Source of the DNA: Thereva unica
Taxonomy: Eukaryota > Arthropoda > Insecta > Diptera > Therevidae
DNA: 64,000 nucleotides
Reading direction: 5' to 3'
Assembly: GCA_949987705.1 (NCBI GenBank)
Contig: OX465282.1
Span: 83,750,070 to 83,814,069, forward strand
The notes below the pieces were generated by a model. The model did no database searches and was not told the DNA's origin. It saw only the letters and a program-made list of their open reading frames with translations. A program made the translations under genes and the position numbers. Shown here one piece after another: positions 1-64,000 of this stretch. Every line of letters starts with the position of its first letter. Within the stretch, counting starts at the first letter, position 1.

Positions 1-1109
1 GCAACGAGTTCGTAAAGGCAGATGTTCCAAAGTCATTCGTTCAGAAACGTACAAGATTCAAGTTTGTTGCGCAACTGTCAATGCAACAGCGCAGCCAATT
101 TCGAATGTTTGCATACGTATGCGAGAAGAAGTTTGCGCTGCTTTGTTGCGGATGCAACTTCTTAACTATCGCTAGTCATGCTCCCGAGCATGGTTAAAAT
201 TTAACTACACCATGGTTAACCACGGGAGTTTTTGAACGCCAAAAAGTTATGCTCGTGGTTATGTTGTAGTTAACCACGGAGTTTTTGTACGACAAAAGTT
301 TACCATAGTTAACCATGGTTAACCATAGTAAGGTTTTTGAACGCGCTCCCGGTCGGTCGTTGAGTCTATTGAAGGGTGATGGGCGTTCGAGTTAGACTAC
401 GCTCGTTATTTTTTTTTGTCTCTGTTTATTTTTATTATAGAGTTTTTTTGTGCACTTTTTTATTAGTTTTAATTTTTCACTCTCTCTTTTTTTAACAGTT
501 TTGTTTTGTTATTTTGGTTTTTTGTGTCAGCGCGTTTTGTAGGGACCGGAACAGCACACGTCCGTTCTCTTTGCTGTCCTAGCCCAAATTTACCCGTTCT
601 TTGATCCTTCATCTGTGTAAAATTCATATCTCGAAAAATACCAAGTCAATTGATGGGTTTATTGGGTTACTATTGGCTTATGGGTGCAGCGAGGGGTACC
701 GGGTCCCAGCTAGTTATATAAAGGGGAAATGAATGTATGAAGTTAAGCAGGTAATCTTAAATTGTGGACAGAATAGAAATTTTATTTTTTGATTGGATGG
801 AGAACTAAATTTATTTAACGGTTGGGTAAAGAAATAGTATTACTCTTAGTAAAGAAATGATTAATAAATATAAGAAGTTTGTGGATGCATGTGATAGTTA
901 TTAAGAATGGTTCTACTAGCTTGACATAAAGCTGGCAGAATTATGCTTTTTTTTTTCTTGGAAATAAAAGAGAAAAAAATTCCATCCTGGGCAATTAAAT
1001 AGTAAAAAAAAGTTTGAAATTTTGATATAACTTTCGTTTGGTTCTGCTGTAGTGGGTTTGCCAGCTTGACATAAAGCTGGCAGAACCCTGCATTTTTTTA
1101 AAATAAAGA
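1..1109. other. Intergenic sequence, no gene seen
   Basis: No supported coding sequence. Positions 190-335 contain several copies of the self-complementary motif GGTTAACCA with short inverted flanks, possibly the edge of a small inverted-repeat element. The 20-mer TTGACATAAAGCTGGCAGAA occurs directly repeated at 921-940 and 1066-1085; the second copy leads into LINE endonuclease sequence. The remainder is AT-rich with poly-T tracts. Confidence 0.5.
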
Positions 1110-1747
1110 TGGCCTGATGCGGGCGAACATATCTGCCCAAACGGTGAGTCCGTCTTAGATTCTGGGAGAAACGAAACTGAAGGCCGTAGGAGTGGCGTTG
1201 GCGTGATACTCCCCAGGTCCAGCCTCATTAGCTGGTCACCAGTTTCTGAGAGGATTATTACCGTGCGCCTGCGTCCTAGACTAAGAAGTACTACGGTAGC
1301 CCAATGCTATGCTCCAACTGAAGACGAAGAAGATGACATCAAAGTTCTATATACGACTGAATGAGGGTTTTCGCTCTATTCATTGTATTAATGGGTGACT
1401 TAAACGCACAGATCGGTCGTGACAACACCGGCCTTGAACAAACAATTGGAAATCAAGGCCTAAGCCAAATTACTAACAATAATGGTGAGCTTTTCGTTGA
1501 CTTTTGTAGTTCCCACCAACTCATGGTAGGTGGAACTTACTTTTGTCACAAGAAGATACACAAAGAGACCTGGGTATCGCCCGATGGTAGAACGAGAAAT
1601 ATCACGTGGCCGTCAGCCGCAGATGGAGAACAATTCTGGAGGTTGTCAGGAGTTTCAGGGGAACCAGACACTGGAAGCGACCTCCATTTGTTTGTAGCAA
1701 CTATTCGCCTTAGGCAAAGCCTCCTATATTTACAAGCCATGCTGTAG
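1110..1747 (+). pseudogene. LINE endonuclease (EEP domain) fragment, frameshifted
   Basis: Part of the endonuclease/exonuclease/phosphatase domain of a non-LTR retrotransposon of the RTE-like, 'craniofacial development protein 2-like' kind. One frame runs from 1110 to the stop at 1362-1364 and contains VSERIITVRL and the motif QCYAPT. The next frame, from 1361, continues with MGDLNAQIG, NGELFVDFC and KIHKETWVSPDGRTRN, the usual order of this domain. The end is degraded: the expected NQIDH motif is disrupted, and RLR at about 1720 marks the end of recognisable domain. The RT half of a similar LINE resumes near 10750 on the same strand, so the two may be one element split by the intervening insertions. 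Dead copy. Confidence 0.8.
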
Positions 1748-2380
1748 GTGTTAGTATGTCGTTGTATGAAGTCCCAACTTCAATTCGTGAAATGTCAAAA
1801 TCCCATTAAAAACAAAGGAAAAAAGTTTTCGTGCCGCGGAAAGTGATGTTACGAGTGAGGTTTTATTAAAAATAATAGTTAAAGAAAAAACGTGCAAAAG
1901 TGCTCAAAATAAGTGTGATAAGATAGCAATTAAAATAATTTGCTACTAATATGATTTGTTTGCGGGATTTATGTTAGTGATAGCGGACCGTTTTGTTCTC
2001 AGGATATATATAAACGTATTATGATATATGTTGCAGCTAACTTATTTAATAGGAATATATTAAAAGAGACTTGTGTTTAAAGTGGATTTTGATAAACAAA
2101 TTAAAGATCTTTACGAGGAAAGTTCCCTTAACAGAACTTTGCAAGGCCGAAATACAGAATTAAGGCAAAACAATAAGCATTTTTAAGATTAGGCGCCGAC
2201 TTATCTGGAGAACCCTGGAGGATTCAAGTACCAAGATGTCTGTTGCTAAGTAAGGTATTTTCTTTTTCTGTTATAATAAAAACTATTTCTGAGTACAATA
2301 ATACTTGAAACAGGTGCAGTACTTATTAGAGACAATATCAAGGAAGTAAAACGGATATGAAGTGAACATCGCCAAAATGA
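1748..2380. other. AT-rich stretch, no recognised feature
   Basis: No open frame of useful length and no recognised family. A short plus-strand stretch near 2085-2250 reads fairly openly but matches nothing I know. It lies between the LINE endonuclease fragment and a tandem repeat. Confidence 0.4.
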
Positions 2381-2622
2381 AAACAAAATTTTTCTTTTGT
2401 TAGTTTTGTATTGTCCTATCTTAAGTCAATTTTTAGTGCGTTTGTTTAAATAAGATTATTTTTAAGAAATTTTTAATTTTAAAATATAATATTGCTGTAT
2501 TAAACAAAATTTTTCTTTTGTTAGTTTTGTATTGTCCTATCTTAAGTCAATTTTTAGTGCGTTTGTTTAAATAAGATTATTTTTAAGAAATTTTTAATTT
2601 TAAAATATAATATTGCTGTATT
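2381..2622. repeat. Two-copy 121-bp tandem repeat
   Basis: The segment starting AAACAAAATTTTTCTTTTGT at 2381 recurs at 2502 and continues almost identically for 121 bases, ending ATTGCTGTATT before AAACA in the first copy and before GAACA in the second. AT-rich and non-coding. Confidence 0.9.
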
Positions 2623-2882
2623 GAACAAAAAGTTATGAGAATATATGTTCGAGATTTCATTTAAGAACCAAATAAAAATGTTTCAAGTAAATATTGTTTT
2701 AATTAATTTTATTTTGGAGAAAAAGGGTCAAAATTTGCGAACGCAATAGGTTAACAGTCTGATAAAAAGATGAAAGCAGCAGTAATCTTTCCCAATAAAT
2801 GCACATAACCGCACTTCTCACCGAAGTTTGACAGGGAAATTGAAGTCCCATGGTTCTTTCAATGTAAGTGTGAAATTTCTTA

Positions 2883-3474
2883 CCCAGCGGGAAAACTAGC
2901 AAGGGGTTACTCATAGGTAACCGACGAATTCTTCAATGATTTGTGTAACCGCCTACATGGTAATCGAAAAATTCAACTGCAAATTTAGCGAAATGGAGGT
3001 CTTTACATTGTAATGACTAGGTAAGCGACTAGGTAATGACTTGTGAAATACTTTCGTTGGAAATGTGATGTGCTTTTATTATTCATTGTCTTTGGCTTGT
3101 CGAAGCCTCTCTTCTTGAGTTTATTCCGTCCTCGAAATTCGTTCGGAGTGGATCGTGACCAAGTGCAGTCAAAAAGATATCCTGCTTGTAAAACTCTCTC
3201 CAAATGTAGCAGAAATGCAATGCTAATTTCGGATAGCAATGTTTTTAATGCTAAAAAGGGTAGCCAGAAATTTATTTTGCATGCCTTACATGGTAATCTA
3301 TGTATTCACCTAATACACTTCACCCCTGAAATAAGTCCTCGTCTGTAATGCCTACAGTAAGTACTTACCGCCCTAGGACATCCCTATGTAAAAGTAAGCT
3401 ATGATTTCATCACAAAGGTAATGGGTCCATCTCATTACCACCTCGCTTACCTAGCCATTACATTTCCCGCTGGG
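2883..3474. mobile_element. Small inverted-repeat element with TA flanks
   Basis: The left end CCCAGCGGGAAA at 2883 is the reverse complement of TTTCCCGCTGGG ending at 3474, and TA flanks both ends (2881-2882 and 3475-3476). The body holds repeated GTAATG and GGTAAG motifs. The TA duplication suggests a Tc1/mariner-type MITE, but the repeat is short and the class is uncertain. The open frames inside (for example 3043-3348) match nothing known. Confidence 0.55.
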
Positions 3475-3512
3475 TAGTGCATGGCTTGTAAATGTAGAAG
3501 GCTTTGGCCTTA

Positions 3513-3993
3513 GGCCATTCATACACGAGGGACCATGATTCCGGAGCAAAAGCTTTTTTGGGCCAAGCGAGGCGTGTAGAGATGAAATAAGTGGTTTCAT
3601 GCTTCGGTGGGGACTTTTGTGCTCCTGATTTTGACCTGCGAACACGGAAAGCACGCACTCACACAAATAATAATTAATACGCTGCCATGGAGTTAAAAAT
3701 AATAAACTTGCAAACAGTCAAAAATTAAAAGTGAAAAAACATGCTGCCGCTGCAACTGAAATCACCAATTCAATTCAAATATTTTCATCTATTATATAAT
3801 TATTAATTATAACTAATGAACTGATTTAAATAACCACCCGACCAGAGTCAAAATATTTGACATTTCACTAATACATACAACCATTGCGCAGCAACACTAA
3901 AAGCTGCTTCCTTTGCTACTGCTCCGCGTATTTTCAGGAAACTCGCAGCAAAGCTTTTGGTTGCAGAACATGATCCCTCGTGTATGAATGGCC
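3513..3993. repeat. Imperfect inverted repeat
   Basis: GGCCATTCATACACGAGGGA at 3513 is mirrored by TCCCTCGTGTATGAATGGCC ending at 3993, and the similarity extends inward through the CATGAT..GCAAAAGC part of the arm (to about 3557 and from about 3951). It abuts the preceding element. Probably an old MITE; no target duplication recognised. Confidence 0.6.
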
Positions 3994-4047
3994 TTACAAT
4001 AGCCACAACCAGAAACGGACGGTAGAAACCGTAGACGGTTTAACTTA

Positions 4048-4090
4048 GTGCACGGCCACAACGCGGCCATCGCACATAGCACCGAAAGTA
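4048..4090 (+). repeat. Left Harbinger terminal inverted repeat
   Basis: GTGCACGGCCACAACGCGGC followed by CATCGCACATAGCAC. It pairs with 10640-10685, including the CATCGCACATAGCAC block, with a few mismatches and a small duplication in the right copy. Confidence 0.85.
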
Positions 4091-4127
4091 GATAGCACAC
4101 CACGCACTGCACATCGCCTTACTTCTC

Positions 4128-4365
4128 CAGTAAAAAGCCAGAAGTGCTTAAGTGCAAATTTGACGATTTTGAGTTTATTGCATTTTTGTATTCAGTATGT
4201 TATTCTTAATCATTGCTATAATTCTTATCTGAAACTGAGATGTGGCTGCTGAGTTATTGAACCGGCAAAAGTAGTTTTGTGCACAATTCTGTATCTAAAA
4301 AAAACTTTGAGGGCGATTTTCTCGAAACGCATATTTTGCACTTAAGCACTTCTGGCTGTGTACTG
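4128..4365. mobile_element. Tc1/mariner-like MITE in Harbinger end
   Basis: A 238-bp element with about 25-bp ends: CAGTAAAAAGCCAGAAGTGC on the left against CAGTACACAGCCAGAAGTGC read inward from the right. A start of CAGT is usual for Tc1/mariner. The right flank is TA; the left flank is TC, probably a mutated TA. It lies between the Harbinger terminal repeat and the transposase start. Confidence 0.7.
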
Positions 4366-4426
4366 TAGACTTGTGGCCTCAGCAAAGCACTGCACTGCGC
4401 TCAAAATTTTTCTATAGTTTTGCAAG

Positions 4427-6411
4427 ATGACGAGTAATAATTGTGATTCTTCTGATGAAGATGAAATAATTTGCGGACAAAATAAGTGGTTTTTATTAAA
4501 CTTGCTTACACAAAAATCAAAAATTCACGCAATAAATAGAAGGAGAAATTATTATGGGGAGTGTCACCATTTATATACAGATCTCCGAGAAGATCCTGTA
4601 CGTTTTTATGAATATATGCGTATGGACGTTCCTACTTTTGATTATATTTTAAATAATATTAGCACATGCATATTAAAAAATTGGCAAAATTTTCACACAC
4701 AACCAATAGGAATTGAAGAAAGACTAATGTTGACATTACGGTAAGAAAATTTTTCTTTATTATTAGTTTTAAAAATAATAATATGTAACACACAATAAAC
4801 AAAAAATGTTAATATTATGATGTTGGAAAGGTTTAAATGTTCTGAATGTGATCCTGTGTCAGATCCTCTTCATGAAAGCTGTCCTGTCCTGAGAATGCTG
4901 AAGTGATAACGGAGAATGTATTCTGGTTTGTATAATATGTTTGAGAATCTTCAAGAAGTTGCATTACTTTTATTCGGAACTGGATTTTTTGTTGGGGAGT
5001 TAAAGATGTAGAATGTGGCAAGAGGCTATTGAAAAACGAAATATCGTCGTCAAGTTCTTTTTCGCTTTGCTTCTCAAGCTTTTGTTGCTTTTGTTTCAGG
5101 TAGTCCAACTTTTCCTTTTCCGCATTCAAAAATGCTAAGCCAAGCGTTTCTATGTTACCTGGACGCTTTCTTTTTGCTGGTTGTGCCGGCGGTATGCTTG
5201 AACTGGATGGAGAATTCGAAGAATTGGGAGATTCGATTGAATCTTCGCAAATACTTTCAGTTTCGAATTGATCGGATTCATCAATCAAACTATCGACAGT
5301 ACTGCGAGGAGTAAACTGGTCCTTTAAAAACATAAGGGACTGAAAATATGGCCATTTAATAACATCGTTTCCCCCAGCATCTCCGGACTTTTTTGATGTA
5401 TGTTTGGAAAACTTTTTTCTAAAAGTTTCGCGTAGGCGCTTCCATTTTCCTTTTGATTCATGTTAAACAATAAAAAGACAAAATAGTACTAATAATAATA
5501 ATTAAAAATTGAAATATTTATATAAATTATTAAAAAAAATTTTGTTATAGGTTTTTAGCGTGTGGTGCATCGTTTCGTAATTTATCATTTTCTTTTCGCA
5601 TGGGAAAAACAACAGTTGCAAATATTGTTAAAGAAACAATTGAAGCAATATGGAATAGTTTGAGATCACTTCATATGAAACATCCGTCGCAAGATTTTAA
5701 AACAATCGCTGAAGATTATTTTAAAATTTGGAATTTTCCAAATTGTGTGGGATCTTTGGACGGTAAACACATTCGTCTTCGCCGCCCTGTTCATTCTGGA
5801 TCTTTATATTATAATTATAAGGGTTTCTTTTCGATAGTTCTTCAGGGTTTAGTAGACGCTCATTATAAGTTTATAAATATTAATGTTGGTTCATTTGGGA
5901 AACAAAGCGACGGCGGAACCTTCAAAGCATCAGGATTATAAAAGAAAATTATCAAACACTTAATATACCTGAAGAAAGAGAACTACCAAATTCATTAATA
6001 AAAATGCCGTACGTTATATTAGCAGACGAAGCTTATCCACTCATGAAGAATCTTTTAAAACACTACAGCAAACAACATCTAGATTCTAATACAGAATATT
6101 TTAACAGACGTTTATCGCGAGCAAGAAGGACGGTAGAATGCGCCTTTGGCATTATTACTAATAAATGGCATATTTTAGAAAAACCAATCACGACAGACGT
6201 AGAATTTGCAATTAAAATAGTTAAAACAATTTGTCTTATTCATAACATCATTATAGATCTTGAAGGATTGAAACATAATTTGCAGTATATTGAGCTATAT
6301 CCAAAGAACAAAAATAATAGAAATATCCCGAGGGGAAGAACTACCGGAGCAGCGCAACATATTCGTGAAGTGTTTAAAATATATCTTTGCCAAAATCCTA
6401 TTAAACATTAA
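4427..6411 (+). pseudogene. PIF/Harbinger transposase (HARBI1-like), two exons
   Basis: Exon 1 is 4427-4740 and ends at GTAAGA. Exon 2 starts after TTGTTATAG at 5551. Joining them keeps frame and gives the usual LTLRFLACG core entry. Exon 2 contains the DDE_Tnp_4 catalytic motifs: first Asp in GSLDGKHIRL, second Asp in VILADEAYPL, and Glu in RRTVECAFGIITNKW. A one-base frameshift near 5930-5940 puts a stop after FKASGL; the other frame resumes at once and runs to the stop at 6409-6411. The DDE nuclease would cut and paste the element's own ends. The intron (4741-5550) contains the second exon of the MADF gene on the opposite strand. The Gypsy element is inserted at the stop codon. Inactive because of the frameshift. 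Confidence 0.87.
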
Positions 6412-6414
6412 TAT

Positions 6415-6906
6415 TGTGATGACTATGCGCCATCTGTTTGTCGAGAGGATGAATCAACGATTTTCGGTTATTGTCTGAACTAAGAATTTATGTACTAAAC
6501 TCACGAGCGATAAGCGAAGACAACTTCAAGCTGGTCGAAACTTATGGAAATAAAAGAACATACCACAAGGAACCAGAAAACGAAGGTTCCAGAAAGTAGA
6601 CAAAGGTGGAGCTGCCTATATAAAAGCGCCTGGCAGCCGCTATCGAGTCAGTTTTGATTTGAAAGGCGATAAAAGTGTTCTAAAGTGAGAACAGTGAAAA
6701 GTAGTGATTTAAAAGTGAACTATAAAGCGATAGATAGAATTTAATAGTGCGAGATAGTAAATTTGAAAGTGATTATAGTGAACTGTAAGAATTGTGTTTG
6801 TGATTAAATTGTGTTTGGTTTGTAATAAATAAATTATTGTGTGGATAATTAAAAAGTGTATTCCTTAATTAATCCTACGAATCCGTTAAGCCGTAAAAAC
6901 GTAACA
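6415..6906 (+). repeat. 5' LTR of Gypsy copy 1
   Basis: Starts TGTGATGACTATGCGCC and ends CGTAACA. A likely TATA box is in GCCTATATAAAAGC near 6613-6626. It matches 9722-10213 with about five substitutions, so the insertion is fairly young. Confidence 0.95.
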
Positions 6907-6908
6907 AT

Positions 6909-6926
6909 TGGTGTCAGAAGTGGGAT
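6909..6926 (+). promoter_or_regulatory. Primer binding site
   Basis: TGGTGTCAGAAGTGGGAT begins two bases after the 5' LTR. TGG pairs with the CCA tail of a tRNA, as usual for first-strand priming. I cannot say which tRNA. Confidence 0.75.
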
Positions 6927-7018
6927 TAATTAAGAGATAAGTGAAATAAATGAGTTTTTAAAATAATTGTGGCCGCAATTTAATTTTTGTGAGCGCGAAC
7001 TAAAGACATAATAATAAA

Positions 7019-8245
7019 ATGGGTCGAAAATTAGTTGATTTGCGTACTGTGGAGTTGAAAAGAGAACTAAGTAAACGCTCGTTGTCAACGGTGGGTGCTA
7101 AAAGTTCCTTAACCGCGCTGCTTCGAGAAGCTATGGTGAACGAGGGAAAAGATCCTGAAACCTACATTTTTGAAGCCCAAGTAGAAGCAGAACCAGAAGA
7201 ATCGACAGTGAGTATGGCAGAACTTTTTAAGACATCGATGATGATGAAGGAGGCGCAAGAACGGTCTTCAGCTGCGCAAGAACGTGCATCAGCAGAGATG
7301 AAAGAAGCGACAGCCGATATGAAGGAAGCGCAAGAACGGTCTTCAGCAGAGATGAAGAAAGCGCAAGAACGTTCGACAACAGAGATCAAGTCGGAAGTGT
7401 TGGCGTTAAAAGATGAACAGAAACTGTTAGCAGTAGCTCATGAACGCTCGTTAGCAGAACTCAAAGAGTCTATGGAAGCACAAAGAAACCAGATGGAGCA
7501 GAAATTCGAACTAATGTCACTCTCTGTTGACAAAAAGCTGGAAAATCTCGAATCTCCCATTAAAGCAAATGTAGAGAATGATCTGGAAAAGCTCGAAAAT
7601 TCCATGAGGGAAAATAATGAAAAGTTGAAGATTGAGCTAGAATCGGTCAGAGCCGAGCTAGAAAGGGTAAAGATTCACCACCCAGCGACGGCATCTCACG
7701 AAGTCATCGGAGTTAGGAAATTGCAGCCTCCAACTTTCGACGGGCAAAGCCCATGGTATACTTATAAGCTCCAATTCGAAGCAGCAGCAACAGGCAATTT
7801 TTGGACTGAGAAGGAGAAAGCAACGGCCTTAACGTTGTCACTAAGGGGCACAGCAGCAGAGATATTGCAGTCAATACCAGCAGAACATCGCAACAGCTAC
7901 GGGTTCTTAGTTCAAGCGCTGGAAATGCGTTACGGTGATCAGCACATGCAAGAGGTTTATCGACTTCAACTTCGGAATCGACTTCAAAAGCCAGGAGAAA
8001 CTTTACAACAACTATGCGCCGATATCGAGAGGTTAGTGCATCTGGCTTATCCTAGCTTCGGCCAAGACTACATCAACGAAGTAGCAAGAGAGACTCTTCT
8101 TAACTCATTTACCGACCGGAACCTACAACAGCGGCCAGATTGGCTGGAAAGAAGACTACAGCAGAAGTTCTGGCATATGCTCTGGCATACGAGGCAGCGA
8201 AGCAAGCAACAAGGAATACGGTCCACCTCAGGGGAATCAATATGA
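7019..8245 (+). CDS. Gag polyprotein with N-terminal SAP-like domain
   Basis: A 408-residue frame starting at ATG 7019, 93 bases after the primer site. Residues about 3-37 (LVDLRTVELKRELSKRSL) look like a SAP DNA-binding helix-turn-helix. Residues 65-230 are a Glu/Lys/Arg-rich coiled coil with a repeated EAQERSSAE-type unit. Residues 235-380 are the capsid region (LQPPTFDGQSPW.TYK, FWTEKEKATAL), common in arthropod Gypsy elements. The frame is lost near 8140; the zinc knuckle continues in another frame (8140-9138), so the last roughly 35 residues are off-frame. Gag packages the RNA; SAP domains in Gag are seen in some insect Gypsy lineages. Confidence 0.85.
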   Translation: MGRKLVDLRTVELKRELSKRSLSTVGAKSSLTALLREAMVNEGKDPETYIFEAQVEAEPEESTVSMAELFKTSMMMKEAQERSSAAQERASAEMKEATADMKEAQERSSAEMKKAQERSTTEIKSEVLALKDEQKLLAVAHERSLAELKESMEAQRNQMEQKFELMSLSVDKKLENLESPIKANVENDLEKLENSMRENNEKLKIELESVRAELERVKIHHPATASHEVIGVRKLQPPTFDGQSPWYTYKLQFEAAATGNFWTEKEKATALTLSLRGTAAEILQSIPAEHRNSYGFLVQALEMRYGDQHMQEVYRLQLRNRLQKPGETLQQLCADIERLVHLAYPSFGQDYINEVARETLLNSFTDRNLQQRPDWLERRLQQKFWHMLWHTRQRSKQQGIRSTSGESI

Positions 8246-9138
8246 CTGAGAACATTTGCCATCGAGTCAACACCTCGGAAGTACGTCGTCGTCTACGATG
8301 CTGGAACTGTGGCGAGCCGGGCCATTTACAAAGGAGTTGCCGAAAGCGAAGGAGAGTGGAATCGCCAGGAAGTAGGAGTGGCTCAACATGCTGTGAAAAA
8401 TGTGGACAACGGCAGAAAGGTGACCGGAGGGAGTTAGTGGGGAAAATGGAGACCCCTGATGTCATCGTCAACATCACCCAACTGCAGCGTGGCAACAACA
8501 GCCTTGTCATCGAGGGGAAAGTTGGTGATGAACAATACACAATTACCGTGGATACAGGTGCTTCAAGATCTGTCATCAGGGCTGATTTGGTCGGTAGAAA
8601 GTGGCTGAAAAACGCGGACCAGTACATTCTGAGAACTGTAACAGGAGAACCAGTGAAATTACATGGGGAAACAATGATGGACGTGGTACTCGGCGACATT
8701 AAGTTTACACATTCGTTCCTGGTAGCTGACATAGTAGACGAGTGTATTCTTGGTTTAGACTTTATGACAACACACGGAATACTATTGGACCTTGGAGAAT
8801 TGATGATGAAACACCGCAACAGGGGAATTCCAATGGATACTGCACTGTCCCGGCGACCATGCGAACCAAGTTTTAAGTACCGTTGGCGTATTGAGGAAAA
8901 GTGTCAAAAGACGACTGCGGAGCCAAGCATAAAATATGAGGACCAAGGAATTCGAGATGCGCAACGCGACGACCCGGACATTTCTGCGATTTTGTCATGG
9001 AAAGAACACAACGAGAAGCCTAAATGGAAAGACATCGCAGAGAGAAGTGAAAGTGAAAGAAGTGAAGAGCTATTGGGCCCAATGGGATTCATTGCATATC
9101 GAAGGAGGAGTATTGAAGCGCAAATGGGAAACAGCTGA
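8140..9138 (+). pseudogene. Gag zinc knuckle, protease, deleted RT
   Basis: Overlaps the end of gag in another frame. Visible in order: a CCHC knuckle CWNCGEPGHLQRSC, a second Cys pair CEKCG, and a retropepsin with the catalytic motif DTGAS followed by ILGLDFM. After RNRGIPM the sequence jumps to LSRRPC, which in the minus-strand copy lies at the end of RNase H, so about 600 codons of RT and RNase H are gone. The rest reads into the linker before integrase and shifts frame again near 9060. No reverse transcription activity can come from this copy. Confidence 0.85.
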
Positions 9139-9710
9139 TGGTACCTCTCATCGAATGCAGGTGTTAGTCCCTAGTGCTGGAATAACAGATATTCTTGAGG
9201 AGTGTCATAATAGCCCGTCAGGAGAACATTTGGGAGTCAACAAAACTCTGTCAAAAATAAAGGAGATTCTATTGGCTTCACATGCGGGAGGATGTTACGA
9301 ATTGGTGTCGCAAATGCACAGCTTGTGCCGGCAGCAAGGGTCCTCGAGTAAGAGCGAAAGGAGAAATAAGACAACACCACGTTGGAGCCTCAGTTGACAA
9401 AATCTCAAGGGAGAATCCTAAGACGGCCAGTGACAGGATGAAACCAAGGTACGACCTCCGAGCAAACTGTAGCGGATTCCAGGAAGGTGACCTCGTTTGG
9501 CTGTTCAACCCTCGAAGACGGAAAGGCAAGTCTCCGAAACTTCAGCGTCAGTGGGAGGGGCCCTATAAAATCCTAACACGGATCAACGATGTGGTCTACA
9601 GGATTCGACAAGGACCCAAAGCAAAGAAGAAGATTGTGCACATAGACAGGCTGTGCCCATATCATCAGCCGGATCCAGGATGGACAACTGTTCGGGACGA
9701 ACAGTCCTAA
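9139..9710 (+). pseudogene. Integrase remnant lacking its catalytic core
   Basis: Pieces of the HHCC zinc domain (HLGVNKTL in one frame, then WCRKCTACAGSKG in the frame of 9282-9710) are joined after VGAS directly to the C-terminal region (SDRMKPRYDLRANC, EGDLVWLFNPRRRKG, WEGPYKIL). The D,D,E core present in the minus-strand copy is deleted. Ends in the same QPDPGW tail as that copy. Confidence 0.85.
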
Positions 9711-9721
9711 GAAGGGGGCAA
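9709..9721 (+). promoter_or_regulatory. Polypurine tract
   Basis: AAGAAGGGGGCAA lies directly before the 3' LTR, the expected plus-strand priming site of an LTR element. The same GGGGGCAA stands next to the LTR of the minus-strand copy. Confidence 0.75.
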
Positions 9722-10213
9722 TGTGATGATTATGCGCCATCTGTTTGTCGAGAGGATGAATCAACGATTTTCGGTTATTGTCTGAACTAAGAATTTATGT
9801 ACTAAACTAACGAGCGATAAGCGAAGACAACTTCAAGCTGGTCGAAACTTAAGGAAATAAAAGAACATACCACAAGGAACCAGAAAACGAAGGTTCCAGA
9901 AAGTAGACAAAGGTGGAGCTGCCTATATAAAAGCGCCTGGCAGCCGCTATCGAGTCAGTTTTGATTTGAAAGGCGATAAAAGTGTTCTAAAGTGAGAACA
10001 GTGAAAAGTAGTGATTTAAAAGTGAACTATAAAGCGATAGATAGAATTTAATAGTGCGAGATAGTAAATTTGAAAGTGATTATAGTGAACTGTAAGAATT
10101 GTGTTTGTGATTAAATTGTGGTTGGTTTGTAATAAATAAATTATTGTGTGGATAATTAAAAAGTGTATTCATTAATTAATCCTACGAATCCGTTAAGCCG
10201 TAAAAACGTAACA
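9722..10213 (+). repeat. 3' LTR of Gypsy copy 1
   Basis: A 492-bp match to the 5' LTR, TGTGATGATTATG to CGTAACA, followed by the ATAT target duplication and then resumed Harbinger sequence. Confidence 0.95.
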
Positions 10214-10639
10214 ATATTAATACTTTCTCTAAGAAATTTTAAATTTTAAATAAAAAAGATATAAGAAAATAATATCAAATTATATGTAATTAGTTACCGG
10301 ATAAACCACACTCCTTTGTAAGCTCTTCCCATAATTTTTTCAATATATAATTGTTGTGGTGATTTTGATCACCTGCATTCCAAATGGCTGGTCTTTTTTG
10401 AACGGCACTGATTAAATAATCCATCATTTTTAAAATGTTCACTTCAATATTCCCGAACGAACTGGCCAATTTTCCACCATAGCACCGCACAAAAGAAATC
10501 ATTCTATCATTTCATAGTTGAGTGCAAAGCTCGGTGCCATGGTTAAGGCAATGTGCGATGTATGGCGCAGTGCGTTGTTATGGCCATTTGTATTTAAAGC
10601 AGCGATAGAATTTCACCATCGCACACTAAGCCTAGACGG

Positions 10640-10685
10640 TGCTATGTGCAGTGCTATGTGCGATGGCTGCGTTGTGGCCATGCAC
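10640..10685 (-). repeat. Right Harbinger terminal inverted repeat
   Basis: Ends GCGTTGTGGCCATGCAC, followed by TTA. The inner part has GTGCTATGTGC twice, a small duplication relative to the left repeat. Confidence 0.85.
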
Positions 10686-11422
10686 TTAGGCCTTCTGTGG
10701 GAGAGCGATAAAATGCGAGAATTTGGTGGAAACCTGCAACAAATGTTAAACGGTTTGCTGCTGTTTCTGACGTCACACATATTGAAGAGCTGTGGAATAC
10801 GACAAAGGGCGCTATATTGACGGCTGCGGAAACAAGCATCGCTTATGTTCAAAGAAACCAGCAACACTGGATCTTGGACAAACCCTCAAAAATTAAAACG
10901 CAGAAGGGCCCTCAAAAATAACGTAAACTTTACCAGCTCTACAACCCGGAAAGACGTTACAAACATGAACGGGAACACTCCCAATTACCTTACCACTGGA
11001 GGTAAATAGAAGTGTCCGGCGTGATAAAAGGAGCTCGCAGAAAAAGCGGCAAATACAGGCAACAGTAAGGTGCTGTACCAAATCACTAAACAGCTATCGG
11101 GAAAGCACTCTACTAAAAAAACATGCCGTTAAGAGTGCGGATGGAAAGACTACTTCTTCGCCGTCCTGATTCACTTACACAGGAACCTCAGGAAACCAGC
11201 AACAATGCACAACCAATAAGAATCACCCCCCGGGCCCCAACAAGACGAAAATAGTAACCACAATTCATGCGATGGCCAATGATAAAACAGCTGGAACAGA
11301 TGACATCCCGCCAGAATTGTGAAAGGCGATTCAAGCCTCATAGCAGGGGCCTTATTCTCTATTACAATATTGTGAGAAATTCTCTCGAAACTGACAAAAT
11401 GGTATTCTCTATTACACAGCTG

Positions 11423-13097
11423 GGGCCGTATTTGGTTTCTCGAGTCGACATTGTCTTCTGTCGATAAACAAACTAGTGGGATGTTGTGCCTAGAGACTAG
11501 CCACTAATTACGCTTTTTCATGGTATTCTTTCTGTTGAATAACACTTCAGATTGGATGACAATATATTAAGTGGAGATTGATCCGCACTCACTTGCAACC
11601 CGCCGGATCTGGGAATCGAGGCCAATAATTCGAATGTGTCAAATTGAAAAAAAAGAGAACATCACACATGTAAACACTATAGAAAACGAATCTAAACATT
11701 TTTCTTTGGATTGGAGGAAAATCTAATGTGATGCACTTTGCACAACAGAATTAGGTGTATTATTTTACTTAAACATACATGTCTTATTGTTAAAAATTCG
11801 GCTTACCGCACCCTAGTTTGGCCATGGAGATTCATAAGTATCACACTGACCAACGCTATATATAATTAATCTTGAAAAGTTTTTGTTAAAGGCTTATGTA
11901 GGTTATAAGTTGTGAGACTGAATATAAAACTTAACAAAGTATTTAACAAACACTACAATATAATCATCATAGCTTAAAAAAAAGGAAATCAAATGTAAAC
12001 ACTAAAATTCTTTGATTCTTCACCCACGTCATGGTATATTTCTTTATTCAATATAAACAATAGTTTTTGAGCAGCAAATAAAAACTATATGCCATTATTT
12101 CGTTATCATCGGTTTTTGTTCTGGAAGCAAATTTAGAGACGTATTCATGTCAAAAACTTGTTTCATATGAAACAAAATCCCCGAAGGAAATTAAAAAAAA
12201 TTATTATGACGAAAAAAAAACACCGCGAGCCGAAGGATCGATCTCGCAGCCCCACAGACGAGGGACTTTCCCTAGCCCTTTATAGTCCATGGAAATGGTA
12301 CTTTAACATTGCAAAAATGCAGGACAAGGTTTTATTTTTGGGATGTGTAGGGGGGGGGTCAGGGTGAGCTTAAGTTAGAGTTTTCGGGATTCTAACCCCC
12401 CCCCCCCCCACCCATTTGGCCGCCTTCTTGGAAAACGTATGCAAATGGTTTTTCCACTACATCTCCGAAACGGCACATCTTACCGGAAATTTGCAATGAC
12501 ACTTTTTGTTTAGAATTAAATAATCTACAATTTATTACTTAGAAATTTTGTGGTAAAATGAATAATTAAGAAGTTATAAGCCTTAGAACACAAAAATTAG
12601 TCACAATATTTTCTTTAAAGGCTCTTTTTTTGTTGTTTAAATATACTTCTGGTTGAAATTTCCAGACCATTTTCTCAGTTTTTGGTCTTTTGACCAACAG
12701 CTACATTTTGAGATATTTCGCAAGTCTGTAGCTGCAGTACTTTCAGAGATGCAAGTAGGCTTCAGACGGACAGACGGACAGAGCCTCTGTATAAGCTTTT
12801 TTTTTGAAAAAGCTAAAATTGGCATTTGGCGACACGATATCGTCTCTTTACGTGTCGATAAATACGTTTGACAATTATTAAAAAGCTCAATTTATGCATG
12901 AAATAAACTTATAACAATTTATATTTTAATTAAATATACGTGGTTTGCTGCCCTTGGAGTAATACCACAATTTGATGGTTTTGTATGGTCGCGCTTATCT
13001 GTCGATTTGGTAGTGTTGCCAAATATGAAACTTAGAGAAAGTCGAGAAGCTTTTTTTGTCGAGTCGATCCATCGATTTGAGAAACCAAATACGGCCC
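11423..13097. mobile_element. MITE B, GGGCC-ended, CTG duplication
   Basis: Ends GGGCCGTATTTGGTTTCTCG and its inverted counterpart CTTTGAGAAACCAAATACGGCCC-type end at 13075-13097 (one block of about 20 matching bases). CTG flanks both sides (11420-11422 and 13098-13100). Nested in MITE A. Most of its interior is a copy of the dispersed repeat described at 11470-12819. Confidence 0.85.
11470..12819 (+). repeat. Dispersed repeat family R, copy 1
   Basis: Starts AAACTAGTGGGATGTTGTGC and ends at the hairpin-like AGCTTTTTTTTTGAAAAAGCT followed by AAAAT. The same sequence occurs at 19102-19272 (truncated) and at 19807-21945 (with an insertion). Contains runs of G at about 12349-12358 and C near 12397-12410. 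No coding sequence. A 3' hairpin before CTAA would fit a Helitron end, but the other end does not start with TC, so the class is open. Confidence 0.8.
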
Positions 13098-13441
13098 CTG
13101 ACTAAATTTTACTCGAAACTGTTACAATATTGTTAGATCTTTGCTCCAAAGCTCAAGGGTAATCGAGCAATTTATAAAATTTTAGATATGGGCGATACAA
13201 TTGAAGCCTCTTGTACTCATTTTCTTTTCGTTGGGATATATTTCTACTAGAGCAAGCAATATAGTAATATGGAATACGGAAGCATTTTAGTTTCATTTTA
13301 GTATTGTAATAGAGAATAGGGCCCCAGATGCGCTTCAGCAAATCCTGGAAATAGGTTGGAGCACCTGTACCTTTCCGGAAGATTGGACGGAAGGTATCAT
13401 AGTAAAAATACCGAATAAGGGGGACCTAATAATGCAAGCTG

Positions 13442-14039
13442 GGGCCAGTTCACGCAATTCGATGTCGACTCAAAACGACGCGTTAAATGTCGTTTTGGGT
13501 TCACGCAAGTCGACGTTTTATGTTTGTCGTTTTAAAAGTGTCGTTAATCTTCTCGACGCCAGATTTGGCGTCGGATTCATTTATTGTTGTATTAAAAACG
13601 AGTTGTGGTGCCAATTAGAGCAGAGCAGAAATAATTTTACACAAAACTTTTTTACAGTTCTGAACGAGCAAAATGCAATAGAAATAAAAAAACTATTAGT
13701 TGAAAAATAACAATTATAACTACTCCAAGAAGAGTTAGACGTACAAAAATAAATTCAGAGTTGAGATTTTCCAATATTATTATGAATTTGCTTAATTAAT
13801 TCATTTAATTACTCACATTATTGAAGTTTTAGTATTATTTGCAACTTGCCCCCCTTGTGGATAATGTGAAAAGTGCAGCGGTTTCACTGGAGTTTGCATA
13901 CCTTTAGGAGAAATTATTTTGGGAAAACGATATTCGACACGTCGACTTACGTGAACCCAAATTCAACGTCGTAGAAATTAATGTGATTTTCATAAAGCGT
14001 CGATGTCGACGTCGAGTGTCGAATTGCGTGAACTGGCCC
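13442..14039. mobile_element. MITE C, GGGCC-ended, CTG duplication
   Basis: A 598-bp element with ends GGGCCAGTTCACGCAATTCG mirrored at 14020-14039; CTG flanks both sides (13439-13441 and 14040-14042). Removing it restores LINE reading QAGFRKG across the junction. TIRs contain GTCGAC-rich repeats further in. The 3-bp CTG site and GGG start suggest PIF/Harbinger. Confidence 0.88.
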
Positions 14040-14267
14040 CTGGATTCAGGAAGGGCCACTCATGTATTGACCATATTAACACCTTGAGAATAATAGTAGA
14101 GCAGCCAACTGTATTCCGATCCCCCTTAACCTTGCTTTCGTATACTATGAGAATGCGTTCGAATAGGTTGATAGGAGCTTTATATGGCAGGCACTACGGG
14201 GACGTGGACTGCCTGATACAAGGATGCCTACTTTCGCTACTTCTATTTCTTAAACGACATCCTTGGA

Positions 14268-14383
14268 GATGGGTAAATTCAAAAACTAATCACTGCCGCA
14301 TCGCTGCAGAATTCAGCTACAGACTTCAAATTGAAGTCTGTAGCTGAATTCTGCACTGATGAGTTTTTGAATTTACCCGATCT
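14268..14383. repeat. Near-perfect hairpin in LINE debris
   Basis: GCAGAATTCAGCTACAGACT to the left of the centre is mirrored by AGTCTGTAGCTGAATTCTGC, and the outer GGGTAAATTCAAAAACT is mirrored by AGTTTTTGAATTTACCC. Arms about 55 bases, nearly no loop. Probably a local inverted duplication within the dead LINE. Confidence 0.8.
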
Positions 14384-14660
14384 CAACTAACACCAAATTG
14401 CGGCTGTTCAACTCCAACGTTAAGGCAGTTCTTTTGTACGGTTGCGAAACATGGAAAGTCACCCAATTCATCACAGGGCGCCTACAAGTCTTCATTAACA
14501 CATGCCTGCGTCGTATCCTAAAAATCCGCTATAGAATTTCAAACGCAGAATTATAGTGCTGTGCCGTGGGTTGGCCACACCTTGCGACACAAAAACGAAA
14601 ATCTAGCCAAACAAGCCCTTTACTGGAATCCGCCTAGAACCTAAGTCAACGCGAAGGAGA

Positions 14661-15660
14661 ACCCTACCAGCAGAGACAGGAAATCATTGTTGCCAAATGC
14701 CAATTTTGAGCACACGCGGCATCGTTTATGGTACATAGCGAGATAGACCAATAGTAAACTAAAACGATGGACGACCAAGTAATAGGCATGCAAAAATAAG
14801 CGAAATCTACTTGGGATTGGGAGCGATAAAGGAATTTCTTGCAAGTGACCACCGGATTTCGTTTGTGGAATAGTTTAAGAAACTAAGTAATTAATATCTA
14901 CTACTATCTACTTGTTCTGTCAAAATTGCGACTTAATATTCCTCGCAAGTTTCTATAGGATATATTGCTGGCTTCCTTTCTTCATTCTAGTGAAGCCTCC
15001 CTTCCTGAAAAGAAAGATTACTAATCTTACAAGGTAAAAGGATAATTAATAAAACTCATTCTTATAAAATAACATCCACTATTATTTTCATCAATATACA
15101 ACAAAAGATATACGCTCATCGGTGCACAAAAGACGTTTAAGGGCTGGCACTTCTCTCATAGACATCAACCTATATCTTGATTAAAAGTATTATAAACAAT
15201 CATCAGTCATTTGATGGGCACATCTCTATCGACGATGAATTTTATTGTTATGCTATACATTTACAAAATATTATTTCTATATTATTTAAGCAATTTATTA
15301 TCAAACTGAATATATTATTTAAAATAAAATTGAACATATTAGGTTTTGTTGTTAAATTTCGATTCAAATAATAAAAGGCAACAGTTGAAATTTGTTATTT
15401 TTTCTTTTGTTTTAAATTTTAGTTCTACTATTACGTTAGCATGTGAAAATTATGTATTCTTTCAAAAAAATGTATTTATAAATTCCTAGAAGTTTAAAAA
15501 AAATTTAACAAAAAAGCAATATATGCTCTTTTCAAACGGTATTGACACTAAAAATTGTGTTCATTTTTCCAAAACAAATAATCTGAAATGTCTAATTTAT
15601 GTACTGCTGTTCTTATAGTATAATTATGATGAAATAATTTTTATGGCTTAAAAATAAACC
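14661..15660. other. AT-rich stretch, includes eIF1 3' UTR side
   Basis: No element recognised. It lies downstream of the eIF1 stop on the minus strand, so part of it should be the 3' UTR. Minus-strand AATAAA (TTTATT on plus) occurs at 15241-15246 and 15294-15299, possible polyadenylation signals about 365-420 bases after the stop. Confidence 0.4.
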
Positions 15661-15807
15661 TTAAAAACCATGGACCTTCAGTTGATCCGGTTTAGCAAGG
15701 CCTGATTTAGTTAGCCACTGGCAAATATTTTCTCGTTGATCTCCTTGCAGCTGTAGTACCTCACCGTACTCGGGGTGCTCTATTACAGTGCCATTGCACG
15801 CAAATTC
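15661..15807 (-). CDS. eIF1: eIF1 exon 3
   Basis: Encodes the last 48 residues and the TAA stop at 15661-15663; minus-strand acceptor AG at 15808-15809. Includes the hydrophobic core strand YGEVLQLQGDQRENICQWL. Confidence 0.96.
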   Translation of the reverse strand, partial: EFACNGTVIEHPEYGEVLQLQGDQRENICQWLTKSGLAKPDQLKVHGF

Positions 15808-18800
15808 CTAAAACAAAAAACAAATTTAGTTTTTCTGGAATATGTTAGAAATTTGTAAGCAGAAGTTTTTTTTTATTATCTAATTTAATTTTAATAGCCT
15901 TAATAATCTGAACGATAGCCTTAATAGTCTGAACGGTGAAAATTTAAGGTGATATTTTCGTTGGCGAGTGACGTGACTACGAGGGACGCGGTGGAATGAA
16001 ACTGCCGATGCCTTCACACGTATCGAGGAAAATGTCACTTCATACGCCACCTTGCCACAATTAAATATGTAAGAATTTAGTCGATTTGCTTGCGAGAAAT
16101 CTGTTTGATTGACAATTAGAATACCAATTTAACGTTGAAGTGACACATCTGTCAAGTCTCTCGAAAACCAGAATAAGGCTATGAGCCTGAGGTGAAAATT
16201 GGGTACCTCATGATAATGCAATACATTTTATATAAACACTCTACCCCAAAACTAACTTGAAGAACAGTTTTTATGTGAAAGACTAGAAGCAAATCCCAGT
16301 CGGAAAGGTAGTAGAGAGAAGAATGAACGAACTGCCAAAGTTAAAAGTGATACAAATCAACACCGGCTCTCATCCATTACTACTGCGACAGAGTGTTGAC
16401 TTCGGAGAAAGGACTTTGCTGTAAATCGAGAAAAGAAGGAAGCTTATCTAGTTATGACAAGTGGAAAAACGAAGGACCCTCGCATGGAGGGGATTTTAAC
16501 CACAGACCGAGGTCTGGCATTATTGTGGACCAATTTGTTAACTTATTCAGTTTTTCTAATGAACTGCAAGATACCTGTTTCATTTCGTATCATTTCTCTG
16601 TTCTGAGTCAGGAATGCAATTTGCATCTTAGCAAGTCGATCAAATTTAAGCCGAATAAGGTCGCTTCACACTATCTCGTTCTCGGTTCAGTCTCATGTCA
16701 CACTCGAATAGTATATAATAAAAAGTAGAAATAATAACCTATCAACTTGAAATTTTGCCCATATGCAATTTTGCAATTATGTTCCCCATATTATGGGGGT
16801 GCATAGGTATCAAATGAAAGGTTTTGACAGAATACAATTAGTGGTGTGGCGTCATTCCAAATTCCAAATGGCGGTTTACCTTTTTCTTTACAAGCTACTC
16901 GGTATGTGTATCAAACCAAAGGGTATGGCAAATAGAATACTATTAGCTGTGTGGCGTCATTCCAAATTTAAAATGGCCGCAAACACAAAACAGGAGGTAA
17001 CCTTTTTCCTTACAAGCCACTCGATATGGGTATCAAATGAAAGGGTGTCACAAATATAATACTATTATCTGTGTCGCGTCATTCCAAATTAAAAAAGGCG
17101 GCCAATAATAAAATGGTGATTTAATTTTTTCCTTACAACGCCCTCGGTATCAAATGAAAGTGTATGATGAGTATAGAACAGTAAGCTGTGTGACTCAAAT
17201 ATGGCGGTCACCACAAAATGGCGAAAGTCATATAATAAAATTAAAATAGAAAATGGGATTAAATAATTGCAGAATTGAGTTCAACTCTGCAAGCAATGCT
17301 AACAAATTCGTTGAAAACTGTCGTCTGGATTCGGCATACAGAGCATTCACACGCTTAGGGCTAATGGCGACCCCAGTTATAATTCATGGAGTTGATGACG
17401 GTCTAAATGAGGAAGAATTGAGGATCATTTTTTCAAAACGAAATTGAGTTTTACATGTCATCGCCTTATTTTAAATGATCTCTTTCATTTGGTGTAATCA
17501 TATTTTCAATAAACTTATTATTTTAGATACTATAATTCATTTTGGTGCGAAGATCTGCAACGGTATAAATTGTTTCCCAACTGCATAAACCTCTTCCACC
17601 AGGATGTTCCATAGGTTTTCGATGGGATTGAGGTCCTTTTTTCGTGAAGGGTAAAACATGGATTGGGGCATTCTGCTCTTCCTTTAGCGTTACCGCGTGG
17701 CATTTTTTAAAAAGTAGTTTTCCTTGAAAAACATATTTCGACTAATTGCTTAATAACGGCTTGCCACGTAAATTTCTCTGGCGAGACCGTCCTGCAGACT
17801 GGAGAATACAGCGATCGGCACCGAAGAAAACCTGGTTGAAGAATATCGAGGGTGACTTAAAGAATCAACGATTATCAGTTACCGAGGCTCGAGACACCGC
17901 CAAAAACCGAGAAGAATGGAAGCGAATCGTGAATAGAGTTCGGGACCCAGCGGCACCGACACCGACAGCAGCGTATCCGTTGCGGGGACGTCCCGCTCGA
18001 ACCGCCAGCTAACGGATCAAAGAAGAAGAAGAAGAAGCTTAATAAAAATTATTTAAAATCTTGCGAATTTAAAAAAAAGTAAACGGAAACACTAGTTTTA
18101 GGCAAAATTCAACATGCGTTCATTTAAATTTTATGACCGCTCCTCATCAAATTGCCAAAAACAGCTGAGGCAACAACTTGATGCCTATGCCCTAATATTA
18201 TAACGGTAATAAGTTAAATGTTCACAAGAACATGTCCAAAGAATGTCAAATCAAGATGAGAAGACAATGTTAAGGCCGATGCAGCAAAAATGCTCAATAT
18301 AAGAAACTGGAGACAAATTGCGTAGCAGAGAGACGTCTGGAGGAAAAAACTGATGGAGGCCAAGGCTCGAATTGGGCTGTAGAGTCATCGAAGAAAGGAC
18401 TTGGTGATTATTTTCGGTTTACGTGTCAAGTACCCAATAACATCCTCCAATAAGGCATCCGCCAGTATTGGCGCGGCCAGGCTACCCATAGGAACATCTT
18501 GCTTCTGTTGGTATATTCTGGTTTCAAAACTCCAAAAAGTTGTTCTTGATTATGCAGAACCTAAGCATGCCCATAGAGAAGAATTTATTAATCTTTGTAT
18601 GTTGTTTAATGTCATTCAAGAACATTGGAAAAAGGGAACCAATATCAAATGCCACAATCATCTTCCAGGTAAAATGAAGAGACCACTTTGATAAAATGTT
18701 TTTCGTTCTAGACATTAAACTTCGAATTTCCCATCATTTTTTCGGGATCCTGACTATGTATTTAGACAACTCCCCAGTAAGGAAAATCGCGAGTACTAAC

Positions 18801-21800
18801 TCTGGGAAGTAGACTCAGAAGTACTTCTTTATTTAGTGTTTTCTTAAATACCAACGACTAATGACTTCTTAGTAGCAGCTTCGTTTTCTTTGTTAATTAT
18901 CATCATTAAGTTTTTTAACGTTAATGTACATACATATAATTGAATTCACGTTTATTTTGCTTGTTTTATTAAAATAAATTACTTAATTTTACCATTACCA
19001 ACCCTTCACCCCTCCCCCAACTAACTAGCATTACAAAAATTTTCAATATAATCAATAATAAATGTGGTATAATTACTTCCAAAACACATTCTATGAAAGG
19101 AAAACTAGTGGGATGTTGTGCCTAGAGACTAGCCACTAATTACGCTTTTTCATGGTATTCTTTCTGTTGAATAACACTTCAGATTGGATGACAATATATT
19201 AAGTGGAGATTGATCCGCACTCACTTGCAACCCGCCGGATCTGGGAATCGAGGCCAATAATTCGAATGTGTCAAATTGAAAAAAAAAAAAAGAGTATCTT
19301 TGTATGTTGTTTAATGTCATTCAAGAACATTGGAAAAAGGGAACCAACATCAAATGCCACAATCATCTTCCAGGTAAAATGAAGAGACCACTTTGATAAA
19401 ATGTTTTTCGTTCTAGACATTAAACTTCGAATTTCCCATCATTTTTTCGGGATCCTGACTATGTATTTAGACAACTCCCCAGTAAGGAAAATCGCGAGTA
19501 CTAACTCTGGGAAGTAGACTCAGAAGTACTTCTTTATTTAGTGTTTTCTTAAATACCAACGACTAATGACTTCTTAGTAGCAGCTTCGTTTTCTTTGTTA
19601 ATTATCATCATTAAGTTTTTTAACGTTAATGTACATACATATAATTGAATTCACGTTTATTTTGCTTGTTTTATTAAAATAAATTACTTAATTTTACCAT
19701 TACCAACCCTTCACCCCTCCCCCAACTAACTAGCATTACAAAAATTTTCAATATAATCAATAATAAATGTGGTATAATTACTTCCAAAACACATTCTATG
19801 AAAGGAAAACTAGTGGGATGTTGTGCCTAGAGACTAGCCACTAATTACGCTTTTTCATGGTATTCTTTCTGTTGAATAACACTTCAGATTGGATGACAAT
19901 ATATTAAGTGGAGATTGATCCGCACTCACTTGCAACCCGCCGGATCTGGGAATCGAGGCCAATAATTCGAATGTGTCAAATTGAAAAAAAAAAGAGAACA
20001 TCACACATGTAAACACTATAGAAAACGAATCTAAACATTTTTCTTTGGATTGGAGGAAAATCTAATGTGATGCACTTTGCACAACAGAATTAGGTGTATT
20101 ATTTTACTTAAACATACATGTCTTATTGTTAAAAATTCGGCTTACCGCACCCTAGTTTGGCCATGGAGATTCATAAGTATCACACTGACCAACGCTATAT
20201 ATAATTAATCTTGAAAAGTTTTTGTTAAAGGCTTATGTAGGTTATAAGTTGTGAGACTGAATATAAAACTTAACAAAGTATTTAACAAACACTACAATAT
20301 AATCATCATAGCTTAAATAAAAAATTTAAAAAAAAAAACCGACTTCAAAACTACATATACCTATGCATGCATATGTACAAACTTAAACTAAAAAGTAAAA
20401 AATAATATTTTAATTACCTCAAAGCAAGAGCCTTAAAGGACAGTTAAAAAAATTATTGATATTTATATATGTATGTATCTATTTAATATTTTTAAAAAGT
20501 TCATTTTGGAGTCGGTGCCAGCCAAAGAACAATTACGTTTATACATACCCTGAAAGCTTGGGTGCAAAAGAAAACTTACGTTAATACATACCTTTGGCTG
20601 GCACCGACTCCAAAATGAACTTTTTAAAAATATTAAATAGATACATACATATATAAATATCAATAATTTTTTTAACTGTCCTTTAAGGCTCTTGCTTTGA
20701 GGTAATTAAAATATTATTTTTTACTTTTTAGTTTAAGTTTGTACATATGCATGCATAGGTATATGTAGTTTTGAAGTCGGGTTTTTTTTTTTAAAATTTT
20801 TTATTTTTTACTTTTTAGTTTAAGTTTTTTTACAAAATTGTATTCTACTCGTCATACCCTTTCATTTGATATCCATGAAGGGGGTCGGGAAACAAAATTG
20901 CAGAATTCGGCCGCCATCTTGGAACCGACCGCCATTTTTTTACAAAATTTATATGGGACCACCTCTGAGGTATAACGTACCAAACAAAAAAAGAATCATC
21001 AAAATCGATTCATAATTGGCGGAGTAATCGCGTAACATACATAGAAAAAAAAAAAAAAAACATACATTCGAATTGATAACCTCCTCTTTTTTGAAGTCGG
21101 TTAAAAAAAGGAAATCAAATGTAAACACTAAAATTCTTTGATTCTTCACCCACGTCATGGTATATTTCTTTATTCAATATAAACAATAGTTTTTGAGCAG
21201 CAAATAAAAACTATATGCCATTATTTCGTTATCATCGATTTTTGTTCTGGAAGCAAATTTAGAGACGTATTCATGTCAAAAACTTGTTTCATATGAAACA
21301 AAATCCCCGAAGGAAATTAAAAAAAATTATTATGACGAAAAAAAAACACCGCGAGCCGAAGGATCGATCTCGCAGCCCCACAGACGAGGGACTTTCCCTA
21401 GCCCTTTATAGTCCATGGAAATGGTACTTTAACATTGCAAAAATGCAGGACAAGGTTTTATTTTTGGGATGTGTAGGGGGAGGGGGGGGGGTCAGGGTGA
21501 GCTTAAGTTAGAGTTTTCGGGATTCTAACCCCCCCCCCATTTGGCCGCCTTCTTGGAAAACGTATGCAAATGGTTTTTCCACTATATCTCCGAAACGGCA
21601 CATCTTACCGGAAATTTGCAATGACACTTTTTGTTTAGAATTAAATAATCTACAATTTATTACTTAGAAATTTTGTGGTAAAATGAATAATTAAGAAGTT
21701 ATAAGCCTTAGAACACAAAAATTAGTCACAATATTTTCTTTAAAGGCTCTTTTTTTGTTGTTTAAATATACTTCTGGTTGAAATTTCCAGACCATTTTCT

Positions 21801-24800
21801 CAGTTTTTGGTCTTTTGACCAAGGGCTACATTTTGAGATATTTCGCAAGTCTGTAGCTGCAGTACTTTCAGAGATGAAAGTAGGCTTCAGACGGACAGAC
21901 GGACAGAGCCTCTGTATAAGCTTTTTTTTTTGAAAAAGCTAAAATGAAATACTTCCCCGCCTAGGCCATTGCCGTGTTAATGTAATATCTTTTTTGACTG
22001 GATGGACTTCTGCCGAAATTTTTTTTATGTGAGACTCGAGTCTCAGGAAAGGCCTTTTATACTGTCGACAATCTATTTTCTTCGTTTAGAGATGCAATGT
22101 CGAATAGCAGCTCTAGTTGGGAAGAAAGGAACTGCAACAACCTACCCGCGATATTTTTAGTCCACCTACTCCCAACCACTACTATAGAAGTACTTTTTAA
22201 AGAACTTACATTCCTTACTGGGTCATAGTACGATACAGTAGTTGAAGGAAATATAGGCCTTAACAGCACGGCCGCTTTCTAAACTTTCGGTAGGCCATAT
22301 AATCGAGGACTGTGTATGTAGTCATGCTTTTTTTCTCGTATTCATTAATATTTTGATCAAACAAAGATTTGGCAAAACTATTCTTTTCGTTGGGGCTTAA
22401 GTATTGGGTCGACCCAAAAAATCCTGTACGTACTCCTATCTTTCAACAAACCCCTTATCGTACTAATCGCTTCTGTAGATGGTAACTGGTATAATCGCTT
22501 CTGTAGATGGTAACTGTAACGTTGCCTTTAACCTCAGGAGCAATGTAAATGTCTTTATGTCGTCTATTTAAAAGCAATTTTATCAAAAGGTGACGTTACC
22601 GAGATACAATTGTAATTTTATTAAATTTGTGTGAAATTTTCCCGATCAGTTTCTTGGTCACTTTGTTCCAACGTTCCCACGAAAGTTTCGAAACATTGCA
22701 CACTTACTAAAACACCACGAACAAATCTCTATTATTGTACTTTCAAACTGTTTCCAGTGAAGAATCTCAAAAGCGCAGAGTACACCGCTTTAGATTTTCT
22801 ACAGAACAGCACATGCTGTATATCTGCAGTATCTAAGACAAAACAGAATGGCTCAATCCACACTAGTATTCCTACAGTAGGAACAGAACCGGGTTTTAAA
22901 GAGAAGTATAGGCAAGATTAAAGGCTGAACTACAATGTGCCGCTGGCGCGTGGTGCTGGCGCTTTAAAGCAAACTGTCAAAAGTAAAAAACGTAGCCCAC
23001 CCGATGTGCGACTACAATGTGTAGCTGACGCTGGCGCGTGCTGCTAGCGCTGTAGCTCACTTTTCCCAACTTTCTACTTTTGGTGCGCGCCAGTACACCA
23101 GCCAGTTGATTATTTTGATAAATGATGGCGTTGTAGTCAAAATTACCTTAGAAAATATGGAAAATTGTAAATGGCCGTTGATAAATTTGCGCCTAATTTG
23201 AAAAACTATCTTTTAAATTGGATTTATATCAATGTGATTATTCGTATTTAATAAATTTTTGGATTTCCCTGTAAAAATTGTTAATTTCCAATTATTTCAC
23301 GATTGAAATCTATTTAGTTTCATAATTTTATATTAATATAGATATCTTTCGAACTAATTTCACACGAAAAATTGCAAAATATTTTATTTAGCAGTTATAA
23401 TGAACAAAATCAGGGAAAAGCCCACCACAAAGTTCACTGGTAGCAGTATTAAGACAAATTGTCTTCTCGCGGCGGTGAGCTACAGGAATAATGGGAATGA
23501 ATTCCTAGAAGTAATTAGGAAATATAGTTTAGTTTAAAAGAACAGCATAGAAGGGCAAGGTTTTATTGAAGGCGGTCAGGCAGAAGGCATATATTTGTCA
23601 CGGATTGCAATAACACAACACTGCCAATTGTTTTGACAAGACTACTTAGCGCCACGGCATTGTGTTTGCACTCAGCTACATGGCGCGCACCAGAGAACGC
23701 GCAAGCACCAAAAAGAGCGCCAGCGGCACGCGGCAGCGCCGCATTGTAGTTCCCACTTAAAGGGTAGTGCAGAAAGCGGTTCAGCAGAAAATTTACTTGT
23801 ATGTAGAAAGTATATTTACCGAAACGAATGCAGATATTTCCGTCTAGACAAGAAAGTTATTCGCGATGAAAGAATATCAAACCTGTTCTGCTGCCGCTGA
23901 CGGAATACGAGTGTAGATTGGGCCATTGTATGAAAAAAATATGAGGTTGAAAATCGGATGTTTTTACCGGAATGCCGAAACAAAAAAAATATCGCAATCA
24001 ATATAATACAACAAATTTTTATAAATAATTTTGAGGATAAAAACTATTTTGTAATTTCTTAGCCTTTGAAAAGTTTAGGTATAATTCTAGTGCATTTCCA
24101 ACTGAAACGACTACAAACTCATTCTATAACTAACTGAAATCAAGCTTATATTTGTAAGACTTGTAGATATTTTGTAGAATTAAAGCATAGCTTACCTTTT
24201 TACATGCCCGGACTATTTTTTTCAGGTCATACTCGGATGAAAGTCCCTGCACTGTAGTTAGTGTTTTTCGACCATTTCTTTGCTGTATTCTTATGTGCAC
24301 AAGACCGTCTTGGACATTATCATCAGCACCCTTAATTGCATCAGCAAAGGGGTCTACATTAAAAAATAGATTATTGATTATTTAAAGAAAAAACAAGAAC
24401 TCCTCTAGAAAAATGACTCCTTACAAATAGGTGTTGGCACTTAAAATATGTAAACATACAAATAGGTTCTTTCACATTAAAAACTCCATATTTCAACAAA
24501 AGTGGAAAATTCCATAATTAGTAATGGCTGTTTTTTCGGAAACTTCATTTTATTGCAGCATTTGAGGTTACCACTGAGATGAAATGACCTACTGATCTAT
24601 TTTTTTGAGAACTGGAAGATTTTATTACTCATAAGCTCATAAAAGCCCACACTTTAAAAAAGAATTATTAGAAACAATCTCCTTTATTTAAGCTCAATAT
24701 GTAGTAATACCGAGTTCCCAAAAGGTCAATCTGTAAATTTGAGGTGAATCAACTTAAGTGACGTCATTATAAAAATTGTAAGAAAATGCCAAGTAGCACA

Positions 24801-25027
24801 CAATTTTCTGTGAAAAAATACCTTCTCCTACTTTTAATAAATATTAAAACTCTAAGAAATTGTAAACAAGCAGCAAACAATTTATTTCATCACGAGCCTT
24901 ATCGTACAAGTGTCAATTGGGTGGGAGCCATTTTGCATTGAATAAATTTTGTAGTTTTTTCATACATCTTTTGTTTCAAACACATTTTTTTCTACTTACC
25001 AAATTTATTTAAATTCTGGATGGACAT
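15661..25027 (-). CDS. eIF1: Eukaryotic translation initiation factor 1 (SUI1), three coding exons
   Basis: Exon 1 25027-25000 (MSIQNLNKF), donor GTAAGT. Exon 2 24353-24196, acceptor TAG, donor GTAAG, contains DPFADAIKG, DGLVHIRIQQRNGRKTLTTV and YDLKKIVRACKK. Exon 3 15807-15661, acceptor TAG, contains EFACNGTVIEHPEYGEVLQ, DQRENICQWLTK and the end KVHGF. Total 110 residues, the normal eIF1 length, with no stops or frameshifts and both junctions in phase. eIF1 binds the 40S subunit near the P site, enforces AUG selection and holds the scanning complex open. Intron 1 is 646 bp; intron 2 is 8388 bp and full of transposon debris. The ancestral motif set and clean splicing argue against a processed pseudogene. 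The only complete host gene seen here. Confidence 0.96.
15808..16762. other. eIF1 intron 2, 3' part, nothing recognised
   Basis: AT-rich intronic sequence. A near-direct repeat GCCTTAAT(A)ATCTGAACG occurs twice at about 15898-15940. The frame at 16393-16728 has no recognisable domain. Confidence 0.4.
16763..17250 (+). repeat. Degenerate minisatellite with GGTATCAAATGAAAGG motif
   Basis: Three to four imperfect units of about 120-140 bases, each with TATGGGTATCAAATGAAAGG, a GAATACTATTAGCTGTGTG-like part, GCGTCATTCCAAAT and an AAAATGGCGG end. The same motif set appears at 20840-20935 and 59590-59970. Widespread in insects; origin unclear. Confidence 0.65.
17253..17447 (+). pseudogene. Possible LINE ORF1-like fragment
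   Basis: A 64-residue frame (MGLNNCRIEFNSASNANKFV..IIHGVDDGLNEEELRIIF). The end is reminiscent of the RNA-binding region of jockey-type ORF1 proteins, in which a short strand is followed by an acidic (D/N)EEEL stretch. Too short to be sure; it could be any degenerate protein. Confidence 0.3.
17535..17690 (-). pseudogene. Tc1/mariner transposase C-terminal remnant
   Basis: The minus strand reads PSRKKDLNPIENLWNILVEE followed by VYAVGKQF. DLNPIENLW is the hallmark around the last catalytic Asp/Glu region of Tc1-like transposases. A frame break lies upstream of this block and no terminal repeats were found. In eIF1 intron 2. Confidence 0.75.
17746..18012 (+). pseudogene. LINE RT C-terminal tail fragment
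   Basis: Reads PADWRIQRSAPKKTWLKNI, EGDLKNQRLSVTEARDTAKN and REEWKRIVNRVRDP, the conserved tail of RTE/CR1-like LINE polymerases. The stop at 18010-18012 is followed at once by an (AAG)n microsatellite (18019-18037), a common LINE 3' tail. The 5' side is truncated. In eIF1 intron 2. Confidence 0.75.
18265..18392 (+). pseudogene. Second LINE RT C-terminal tail fragment
   Basis: Reads KADAAKMLNIRNWRQIA, a stop, then QRDVWRKKLMEAKARIGL and a further stop. It is a different copy from 17746-18012 but the same kind of tail. Heavily damaged. Confidence 0.65.
18591..19990 (+). repeat. Tandem duplication of about 700 bp
   Basis: TCTTTGTATGTTGTTTAATG at about 18592 recurs at 19297 and the match continues for nearly 700 bases with single changes (for example AATATC against AACATC). 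Each unit ends with the first 170 bases of repeat family R. The junction is an A-tract at 19271-19290, followed by GAGTATC. Confidence 0.88.
19102..19272 (+). repeat. Repeat family R, truncated copy 2
   Basis: AAACTAGTGGGATGTTGTGC to GTGTCAAATTG, then an A-run. Matches the first about 170 bases of copies 1 and 3. Confidence 0.85.
20317..21104. mobile_element. Insertion with fold-back and CCGACTTC ends
   Basis: Absent from copy 1 of the surrounding repeat, so a true insertion. The left edge AAACCGACTTCAAAACTAC is mirrored twice: at 20764-20782 (GTAGTTTTGAAGTCGG) and at the right edge (TTTTTTGAAGTCGGTTAAAA near 21085-21104). GAAGTCGGTT edges of this kind are common in insect genomes. The second half has the ATACCCTTTCATTTGATATCC motif and GGCCGCCATCTTGG. 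Class unknown. Confidence 0.7.
20338..20782. repeat. Long hairpin (fold-back) with about 190-bp arms
   Basis: The left arm, about 20338-20527, ends GGAGTCGGTGCCAGCCAAAG; the right arm starts CTTTGGCTGGCACCGACTCC at 20592 and runs to 20782. The loop of about 64 bases contains CCTGAAAGCTTGGGTGC. The arms match almost perfectly over the stretch read. Confidence 0.85.
21946..22922. other. eIF1 intron 2, no recognised element
   Basis: AT-rich. Short tandem copy of TAATCGCTTCTGTAGATGGTAACTG at about 22458-22518 (two units, unit 27-28 bases). The minus frame at 22057-22269 and the plus frame at 22631-22921 have no recognisable domain. Confidence 0.4.
22923..23756. mobile_element. Inverted-repeat element, GC-rich ends
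   Basis: The left end has GAACTACAATG, GCCGCTGGCGCGTG and GCTGGCGC; the right end has CGCCAGCGGCACGCGGCAGC and GCCGCATTGTAGTTC, the inverted counterpart. TTAAA flanks both sides, so the duplication may be TTAA or slightly longer. The interior repeats the CGCGTG(G/C)TGCT block. A diverged relative of the same GC-rich ends occurs at 34230-34400 and in the mirror arm. Confidence 0.7.
23757..24195. other. eIF1 intron 2, 5' part
   Basis: AT-rich intron sequence up to the eIF1 donor at 24191-24195. The minus frame at 23816-24001 has no recognised domain. Confidence 0.4.
24196..24353 (-). CDS. eIF1: eIF1 exon 2
   Basis: 158 bases between acceptor AG (24354-24355) and donor GTAAG (24195-24191). Contains the basic loop QQRNGRKTLTTVQGL, which contacts 18S rRNA in known eIF1 structures. 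Confidence 0.96.
25000..25027 (-). CDS. eIF1: eIF1 exon 1 (coding part)
   Basis: 28 coding bases, MSIQNLNKF plus one base, then GTAAGT at 24999-24994. The leader on the minus strand is above 25027 and its start cannot be set from the sequence. Confidence 0.94.
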
Positions 25028-25374
25028 ACGATAAACAAATTAAACACAGCCACGAAATAAAATAGTCAACCGAAATGAGGCAAATTCTTTGAAAATCCTA
25101 ATTTATCAAACCACACTTCTAATGTTAAACGTCGTTCAACTACTAAATTTTCACGTTTTCTTCTATCAAAAAAAGTTCGTCAACATACACATGCCCAATG
25201 CCATTTCGTATTTTATGAATATATATCCGTTCCTTTATAAGTCATATAAAATTATAAGAGATGGCGCATTGTTTTGAAACAACAATAATATTGGCAGGAT
25301 TGCTTGTTGGAGTTTTTATGGTTGGCAATTTCCATTTCAAAAGCTTAGCAGCTATTTAATTTTTTTTGTGGTAC
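25028..25374. other. eIF1 upstream region
   Basis: Should contain the eIF1 5' UTR and promoter. I see no clear TATA box or other motif that would fix the start of transcription. Confidence 0.35.
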
Positions 25375-25605
25375 GATGAAGCTTAGATGCTCGGTCAAAC
25401 ACACAAGAAGGTCGCCACTAGACCTTTTCGGTCTAAAGCCCTACTCCCTGTCGTGTATGATTTGGTTAGATTATAAATATTGCATCAGCTTTTTATTAAT
25501 TATTGTCTCCATGATTTTGGAGAGAGCAGAAGTTATTGCTATTGTGCGGTAGTTTAAAGGGTCGCTAGCATCACCTTTTTTCGGAATGTTAATGTTTTGA
25601 CCATG
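25375..25605 (-). pseudogene. Jockey/R1-like LINE RT fragment
   Basis: The minus strand reads NIPKKGDASDPLNYRTIAIT, SALSKIMETIINKKLM, a stop, then SNQIIHDRE, a stop, and GFRPKRSSGDLLVCLTEHL. This is the N-terminal RT region (YRPI..S..SKI.E.I and Q.GFR.GRS) of jockey-type LINEs. Two stops in about 75 codons. Confidence 0.85.
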
Positions 25606-26626
25606 GAAACTATACAACAAGTATTAACCTCGTGTTGTCAATTTTCGTTTGATTAATGAAGGCATTGCAGTCAAACGCACCTCAAAAACTTGGTCAATTG
25701 TATTCATCCGGCTCATGGCCAAATTCATTAATTACTAAAGCTTGGTAGCCTCTTCAACAACTAATTAACGCTTATTATCGTTAAATGGCATTTCTTTCGC
25801 CTTGAGCTGTTAGTAAATAACTATTTTTTGATGATAAACATCAAACCTAAATCCTAAATCATCAAAATGTTTTGAAAATTAGCGAATTATCAAGCTCGTT
25901 ACAGCGGTTTCTTAGTTCTTTGTTTTCTCATAGATGGCAAACCATGCATATATTTAAGGCGCCTGTTTAGACGGTTCGCTTCGTCTCTCTTTTTGGGGCG
26001 CCCCAAAGCGCAAATTTGTTTAGTTGGTTCGCTTTGAGTCCAGTCGCTTTTGAAGACAGCTGGAGCAAACGAAATGAGAGCTAGGGCTGGATAAAAGAGA
26101 AATATTTCTTTTTAAGTGATACTCGAGAGTGTTTTTTTAATTGTACAAATAACTAAAAAAATTCTTACAACAATAGAAAAAATAAATTTGGAGAGCATTT
26201 AGATTTTTCATAAGATCAACATAGTATTAGAAGGAGTTTAAAAGCAAGAGCTGGTTGGCTCCAAGGATTTCAAATTAAATAAATATCTTCTATAAATTCT
26301 TCTATTCACATTCAAGTTCTGGAACAAAGCTATACTAAGTAGATATGGACAAACGCGAGTCAAATTAACTTCAGGTTACGGCACCACGAGCTGGCGGCGC
26401 TAATATCGCAGGGTTTTATGCTCCGCTATAAATGGTTAGTTTCCGAAATAAACTTTTTCTTGTTTAGGTGAAAGCCCTTTGCGCATTTGAAAACAAAATC
26501 AGAAGCTGCGGCTTTGGGTTTTAGTGGCTGCGAATCTAAAAATAGATTCCTATGCGCTTTTTGTTATTGTTTTGTTCGGCAAGGGCAAAGAGGATGAAAA
26601 AATGATGTGTTTCGTCTTGGAATAGA
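25606..26626. other. No gene; partial repeat similarity
   Basis: 25610-25770 resembles 34640-34790 of the giant element's left arm (CATGGCCAAATTCATTAA, CGTGTTGTCAATTTTCG), so it is a dispersed repeat. The rest is unassigned. Confidence 0.45.
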
Positions 26627-27329
26627 GAACTACAGGAAAGGCCTTCGAGTGTATAATCCCTGTATTTGAGCGTAGTGAAAACTGGGGGTTAGTCAACTGT
26701 CAAATTGGGTTAGTTAGCTGCTTGTGTTCCCGCGTTAGGTGGAATACTTTTTTAAGACGAGTTTTTTTTTATAAAATTATCCGAAATCTTATTACCAAAA
26801 CTAACTTAATAATAGAAAGAAAGTATAAAGAATAGTTTAAAGTATAATTAAAGTTCTAGTGAGTGAGTTTTCTGTAAAAAAAAGAACAATGAAGTGTGCA
26901 GTTTGTTAATGCAGGAATAAATGGAAATATGCACGAGAAAAATCGTTCTTCAGGTGAATGTGCTAAATAAAATAGTGCTTAAACACACATATTAGATATT
27001 TACATTAATAAATATGTGAATCACTGTGATAAATTGTCCAAATAATGTAAAAGTTATTTGGTTGAATTTCTTTGTTTACATTAAATGACCCAACGCAAAT
27101 TCAAGGGGATCAGCTGTTTGGATTTCGGAGTGACGCCGTGTAAAAAGTTCTTTTGTGGGGGCAAGATTTTGTTTTAGATTACTCATAATTTCAACTCGCT
27201 CTTGCCCCTCCTCTATTTTACTCGGTTTTTACGCTTGTAGTGTACACACAACTACCAAAGCGTGGGCACTCATACAAAACGAATTTCACTACCTTTTAAT
27301 TAGGCGAGGGCCCTTCCTGTAGTTTTGTA
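26627..27329. repeat. Inverted repeat, possible MITE
   Basis: AACTACAGGAAAGGCCTTCG at about 26628 is mirrored by CGAGGGCCCTTCCTGTAGTT at 27305-27325. No flanking duplication found, so the class is open. Confidence 0.55.
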
Positions 27330-27521
27330 TTCTAAGTGTTTCGTGGCCGATGGGTGAAAGTTGACAATAAGGGAGTGAAATGAATCGGCGAGATAACTTT
27401 AATAGGAAATTTGGCATCAAGCGTTTTTTATTATGTTGAGAAAACTGAAAAGGTTTTTAGGGATTATTTCATTTTTGAAACTAGTAGGGATGTGGGTTCG
27501 ACCCGTTCGGTCCACACGATC

Positions 27522-28816
27522 AACTTCCCAGTATGATGGATGTTGAATATTATGATTGGATATTTTAATAATAAATGAACAATAGGCAATATAGAATATA
27601 TGTATAATACCGAGAATTTTTCACAATTGTTTATCAATATTTTCGCTAAAATGTCAAACTAAATGTGCGCACTTACAAGATTAGGATGACGAAAATGTAT
27701 ATAAAATTGATGTGTTAATTTTTTCGGCACCTCAATGAAGTCGATATAGTTTTTAGTTCGCACGGTATCGTGCAGGTACAAAAATCACTTAGTCATTTAA
27801 ACCAAAAAACCGCTGGACGGATTATTATAAAAATCTTATCAGATTATATTGTCGCTAATACGCTTCGAACGGCACCTCAAGTAAGTCAATATCTTTTGTG
27901 GTTCGGGCCATATCGTGCAGGTACAAAAATCACTTACGCCGCTTAAACAAAAAAACGGCTCGGCCGAATTTTATGAAAATCTTTTCAGATCATATTTTGG
28001 TTAATACTCTTCGAACAGCACGTCAATTAGGTCGATATCTTTTATAGTTCGCGGGATATCGTGCAGGTACAAAAATCACTTAAGTCATTTAAACCAAAAA
28101 ACCGCTGGACCGAATATTATAAAAATCTTTTCAGATTATATTGTCGCTAATACGCTTCGAACGGCACCTCAAGTAAGCCAATATCTTTTGTGGTTCGGGC
28201 CATATCGTGCAGGTACAAAAATCACTTAAACAAAAAATCGCTTAAACAAAAAAACGGCTCGACCGAATTTTATGCAAATCTTTTCAGATCATATTTTGGT
28301 TAATACTCTTCGAACGGCACGTCAATTAAGTCGATATCTTTTATAGTTCGCGGGATATCGTGCAGGTACAAAAATCACTTAAGTCATTTAAATTAAAAAT
28401 CCGCTGGACCGAATATTATAAAAATCTTTTCAGATTATATTGTCTCTAATACGCTTCGAACGGCACCTCAAGTAAGTCAATATCTTTCGTGGTTCGGGCG
28501 ATATCGTGCAGGTACAAAAATCACTTACGTCGCTTAAACAAAAAAACGGCTGGACCGAATTTCATGAAAATCTTTTCAGATCATATTTCGGTTGATACGC
28601 TTCGAACGACACCTCAACGAAGTCGATATCAGTTTTGGTTGGCGCAATATCGTGCAGGAAAAAATGACCACATCCGTACGCACATACACACACACACATA
28701 CTTCCTCCCAATTTTTTGCTTAAAATGCTCCTGGGACCTTGAAAGATGAAAATACGTTGAAATTTTCGATTTCGATTTTCGGACCGATTACAATAACTTC
28801 CTATACTGGGAAGTTA
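27522..28816. mobile_element. AACTTCCCAGTAT-ended element with minisatellite core
   Basis: AACTTCCCAGTAT at 27523 is mirrored by ATACTGGGAAGTT ending at about 28815. Between them lies the 145-bp tandem array (27725-28660). No clear target duplication. The pairing of matching ends around a tandem array suggests a mobile element that amplified its core, but could be coincidental. Confidence 0.5.
27725..28660 (+). repeat. Minisatellite, about 145 bp, near 6.5 units
   Basis: The anchor GCAGGTACAAAAATCACTTA recurs at about 27772, 27917, 28062, 28208, 28372 and 28508; a broken copy is at 28653. Units alternate between two subtypes (TGGTTCGGGCCATATCG and AGTTCGCGGGATATCG), so the higher-order unit is about 290 bp. 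Confidence 0.88.
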
Positions 28817-29131
28817 ATAATGAAAAAATGATAAATTTTTAGACTTTTTTCTCAGGTATTTTAGTTCGTAGAAATTTGAAATTTTTACGGATAATTATAC
28901 TACTATTGAGATATCTAAAATAATTTTTATTTTTGATTTTTTTATGTGGCATGGTCAAGTCTTCGTCCCTTTCCCTGCGTCTCGATTTGCAATTTGTCCT
29001 TGCATAAAATATTTTTGCATGACGTCATTTCTGTCAATCAAATATTTTAGTGGGCATTTGATTGCATGAAATTTTAATTGTGAAAATGTCGTTAACAAGG
29101 CAGTAACTCATGTGTGCTTGTTCCCTATTGA

Positions 29132-29578
29132 AGCCTAGTATGGAGTTCAAACGGAATTCCGTTCAGCATTTTTGGCATATATTTCTACACGGAAAAATTC
29201 CGTGTAGAGTACTGTGAAGAAAAAGTCAAAACGTGAGAAAAAGTTAACAGCTGACTGATAAAAATCACATATTACACCACGCACTTGGCCGCAACAGCTG
29301 TTTTTTTCGTTCTGTCAAAATTACCAACAGCAGCAACACGGAATAATTGTCTAGCTATTTATTCCGTTCCAACGTGAACGGAAAAAAGTCTCCAATTCCC
29401 CTGCAGAGCCATCTGTTAGAAAGTTTCACAAGTGATATATTACCAACAAAATTCCGTTCGAAGTCCGTACTCACAAAACAAAAAGTACACGGAAAAATCG
29501 GGTGAACGGAATTCCGTTCATGTTTTTACATGTATTTTATATGGGGAACGGAATTCCGTTCGAACTCCATACTAGGCT
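29132..29578. mobile_element. MITE with AGCCTAGTATGGAGTTC ends, copy 1
   Basis: 447 bp, starting AGCCTAGTATGGAGTTCAAA and ending in the inverted form. Both arms carry CGGAATTCCGTT palindromes. No clean duplication is visible, perhaps because copy 2 inserted at its last base. Confidence 0.8.
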
Positions 29579-29580
29579 TA

Positions 29581-31078
29581 AGCCTAGTATGGAGTTCAAA
29601 CGGAATTCCGTTCCCCATATAAAATACACGTAAAAAGATGCACGGAATTCCGTTCACCCGATTTTTCCGTGTACTTTTTGTTTTGGGAGTACGGACTTCG
29701 AAGGGAATTCTGTACTTGTGAAACTTTCTAACAGATGGCTCTGCAATGGAAATTGGAGACTTTTTCCGTTCACGTTGGACGGAATAAATAGCTAGACAAT
29801 TATTCCGTTGTTGTGCTGTTAGTAATTTTGACAGAACGACAGAAAATCACCTTTTGCCGTTCTGATTTTTGAAATTTATTAAATTTTCTGTTAATTCCTT
29901 TTTTTTAATTCTGACTTTCATTAAATATATAATAATAATTGCGGTTCAAATAAATGTAATTACTCTTATTGAATATTTTGTATTTTTTGTTTGCAATCAC
30001 CGCATATATATCCCTTAATAAATACATAAGGGGGCACACGCACCTAGAAGGCGAAAAAACGGGAGCAACTTTGGGACGCGATTTCTCGCGAAGTATATGC
30101 AATAACCGAACGAACGCTTTTTTTTTAGTTTAAAGGGCTTGTTTTAAACTATTTATTTTCTAGTAAAAGTGCACAAAATGACAAAAACTGAAAGGCCAAC
30201 GTCGGCTGTAATTGGGGCATGTACTCCGTGACTTTGCTGGCGGTTACCAACGTCCTGTCCAAACTAATAATCTGAAACAAAAAAAAACAATTTTTAATGA
30301 AAACTAGTCATTTATAAAACAGATTGACGATCGGTGATTTTCAAAACTGCAAACACAAACGCAATGGCAGCGCTTCGATTTTTAAGTATGCTAAAAATTA
30401 CATGATTTTTTGTAATTTGTTTAAAAATAAGAATTTTTTTTAAAAATCTGAGATCGTCAATATGTGAAGAAGGGTTTACTGAGTAATTCTGCAAAATTTC
30501 ATGCATTTTTGTCGATCTGTTCTCGAGATATCGTGGTAACGAATTCGGAAAATGGCGTTTCGAGAAAAACAGCCTCAAAGTTTAGGTGACAGTTTTTTCG
30601 CGATAAGTTTTGGAGTTGAGAGTTTTACCTTTATTCGGCAATCCCAGGGCCGGCTATTGCTTCATCGCTTGTCGATTTTTTCGACCTTCTGCGAGCAATT
30701 CTTCCTTCTCGTGTGGCTCTTCTCGAAAATTGTTTGCTAAGTCGATTTCACGATGTCTGAAAGGAAGGCTTAAGACAGCGCGACTTTCGGCGTTCAGGTC
30801 AGAAGGCTGCCGTCGCGTCTTGCGCGACATAATACTTTCTAACTCCTTTGTTTTTCAAGTTATCGATCTAAAATTTTAAACATGCATTCTCGAGGGTATA
30901 TTCTTTCAAAATATCAAAAAAAAAAAAAATTCGAAAATTTTGACTTGCTAGGTGCGTGTGCCCCCATAAAAGTCAACTTTATACTTTTTCTCCACAATAT
31001 TTTCTACACGAATTTTTCCGTGTAGAATTAAATTGCAAATATGCTAGACGGAATTCCGTTTGAACTCCATACTAGGCT
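29581..31078. mobile_element. MITE with AGCCTAGTATGGAGTTC ends, copy 2
   Basis: The same ends as copy 1, flanked by TTA (29578-29580 and 31079-31081). It contains another inverted-repeat element at 30030-30965. Inserted directly at the end of copy 1. Confidence 0.82.
30030..30965. mobile_element. GGGGGCACACGCACCTAG-ended element
   Basis: 936 bp. GGGGGCACACGCACCTAG at 30030 is mirrored by CTAGGTGCGTGTGCCCCC ending at 30965. ATAA flanks both sides (30026-30029 and 30966-30969). Nested in the MITE above. The open frames inside have no recognisable domain. Confidence 0.75.
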
Positions 31079-31151
31079 TTAGTGTTGAGGGAATTAGAGT
31101 GTCTGGAAAAAGAGAAAACTGAACCCCATTCTTTTTTCTTCAGATCCTCTT

Positions 31152-31236
31152 CTATATAACTTTGTTTTTCCACAGCATCTCTTTATCATTTATTAATTTG
31201 ATTACATCTTCTCTAGTCCACTTGCGTTCCGCCATT
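31152..31236 (-). pseudogene. MADF/Myb-like N-terminal exon remnant
   Basis: The minus strand from ATG at 31236 reads MAERKWTREDVIKLINDKEM, then LWKNKVI and a stop. A (K/R)WT.E(D/E)...LI...(E).LW pattern is the start of the MADF/SANT-like DNA-binding domain of Harbinger accessory proteins. It lies inside the outer MITE (28973-31411). Confidence 0.6.
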
Positions 31237-31414
31237 TTTACTTGATATGTCAAATTAAATATTGCAGCAAAGATAGCATGCAAAAATGGCATGCTATCTC
31301 ACTACCATATTTCATGCAAGTAAATTCTTGCTGCCATCTGTGGTCTAGATAAGCAATTTTGTTGCAATAACATATTTTATGCAAGGAAAAATTGCACGTC
31401 GAGACGCAGGGTTT

Positions 31415-31938
31415 GTACCGTTAGCACGTTATGTCTTTCAAGTCAAGATACAATGTCTACTAGTAAGTTTAGATTAGTCTGGATGATGCGTGAGTAGATG
31501 TCAATGAACCGTACGTTTGATCTGTGAGGTGTTATATGGGCTCAACAACACTGACTGTGTGTTCTAGTTATTAACGAAGGGGAAGTATGTAGTGGACCGG
31601 GGATGTCCCGAGTTGGCTAATCTTGAAAAAAGGTGCGTGTAGGTGAAAGCGGCACAACTTAGTGAGGATTGCTACATTTATACTGTGGCTTGAAGGGTAT
31701 ATAAAGGAGAAAAAGGTACTATCGCCAATGCATCCTCTTCGTTTTGCTCCTTATTCTGCCTAGCCAAGCTTGTTTTTGGGGCCGCCCAGATGTACGAGTT
31801 ATATTTAAGGCGGAATGTAGGATTTGCAGATTGCAACCAGGGTAGCTGGCTGAAGGAGGGATTTGGATCTCTTGAGAAATCTCAACCATTGATTAGCTTG
31901 TTAAGCGATTTGGAATGTGATTACTCCATCACATATCT
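31415..31938. other. No recognised feature
   Basis: Not clearly repetitive. The plus frame at 31790-32041 runs into the following MITE and has no recognisable domain. Confidence 0.35.
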
Positions 31939-32111
31939 GGGGCTTTATTCTCTATTACAATATTGTCATATTTTTAACGAAACTGGCCGAATCCGTAATC
32001 TTTTATTACAATATTGGCATTTATTTTACATACAAATTTAATAATATTGCCAAATGTTTACTGTTTTGTTTTTGAATCGGATTTAACAATATTGTAATAG
32101 AGAATAGGGTC
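31939..32111. mobile_element. Short relative of MITE A
   Basis: Starts GGGGCTTTATTCTCTATTAC and ends GTAATAGAGAATAGGGTCC, the same termini as the element at 11347-13324. Its duplication is not clear (CTG against CGA). Confidence 0.75.
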
Positions 32112-32336
32112 CGAGATATGTGAGGCAGTAGATAAAATACTTCTAAAGGGCCCAATGTTCGAACCATCAGGTCACGCCTCGCCAAAACAGCAACAATCTG
32201 TATGCACTCGAAATTTTAGTTGTTTTGGCGTGGCGTGGCCAAATGCAGCGCTCATGTATGTGGCCCTTAAAGGTACCAATCCTCCAAGGCATTTGCTCGC
32301 AAGCTTTTGACGTCATAATGAAGTTAAAAGATCATT

Positions 32337-32881
32337 ACCTAGTTTATAGCTACTCCAAAAATAATTCGAATTATGGATCATCCAAAATTTTTTACCCTAT
32401 AAACGAGGTAATTCGAATTATGGCTTAAACCGAAATATTTCGGCTTAAGACCGGTTCTACACATTCAACTTTGCATTCCACTTTTTGACGTTCAATTCTG
32501 TCGCTCGCGTCTACACATTTTCAACTATTCAAGAAGCAGATCGAAAATCTCGGCATTCTTTGCTATCCGTGTACACTCATACTCATACATATTCGCACAC
32601 TCATAAAAATGTTGAACGAAAACACAAAAGTTGAACGCAAATTTCCATTCCATTCTGAGCTGCTTTCCATATTCCTTTCAACTTTAGTCTGTTTCAAATT
32701 TTGCATTGGAGTGAAAGAGAAAAAAAAGTTGAACGTCAAAAAGTGGAATGCAAAGTTGAATGTGTAGAACCGGTCTAAGCCATAGTTATAAGAATGTATT
32801 TAATACCCGTTTATACGCTAATTCGAAATTTGGATGTAACTTTGAGTTAAATCGATTTATTTTTTCTGCTATAAACTAGGT
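32337..32881. mobile_element. ACCTAGTTTATAGC-ended element with nested MITE
   Basis: ACCTAGTTTATAGC at 32337 is mirrored by GCTATAAACTAGGT ending at 32881; TA may be the duplication. Related sequence occurs in the giant arms at 34828-34929 with 35692-35750, and at 37567-37704. The nested 32449-32775 element interrupts it. Confidence 0.7.
32449..32775. mobile_element. GACCGGTTCTACAC-ended MITE, TAA duplication
   Basis: 327 bp with about 46-bp terminal repeats beginning GACCGGTTCTACACATTCAA. TAA flanks both sides (32446-32448 and 32776-32778), a TWA site as in PIF/Harbinger. Confidence 0.88.
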
Positions 32882-32994
32882 ACATGTTTCAGATATGCAT
32901 AACTTCGATATGCATTTTCTTGGTGACGTTATTTTGCCCGCGAGCAAATGTTCGTTTGCCTTGGTAGGTTCTTTTTGCCCACTGAGATAAAGGG

Positions 32995-34225
32995 AGCCCT
33001 GTGAAGCTGGCACCACAAAGTCTGGAAAATCAATTTCGAAAATGCCAAAATTAGGTGCTTTTTAGGGGCTAATTTGGTGCCAACGTTATAAATTAGGGGC
33101 TCACAAAATGAAAAAGATATTGAGGGTTCAATAATGTTGTGCCAGCTTCACGTGAAGCTAGCACAACATCATCTATTTAACAATAAAAATTAAATGTATG
33201 AAAGGCAAATTTAGGTGCTAATTAGGTGCTTCAAGGTCGTATAAATTTCATTTTAGTCAGCTGCACCACAAAGCACACACCGATATAATTAAAATAAACA
33301 ATTGAAGCTAGCACAACATCATCTATTTAACAATAAAAATTAAATGTATGAACGGCATATTTAGGTGCTCATTGGGTGCTTCAAGGTCGTATAAATTTCA
33401 TTTTAGTCACCTGCACCACAAAGCACACACCGATATAATTGAAGTAAACAATTCAGGTACGATGACAAATGGAACAAAAACAAAACACAAAATTTAACAT
33501 CATCTATTTAACAATAAAAATTAAATGTATGAATGGCAAATTTAGGTGCTAATTAGGTACTTCAAGGTCGTATAAATGTCATTTTAGTTAGCTGCACCAC
33601 AAACCACACACCGATATAATTGAAATAAAGAATTGAAGCTAGAACATCATCTATTTAACAATAAAAATTAAATGTATGAACGGCATATTTAGGTGCTAAT
33701 TGGGTGCTTTAAGGTCGTATAAATTTCATTTTAATCAACTGCGCCACAAAGCACACACCGATATAATTGAAAAAAACAATTGAAGCTAGAGCATCATCTA
33801 TTTAACAATAAAAATTAAATGTATGAACGGCATATTTAGGTGCTAATCGGGTGCTTCAAAGTCGTATAAATTTCATTTTAGTCAGCTGCACCACAATTCA
33901 CACACCGATATAATTGAAATGAACAATTCAGGTACGATGATAAATGGAACAAAAAGAAACACATAATTGAAGCTGGCACCACTAAGTCTCGGAAATAAAT
34001 TTCGAAAATACCAAAATTAGGGGCTTTTTAGGGGCTAATTTAGTGCCAACATTATAAATTGAAGATTCAATAATGTTGTTGCTTCACGTGAAGCTAGCAT
34101 AACATCATCTATTTAACAATAAAAATTAAATGTATGAACGCAATATTTAGGTGCTAATTGTGTGCTCGAGGGTCGTATAAATTTCATTCTAGTAAGCTGC
34201 ACCACAAAGCACACACCACATTGAC
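32995..34225 (+). repeat. Subterminal tandem repeats, left arm
   Basis: Units of roughly 150-165 bases: GAAGCTAGCACAACATCATC, TAACAATAAAAATTAAATG, an AGGTGCTAATTAGGTGCTTC part and CACACACCGATATAATTGAA, starting near 33152, 33303, 33500, 33636, 33782 and 34090. The terminal piece (CTGGCACCAC..AAGTCT..GGGGCT) is itself repeated at 33966-34075. GCCAGCTTCACGTGAAGCTAGC near 33140-33162 is palindromic. Mirrored at 48695-49925. Confidence 0.85.
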
Positions 34226-34830
34226 TTGAGCGCCATCACAATTCCCAACTGGCTGGTGTATTGGCGCGTACCAAAAGTAAAAAGTTGGCAAAAGTGAGCT
34301 ACAAAACCAGCACCACGCGCCAGCTGCACATTGTGTATGTACTTCGGGTCGGCTACTTTTTTTTACTTTTGACAGTTTGCGCCATGGAGGCTATACAAGG
34401 AGGTATAACTCTTATGGGGAAAATAACCGAAAATTGATGCGTAGCAGAAACTAAACTTCTAGTTCATTTTTGGCCACAGATGACGCCTAAAGCTGAAGTT
34501 AGCTGAATTTTACCCATTTCGACCATTTCTTCAAAATTGTCAGCCGAAATGCAAAATAAATTATTGGGAATTAATAAAAATTCATTGGAAAATCCATAAA
34601 ATGGTTAAATACGAAAAATCAGAAGCCGATTTTTCAAGTTAGGCGTAAACATAAAATATTTTAATAGTTAACGAACTTGGCCATGAACCGGATGAATATA
34701 ATCCGCCATGTTTTTTGGGGTACATGTGACTGTGGCGCCATCATTAATCAAACAAAAAGTGACAACACGGAATTATACCTTCTTGAATAGTCTCCCTGGT
34801 TTGCGCTACAGCTTCAGCGTCACATTTACC
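34226..34830. repeat. Old repeats in left arm
   Basis: 34230-34400 is related to the GC-rich ends of the 22923-23756 element (CACCACGCGCCAGCTGCAC, ACTTTTGACAGTTTGCGCC). 34640-34790 resembles 25610-25770. No gene. Mirrored at 48090-48694. Confidence 0.6.
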
Positions 34831-34932
34831 TAGTTTATAGCTACTCCAAAAACAATTCGAATTATGGATCATACAAAATTTTTTGTCGTATAAACGGGGT
34901 AATTCGAATTATTACAAAATTTTTCGTCTTAA

Positions 34933-35688
34933 CCCGGGGTCAGACGATCATTTTGCCTGCAATTGCAATTTGAAATATTGCATGTCAAAGTTTTATCGGC
35001 AGTAATTTCATTGCATTGCAATTTCATTCTTACAAAAAACACGTAGAAGATAGTTGCTGTATTTGGGCCTTTCCACACTAGTATTCTGTATGCGGTATGC
35101 AAACTGGATTGACAACAACCGCGATTTCCACACCTATATTCTTGCAGCGGCGTAACCATTCATATTCCGATTAAGTACTTGATTGTGTGCGTGTGCAATT
35201 TCTTGAAAATTTCTGACCCTCCAAACTGTGTCTCTATTGGAGTTAGTGAGTTGAAGCCCGAGAAATAGGTTTGAAATGTGCTGCACATTTCTCTCCCAGT
35301 TCATCACTTTTTGTAGAGAATTCTCCTTGATTCTCTTACCCCCTTCCTAAAAAAACCCGTTTGCATACTGAATACAGAATACTAGTGTGGAAAGGCCCTT
35401 TGGTACTAATTTTCATTAATTCACTCATTTTGTAATAAAAAAAAAATAGTTAACTTTTGCCTTCTAAAAAATTTTTAGATTAATTCATATAACATTAAAT
35501 AAACCACGTCAAGTAATCTCCAATGCCTAGGTTTTTCATTTTCCCCCATTTTGTTTTAAAAAAATTTTGAATTTCTTGCATATGCAGCCATTGCATTTAC
35601 AATATTATATGCAATATTGCAGCAGTCGATCAATTTTAATGCTGCAATGCAATATTGCAATTGAAAAATTGATCGTCTAGCCCCCGGG
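34933..35688. mobile_element. GACGATCA-ended MITE, TAA duplication, left arm
   Basis: 756 bp. Ends CCCGGGGTCAGACGATCA and, read inward from the right, CCCGGGGGCTAGACGATCAA. TAA flanks both sides (34930-34932 and 35689-35691). The interior has many TTGCAATATTGCAT motifs. It holds a nested MITE (35065-35398) and itself sits in an ACCTAGTTTATAGC-type element. Confidence 0.85.
35065..35398. mobile_element. GGGCCTTTCCACACTAG-ended MITE, left arm
   Basis: 334 bp with about 28-bp ends beginning GGGCCTTTCCACACTAGTAT; TTT flanks both sides (35062-35064 and 35399-35401). Nested in the 34933-35688 MITE. Confidence 0.85.
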
Positions 35689-35754
35689 TAAGCCAAAGTT
35701 AAAAGAATTATTAAATACTCGTTTATACGTTAATTCGAGCTAAATCGATTAAAT

Positions 35755-36171
35755 CATTACGTTTAAATGATTTACTTGAGTTCCTGATTTGAAATTTACT
35801 TGAAACTCAAGTTGCGTTTTCGGTTAATTTACTTGACTTCAAAATGTCTTGAAATTTTCTTGAACTGACACTTGACCTTTCATATTATAACAGAAACTAT
35901 CTTCAAATTATAATATAAATAACTTTAAAAATATTGCATCAAAAGTATACATTCACTACAGTTTTTATCTTCTTCTTGTTCCAAAGAAAAAATACACAAG
36001 CAAAATTTCAAGTATTCAAGTAGTGTTTACATGAGCTTTTTCAAGTCAATCAAACAAATTTTTGTGATTTACTTGACTCAAGTATACTTGAAGTCAGGAC
36101 GAGGTTACGTGCATATTTAGTTACTTGAAATCTACTTCAAGTATACTTCAAGTAAGCATGTAAACGTAATG
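35755..36171. mobile_element. CATTACGTTTA-ended 417-bp MITE, left arm
   Basis: CATTACGTTTAAATGATTTA at the left, CATTACGTTTACATGCTTAC read inward from the right; AAT flanks both sides. Rich in CAAGTA/TACTTG repeats. A copy of the same 417-bp length lies at 58851-59267, in the orientation opposite to this arm, with TAT flanks. Confidence 0.88.
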
Positions 36172-36215
36172 AATTTTGCTGATATTAACTTGGTAATTTC
36201 ATTCCAGCCCTAACA

Positions 36216-36480
36216 CAGCGTCTACACTAGCCATGGCCATTTCCATATGGCATGGACAGTGTAGACCCTGAAATTTAACTATTTTTAATGGCAGATCTTA
36301 TGACAAACTCGATGGAAAGCCATTATGGCCGGCCATCAAATCTGCCATGATTTTGGCCATAAATTGATGTTTGTTCAAACAGCTATGCCGGACAGTTTAA
36401 AATTTAGTTTCATACGGTACTTTCAGTAGTTCACGTTTTTATAATTTTAAAAATATGTTTGATATGGTAACAATGGGTGC
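36216..36480. repeat. Dispersed repeat, left arm
   Basis: Starts with a hairpin (GTCTACACTAGCCATGGCC..CATGGACAGTGTAGAC) and continues GATGGAAAGCCATTATGGCC. The second part matches 60548-60690 (GATGGAAAGCCATTATGGCT), outside the giant element. Confidence 0.65.
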
Positions 36481-36488
36481 CTAGAGAC

Positions 36489-36872
36489 CACGGTCGTATA
36501 GACAGGTCTGGGAACTCTCTCACCATCCCATAGAGAAAAGTGTGCGCGTTTCAGATGGACTTTGCAGTAGTTCTTGAATTGATCACTGGCGGCGCAGAAG
36601 TCTAAGTAACAAATTTCGACCGCGTGCTTTCATGCTTAATATCATAATGACATCGTAATTTAGACAAACGAAGTTTCATGGTTATATGGCTGAAAGGCTA
36701 GGACCATTAAAAGGCCTCTAAGTGCTACGCTAGCTCACAATTAGCAAAAACAACAACAGCAAGTAACATAGACAAATCGCCATCTGCAGTCTACATCAAG
36801 AAACTCCAGTAACGATACGCGAAACGCTCACAGGTTTGAGCAGCGAGTTCCAGACCTGTCTATACGACCGTG
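36489..36872. mobile_element. hAT-like MITE, 8-bp duplication, left arm
   Basis: 384 bp with ends CACGGTCGTATAGACAGGTC inverted on the right, flanked by CTAGAGAC at 36481-36488 and 36873-36880. An 8-bp duplication is typical of hAT elements. The minus frame at 36796-37107 overlaps its end and is not a real gene. Confidence 0.88.
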
Positions 36873-36890
36873 CTAGAGACATATTTACTA

Positions 36891-37315
36891 TTACTATGAT
36901 TACATGCATACTTGAAGTCAACTTCAAGTAGACTTGAAAGTCAAGTCTACCAAGTAACCTCAGATCGACTTCAAGTAAGCTTGACTCAAGTAGATCCGAA
37001 AAATTTATCGGATCGACTTGAACTAAGCCATGTAACCTCTGCTTGAGCGCTTGAGTTTTGAAATTAGTTCTCCGTGAATTGTGTAATTCAGTTCCTTTGC
37101 AATTCACTTAATAAATTTATTTTATTTATATAAACTGTACATAAATGAGAAAAAGCATTTCTTCCATTGCTATTTCGAAGCAAACTAATGAGAAGTGTCA
37201 AGCATATTTCAAGCCAGCTTGAAGTCAAGCTCTCAAGTAGGTGAACTGTCACTGCGGATTGAACTGTCAGTTGGATCTTAAGTCAAGTCCTCAGTCCGGC
37301 ATGTAATCATAGTAA
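36891..37315. mobile_element. TTACTATGATTACATGC-ended element, left arm
   Basis: TTACTATGATTACATGC at 36891 is mirrored by GCATGTAATCATAGTAA ending at 37315. The interior is rich in TTGAAGTCAAGT motifs, like the 417-bp MITE, to which it may be related. Duplication unclear. Confidence 0.65.
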
Positions 37316-37845
37316 GTGTTACACCTACCCCGTTTATGAATGGGGCTATTCAGACGGTGCACATTCATGGGAAGTAAAAACGGTTTTATTGATGAGAGAG
37401 GGAAGGGAGCGGAAGAACTTAACGAAACATTTTTCACGCAAAAGCAAACGCGTGAAAACTTACACACATATAAAATGTTACTTCTATCTCTTGTTTTCTT
37501 TAGCTCTGTTTTTTTCTGACAAGTGAATTTTATTTATAATACATTTAAACGTTCCTGTAAAGCTTTCAATTAGAATTATGGATCATACAAAATTTTTTGT
37601 CGTATAAACGAGGTAATTCGAATTATTACAAAATTTTTCGTCTTAAGCCAAAGTTAAAAGAATATTAAATACCCGTTTATACGTTAATTCGAGCTAAATC
37701 GATTTTTGTTGGTTGGGTGTTGGCCCGTGTGAAACTGGCCATAGCAGTTGGGTCAATTCCTGCATACAAGCCATACAAGCCTGTCTACATTTAGACGAGT
37801 GTAATGCAAAGCAAGGGAAAATTGCTTAGAGGGAAAAATTGCTTA

Positions 37846-38204
37846 GGGCTGTTTTACACGAGCCGACGGCCAACCAACAGAAATCGTATGAAAACGTCAT
37901 TTGTAGAGAAGAGGGCGAGAGAGGACGATGGGGAGGGAAGATTTTTCCATTCAACTTTCTCACACGATTTTCGATACGACTTTTTGACAGCTGTGTGGTT
38001 GTTGTTGTTTTTTATTCCTTTGTGAAGAAGAAAAGAAAGAGAAAAGACAAAACAACAACAATAAGCTAAAGCGTTTTGACGTAGAGTTGGTTGGAAAAAT
38101 TGGCCCGTGTGAAAGCCCATGCGACTTGTCGTCGAGTTTCAAAAGGGAATGGACGATAATAGCCGATTTCTGTTGGTTGGCCGTCGGCTCGTGTAAAACA
38201 GCCC
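37846..38204. mobile_element. GGGCTGTTTTACACGAG-ended MITE, left arm
   Basis: 359 bp with about 42-bp ends beginning GGGCTGTTTTACACGAGCCG; TTA flanks both sides (37843-37845 and 38205-38207). A diverged end of the same kind is at 37706-37742. PIF/Harbinger-type site. Small open frames here are incidental. Confidence 0.88.
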
Positions 38205-38207
38205 TTA

Positions 38208-38974
38208 GATCACAAATTTAGTTGCAGCCTTTCTAGCTTTACAGACGAAACGACATTTGAATCAACAGAATTTTAAACGGCATCCCCGCGAGAGAGAGTT
38301 TCAAAGGCCAAATTAAAGTTGCTCATATCATTGATTTTCTGGGTTTGTGGCCGAAGAGCTCTATTTCCAAATAAGTTACCCTTTTCGGTAAGTGGCTCAT
38401 TGAGTCAGTAAGATTTAAACAACAAAATAAAATAACGCCCGTGGTTGTTTAGGTTGTTTATGGAGTAAGAAGAGTTTATTTCCGTCAACGTTAAATAAAT
38501 ATAGATTGAAAATGGTAAGTGTAAAAACCATTTCTATTCAAAAATTAATGTAATATTTGATTACACGACGAACATATGAATTAAACTAACAACATATCCG
38601 TATAGTCGCGTTTGTACGTACTGTACATGCGGCAGGTTTTGCTCTTTTTAGCGTTGCTGAATTTGCAGAAGTATCGATGTTTTTACCCCAAGTTGAATCA
38701 TCCGTAACATATTTAAGCAAATTTAATTCAATAGTTAAGTTTGTTACTTTTTCTCCATTCAATACTGCTGTAGCTGCCCTTGAGAATAGTATAGCATAAT
38801 TTCTATTTTTGGATGGTGTATTTTCCAAATTTAAGAAAAAATGTATTTTGGGAGTCGCCGACCCTAAGTTGGGATCAGCGATAACTGAAGCTATTGAAAT
38901 CCAATGTACGCACGTTGATGCTGTACCAGAAATTTGAAGAGGAATTGGACTACATCTTCATCGTTTAATTAAAG
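38208..38974 (+). pseudogene. Nop56: Captured NOP56 gene fragment, left arm
   Basis: A leader (38208-38511) is followed by ATG at 38512-38514 directly before GTAAGT, an intron to TATAG at 38605, then an exon to 38974 ending at GTAAGC. The exon reads SRLYVLY, then after a frameshift [45 protein letters not shown], a stop, KKKCILGVADPKLGSAITEA, IQCTHVDAVPE, a stop and RGIGLHLHRLIK. These are the N-terminal NOP5NT-type and early coiled-coil parts of NOP56, a core box C/D snoRNP protein. The retained intron shows capture from genomic DNA, not from mRNA. Frameshift and two stops make it non-coding. Mirrored at 43946-44712. Confidence 0.85.
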
Positions 38975-39400
38975 GTAAGCTTTTCTTTATTACCAGGTTT
39001 TCTTACATGCTTAGATATGATGGATATAACACCTCATAATAAATACATACCTCAAGAAAGGAGAAACATAAAATTTAAAACTTTGTAAATCAAAATATCT
39101 CAAACCTCTTACTGTTACAAGAAAAAGCAATAAAATATATATACTTTTTTTTGTAGAAAATTAGCTAAGCTACAAAAACCGTTGGGCAGGTCTTTAAGTG
39201 TTAATATGATTTGTCGCCAGATGGCCGACCGTTACAGATTAATGAATGAATATACAAAAAACATTCGTTCGATTACTTAAACATAAATATAAAAAAATTT
39301 GTTAAATCCATGAAGCAACTGTATGTATAAGTAGTTGTTTTACAGTCCTTCTCTTGTTTCGAAAGTCCCCAAATAAAATTTAAAATTTATAAACAACAAC

Positions 39401-39919
39401 ATGAGTAAAATTACACCGCGAAAACGTGGAAGACCACGTCTATACGACGAAAACGTAATTTGTGAATTATTATTATCATACAAACATTCAATTGTAATGG
39501 ATGATGGTGTTATTAAATCAAAAACAGATCGTGTGTGGCAAGAAATAGCCGAAGCATTTCAAGAACAAAATAGCAAAAAAGACGAGCAATTTGTGAAGTT
39601 GCCGTCTTCTTTTTACACTTACGTGGTGTGTAATAAAGATAACATAAAAAATAAATTATACGAGGCAAGAGGAATAATAATTAAAGAAGAGAATATTGAT
39701 GAGTATGAAGATTCTAATGATTTAGAAAAAAGTATTGCCGAAAGTTTACAAAATTCTACTATTGTGGAAGAAGTTACAAATGATGTTTCAGATGTATTTA
39801 AGTGCAATATTTACATTCCTGTGACCGAGTTTCAAAAATTGTTAGATGTGAGATATCACTGGGGAACAAACAATAACAAAAAATTTATTCGTGAAGTTAT
39901 ACGAATGCGTCAAGGTTAG
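39401..39919 (+). CDS. AT-hook protein exon 1, possible MULE transposase, left arm
   Basis: 172 codons open from ATG 39401, starting MSKITPRKRGRPRLYDE, with an AT-hook (KRGRPR). An acidic region (KEENIDEYEDSNDLEKS) follows, then FKCNIYIPVTEFQKLLDVRY. A donor (CAAG|GTTAGT) at 39914-39920 would join it in frame to GEWQDFLNNKIW at 41567 in the centre. DNA-binding start and position suit the N-terminus of a transposase. I do not recognise the family with certainty. Identical protein in the right arm. Confidence 0.6.
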   Translation: MSKITPRKRGRPRLYDENVICELLLSYKHSIVMDDGVIKSKTDRVWQEIAEAFQEQNSKKDEQFVKLPSSFYTYVVCNKDNIKNKLYEARGIIIKEENIDEYEDSNDLEKSIAESLQNSTIVEEVTNDVSDVFKCNIYIPVTEFQKLLDVRYHWGTNNNKKFIREVIRMRQG

Positions 39920-40501
39920 TATAAAAAGTGTTGATTAAGAGTAGCATGAAATTGTCTTTATGTCACTTAGGGTATATTTTTATTTTCCTTTTCTTAAAGT
40001 ATTTTTTTAACTTTTCAATAATGTTTGAATACTATATCTCTTGCTAGGCCGTCAGAATTAATGATTTGAGGTTGTTTTTCGAGATATTTCTTATCCATCC
40101 GATTTTTTTGGAAAGAATAGCATATCTTGGTGTAAATAACAATAAAATCATATTGTGTATGCTATTTCTTCGATAGTTTTTCAAATATAATCATTAAAAA
40201 TAATAAATTAATATTGACTAGAATTTTTTTTTATTTTATTGGGGTGTTTTTTGTATTTTTAAGGGTAACGCCCATGCTTTAGGACAGCGAGATCGTAATA
40301 AGCGTCCCAAAAAACTATAGGGAACGATTTTCATAATGGTGTTATGTTTTGACTCCCTCCCCCCGCATTTTTAATGGACTAACATGCATAAAATGCACTT
40401 TTGGATGCAAGCAAGAGCTAAAATTCCATCTGCAGAGCCAAAAACGACTCTATATACACAATAAAGTTTATGTGATAATAAAATAAAAAAAATCTAGTCA
40501 A

Positions 40502-41218
40502 CAGTCCGGAGCACTTGATTAGCTCCACTTGAAATTTTGGCAGGATTCCTCGTGTAGTAAGTGTAGGTGAATGGGATTTGTTTTCCCTTTCTTTTGCTTT
40601 GCGACATGATGTCTGATAGCAAAAAACTCAAAATGTAACGGAAAAGAAAATGGTAAATCCAAATTTTGTATTTTGCACTCTTTGAAACAGGAGCACTTGA
40701 TTAGCTCCATCAGTGCATTTTGAACTTTTAAATGGTAGTCCTGTTTTTAAAATTGGTGCTGTTTATTTTTTGGGGTTAATAAAAGTTAATTTTGCATTTT
40801 TAAAAAAAGAGGGTGCAAGTTAAACATTGACTAAGGAAGAAATTGGGAAAAGAATTTGGACAATTTTTTAATTTACTTAAACTTTAATAACTCTTAAACT
40901 ATTTATCATAGAGCAACGTGTTTAGGCTCATTTTTTAGAGAAATGTACATTCTTGTACATTTTGATATCATTAACATAAATCTCAGTCGCTTCGTTCAGA
41001 AAATATGGTAGCTCAAAGTTTTAACTAAAATTTCAACTAAAACCACATTTTTCTCCAAAAAATACGTACTGATAATTTTTTTTCCAAAATTAGAAAGCTT
41101 GGAGTATTTCCTTCAAATAATGTCCAAACAATTTTTATGCTACGGCCTTAATTTTTGAAGTTATAAGCAAAAAGAAATCCCATTCACACAAGTGGAGATA
41201 ATCAAGTGCCCCGGACTG
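40502..41218. mobile_element. CAGTCCGG-ended Tc1-like MITE crossing left-arm boundary
   Basis: Left end CAGTCCGGAGCACTTGATTA; right end reads CAGTCCGGGGCACTTGATTA inward, then TA. The left flank is AA, perhaps mutated. The inner edge of the left arm (41085) lies within it, so the mirror arm has only its first 584 bases, which shows which arm is the original. A second GGAGCACTTGATTAGCTCCA is at about 40690. Confidence 0.8.
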
Positions 41219-41835
41219 TATCTGAAAAACTATCTGAAAAATAGCAAAAAATGCACTTTTTAGCATAAACGTGCTTTTAAATAATGTCTTCCAACCAAAA
41301 CTGTGCCTACGCCCTATGATTTTATTGATATTTACACCCAGCTCTACCTTTCTACCCAAAAAAAATCGAAAACCGACTTCAAATCATTAATTCTGACGGC
41401 CTATTACATTTGTTAATAATTCAAAATAAATAAATTTTTGGATTTTCGCAAAAATAAACTTGACATTGAAACCTATATTAATTCATAGCTAAAACAATAT
41501 TTTCTATCTAGATCTTCAAGTAAATAGAAAATTTAAAAAATAAATTATTTGTATCTTTACCTAAAGGTGAATGGCAAGACTTCTTGAATAATAAAATTTG
41601 GGACAAAACCAAAATTAAATGTGGGTACAATTTCAAGAAACATTTTGTTGGTGTAGATGGATTGTCTGGAACGGCTTCTGGTGCTTGCAAATGTGGTTCG
41701 GAGATTTCATGTAATTTTCTTCAAGAAGAAGACAATGTTGTGATCATTCAATGTGAAATGACAAAAGGTGTTGGTCAATGTGGTAAAAGGCCTTTAAGGT
41801 TTCCCCGAAGATTAGAAATTGGAGAAATGTTGCAA
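41086..41835 (+). other. Unique centre of the giant palindrome
   Basis: 750 bases not present in inverted form. It holds the right end of the Tc1-like MITE (to 41218), about 350 bases of AT-rich intron-like sequence, and exon 2 of the AT-hook gene. Confidence 0.85.
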
Positions 41836-41838
41836 GGA
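41567..41838 (+). pseudogene. AT-hook gene exon 2, truncated at right-arm junction
   Basis: Reads GEWQDFLNNKIWDKTKIKCG, YNFKKHFVGVDGLSGTASGA, CKCGSEISC, then IIQCEMTKGVGQCGKRPLRF and PRRLEIGEMLQG. The Cys pairs followed by a KRPLR..R...G..L block resemble the region before the catalytic domain of FB-NOF/Phantom-type Mutator transposases, as I recall them. At 41836 the arm sequence begins, and the frame continues only by chance to 41925. The catalytic part is absent from the window. Confidence 0.5.
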
Positions 41839-43000
41839 AAAAAAATTATCAGTACGTATTTTTTGGAGAAAAATGTGGTTTTAGTTGAAATTTTAGTTAA
41901 AACTTTGAGCTACCATATTTTCTGAACGAAGCGACTGAGATTTATGTTAATGATATCAAAATGTACAAGAATGTACATTTCTCTAAAAAATGAGCCTAAA
42001 CACGTTGCTCTATGATAAATAGTTTAAGAGTTATTAAAGTTTAAGTAAATTAAAAAATTGTCCAAATTCTTTTCCCAATTTCTTCCTTAGTCAATGTTTA
42101 ACTTGCACCCTCTTTTTTTAAAAATGCAAAATTAACTTTTATTAACCCCAAAAAATAAACAGCACCAATTTTAAAAACAGGACTACCATTTAAAAGTTCA
42201 AAATGCACTGATGGAGCTAATCAAGTGCTCCTGTTTCAAAGAGTGCAAAATACAAAATTTGGATTTACCATTTTCTTTTCCGTTACATTTTGAGTTTTTT
42301 GCTATCAGACATCATGTCGCAAAGCAAAAGAAAGGGAAAACAAATCCCATTCACCTACACTTACTACACGAGGAATCCTGCCAAAATTTCAAGTGGAGCT
42401 AATCAAGTGCTCCGGACTGTTGACTAGATTTTTTTTATTTTATTATCACATAAACTTTATTGTGTATATAGAGTCGTTTTTGGCTCTGCAGATGGAATTT
42501 TAGCTCTTGCTTGCATCCAAAAGTGCATTTTATGCATGTTAGTCCATTAAAAATGCGGGGGGAGGGAGTCAAAACATAACACCATTATGAAAATCGTTCC
42601 CTATAGTTTTTTGGGACGCTTATTACGATCTCGCTGTCCTAAAGCATGGGCGTTACCCTTAAAAATACAAAAAACACCCCAATAAAATAAAAAAAAATTC
42701 TAGTCAATATTAATTTATTATTTTTAATGATTATATTTGAAAAACTATCGAAGAAATAGCATACACAATATGATTTTATTGTTATTTACACCAAGATATG
42801 CTATTCTTTCCAAAAAATCGGATGGATAAGAAATATCTCGAAAAACAACCTCAAATCATTAATTCTGACGGCCTAGCAAGAGATATAGTATTCAAACATT
42901 ATTGAAAAGTTAAAAAAATACTTTAAGAAAAGGAAAATAAAAATATACCCTAAGTGACATAAAGACAATTTCATGCTACTCTTAATCAACACTTTTTATA

Positions 43001-43519
43001 CTAACCTTGACGCATTCGTATAACTTCACGAATAAATTTTTTGTTATTGTTTGTTCCCCAGTGATATCTCACATCTAACAATTTTTGAAACTCGGTCACA
43101 GGAATGTAAATATTGCACTTAAATACATCTGAAACATCATTTGTAACTTCTTCCACAATAGTAGAATTTTGTAAACTTTCGGCAATACTTTTTTCTAAAT
43201 CATTAGAATCTTCATACTCATCAATATTCTCTTCTTTAATTATTATTCCTCTTGCCTCGTATAATTTATTTTTTATGTTATCTTTATTACACACCACGTA
43301 AGTGTAAAAAGAAGACGGCAACTTCACAAATTGCTCGTCTTTTTTGCTATTTTGTTCTTGAAATGCTTCGGCTATTTCTTGCCACACACGATCTGTTTTT
43401 GATTTAATAACACCATCATCCATTACAATTGAATGTTTGTATGATAATAATAATTCACAAATTACGTTTTCGTCGTATAGACGTGGTCTTCCACGTTTTC
43501 GCGGTGTAATTTTACTCAT
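43001..43519 (-). CDS. AT-hook protein exon 1, right arm copy
   Basis: Translates identically to 39401-39919. No exon 2 follows it in this orientation: downstream on the minus strand comes the truncated Tc1-like MITE and then the antisense of exon 2. It is therefore an orphan copy. Confidence 0.6.
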   Translation of the reverse strand: MSKITPRKRGRPRLYDENVICELLLSYKHSIVMDDGVIKSKTDRVWQEIAEAFQEQNSKKDEQFVKLPSSFYTYVVCNKDNIKNKLYEARGIIIKEENIDEYEDSNDLEKSIAESLQNSTIVEEVTNDVSDVFKCNIYIPVTEFQKLLDVRYHWGTNNNKKFIREVIRMRQG

Positions 43520-43945
43520 GTTGTTGTTTATAAATTTTAAATTTTATTTGGGGACTTTCGAAACAAGAGAAGGACTGTAAAACAACTACTTATACATACA
43601 GTTGCTTCATGGATTTAACAAATTTTTTTATATTTATGTTTAAGTAATCGAACGAATGTTTTTTGTATATTCATTCATTAATCTGTAACGGTCGGCCATC
43701 TGGCGACAAATCATATTAACACTTAAAGACCTGCCCAACGGTTTTTGTAGCTTAGCTAATTTTCTACAAAAAAAAGTATATATATTTTATTGCTTTTTCT
43801 TGTAACAGTAAGAGGTTTGAGATATTTTGATTTACAAAGTTTTAAATTTTATGTTTCTCCTTTCTTGAGGTATGTATTTATTATGAGGTGTTATATCCAT
43901 CATATCTAAGCATGTAAGAAAACCTGGTAATAAAGAAAAGCTTAC

Positions 43946-44712
43946 CTTTAATTAAACGATGAAGATGTAGTCCAATTCCTCTTCAAATTTCTGGTACAGC
44001 ATCAACGTGCGTACATTGGATTTCAATAGCTTCAGTTATCGCTGATCCCAACTTAGGGTCGGCGACTCCCAAAATACATTTTTTCTTAAATTTGGAAAAT
44101 ACACCATCCAAAAATAGAAATTATGCTATACTATTCTCAAGGGCAGCTACAGCAGTATTGAATGGAGAAAAAGTAACAAACTTAACTATTGAATTAAATT
44201 TGCTTAAATATGTTACGGATGATTCAACTTGGGGTAAAAACATCGATACTTCTGCAAATTCAGCAACGCTAAAAAGAGCAAAACCTGCCGCATGTACAGT
44301 ACGTACAAACGCGACTATACGGATATGTTGTTAGTTTAATTCATATGTTCGTCGTGTAATCAAATATTACATTAATTTTTGAATAGAAATGGTTTTTACA
44401 CTTACCATTTTCAATCTATATTTATTTAACGTTGACGGAAATAAACTCTTCTTACTCCATAAACAACCTAAACAACCACGGGCGTTATTTTATTTTGTTG
44501 TTTAAATCTTACTGACTCAATGAGCCACTTACCGAAAAGGGTAACTTATTTGGAAATAGAGCTCTTCGGCCACAAACCCAGAAAATCAATGATATGAACA
44601 ACTTTAATTTGGCCTTTGAAACTCTCTCTCGCGGGGATGCCGTTTAAAATTCTGTTGATTCAAATGTCGTTTCGTCTGTAAAGCTAGAAAGGCTGCAACT
44701 AAATTTGTGATC
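43946..44712 (-). pseudogene. Nop56: Captured NOP56 gene fragment, right arm
   Basis: Mirror of 38208-38974: leader 44409-44712, ATG at 44406-44408, exon down to 43946. The same frameshift and stops appear to be present. The frame at 44092-44334 on plus is antisense to this exon and not a gene. Confidence 0.83.
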
Positions 44713-44715
44713 TAA

Positions 44716-47700
44716 GGGCTGTTTTACACGAGCCGACGGCCAACCAACAGAAATCGGCTATTATCGTCCATTCCCTTTTGAAACTCGACGACAAGTCGCA
44801 TGGGCTTTCACACGGGCCAATTTTTCCAACCAACTCTACGTCAAAACGCTTTAGCTTATTGTTGTTGTTTTGTCTTTTCTCTTTCTTTTCTTCTTCACAA
44901 AGGAATAAAAAACAACAACAACCACACAGCTGTCAAAAAGTCGTATCGAAAATCGTGTGAGAAAGTTGAATGGAAAAATCTTCCCTCCCCATCGTCCTCT
45001 CTCGCCCTCTTCTCTACAAATGACGTTTTCATACGATTTCTGTTGGTTGGCCGTCGGCTCGTGTAAAACAGCCCTAAGCAATTTTTCCCTCTAAGCAATT
45101 TTCCCTTGCTTTGCATTACACTCGTCTAAATGTAGACAGGCTTGTATGGCTTGTATGCAGGAATTGACCCAACTGCTATGGCCAGTTTCACACGGGCCAA
45201 CACCCAACCAACAAAAATCGATTTAGCTCGAATTAACGTATAAACGGGTATTTAATATTCTTTTAACTTTGGCTTAAGACGAAAAATTTTGTAATAATTC
45301 GAATTACCTCGTTTATACGACAAAAAATTTTGTATGATCCATAATTCTAATTGAAAGCTTTACAGGAACGTTTAAATGTATTATAAATAAAATTCACTTG
45401 TCAGAAAAAAACAGAGCTAAAGAAAACAAGAGATAGAAGTAACATTTTATATGTGTGTAAGTTTTCACGCGTTTGCTTTTGCGTGAAAAATGTTTCGTTA
45501 AGTTCTTCCGCTCCCTTCCCTCTCTCATCAATAAAACCGTTTTTACTTCCCATGAATGTGCACCGTCTGAATAGCCCCATTCATAAACGGGGTAGGTGTA
45601 ACACTTACTATGATTACATGCCGGACTGAGGACTTGACTTAAGATCCAACTGACAGTTCAATCCGCAGTGACAGTTCACCTACTTGAGAGCTTGACTTCA
45701 AGCTGGCTTGAAATATGCTTGACACTTCTCATTAGTTTGCTTCGAAATAGCAATGGAAGAAATGCTTTTTCTCATTTATGTACAGTTTATATAAATAAAA
45801 TAAATTTATTAAGTGAATTGCAAAGGAACTGAATTACACAATTCACGGAGAACTAATTTCAAAACTCAAGCGCTCAAGCAGAGGTTACATGGCTTAGTTC
45901 AAGTCGATCCGATAAATTTTTCGGATCTACTTGAGTCAAGCTTACTTGAAGTCGATCTGAGGTTACTTGGTAGACTTGACTTTCAAGTCTACTTGAAGTT
46001 GACTTCAAGTATGCATGTAATCATAGTAATAGTAAATATGTCTCTAGCACGGTCGTATAGACAGGTCTGGAACTCGCTGCTCAAACCTGTGAGCGTTTCG
46101 CGTATCGTTACTGGAGTTTCTTGATGTAGACTGCAGATGGCGATTTGTCTATGTTACTTGCTGTTGTTGTTTTTGCTAATTGTGAGCTAGCGTAGCACTT
46201 AGAGGCCTTTTAATGGTCCTAGCCTTTCAGCCATATAACCATGAAACTTCGTTTGTCTAAATTACGATGTCATTATGATATTAAGCATGAAAGCACGCGG
46301 TCGAAATTTGTTACTTAGACTTCTGCGCCGCCAGTGATCAATTCAAGAACTACTGCAAAGTCCATCTGAAACGCGCACACTTTTCTCTATGGGATGGTGA
46401 GAGAGTTCCCAGACCTGTCTATACGACCGTGGTCTCTAGGCACCCATTGTTACCATATCAAACATATTTTTAAAATTATAAAAACGTGAACTACTGAAAG
46501 TACCGTATGAAACTAAATTTTAAACTGTCCGGCATAGCTGTTTGAACAAACATCAATTTATGGCCAAAATCATGGCAGATTTGATGGCCGGCCATAATGG
46601 CTTTCCATCGAGTTTGTCATAAGATCTGCCATTAAAAATAGTTAAATTTCAGGGTCTACACTGTCCATGCCATATGGAAATGGCCATGGCTAGTGTAGAC
46701 GCTGTGTTAGGGCTGGAATGAAATTACCAAGTTAATATCAGCAAAATTCATTACGTTTACATGCTTACTTGAAGTATACTTGAAGTAGATTTCAAGTAAC
46801 TAAATATGCACGTAACCTCGTCCTGACTTCAAGTATACTTGAGTCAAGTAAATCACAAAAATTTGTTTGATTGACTTGAAAAAGCTCATGTAAACACTAC
46901 TTGAATACTTGAAATTTTGCTTGTGTATTTTTTCTTTGGAACAAGAAGAAGATAAAAACTGTAGTGAATGTATACTTTTGATGCAATATTTTTAAAGTTA
47001 TTTATATTATAATTTGAAGATAGTTTCTGTTATAATATGAAAGGTCAAGTGTCAGTTCAAGAAAATTTCAAGACATTTTGAAGTCAAGTAAATTAACCGA
47101 AAACGCAACTTGAGTTTCAAGTAAATTTCAAATCAGGAACTCAAGTAAATCATTTAAACGTAATGATTTAATCGATTTAGCTCGAATTAACGTATAAACG
47201 AGTATTTAATAATTCTTTTAACTTTGGCTTACCCGGGGGCTAGACGATCAATTTTTCAATTGCAATATTGCATTGCAGCATTAAAATTGATCGACTGCTG
47301 CAATATTGCATATAATATTGTAAATGCAATGGCTGCATATGCAAGAAATTCAAAATTTTTTTAAAACAAAATGGGGGAAAATGAAAAACCTAGGCATTGG
47401 AGATTACTTGACGTGGTTTATTTAATGTTATATGAATTAATCTAAAAATTTTTTAGAAGGCAAAAGTTAACTATTTTTTTTTTATTACAAAATGAGTGAA
47501 TTAATGAAAATTAGTACCAAAGGGCCTTTCCACACTAGTATTCTGTATTCAGTATGCAAACGGGTTTTTTTAGGAAGGGGGTAAGAGAATCAAGGAGAAT
47601 TCTCTACAAAAAGTGATGAACTGGGAGAGAAATGTGCAGCACATTTCAAACCTATTTCTCGGGCTTCAACTCACTAACTCCAATAGAGACACAGTTTGGA

Positions 47701-48185
47701 GGGTCAGAAATTTTCAAGAAATTGCACACGCACACAATCAAGTACTTAATCGGAATATGAATGGTTACGCCGCTGCAAGAATATAGGTGTGGAAATCGCG
47801 GTTGTTGTCAATCCAGTTTGCATACCGCATACAGAATACTAGTGTGGAAAGGCCCAAATACAGCAACTATCTTCTACGTGTTTTTTGTAAGAATGAAATT
47901 GCAATGCAATGAAATTACTGCCGATAAAACTTTGACATGCAATATTTCAAATTGCAATTGCAGGCAAAATGATCGTCTGACCCCGGGTTAAGACGAAAAA
48001 TTTTGTAATAATTCGAATTACCCCGTTTATACGACAAAAAATTTTGTATGATCCATAATTCGAATTGTTTTTGGAGTAGCTATAAACTAGGTAAATGTGA
48101 CGCTGAAGCTGTAGCGCAAACCAGGGAGACTATTCAAGAAGGTATAATTCCGTGTTGTCACTTTTTGTTTGATTAATGATGGCGC
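44716..48185. repeat. Mirror copies of left-arm MITEs
   Basis: Inverted counterparts: GGGCTG-ended MITE 44716-45074; TTACTATG element 45605-46029; hAT-like MITE 46048-46431; dispersed repeat 46440-46704; 417-bp MITE 46749-47165; GACGATCA MITE 47232-47987 with nested GGGCCTTTCC MITE 47522-47855. Confidence 0.88.
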
Positions 48186-48694
48186 CACAGTCACATGTAC
48201 CCCAAAAAACATGGCGGATTATATTCATCCGGTTCATGGCCAAGTTCGTTAACTATTAAAATATTTTATGTTTACGCCTAACTTGAAAAATCGGCTTCTG
48301 ATTTTTCGTATTTAACCATTTTATGGATTTTCCAATGAATTTTTATTAATTCCCAATAATTTATTTTGCATTTCGGCTGACAATTTTGAAGAAATGGTCG
48401 AAATGGGTAAAATTCAGCTAACTTCAGCTTTAGGCGTCATCTGTGGCCAAAAATGAACTAGAAGTTTAGTTTCTGCTACGCATCAATTTTCGGTTATTTT
48501 CCCCATAAGAGTTATACCTCCTTGTATAGCCTCCATGGCGCAAACTGTCAAAAGTAAAAAAAAGTAGCCGACCCGAAGTACATACACAATGTGCAGCTGG
48601 CGCGTGGTGCTGGTTTTGTAGCTCACTTTTGCCAACTTTTTACTTTTGGTACGCGCCAATACACCAGCCAGTTGGGAATTGTGATGGCGCTCAA

Positions 48695-49925
48695 GTCAAT
48701 GTGGTGTGTGCTTTGTGGTGCAGCTTACTAGAATGAAATTTATACGACCCTCGAGCACACAATTAGCACCTAAATATTGCGTTCATACATTTAATTTTTA
48801 TTGTTAAATAGATGATGTTATGCTAGCTTCACGTGAAGCAACAACATTATTGAATCTTCAATTTATAATGTTGGCACTAAATTAGCCCCTAAAAAGCCCC
48901 TAATTTTGGTATTTTCGAAATTTATTTCCGAGACTTAGTGGTGCCAGCTTCAATTATGTGTTTCTTTTTGTTCCATTTATCATCGTACCTGAATTGTTCA
49001 TTTCAATTATATCGGTGTGTGAATTGTGGTGCAGCTGACTAAAATGAAATTTATACGACTTTGAAGCACCCGATTAGCACCTAAATATGCCGTTCATACA
49101 TTTAATTTTTATTGTTAAATAGATGATGCTCTAGCTTCAATTGTTTTTTTCAATTATATCGGTGTGTGCTTTGTGGCGCAGTTGATTAAAATGAAATTTA
49201 TACGACCTTAAAGCACCCAATTAGCACCTAAATATGCCGTTCATACATTTAATTTTTATTGTTAAATAGATGATGTTCTAGCTTCAATTCTTTATTTCAA
49301 TTATATCGGTGTGTGGTTTGTGGTGCAGCTAACTAAAATGACATTTATACGACCTTGAAGCACCTAATTAGCACCTAAATTTGCCATTCATACATTTAAT
49401 TTTTATTGTTAAATAGATGATGTTAAATTTTGTGTTTTGTTTTTGTTCCATTTGTCATCGTACCTGAATTGTTTACTTCAATTATATCGGTGTGTGCTTT
49501 GTGGTGCAGGTGACTAAAATGAAATTTATACGACCTTGAAGCACCCAATGAGCACCTAAATATGCCGTTCATACATTTAATTTTTATTGTTAAATAGATG
49601 ATGTTGTGCTAGCTTCAATTGTTTATTTTAATTATATCGGTGTGTGCTTTGTGGTGCAGCTGACTAAAATGAAATTTATACGACCTTGAAGCACCTAATT
49701 AGCACCTAAATTTGCCTTTCATACATTTAATTTTTATTGTTAAATAGATGATGTTGTGCTAGCTTCACGTGAAGCTGGCACAACATTATTGAACCCTCAA
49801 TATCTTTTTCATTTTGTGAGCCCCTAATTTATAACGTTGGCACCAAATTAGCCCCTAAAAAGCACCTAATTTTGGCATTTTCGAAATTGATTTTCCAGAC
49901 TTTGTGGTGCCAGCTTCACAGGGCT
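48695..49925 (-). repeat. Subterminal tandem repeats, right arm
   Basis: Mirror of 32995-34225, ending GGTGCCAGCTTCACAGGGCT, followed by the GATAAAGGG duplication. Confidence 0.85.
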
Positions 49926-49934
49926 GATAAAGGG

Positions 49935-50190
49935 AAGGATGGTACAAGTTTTCGTAGAGATAAGGCGTAGGAGTATAACGCAGTGTCATCGACAAAACTT
50001 ATGACGTGGGTTGGAGGGGATTGATAGCAGATCATTAATGAATATTAGAAAGAGATCAAGTGAGAGAATCGACCCAGGGGAACGCTCGCCGAGATTCAAC
50101 GCCATTCAGTTCTATTTTAATTGAACGGCCAGAAACAAAGTTCTCAAACCACGAGATGTAAGCTAAGTTAGTCAGGTACAGTTTTACAGA
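49935..50190 (-). pseudogene. CR1/jockey-like LINE RT fragment
   Basis: The minus strand reads LTYISWFENFVSGRSIKIEL and NGVESRRAFPW; after a frame change it has LFLIFINDLLSIPSNP-like and SFVDDTALYSYALSL pieces. The same family as 61115-61930 (ESFLSGRSIK, LFLIFINDLLSIPSNP). Several frameshifts. The giant element seems to have inserted within or next to this fragment. Confidence 0.7.
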
Positions 50191-50742
50191 AGGCGTCCAA
50201 TGTTTCAAGTTTCTGCAAATATGTATGTAGTATTAAAGAGGGCGGCTTTTCTATCCACTCAATTAACTCAGTAATTTGCAAAGCAACAAATTTTAAGAAA
50301 ATCACAAACATTAAACAATTTTTTACCTTTGAACCCAAAAAATATTAAAAATAAATGAAAATATTGTAGATATGTATTATAGCACTGGAGAGATTATATG
50401 GATTTGGTGTTTAATAATGGGTCAACACGAAAGAGGCTTTGTCCGTCTTACTTTGATGTTTGAAAAGGCCGACGGAATGCCTGATCGCACAATGTCGACG
50501 GAATGTTTATGCGCACATTTCCAGCGGCGGTGATATTGAATATCATGAAGATCTTCCAATTTCCTACTAATTTATACATACTAGAGTTTTCTATCCTAGA
50601 TTTTTCTTCGTCTGTGCTTTCTAGGTCTGGTCGTCCCAAGCATGCTTATTGCTACACAATATGTCTACATCTAGAACTCTCTTCTTTCATATTGGCTCTC
50701 ATTGCAGCCTGAACATCAAGAACTCCAACTTGTTTGCAATAT
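50191..50742. other. AT-rich stretch, nothing recognised
   Basis: Short open frames on both strands (50448-50712) have no recognised domain. The last four bases, ATAT at 50739-50742, match the Gypsy target duplication. Confidence 0.4.
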
Positions 50743-51238
50743 TGTTACGTTTTTTTACGGCTTAACGGATTCGTAGGATTAATTAAGGAATACACTTTTT
50801 AATTATCTACACAAAATTTATTTATTACGAAACAAAACACAATTTAATAACACAAACAGAATTCTTACAGTTCACTATAATCACTTTCAAATTTACTATC
50901 TCGCACTATTAAATTCTATCTATCGCTTTATAGTTCACTTTCAAATCACTACTTTTCATTGTTCTCACTTTAAAACACTTTTATCGCCTTTTAAATCGAA
51001 ACTGACTCGATAGCGGCTGCCAGGCGCTTTTATATAGGCAGCTCCACCTTTGTCTACTTTCTGGAACCTTCGTTTTCTGGTTCCTTGTGGTATGTTCTTT
51101 TATTTCCTTAAGTTTCGACCAGCTTGAAGTTGTCTTCGCTTATCGCTCGTTAGTTTAGTACATAAATTCTTAGTTCAGACAACAACCGAAAATCGTTGAT
51201 TCATCCTCTCGACAAACAGATGGCGCATAATCATCACA
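50743..51238 (-). repeat. 3' LTR of Gypsy copy 2
   Basis: 496 bp, the reverse complement of the copy 1 LTR with scattered changes; TGTGATGA at 51238-51231 and GTAACA at 50748-50743. GGGGGCAA lies on the internal side. Confidence 0.93.
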
Positions 51239-51249
51239 TTGCCCCCTTC

Positions 51250-54200
51250 TTAGGACTGTTCGTCCCGAACAGTTGTCCATCCTGGATCCGGCTGATGATA
51301 TGGGCACAGCCTGTCTATGTGCACAATCGTCTTCTTGGCTTTGGGCCCTTGTTGAATTCTGTAGACAACGTCGTTGATCCGTGTTAGGATTTTATAGGGC
51401 CCCTCCCACTGGCGCTGAAGTTTCGGTGACTTGCCCTTTCGTCGTCGAGGATTGAACAGCCAAACGAGGTCACCTTCCTGGTATCCGCTACAGTTTGCTC
51501 GGAGGTCGTACCTAGTTTTCATCCTGTCACTGGCTATCTTAAGATTCTTCCTTGCAAGCTGATGGATATCTGCGAGTCGATCACGAAGTTCACCTGTATA
51601 ACCGCCAGTAGACTCGTTGCTTTCAACAGGTGTCCCAAATTTCAAGTCGCTTGGCAGCCGGATTTGTCTTCCAAAAATCACACTACAAGGGGTTTGTCCT
51701 GTGGAATTATGAACCTCTGTCCGATATGCCATTAGAAATATAGGGATGTAACTGTCCCAGTCACGCTGGTGCTCACTAACAACTTTCCTTAGGTGTTCTA
51801 GCATTGTCCTGTTGAATCGCTCTACCATTCCATCGGACTGGGGATGAAGGGGCGTCGTCCTGGTCTTCTTCACTCCAAGTATCTTACATACTTCTTGAAA
51901 AACTTGAGATTCAAAGTTTCTCCCTTGGTCAGAGTGAAGCTCATGAGGAACACCAAATCTGCAGATCCAATTGTTCACTAATTCCTCTGCAATAGTGATT
52001 GCTTCCTGATTTGAAATGACATATGCTTCGGGCCACTTACTGAAGTAGTCCATGACCACCAAAATGTATCGATTTCCTCGGTCTGACACCGGAAAAGGTC
52101 CCGCCACATCGATTGCGATTCTTTCAAATGGGGCTCCCACGTTGTATTGCTGCATTTCTCCTTTTGTTCTTACCCGAGGGCCCTTACTGCTGGCACAAGT
52201 TGTGCATTTACGGCACCAGTCTGCAACATCGTCTCGCATATGAAGCCAATAGAATCTCTCTCTTATTTTTGCCAAAGTTTTATTGACTCCCAGATGTCCT
52301 CCTGATGCGCCGTTATGACACTCCTCGAGAATATCTCTTATTCTAACGCGAGGGACTAATACCTGCATTCGATGAGAGGTACCGTCAGCGGTTTCCCATT
52401 TGCGCTTTAATACTCCTCGCTCAATGTACAACGAATCCCATTGGGCCCAATAGCTCTTCAGGGTCTCGCTCCTCTCAGCAATGTCCTTCTATTCAGGCTT
52501 TTCCTCGTATTCCTTCCATGTCAGAATTGAAGAAATATCCGGGTCGTCGCGTTGGGCGTCTCGGAGTCCCTGGTCATCCCATCCTGTCGTTGGCTCGACT
52601 GTCGTCCTTTGACACTTTTCCTCGATACGTCCACAATGTTTGCAGTCTGGTACGCATGGTCGCCGGGAGAGTGCATCTGCATTTCCATGGTTTCTTCCCT
52701 TTCTGTGGTCTATATTGAAGTCGTAGGACTGAAGTCTCTCTATCCATCTTGCCACTTGTCCTTCAGGGTTTTTGAATTGCATCAGCCATTTTAATGCTGC
52801 ATGATCCGTTCGAAGGATGAAGTTTTGCCCATAGAGATACTTGTGGAAGTGTTTAGTTGGGTCCACGATTGCCAATAGTTCCCGTCTTGTGACACAGTAA
52901 TTCCGCTCCGTTTTCGACAGCGCTCTACTGTAATAAGCTATGACCTTTTCCTGTCCGTCGAAGTTTTGTGATAGCACTGCATCAATCCCGACATTACTCG
53001 CGTCTGTGTCCAATATGAATCTTTCGCCTGGCTTCGGGTATGTGAGTATTGGTGCTTGGCAAAGTCCTCGTTTTAGTGTGTTGAAACTTTCCTCGCACTT
53101 TTCTGTCCAGATAAATGGTTTTCCTTTTTCTGTCAGTTTATGTAATTCCCTAGCTATGTCGGCAAAATTTCTGACAAAACGCCTATAATAGGTAGCAAGT
53201 CCCAAAAAGCTTCGAAGTTCATGTTTATCCTTCGGTGTGGGCCAATTCTTAACCGCTGTTATTTTCTCAGGATCTGTTTGAACTCCATTGGATGAAACCA
53301 CATGTCCGAGATAGTTGACTTGGTCTCTGAACAGTACGCACTTTTTAGGACTGAGTTTCAGTTGGGCTGTTCTCAACTTTTGGAAAACCTCTCGTAGATT
53401 GCCCAGATGTTCCTCGAAACTTTTTCCAACGACGATGATATCGTCCAAATAAACCAGACAAGTCTTCCACGTCAGTCCTCGCAAGACGCATTCCATCAGT
53501 CGTTCGAATGTAGCTGGAGCATTACACAGTCCAAACGGCATGACTGTAAACTGCCACAGGCCGTTTCCTACAGAGAAGGCTGTCTTTTCTCGGTCCTCCG
53601 GGTGAATTTCGACTTGCCAGTAGCCGCTCTTAAGATCCAAGGTAGAAAACCATTTAGCTCCAGAGAGAGTATCCAGTGTGTCATCGATACGAGGTAATGG
53701 GTAGCTGTCCTTTTTAGTGATGTCGTTTAACCGCCGATAATCCACGCAAAATCTTGTACTGCCATCTTTCTTTCTGACTAGAACCACGGGAGACATCCAA
53801 GGGCTTTTCGACTCCTCTATAAGGCCTTGTCTTGTCATATCTTCAATCATACCGGCTGCCTCTTCCCGCTTGGCTAGTGGTAGTCTTCTCGGCGGTTGTT
53901 TAATTGGCTGGGCATCTTTGGTGTCGATCCTGTGTTGAACGATGTCCGTTTTTCCAAAGTCATCATCTCTCATGGCGAAGATATCACTGAAATTCTCTAC
54001 TAATTTCCTTGCCTGGAGATACTGTTTTTGTTCAAGACAACTAGTTGAGAGCACTGCGTTTACTAATTTCGTGGCCTTTGGCTTTGGTTTTGGAACCGTT
54101 TCGATGTTAGCGCACTCCACTAATGTAATCTGTTCTGCCGGTTCTCCTTTCCCCAAAACCGTATCCTTCTTCAATCGTACTTCTCGTTCGTTAGTATTTA

Positions 54201-54585
54201 GCACTCTCACGAATACCTCCTTCTTGTCGTCGATGCTCACCAGACATTTTCCAATCGCTATATTTTTGCTTTGTTCCGTTTTTTCTGGTTCTATAAGGTA
54301 AAATCGGTAGCTCCCGGGATCACCATCGACTATCGCTCGTACCAATTTCTCAGCACACGGAGGAAGCACGGTATCTTCACGAGCGACGACTTTAAGCTGC
54401 GAATAACAAGTGGATCCTGTGGCCATTGGAATCTCCTTGTTGTCATATCTCAGTATTTCCTCTCCAATGTCCAGTAGAATTTTATGTGCTTTCATAAAGT
54501 CCAGACCGAGAATACACTCGTCTGTTATATCAGCTACCAGGAACGAATGTGAAAATCCAATGTCAGCAAGAACCACATCCAACAT
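51250..54585 (-). pseudogene. pol: Gypsy pol: RT, RNase H, integrase, one amber codon
   Basis: One frame from 54585 to 51250, broken only by TAG at 52489-52491, where copy 1 has a Trp codon. Upstream part (698 residues): protease end ILGLDFM; RT with DLKSGYWQVEIHPEDREKTA, MPFGLCNAP and catalytic YLDDIIV; tether and RNase H with DTDASNVGIDAVLS and DHAALKWLM. Downstream part: integrase zinc domain H..H..C..C (GGHLGVNKTL, WCRKCTTCASSKG), core with Asp in AIDVAGPF, Asp in HSDQGRNF and Glu in MVERFNRT, and a C-terminal EGDLVWLFNPRRRKG. No envelope gene follows. This is what copy 1 lacks. Confidence 0.92.
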
Positions 54586-54970
54586 AATTTCCCCGTGTAA
54601 TCGATACTGGCTCTACTGTTGCAGTTTTCAGTCTGTATTGGCGTGCGTCTTTCAGCCATTTATTGCCGACCATGTCAGCCCGGATAACAGATTTTGAAGC
54701 ACCAGTGTCTACAGTTATTGTGCATTTTTCTGCTCCAATCTTTCCATCGATGACCAGGCTGTTGCCACTGCGCTGCAGTTGTTTGATGGTGGTGATGATG
54801 ACACCGGGGGCTTCGATTTCCCCGACTAACTCCCGCCCCATGGAGTCAGTCTTTATTCGTTTCCCTGCTGCTGTCTGCGGGGAGACACGGAGTCATTGTT
54901 TTCGGCTTTGCAAATGACCCGGTTCACTACAGTTCCAGCATCGGAGTCGACCGCGTATTTCCGTTGCATT
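54563..54970 (-). pseudogene. Gypsy protease and damaged zinc knuckle, copy 2
   Basis: The frame at 54841-54563 carries IEAPGVIITTIKQLQRSGNS and the retropepsin motif DTGAS. It shifts near 54597 into the pol frame. Just upstream (about 54890-54945) the knuckle reads CWNCSEPGHLQS but the last Cys is lost to a six-base deletion, and a stop follows. Confidence 0.85.
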
Positions 54971-55395
54971 CATTCTGTTGCAAATATCCTCTGTTGTGTG
55001 GATCTATTCAATATTAGCAATATTTCTGCTGCTGTGCCCCTTAGTGACAACGTTAAGGCCGTTGCTTTCTCCTCCTCAGTCCAGAAATTGCCTGCTGCTG
55101 CTGCTTCGAATTGGAGCTTATAAGTAGACCATGGGCTTTGCCCGTCGAAAGTTGGAGGCTGCAATTTCCTAACTCCGATGACTTCGTGAGATGCTACCGC
55201 TGGGTGGTGAATCTTTACCCTTTCTAGATCGGCTCTGACGGTTTCTAGTTCAATTTCGAGTTTTCCCAGATCATTCCTTACATTTGCCTTGATGGAGAAT
55301 TCGAGACTTTCCAGATCATTCCTTACATTTTCGATTTTCTGCTCCAGCTGGTTCTTCTGTTTTTCCATCGACTCTTTGAGTTCTGCGATCGAAGG
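54970..55395 (-). pseudogene. gag: Gypsy gag C-terminal part, copy 2
   Basis: Contains IAELKESMEKQKNQLEQKIE, a shortened coiled coil, LQPPTFDGQSPWSTYKLQFE and FWTEEEKATALTLSLRGTAA, then diverges. The first about 140 residues and much of the capsid end found in copy 1 are missing. Confidence 0.88.
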
Positions 55396-55559
55396 AGGAG
55401 GAGTGAGGGGCGGTCTGATAAAAAACAATTACCCTTAAGCCTCGTTCACACGGTGACACTGATGTCGTGGCATTAACGTCATGACAGTGCTCGACATTTG
55501 ATGCCACGGCACTAAGTGTTCACATTGTACCAGCATAATGGCGCGATATAAATAGTGGG

Positions 55560-56340
55560 CGCCACTTATGCGAGGTGTTACCCCCTTAGCCACAAGCCCG
55601 GAAGAGCATGGCCAAGGAGCCAACACCATACATAAGAAATAAAAAGAAAATCCGGAACTCCTACGCCGGCCACACGGAGTTGTCTAGCTCGCCGGAGGGG
55701 TCGTGGGGTGTGTGGCCGGGGCTTACCGCGGTTGGTTCACCACTTACCTGTGTCTGTGCAACTTTGACTTCCGTCCATCATTCTCCGGTCATCGCCGGAG
55801 CCGCGTCAAACCCTGAAAAGAAATGATCCCCCCCTCAACCATTCCGCCAAAAAAATTTACCACAGGGACATTCTAATGTTTATAATCATTTATTATATCT
55901 GTAAACCTCAACACAAACATTACATTGGGACCTTAACAACCACGACACTGATTAGTTGCCCGTGTCAAATATTAACAAGTAACTGATTCAATACATAAGT
56001 GTTACGTTATTTTTGGGACATGTGCATGAAGGACAACAATAAAGCGCGCAGTACTGGCCAATACTCCTCGCTTTGTACAAACGAGATTACAATCAACAGA
56101 ATCACTTAGAGAAAAAAACACATTTCCCGGAACCAACAAAGAACCAAATATTTCTGACAAGGGGCAACACAAATTCACAAATAATTAAAAAGAATATTAT
56201 AAAGTTAATACTAACTACTATTAAAATTATTATTTTAGTAAAAATTTTTTTTTTTTTTTTAATTAAAGCAAAAAGAAAATTGTTTTTGTTATTTTATTTT
56301 GTGTAATTTTTTTGTGTGGTTTTTTTTTCTGATCCAGCTG
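55560..56340. other. Interior of Harbinger-like element, unassigned
   Basis: 55600-55830 is GC-richer than its surroundings and reads openly on plus (72 codons from 55608), but I do not recognise it. 55840-56340 is AT-rich with a long T-run at about 56240-56260. Confidence 0.4.
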
Positions 56341-56351
56341 GTGTGGATGCA

Positions 56352-56599
56352 CTATAGGTATTGCTTAATTACCTGACTATCGAACGGTATATCAATTGGT
56401 AGTAATGAAATATACAGTTCCGCCTTTATACTAGTGTCTGCTGTTTGATAAACGTCATCTAATTTTCCGGCAACTTTTTTTCTATTTAAACCATATTCGC
56501 GTAATTTTGGATAATCTTCGGTCTGTTCTCCATCCCCCCTCGGTCTTCTGATTTTATACCTGTTACTTAGTCCACCAACTCTCCATTGCCTTCAGCCAT
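56352..56599 (-). pseudogene. Syp: Captured SYNCRIP (hnRNP Q/R) N-terminal fragment
   Basis: The minus strand from ATG at 56599 reads MAEGNGELVD, a stop, then after one extra G in a G-run RGDGEQTEDYPKLREYGLNR, KKVAGKLDDVYQT and a weaker tail LPIDIPFDSQVIKQYL before TAG. This order matches the start and acidic NURR domain of insect SYNCRIP as I recall it (MAEGNGEL...RGDGERTEDYPKLLEYGL). SYNCRIP is an mRNA-binding protein. Stop and frameshift exclude function of this piece. No intron is evident within it. Confidence 0.75.
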
Positions 56600-57404
56600 T
56601 TCTCTACACGTTTTTCTCGTTTTTTTCTGAAATTTTGGTGACAGATAAACGAAGAGTATTATAAACACAGGGTCTTTCCCCTTAAATAAATAAAACAGTT
56701 TGTACAGATTAATATCAATCCGCAATTTTTTTAAAAAAAATTCTAATCACGTAAAACACACTCTGAAATATGTATATCCGGAGTTATTAACTACAGGGCA
56801 AAACGCAATTTTTGTATTGCTGGTATCCTTTTCGGTACTTTCAAATTTCTCCAAATCCTTTTCTGATTTGTTAAATTCTTTCCTTTTTTCTTCTTATTTT
56901 TTTTTTGTATTTTCGACTAGAATTCACCGCACCGAAATAGTCCTGTTTGTTGCTACTTCGGAACGAAATTGTTATTTTTTGGCAAATGAACTGAATAATG
57001 AAGGTTTTTGTCTTCCAGCCAGTCGTATGTGTTCAAAACTGATTTTTTCCTTTTTTGTATAATCTTAAATTTTTCCGAACACAAACTTTTGCAGTATATC
57101 TCTGCATCCGTCAAAATTCGAACTTCCATTTTCTGTTTTTTTTTCATTTCTCCCCGCCTACCTTTTTGTTCCGAACAACTTTTACATTTTCTTCCCCACA
57201 GTAATTTTTAGTCAAGTAGATATTTAGGCAAAACTGACCGTTACAACATGAACCACTCATTGTTTTGCGACACTCTTCCTGGTAGAAGTCTTAGATGCCA
57301 TCTACTTTGCGTTGGAGGATTTCATACAGGTAATATTTCAATGAAAATATAATTAATAGAAACCAAATTAAATATATTCCAAAAATCAAGTAAATACTGC
57401 TTTT
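56600..57404. other. Interior of Harbinger-like element, unassigned
   Basis: AT-rich. Minus frames at 56953-57147 (ILTDAEIYCKSLCSEKFKII) and about 57250-57330 (LYEILQRKVDGI, stop, DFYQEECRKTMSG) look protein-like but match nothing I can name. Confidence 0.4.
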
Positions 57405-58100
57405 TTAATATAAAATTAGAAACCAAAAACCAAATAAAAAATGACCAAATAATCTTAATGGAATTTCCCACCATCCCAATTTGAAAAGAATGTGGTTAAT
57501 TTTTCCTTTTGTTCTGGCTGATTTTCCTCTTGTACTCCTTGAGGAATATATCCACTTATACATATATTCAGAATCTTGTAAACCAGGAGAAGGCATCGAG
57601 ACCTCAAGTACTGGTGATGGACTTGGTTCATTTTTGACAGTTGTTAAAGATGACGGGGTAGAACTCTCCATTGGCCTAAAAGAAACACTCGATTGTTGTA
57701 GTTCACTTAGCCGGGCTTCCGTAAGTATCGTACTGATTTGTTGTTGTACTACAAGGGCTTTCTGCAATGATAATTTACTTAGGTGAAGCCCAACTTGTTG
57801 GCCAAACAGGGTGAATTCATTCGGGTTTTCTGCCTTTTGAGGAACATCTTGTAGAGTAATTAAAGCCTCTTTAAGTATGTTGTCAACTTTACATGCTTTA
57901 GTTTCGTGGACTACGTCATTGCTGCGTTTCTTTTTTTGGGATGGTTGACTCAGATTGGTACCCAATGAGAATGAGCCCAAAGAGGCAGCATCTGCCCTTT
58001 CCCTCTGAATTTGAGTCTCATGAGACGTAGTTGACATTTGTCCTTCAAGCTCCTCTGATCGTTCATCTGCGACTGGTAACATTCCAAAAATAAAACTCAA
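57405..58100 (-). CDS. Harbinger accessory protein, C-terminal part with BESS-like motif
   Basis: A 231-residue frame. Start FIFGMLPVADERSEELEGQM is like the end of a MADF domain plus linker. A basic KKKRS stretch and a C-terminal FGQQVGLHLSKLSLQKALVV, QQQISTILTEARLSEL (BESS-like helix pair) follow. The MADF part should be in an upstream exon, which I do not find before the terminal repeat at 58416. The counterpart of 4833-5461 in the other Harbinger, but clearly diverged. Confidence 0.65.
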   Translation of the reverse strand: MSFIFGMLPVADERSEELEGQMSTTSHETQIQRERADAASLGSFSLGTNLSQPSQKKKRSNDVVHETKACKVDNILKEALITLQDVPQKAENPNEFTLFGQQVGLHLSKLSLQKALVVQQQISTILTEARLSELQQSSVSFRPMESSTPSSLTTVKNEPSPSPVLEVSMPSPGLQDSEYMYKWIYSSRSTRGKSARTKGKINHILFKLGWWEIPLRLFGHFLFGFWFLILY

Positions 58101-58419
58101 ATGAAGGCATGATTGACATAAACTAATATAAACAAAACAGCGCCAAAATCTATAATAAAGCGTTGAATTGTGGATCAGATGTCACATGCTGCCACTGCCG
58201 CTAATGTTCAGACGATGACAGCGAGCAAGACATTTGATGCCAGTGCCGCGGCACCGCTAGTGTCGGGTATCAAATATCAAAAAATTTTGATATGCGGCAT
58301 TAGTGTCACGACGCCGAGACGTCGCGACATTCAATAGTTCAGACGATGACACTTTTGCGACATTCACGTCGCGACATTAAGTGCCACGACATCAGTGTCA
58401 CCGTGTGAACGAGGCTTTA

Positions 58420-58850
58420 ATACATTTCAAAAAAACTTTCAAAATTAAAGCTGTTATTCCTTGATTGATTCGACTACCTACTCTTTAGAAATATTAAGTA
58501 GGGTTTTAAATTCTGAGTTTTTTATTGTTTTCTATTATTGAAAGCTATATGTATTTTGTTTTCTATAATTGTAAGCTATTTATATTTTGAGAAAGTTTAC
58601 CCAAACTAAATGACTTAAATTTTCTTGATAAGCAATAATAAAATCAATACACAAAAACTAGAATTTTTGTCCAAAAGAAAACCTTTTATATTTTTTTTCA
58701 CAATAAAAAAAACACGATGCAAAATTTCCTATTAAATCTCTCTTCCCATTCATTATTTCAATAATAAATTTCAGCCACAGACCTAGAAATCATCGTTTTA
58801 GCCCACCCACCCCCTTCCAAATCAAAAGGAATAAGCGCGCAGAAATCTAT
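58420..58850. other. AT-rich stretch, nothing recognised
   Basis: AT-rich, no open frame of note. It does not continue the Gypsy gag, so the Harbinger-like element is not simply inserted in an intact gag. Confidence 0.4.
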
Positions 58851-59267
58851 CATTACGTTTACATGCTTACTTGAAGTATACTTGAAGTAAATTTCAAGTA
58901 ACTAAATATGCATGTAAAATCGTTCTGACTTCAAGTATACTTGAGTCAAGTAAATCGCAAAAATTTGTTTAATTGACTTGAAAAAGCTCATGTAAACACT
59001 ACTTGAATACTTGAAATTTTGCTTGTGTATTTTTTCTTTGGAACAAGAAGAAGATAAAAACTGTAGTGAATGTATACTTTTGATGCAATATTTTTAAAGT
59101 TATTTATATTATAATTTGAAGATAGTTTCTGTTATAATATGAAAGGTCAAGTGTCAGTTCAAGAAAATTTGAAGACATTTTGAAGTCAAGTAAATGAACC
59201 GAAAACGCAACTTGAGTTTCAAGTAAATTTCAAGTCAGGAACTCAAGTAAATCATGTAAACGTAATG
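58851..59267. mobile_element. CATTACGTTTA-ended 417-bp MITE, third copy
   Basis: CATTACGTTTACATGCTTAC mirrored by ...CATGTAAACGTAATG; TAT flanks both sides (58848-58850 and 59268-59270). Nearly identical to 46749-47165, with about a dozen differences. Confidence 0.9.
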
Positions 59268-59589
59268 TATTTTTAGATCCGAAACTTTTCGCTTTTCTTC
59301 TAACATGCGTCAAGGGCTTTGAAATGCTTTTTTAAATTCAGGCGCAAACCCGCTTTTTTTATGTTTTACTAAAAAATAACAAAATTAAAAAATTGGTGTC
59401 CTTTATGATTATTATGCATTAATAAAAAAATAATATTATTAAAATAATGTTGAAAACCCATTGATTTTAGAGGCTTACAACAGAAATTCGCAGCCGTAAA
59501 ACTTAAATCAGTGTAACTATCGCCATCTAACAAACCAGCTGGAAAGTTGTTTGTCCATATCTACTTACTCTATAATCAATTACCTAGTT

Positions 59590-59970
59590 TATAAGTATAA
59601 TATACAGTATAAAGGGCTATCCTGAGACTCTAGCCTTTCACATAAAAAGTAGAATACAATAAGCAATATAGTATATTCAATATTCTTTTAGATCCATGGC
59701 GACCATCTCAAGAGGGAGGATTACAATTTTTTTCACAACCCCTTCGATATGGGTATCAAATAAAAGGGAGAATACAATAAGCTATGTCGTTAGATCCATG
59801 GCGGCCATCTCAAGAAGGCAGATTACCATTTTCTTCACAACCCCCTCGACATGGCTATCATGAAATAGTAGGATAAGTAGAATACAATACCTAAGCTATG
59901 CCGTTATTACCATTTTCTTCAAAACCCCCTCGACATGGGTATCAAATGATAGGGTATGATAAGTGTCAAT
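59590..59970. repeat. Degenerate minisatellite
   Basis: Three units with GATCCATGGCG(A/G)CCATCTCAA, TTCACAACCCC(C/T)TCGA, ATGGGTATCAAAT and GTAGAATACAATAAGC; unit about 110-125 bases. The same motif family as 16763-17250. Confidence 0.7.
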
Positions 59971-60199
59971 GTGAAAACTATTCGTACATTTAAGATACGT
60001 AAATCAGAAATAATTTCGGTAGGACTTGTTCTCATCATACAACTAAAATTATTCGAACTGAATAATAAAAAGTTTATTAAAATTGAGTAATGCGATATCA
60101 AAGCTGTCACTTCTAAAAAACTGCATATAAGAGGCTCTAATTACAAAGTAATTATTTTGAGGTGGTTTTTGAATTGGTTTTGGTTTTTTCCCTTGGGAT

Positions 60200-60535
60200 A
60201 ACCCTCTTATTCTTCCGTCTTACGAGAACAGACTTAAATTAATTAACTAAAGCTCTCTCCATAAGCGTCGCGAGGTTGCTGACGTTATTTTCGTTCATCA
60301 GCTACTAAATGGTAAGGTCGACTCGAGTTTCTTGCGTAGCCGTGCGTCATTTAGAGCGAATGATTACCACCTGAGGGGTGAATCTCTTTTACACATTGAT
60401 TCCTCTAATACGAATTACGGCATGTACAAACCTGTTAATCGCGTACTTATTAATATCAATAAAAATATCAGTGTTTTTAGCATGCCAGCAAGTGAAGCTG
60501 ATCTGAAAAAATATGTTTTTGATGTGGCGTAAGTC
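60200..60535 (+). pseudogene. Jockey-like LINE C-terminal fragment
   Basis: One frame reads NPLILPSYENRLKLIN, a stop, SSLHKRREVADVIFVHQLLN, GKVDSSFLRSRASFRA and on to KYVFDVA and a stop. LP.YE.RL......L..RR......F...L.NG.(V/I)DS..L is the tail of jockey-type LINE polymerases. Confidence 0.75.
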
Positions 60536-60542
60536 CTTCTTT

Positions 60543-60780
60543 TCTCGATGGAAAGCCATTATGGCTGGCTATCAAATCTCCCATGAATTTGTTCAATAGC
60601 GGATAGTTTGATTGGGTAGTGTTTAGTAGTACGCGTTTTTATAATTCTGAAAAAATGTTTGTTTCGGCAACATTTATGAAGATATGCCATTTTTTCAAAT
60701 GAAAACTACGCCATGAATTGAATTGACACTTCAAGCCATAATGGCGATGGTGATGGCGAAAAATATGGAACGTGTAGACA
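60543..60780. repeat. Dispersed repeat shared with the giant element
   Basis: Matches part of 36300-36470 and its mirror: GATGGAAAGCCATTATGGC, CGCGTTTTTATAATT and AAAAATGTTTG. Ends GTGTAGACAGT at the next element. Confidence 0.65.
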
Positions 60781-60782
60781 GT

Positions 60783-62281
60783 GAGTGCGTTCCGTAATAT
60801 ACTGGGAGCACTGCGCCAGTACTACCAGTGGTAGTTTTGTCGTTCCGTTTTCACCAAACAGTACCCTGTCGCAGTGCTCTGGGAACATTCATGACGTCAT
60901 GAATATTCCCCTTTTTACTACTGGGACTACTGCTTTGAAAGAGGTAATGTGCTCCTAGTAGTTTCAATAGGTTTTGACAGATGTGCATTGTGGCTGTATA
61001 AAAATCTGTTAATCGTGAGCAGTAAAATATGGAGGCGGAGCCAGTATACTGTGCGCTCGTTCCGTATGCAAAAATATACTGCTTAGTTCAGTATAACTTT
61101 TTTAAACGGAACTCAAAGCTATTGGAATTGACTCGCTTCTCTATAAGTGGGTTGAGAGTTTCCTTTCCGGCCGTTCAATTAAGGTAGTTTTGGATAGCGT
61201 CAAATCTGAATCTCACCCCATCTCTGCGGGGGTCCCCCAGGGGTCAATTTTATCACCGGCCCTATTTCTTATCTTTATAAATGACCTACTTTCAATCCCC
61301 TCCAACCCACTTCTCAGCTTCGCTGACGACGGTACTCTACGTTACTCGTACAGCTTCGATACAAGACAGACACATGCCAGATCCTGTCTTGATGATCGTG
61401 AACTAATGTTCAACTCTATTAATAAGGACATTGAACATATTATAGAGTGGGGAAAAAAGAATCGTGTCGAATTCAACCCCTCCAAAACCAAGTACTGTCT
61501 TATTTCAAAGAAAGAGATCAACACATCACCATCCTTGACAGTGGATGGCGTGGAAGTAAAGGCGGACCCATCCCTATACATCTTAGGCGTGACATTAGCC
61601 AAAGACTTGCGATGGAATGACCATATATTCCAAATCGCCAAACAAGCATCCCAGTGCTTGGGATTTCTTAAGAGGTGCAGGTTCCTCCTCCAGCCATCGG
61701 CCCGTGCTGTTATTTATAAATCCTACATTCGGCCTCTTCTCGAATACAACTCCCTCATTTGGGGCGGCGCTCCAATAACCACCTTAGCATGGTTAGATAA
61801 GGTCCAAAAAAGGGCCCTTAAGTTAATTAATGACGATACCGCTTGCTCCACCATCGACCCCCTATGCCACCGTAGGAATGTAGCAGCACTGACAAAATTT
61901 TATCGCTACTATCATAGTGCACCAGATTAGCCCACTCGTCCCATTCCCTCCACCTGCAACTACCCTTCTCACGCACTCAACAAGATATGAATTCGTTTGT
62001 AAATAGAACAACTCGACTGTGGAATAATCTCTCGCAGTCGGTATTTCCGAGCTCCTACAACCTCCAAGAGTTCAAACGCAGGGTTCATCACCACCTTCTT
62101 CAATACCCTCCCGTACCTTCATAATCCCTAACCTATTCCCCCCACCCCTCCCCCGTACTAAGCTTACTGCTAGACATTGCACCATGACGTGACAAATGAC
62201 ATGACGGACTAGTAGTACAAAGGGTGACTCCTGAGCTTAGCACTACCACATAAAAAAAAAAAAATATTACGGAACACACTC
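60783..62281. mobile_element. GAGTGYGTTCCGTAATAT-ended element holding a LINE
   Basis: GAGTGCGTTCCGTAATAT at 60783 is mirrored by ATATTACGGAACACACTC ending at 62281. AGT flanks both sides (60780-60782 and 62282-62284). The interior has further GTTCCGTATGCAAAAATATAC copies (61065-61085) and the LINE fragment 61115-62266, which inserted later. Confidence 0.7.
61115..62266 (+). pseudogene. CR1/jockey-like LINE, 5'-truncated RT to poly(A)
   Basis: Open from about 61115 (AIGIDSLLYKWVESFLSGRS) to the stop at 61928-61930. RT motifs: GVPQGSILSPALFLIFINDL, then SFADDGTLRYS (FADD catalytic pair), LGVTLAKDLRW and YIRPLLEYNSLIWGGA. After a frameshift near 61930 the tail continues MNSFVNRTTRLWNNLSQSVF, PSSYNLQEFKRRVHHHLLQY. 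A poly(A) run at 62252-62264 marks the 3' end. 5' truncation with a poly(A) tail is typical of LINE insertion. Confidence 0.88.
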
Positions 62282-62284
62282 AGT

Positions 62285-62400
62285 GTGTGGGAGGAGCTAG
62301 GATATATAAAAGTAGCGACAACAGTATTTAGCGTCAGTTTGATTTGAAAACCGATTAAAGTGACCTAAAGCGAAAAGGGGTGATAAATAGAATTTAATAG
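62285..62400 (+). repeat. Diverged Gypsy LTR fragment
   Basis: GGAGGAGCTAGGATATATAAAAG, in pieces, with GTCAGTTTGATTTGAAAACCG and GATAAATAGAATTTAATAG parallel the TATA to leader part of the Gypsy LTR (GTGGAGCTGCCTATATAAAAG, GTCAGTTTTGATTTGAAAGG, ATAGATAGAATTTAATAG). It is a relative, not the same subfamily. The following LINE seems inserted into it. Confidence 0.6.
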
Positions 62401-63999
62401 TCATCATCATCAGGAGCTCCACAGCCTATTGTTGGCCTTGGCTTCCTCCAGCATTTGCCTCCATGATTCTCGATCCCTGGCCCGACTTCTCCAGTTTCTT
62501 ATGCCCAACTGTCTCAAGTCATCCTCGACGTCATCTATGTATCTTTTCTTAGGACGACCTGGTCTCCGTTTTCCTGGTGGAGCTTTCTCCAGCACTATCT
62601 TTGTCGGGTTTCGTTCTCCACCTCGTTGTACATGACCAATCCATCGTAGTCTGTTTATTTTGATCACTTTAACAACGTTTGGAATCTTGCTGATTTCATA
62701 CAACTCTGAGTTGTATCTTCTTCTCCAAACGCCCTCAACCTGTATTCCTTTGTAGATCGAACGAAGGATTTTCCTTTCGAATCTTCCTACCAATGCTTCG
62801 TCTGCGTTTTTCAATGTCCACACTTCCGAACCATATAGTAGGACAGGCCTTATTAGTGTTGTGTAAAGTGCCAATTTTGTCTTCCTTGAAATATTTCTAG
62901 ACGTCAGGTGCTTGCGTAGACCAAAGTAGCATTTATTAGCCAGTGCTATTCGTCTTCTGATTTCGGCCGATGTGTCATTTCCTTTCGTTATAATCGTGCC
63001 TAGATATACGAATTCATCCACTGCTTCGATGTTGTAGGTGTCGATCGTTATATTTTGTCTGCTACTTCTGGTGTTTTTTGTGCACATATACTTTGTTTTG
63101 TGCTCATTTATTTCCAACCCGATTTTTTTTGCGGCTTGCTCAAGTGCTACAAAGGCCCCCTTCATGCTCTCAAATGATCTTCCAAGGATAGCAATATCGT
63201 CGGCAAAGGCTAGTATTTGCACTGACCTGTCAAAGATACACCCTGATGTGTTAATCGATGCATCTCTTACTGCTTTTTCTAGGGCCACGTTGAATAACAA
63301 GCAGGAGAGTGCGTCACCTTGCCTTAATCCTTTATTTGTTCTGAGGGGTGAGGATAATTCACCATCAATTCTGACTTTACACCTTGCATCTTTCATCGAG
63401 ATTTTTGTCAACTCTACAAGGTGTTTTGATATTCCGAGCTGCTCCATAGCCTCAAATAACTCCTTGCGGTTCACACTATCGTAAGCATATCTGTAGTCGA
63501 TGAATAACATGTGGATGTTTATGTTAAATTCAACGGCCTTTTCTAGGGCTTCTTTGAGTACAAATAACTGGTCTGTTGTGGATCTTCCAGGACGAAAACC
63601 GCATTGATACTCTCCTAGTATTCTTTCCACGTATGGTTGTAGTCTATTATAGAGTACACGTGAGAACACTTTGTATGTTGTATTCAACAGCGTTATTCCT
63701 CTATAGTTGCTGCAAGATAGAGGGTCTCCTTTTTTGTGTAAAGGACACACTATGCCCTCGTTCCACTCATCAGGCATTTCTTTCCGTCTCCAGATTTCCA
63801 CTATTACTTCATGCAATTTTTGGATAGTTTCCTCTCCGCTTTGCTTAATGAGTTCAGTAGGTATGTTGTCAGATCCTGATGCCTTGTTATTTTTTAATGT
63901 TCGCAATGCTTGGCGTGCTTCTTCTATGGTAGGGGCTGCTGTACCATCATCCTCATTGTCCGGATTCATGTTCTGTACGTTTGGGGTACCACTGTGCTC
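62401..63999 (-). CDS. RTE-like LINE polymerase, 3' part, cut by window edge
   Basis: Open on minus from the window end (Met at 63969 is internal) to the stop at 62410. RT motifs: RTLKNNKASGSDNIPTELIK, PLHKKGDPLSCSNYRGITLL, YQCGFRPGRSTTDQL, GLRQGDALSCLLFN and FADDIAIL with the catalytic Asp pair; then LGTIITKGND, RPVLLYGSEVWTLK, RLRWIGHVQRGGE and the tail GRPKKRYIDDVEDDLRQLGI, NWRSRARDRESWRQML. No stops in about 530 codons. The 3' tail is TGATGATGATGA (62412-62401), a microsatellite tail seen in RTE-type LINEs. Endonuclease would lie beyond the window. Possibly a young copy. Confidence 0.9.
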
Positions 64000-64000
64000 C

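Follow-up and report, generated by a model that had tools for sequence, protein, structure and literature searches.

The 17-kb feature in the window (the whole 64,000-nt stretch of DNA analysed) is a genuine fold-back transposon, nearly all of it mirror image. The most probable reading of its history, to which we give a probability of roughly 0.7, is that it is a recently mobile, non-autonomous DNA element whose ancestry ran from a one-sided form to a palindrome that transposed as a unit and then lost its middle. Classed by its arms, end repeats and duplication length, it is an extreme variant of the foldback transposons.

Structure of the window element

Alignment of the left arm with the inverted right arm over their whole length (Table 1) gives 99.96% identity, with 2 mismatches (A/G at 33559 and C/T at 38322) and one single-nucleotide indel within a run of T at 40103. 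GATAAAGGG stands directly outside both ends, while the sequences beyond its two copies differ from each other; a given 9-mer pair would match by chance with a probability of 3.8e-6, and the terminal 20-mer, allowing ≤3 mismatches, has two matches in the window against none in 100 shuffles. The alignment and the flanking 9-mers bear out the initial annotation, which had described 8-kb inverted arms between 9-bp duplications and a giant fold-back transposon with arms far exceeding ordinary terminal repeats; the ends are, in addition, internally repetitive. Neither ARAGORN, run with the bacterial code, nor Rfam, searched at its gathering thresholds, gave a match in the window. In collections that may omit the source genome and hold few insects, the outer 106 bp of the element had no match in plasmids and the exact terminal 20-mer was absent from viral and prokaryote genome contigs.

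Table 1 Features of the window element and its target site
Feature	Position	Strand	Length or basis
Left 9-bp target-site duplication, GATAAAGGG	32986..32994	.	Direct comparison and empty-site rows
Left arm	32995..41085	+	8091 nt; arm alignment
Internally repetitive terminal region, left	33119..34217	+	~150-bp tandem units
NOP56-like fragment (NOP5NT domain), left copy	38590..38937	+	Stop-interrupted; Pfam NOP5NT
Transposase exon 1, left copy	39401..39914	+	Putative splice site; relative P0001
Nested short-TIR element within intron	40045..41403	+	Inverted 70% match 40045-40152 / 41315-41403; TA flanks
Single-copy centre	41086..41835	+	750 nt
5' part of transposase exon 2	41528..41841	+	Cut by centre junction; putative exon start; relative's ORF matched up to 41841
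Right arm	41836..49925	-	8090 nt; arm alignment
Transposase exon 1, right copy	43006..43519	-	Mirror of 39401-39914; identical ORF
NOP56-like fragment, right copy	43983..44330	-	Mirror of 38590-38937
Internally repetitive terminal region, right	48703..49801	-	Internal tandem repeats
Right 9-bp target-site duplication, GATAAAGGG	49926..49934	.	Direct comparison and empty-site rows

Empty sites carrying a single GATAAAGGG, raised in the initial annotation, were sought in the genome using a query in which the left 100 bp, a single GATAAAGGG included, ran straight into 100 bp of right flank. From the 40 of 888 candidates that were scored came 43 match rows, 27 of which span query position ≤13 to ≥171 at 91–96% identity, and in the best of them 200 query bases align to 200 genome bases, leaving no room for a second 9-mer. 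Judged by such alignment spans, not letter by letter, copies of the host repeat without the element display the empty site.

Each arm carries transposase exon 1, of which P0001 is a relative (75% identical over 165 aa, stopping at the same place); a protein search with exon 1 and the truncated exon 2 found one relative among 346 candidates. The centre junction, at which there is a 6-bp microhomology (GGAAAA, 41836–41841), interrupts exon 2, and the catalytic core is gone from the window copy. The exon-2 piece by itself matched no relative among 78 protein candidates, in viral contigs, or in Pfam at E 1, so its identity comes solely through the ORF of the 27.5-kb copy described below. The inner arm end at 41085 sits inside the nested short-TIR element. 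As in Pack-TIR elements, a host-gene fragment lies between the ends: residues encoded at 38590–38796 match Pfam NOP5NT (E 3e-14) and there is a match to human NOP56 (E 2.9e-11), from which we conclude that the fragment is a captured host-gene piece, while the portion downstream of its stop, which we take to be NOP56 as well, matches no Pfam family.

Relatives in the same genome

A search for other copies with the same ends, likewise raised in the initial annotation, revealed a family in the source genome (910 Mb). The longest copy read through measures 27,524 bp, with arms of 12,128 bp that are 99.97% identical and each carry one transposase gene, the large exon 2 of which is an uninterrupted 627-codon ORF; at the inner join of this palindrome lies a 2-nt filler, without clear microhomology. 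The window copy maps to the two ends of this relative, the middle being absent, and looks like a non-autonomous derivative of it. In older copies the transposase is confined to one side. The initial annotation, whose fold-back structure stands, had missed the 5' transposase part in the arms, the 27.5-kb relative and the one-sided copies. One join, termed A|B, is common to the window, 27.5-kb and 22-kb copies, on both arms, and was seen solely in palindromic copies. A target duplication of the Foldback type (9–10 bp) flanks eight of the nine elements compared; L017-19 is a copy without a matching duplication. The loci analysed exclude L030-L033 and L034-L041, and L001-L008 contributed lengths alone.

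The initial annotation had argued that the 9-bp duplication shows the palindrome to have inserted as one unit. That argument is insufficient, since an ordinary element could insert and later turn palindromic by gap repair, but unit transposition of palindromes is upheld by two 7.3-kb siblings (L009 and L010), which share an identical turn between different 9-bp duplications. These siblings turn exactly at an internal 31–32-bp inverted repeat, the repeats lying ~320 bp apart. Scoring of 40 of 62 candidates gave a single genomic occurrence of the window copy's own centre junction, so this copy may have become palindromic either before or after it inserted.

Copy-private substitutions fall on both arms at 4 sites and on one arm at 10, the 27.5-kb copy having one both-arm site and the 22-kb copy seven one-arm changes. 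Private substitutions present on both arms suggest arm-to-arm conversion, and the small number of such sites, together with the one-arm changes of the 22-kb copy, points to incomplete correction. The same pattern would also result if one half had been duplicated afresh time and again. Such conversion, if it operates, would resemble that of sex-chromosome palindromes.

Two further families in the same genome, with transposases 34% and 36% identical, are likewise giant palindromes, although the interior of one is unread. We tentatively raise the possibility that this is an insect DNA transposon lineage that has repeatedly made itself palindromic, with three families (transposases ~35% alike) of 13.9–27.5-kb mirror units, perfect 9-bp duplications and frames on both arms (one interior unread), whose arms correct each other by conversion; the mirror form might then provide the transposase with a backup for repair and occur routinely in the life cycle rather than by chance.

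Affiliation of the transposase

The predicted transposase model resembles IS256/P/hAT enzymes, its fold being similar to that of DDE transposases, ISCth4 most of all, and the finger of the 627-residue ORF matches Znf_SCAND3. No Pfam MULE model matched any of 15 homologous proteins at E 0.1, nor the 627-residue ORF at E 1. The earlier assignment to a MULE/FB-type element is retained for the fold-back form and the 9-bp duplication, which lies within the 8–10 bp of MULEs, but not for MULE membership. Foldback-type elements are recognised by very long inverted ends containing tandem repeats and by a duplication of 9–10 bp, as seen here, and the longer relative, whose mirror halves each hold a transposase gene, makes this an extreme form of the known fold-back transposons; the 9-bp duplication falls outside the 7–8 bp of Galileo and the P superfamily.

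Origin of the palindrome

In the reading we prefer, an older one-sided element, with repetitive ends of ~1.4 kb and the transposase on one side, would have undergone repair after excision or breakage that used one half as the template for replacing the other, with the inverted ends as guide. The resulting palindrome would then move as a unit, its arms held near-identical by arm-to-arm conversion, and loss of its middle at the 6-bp microhomology would give the window copy. Having no catalytic core, the window copy would depend on a full-length copy for movement in trans. No step leading from the one-sided form to the 27.5-kb palindrome came to light; M3 (C1:110.85 Mb) and M5 (C2:61.9 Mb) were covered short of their outer transposase-side ends.

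It is unlikely, though consistent with a window turn found once and a microhomology that fits template switching, that an ordinary element inserted with its 9-bp duplication and that gap repair later copied its left half in situ via the shared terminal repeat, a kind of route proposed for Galileo in PMC3573991. Confinement of the A|B join to palindromic copies, on both arms, argues that the parent was probably palindromic already, and L009 and L010 show that palindromes transpose; these two observations count against formation purely in situ. Separate production of each palindrome from the one-sided element, by fold-back priming at short inverted repeats, seems quite improbable because the A|B join shared by the window, 27.5-kb and 22-kb copies means that their origins were not independent. 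Foldback priming near inverted repeats does yield inverted duplications in yeast, as outlined in PMC10622511, and such priming may still apply to the 7.3-kb pair, which turns exactly at an internal inverted repeat. Long-read data are known to be prone to artefactual palindromes, but conversion of half an ordinary element into a palindrome by a fold-back read is highly improbable, given arms that differ at three places, distinct flanks outside the palindrome, agreement between duplication and empty site, an identical 7.3-kb palindrome at two loci and two further families alike.

Comparison with known fold-back elements

Galileo of Drosophila, as summarised in PMC4168063 and PMC3573991, resembles the present family in its long repetitive ends, internal sequence recruited into the arms and chimeric copies with unmatched duplications. 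According to the same summaries, the longest D. willistoni copy (9021 bp, arms of 4246/4680 bp) is without transposase sequence, a second has 1575/1608-bp arms with at least 545 bp of transposase inside, and the longest-armed copies in D. mojavensis have no transposase ORF. Galileo belongs to the P superfamily, with 7–8-bp duplications, whereas here these are 9 bp and the arms are as long as 8.1 kb in the window copy and 12.1 kb in the 27.5-kb copy, the latter each with a transposase gene. Drosophila Foldback FB4 and the foldback MULEs Muta1/Tm1 share 8–10-bp duplications and composite ends with subterminal tandem repeats, but their ends are shorter (~700 bp in FB4, 145 bp in Muta1) and a whole transposase gene in the arms is not described in these accounts, as far as they are summarised (PMC8277862, PMC5225508, PMC3169594). 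Rehavkus, compared by description, shares a 9-bp duplication, a minisatellite at one end and a zinc finger in the transposase, but has repeats of 26–400 bp and a PHD finger in place of Znf_SCAND3 (summarised in PMC6446971). The MULEs of arthropods, which likewise have terminal inverted repeats and whose DDE type of transposase the present model resembles, are 1875–9972 bp when complete, with repeats of 13–1193 bp, against 16.9/27.5 kb and 8.1/12.1 kb here (PMC13359780, in outline).

Among the publications surveyed, mostly at abstract level, none describes a palindromic transposon whose arms each hold a transposase gene, and in the papers compared here the gain of long arms by foldback elements has been argued chiefly on shorter copies that contain no complete transposase gene. 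A single genome here contains one-sided copies, a palindrome with two transposase genes, one per arm, smaller palindromes mapping within it and two distant families that ended in the same form, making palindrome formation and arm-to-arm correction directly testable. The 8.1- and 12.1-kb arms are ~7 and ~10 times as long as the longest repeat in the arthropod MULE survey (1193 bp, PMC13359780); set against the longest Galileo arm in the papers compared (4680 bp, PMC4168063), the 12.1-kb arm is ~2.6 times as long.

Insertion of the window element

The inverted arms of the fold-back element (32995-41085 and 41836-49925, 8.09 kb each) differ in self-comparison by two mismatches and one indel, and GATAAAGGG directly adjoins either end, bearing out the 9-bp target duplication proposed in the initial annotation. 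The window corresponds to C2:83750070-83814069 of a 910-Mb genome of 930 contigs, and a search with the left flank of the element, scoring 40 of 1296 candidates, places that flank in a dispersed repeat. The search for empty sites, with the joined flanks and one 9-mer as query, returned 43 match rows (40 of 888 candidates scored), 27 of which, judged from alignment spans, extend from query position 13 or earlier to 171 or later at 91-96% identity. Two rows correspond to the flanks in the window itself, three further rows span the junction at 77-85% identity along the whole query and one more does so at 75%; the remainder are one-sided or reach only partly across it. Subject to the empty sites having been judged from such spans, we take insertion and target duplication as established.

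Several other repeats lie in the window. Nested in the arm at 35744-36172 is a ∼429-bp repeat that recurs in inverted orientation, at 96% identity, 9 kb to the right of the element (58850-59278); two short palindromes also lie outside the element (20315-20806, about 490 bp, and 29291-29857, about 570 bp), as do ∼146-bp units repeated 6.4 times in tandem at 27725-28665. By eye, long frames at 51250-54612, 61106-61930 and 62410-63999 resemble LTR-retrotransposon pol and non-LTR reverse transcriptases.

Related copies and gene content

Other copies with the same ends are present in the same genome: the terminal 60-mer gave 40 scored matches from 47 candidates, 26 of them over the full 60 bases. 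Eight elements were fetched with paired ends, and seven carry perfect 9-bp duplications that all differ from one another and from that of the window, the 25.6-kb copy being the sole exception. Six single-end loci (L023-L028) match only piecewise. Another pair of family ends lies about 62 kb apart at C2:51.93-51.99 Mb.

Features of the window element and of its relatives
Feature	Position (window)	Inverted repeats	Remarks
Exon 1 of transposase-like gene	39401-39914		In arm; P0001, a relative, matches it at 75% identity over 165 aa
NOP56 fragment with stop	38590-38937 and 43983-44330		One per arm; NOP5NT E 3e-14, human NOP56 E 2.9e-11
5' part of exon 2	Centre, cut at 41835/41836
Both-arm substitution 1787	34781/48139
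Both-arm substitution 3765	36759/46161
27,524-bp copy		Arms 12,128 bp	Palindromic
22,064-bp copy		Arms about 8 kb, with indels	Palindromic
Two 7.3-kb copies		Arms 3513 bp in each	Palindromic
2.3-kb copy		Arms 738 bp	Palindromic
8.3-kb and 25.6-kb copies		Ends roughly 1.4-1.7 kb	No palindrome
1.5-kb copy		Ends about 0.3 kb	No palindrome

Tandem units of about 150 bp build the outer ∼1.2 kb of both window arms. The NOP56 fragment, with its stop, in both arms indicates that the family has captured what appears to be a piece of a host gene. Splice sites of the transposase gene were deduced from sequence. The exon-2 ORF has 627 codons in full, of which the window copy retains about the first 107, and this truncated frame gave no Pfam family match at E 1.

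Origin and movement of the palindromes

Mapped on the 27.5-kb copy, a palindrome with a transposase gene on each arm, the window copy reads as 1-8847 followed by inverted 8091-1, with GGAAAA common to both templates at the switch point. Its turn was found once in the genome (40 of 62 candidates scored). With 40 of 1535 candidates scored, the join between halves A and B is found in full six times, in each arm of the window, 27.5-kb and 22-kb copies. Five more rows, including the 25.6-kb and 8.3-kb copies, cover only query positions 54-191 at 98-100% identity, corresponding to B with A absent. Most simply read, the window, 27.5-kb and 22-kb copies derive from a single palindromic ancestor.

Five places in the genome match the 27.5-kb copy's inner join in full. 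In the older copies examined, M2 (L017-L019, the 25.6-kb copy), M3 (L026 and L044) and M5 (L024, L042 and L043), a common segment y is followed by a central segment C and then the transposase half B. The exon-2 start segment gave nine ∼60-bp matches, of which the 27.5-kb copy holds two and seven others one each; M3 and M5, covered short of their transposase-side ends, probably hold one transposase each, a reading supported in part by such single exon-2 matches. M2 and M3 share an identical stop pattern and may be one duplicated insertion, hence not fully independent.

These two large copies are oppositely oriented at C1:110.84-110.99 Mb, with GCTCCAACT or its reverse complement at one end of each; at its opposite end the 25.6-kb copy has an unmatched flank. 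The arrangement is suggestive of either a large inverted duplication or ectopic exchange between elements, as described for Galileo.

Along their whole length the two 7.3-kb copies have 99.95% identity; they turn at the same point and share a base found on the left arm alone (1368) as well as a gap confined to the right arm (3518), yet their duplications differ (GCGGATTAC versus CTATCTAAC), which shows that a palindrome has transposed. Their turn sits on a 31-32-bp inverted repeat, the hallmark of fold-back priming, or of direct-repeat deletion if the parent was already palindromic.

Proposed correction between arms

Private substitutions were counted over positions 1240-8091 of the three AB palindromes (window, 27.5-kb and 22-kb copies), inward of the repetitive first 1239 positions, at sites where three or more other arm sequences could be compared; indels were left aside. 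Four occur in both arms (window 1787 and 3765, 27.5-kb copy 2100, 22-kb copy 2035) and ten in one arm (one, two and seven, respectively). A 13-bp deletion in both arms of the 22-kb copy is present in other copies too, and one-arm indels occur in the 22-kb copy and in that of the window. The both-arm sites would be explained by conversion or by one half being re-duplicated repeatedly; correction is incomplete and these sites are few.

Comparison with published elements

Published accounts of Galileo in D. willistoni describe a 9021-bp copy with arms of 4246 and 4680 bp, there given as without the transposase segment, and a second copy whose 1.6-kb arms hold part of the transposase (PMC4168063). 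Arm extension by conversion tract has been modelled for Galileo in D. mojavensis (PMC3573991), and arthropod MULEs have ends of 13-1193 bp and lengths of 1875-9972 bp (PMC13359780). For Pack-TIRs, fork switching has been invoked alongside gap filling (PMC8277862). Set against these figures and models, the window-type element is an extreme form of an already known fold-back kind, new in its extremity.

Recurrence in distant relatives

A search of the whole genome for the transposase, with 70 of 264 candidates scored, returned 77 rows, and two mirror pairs of distant relatives, at 34% and 36% identity to the query, were examined. The first (C3:166653683-166667564, 13,882 bp) has ∼6.6-kb arms of 99.0-99.6% identity per aligned stretch, transposase ORFs on each arm and the duplication TCTTGGTCG. 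The second (C1:126500069-126515776), read at its outer ends, shows inverted identity there over 730 bp, with frames of 1039 codons at mirror positions and the duplication ACTCTTTCC. Genes point outward in both, whereas those of the 27.5-kb copy point inward. Further mirror pairs lie 175 and 377 kb apart among the listed matches, the majority of which are outside mirror pairs. The terminal 100-mer of L046, from a second family, gave 40 scored matches from 60 candidates, many as +/- pairs with a spacing of about 1.9-4.2 kb, a pattern suggestive of many short derivatives.
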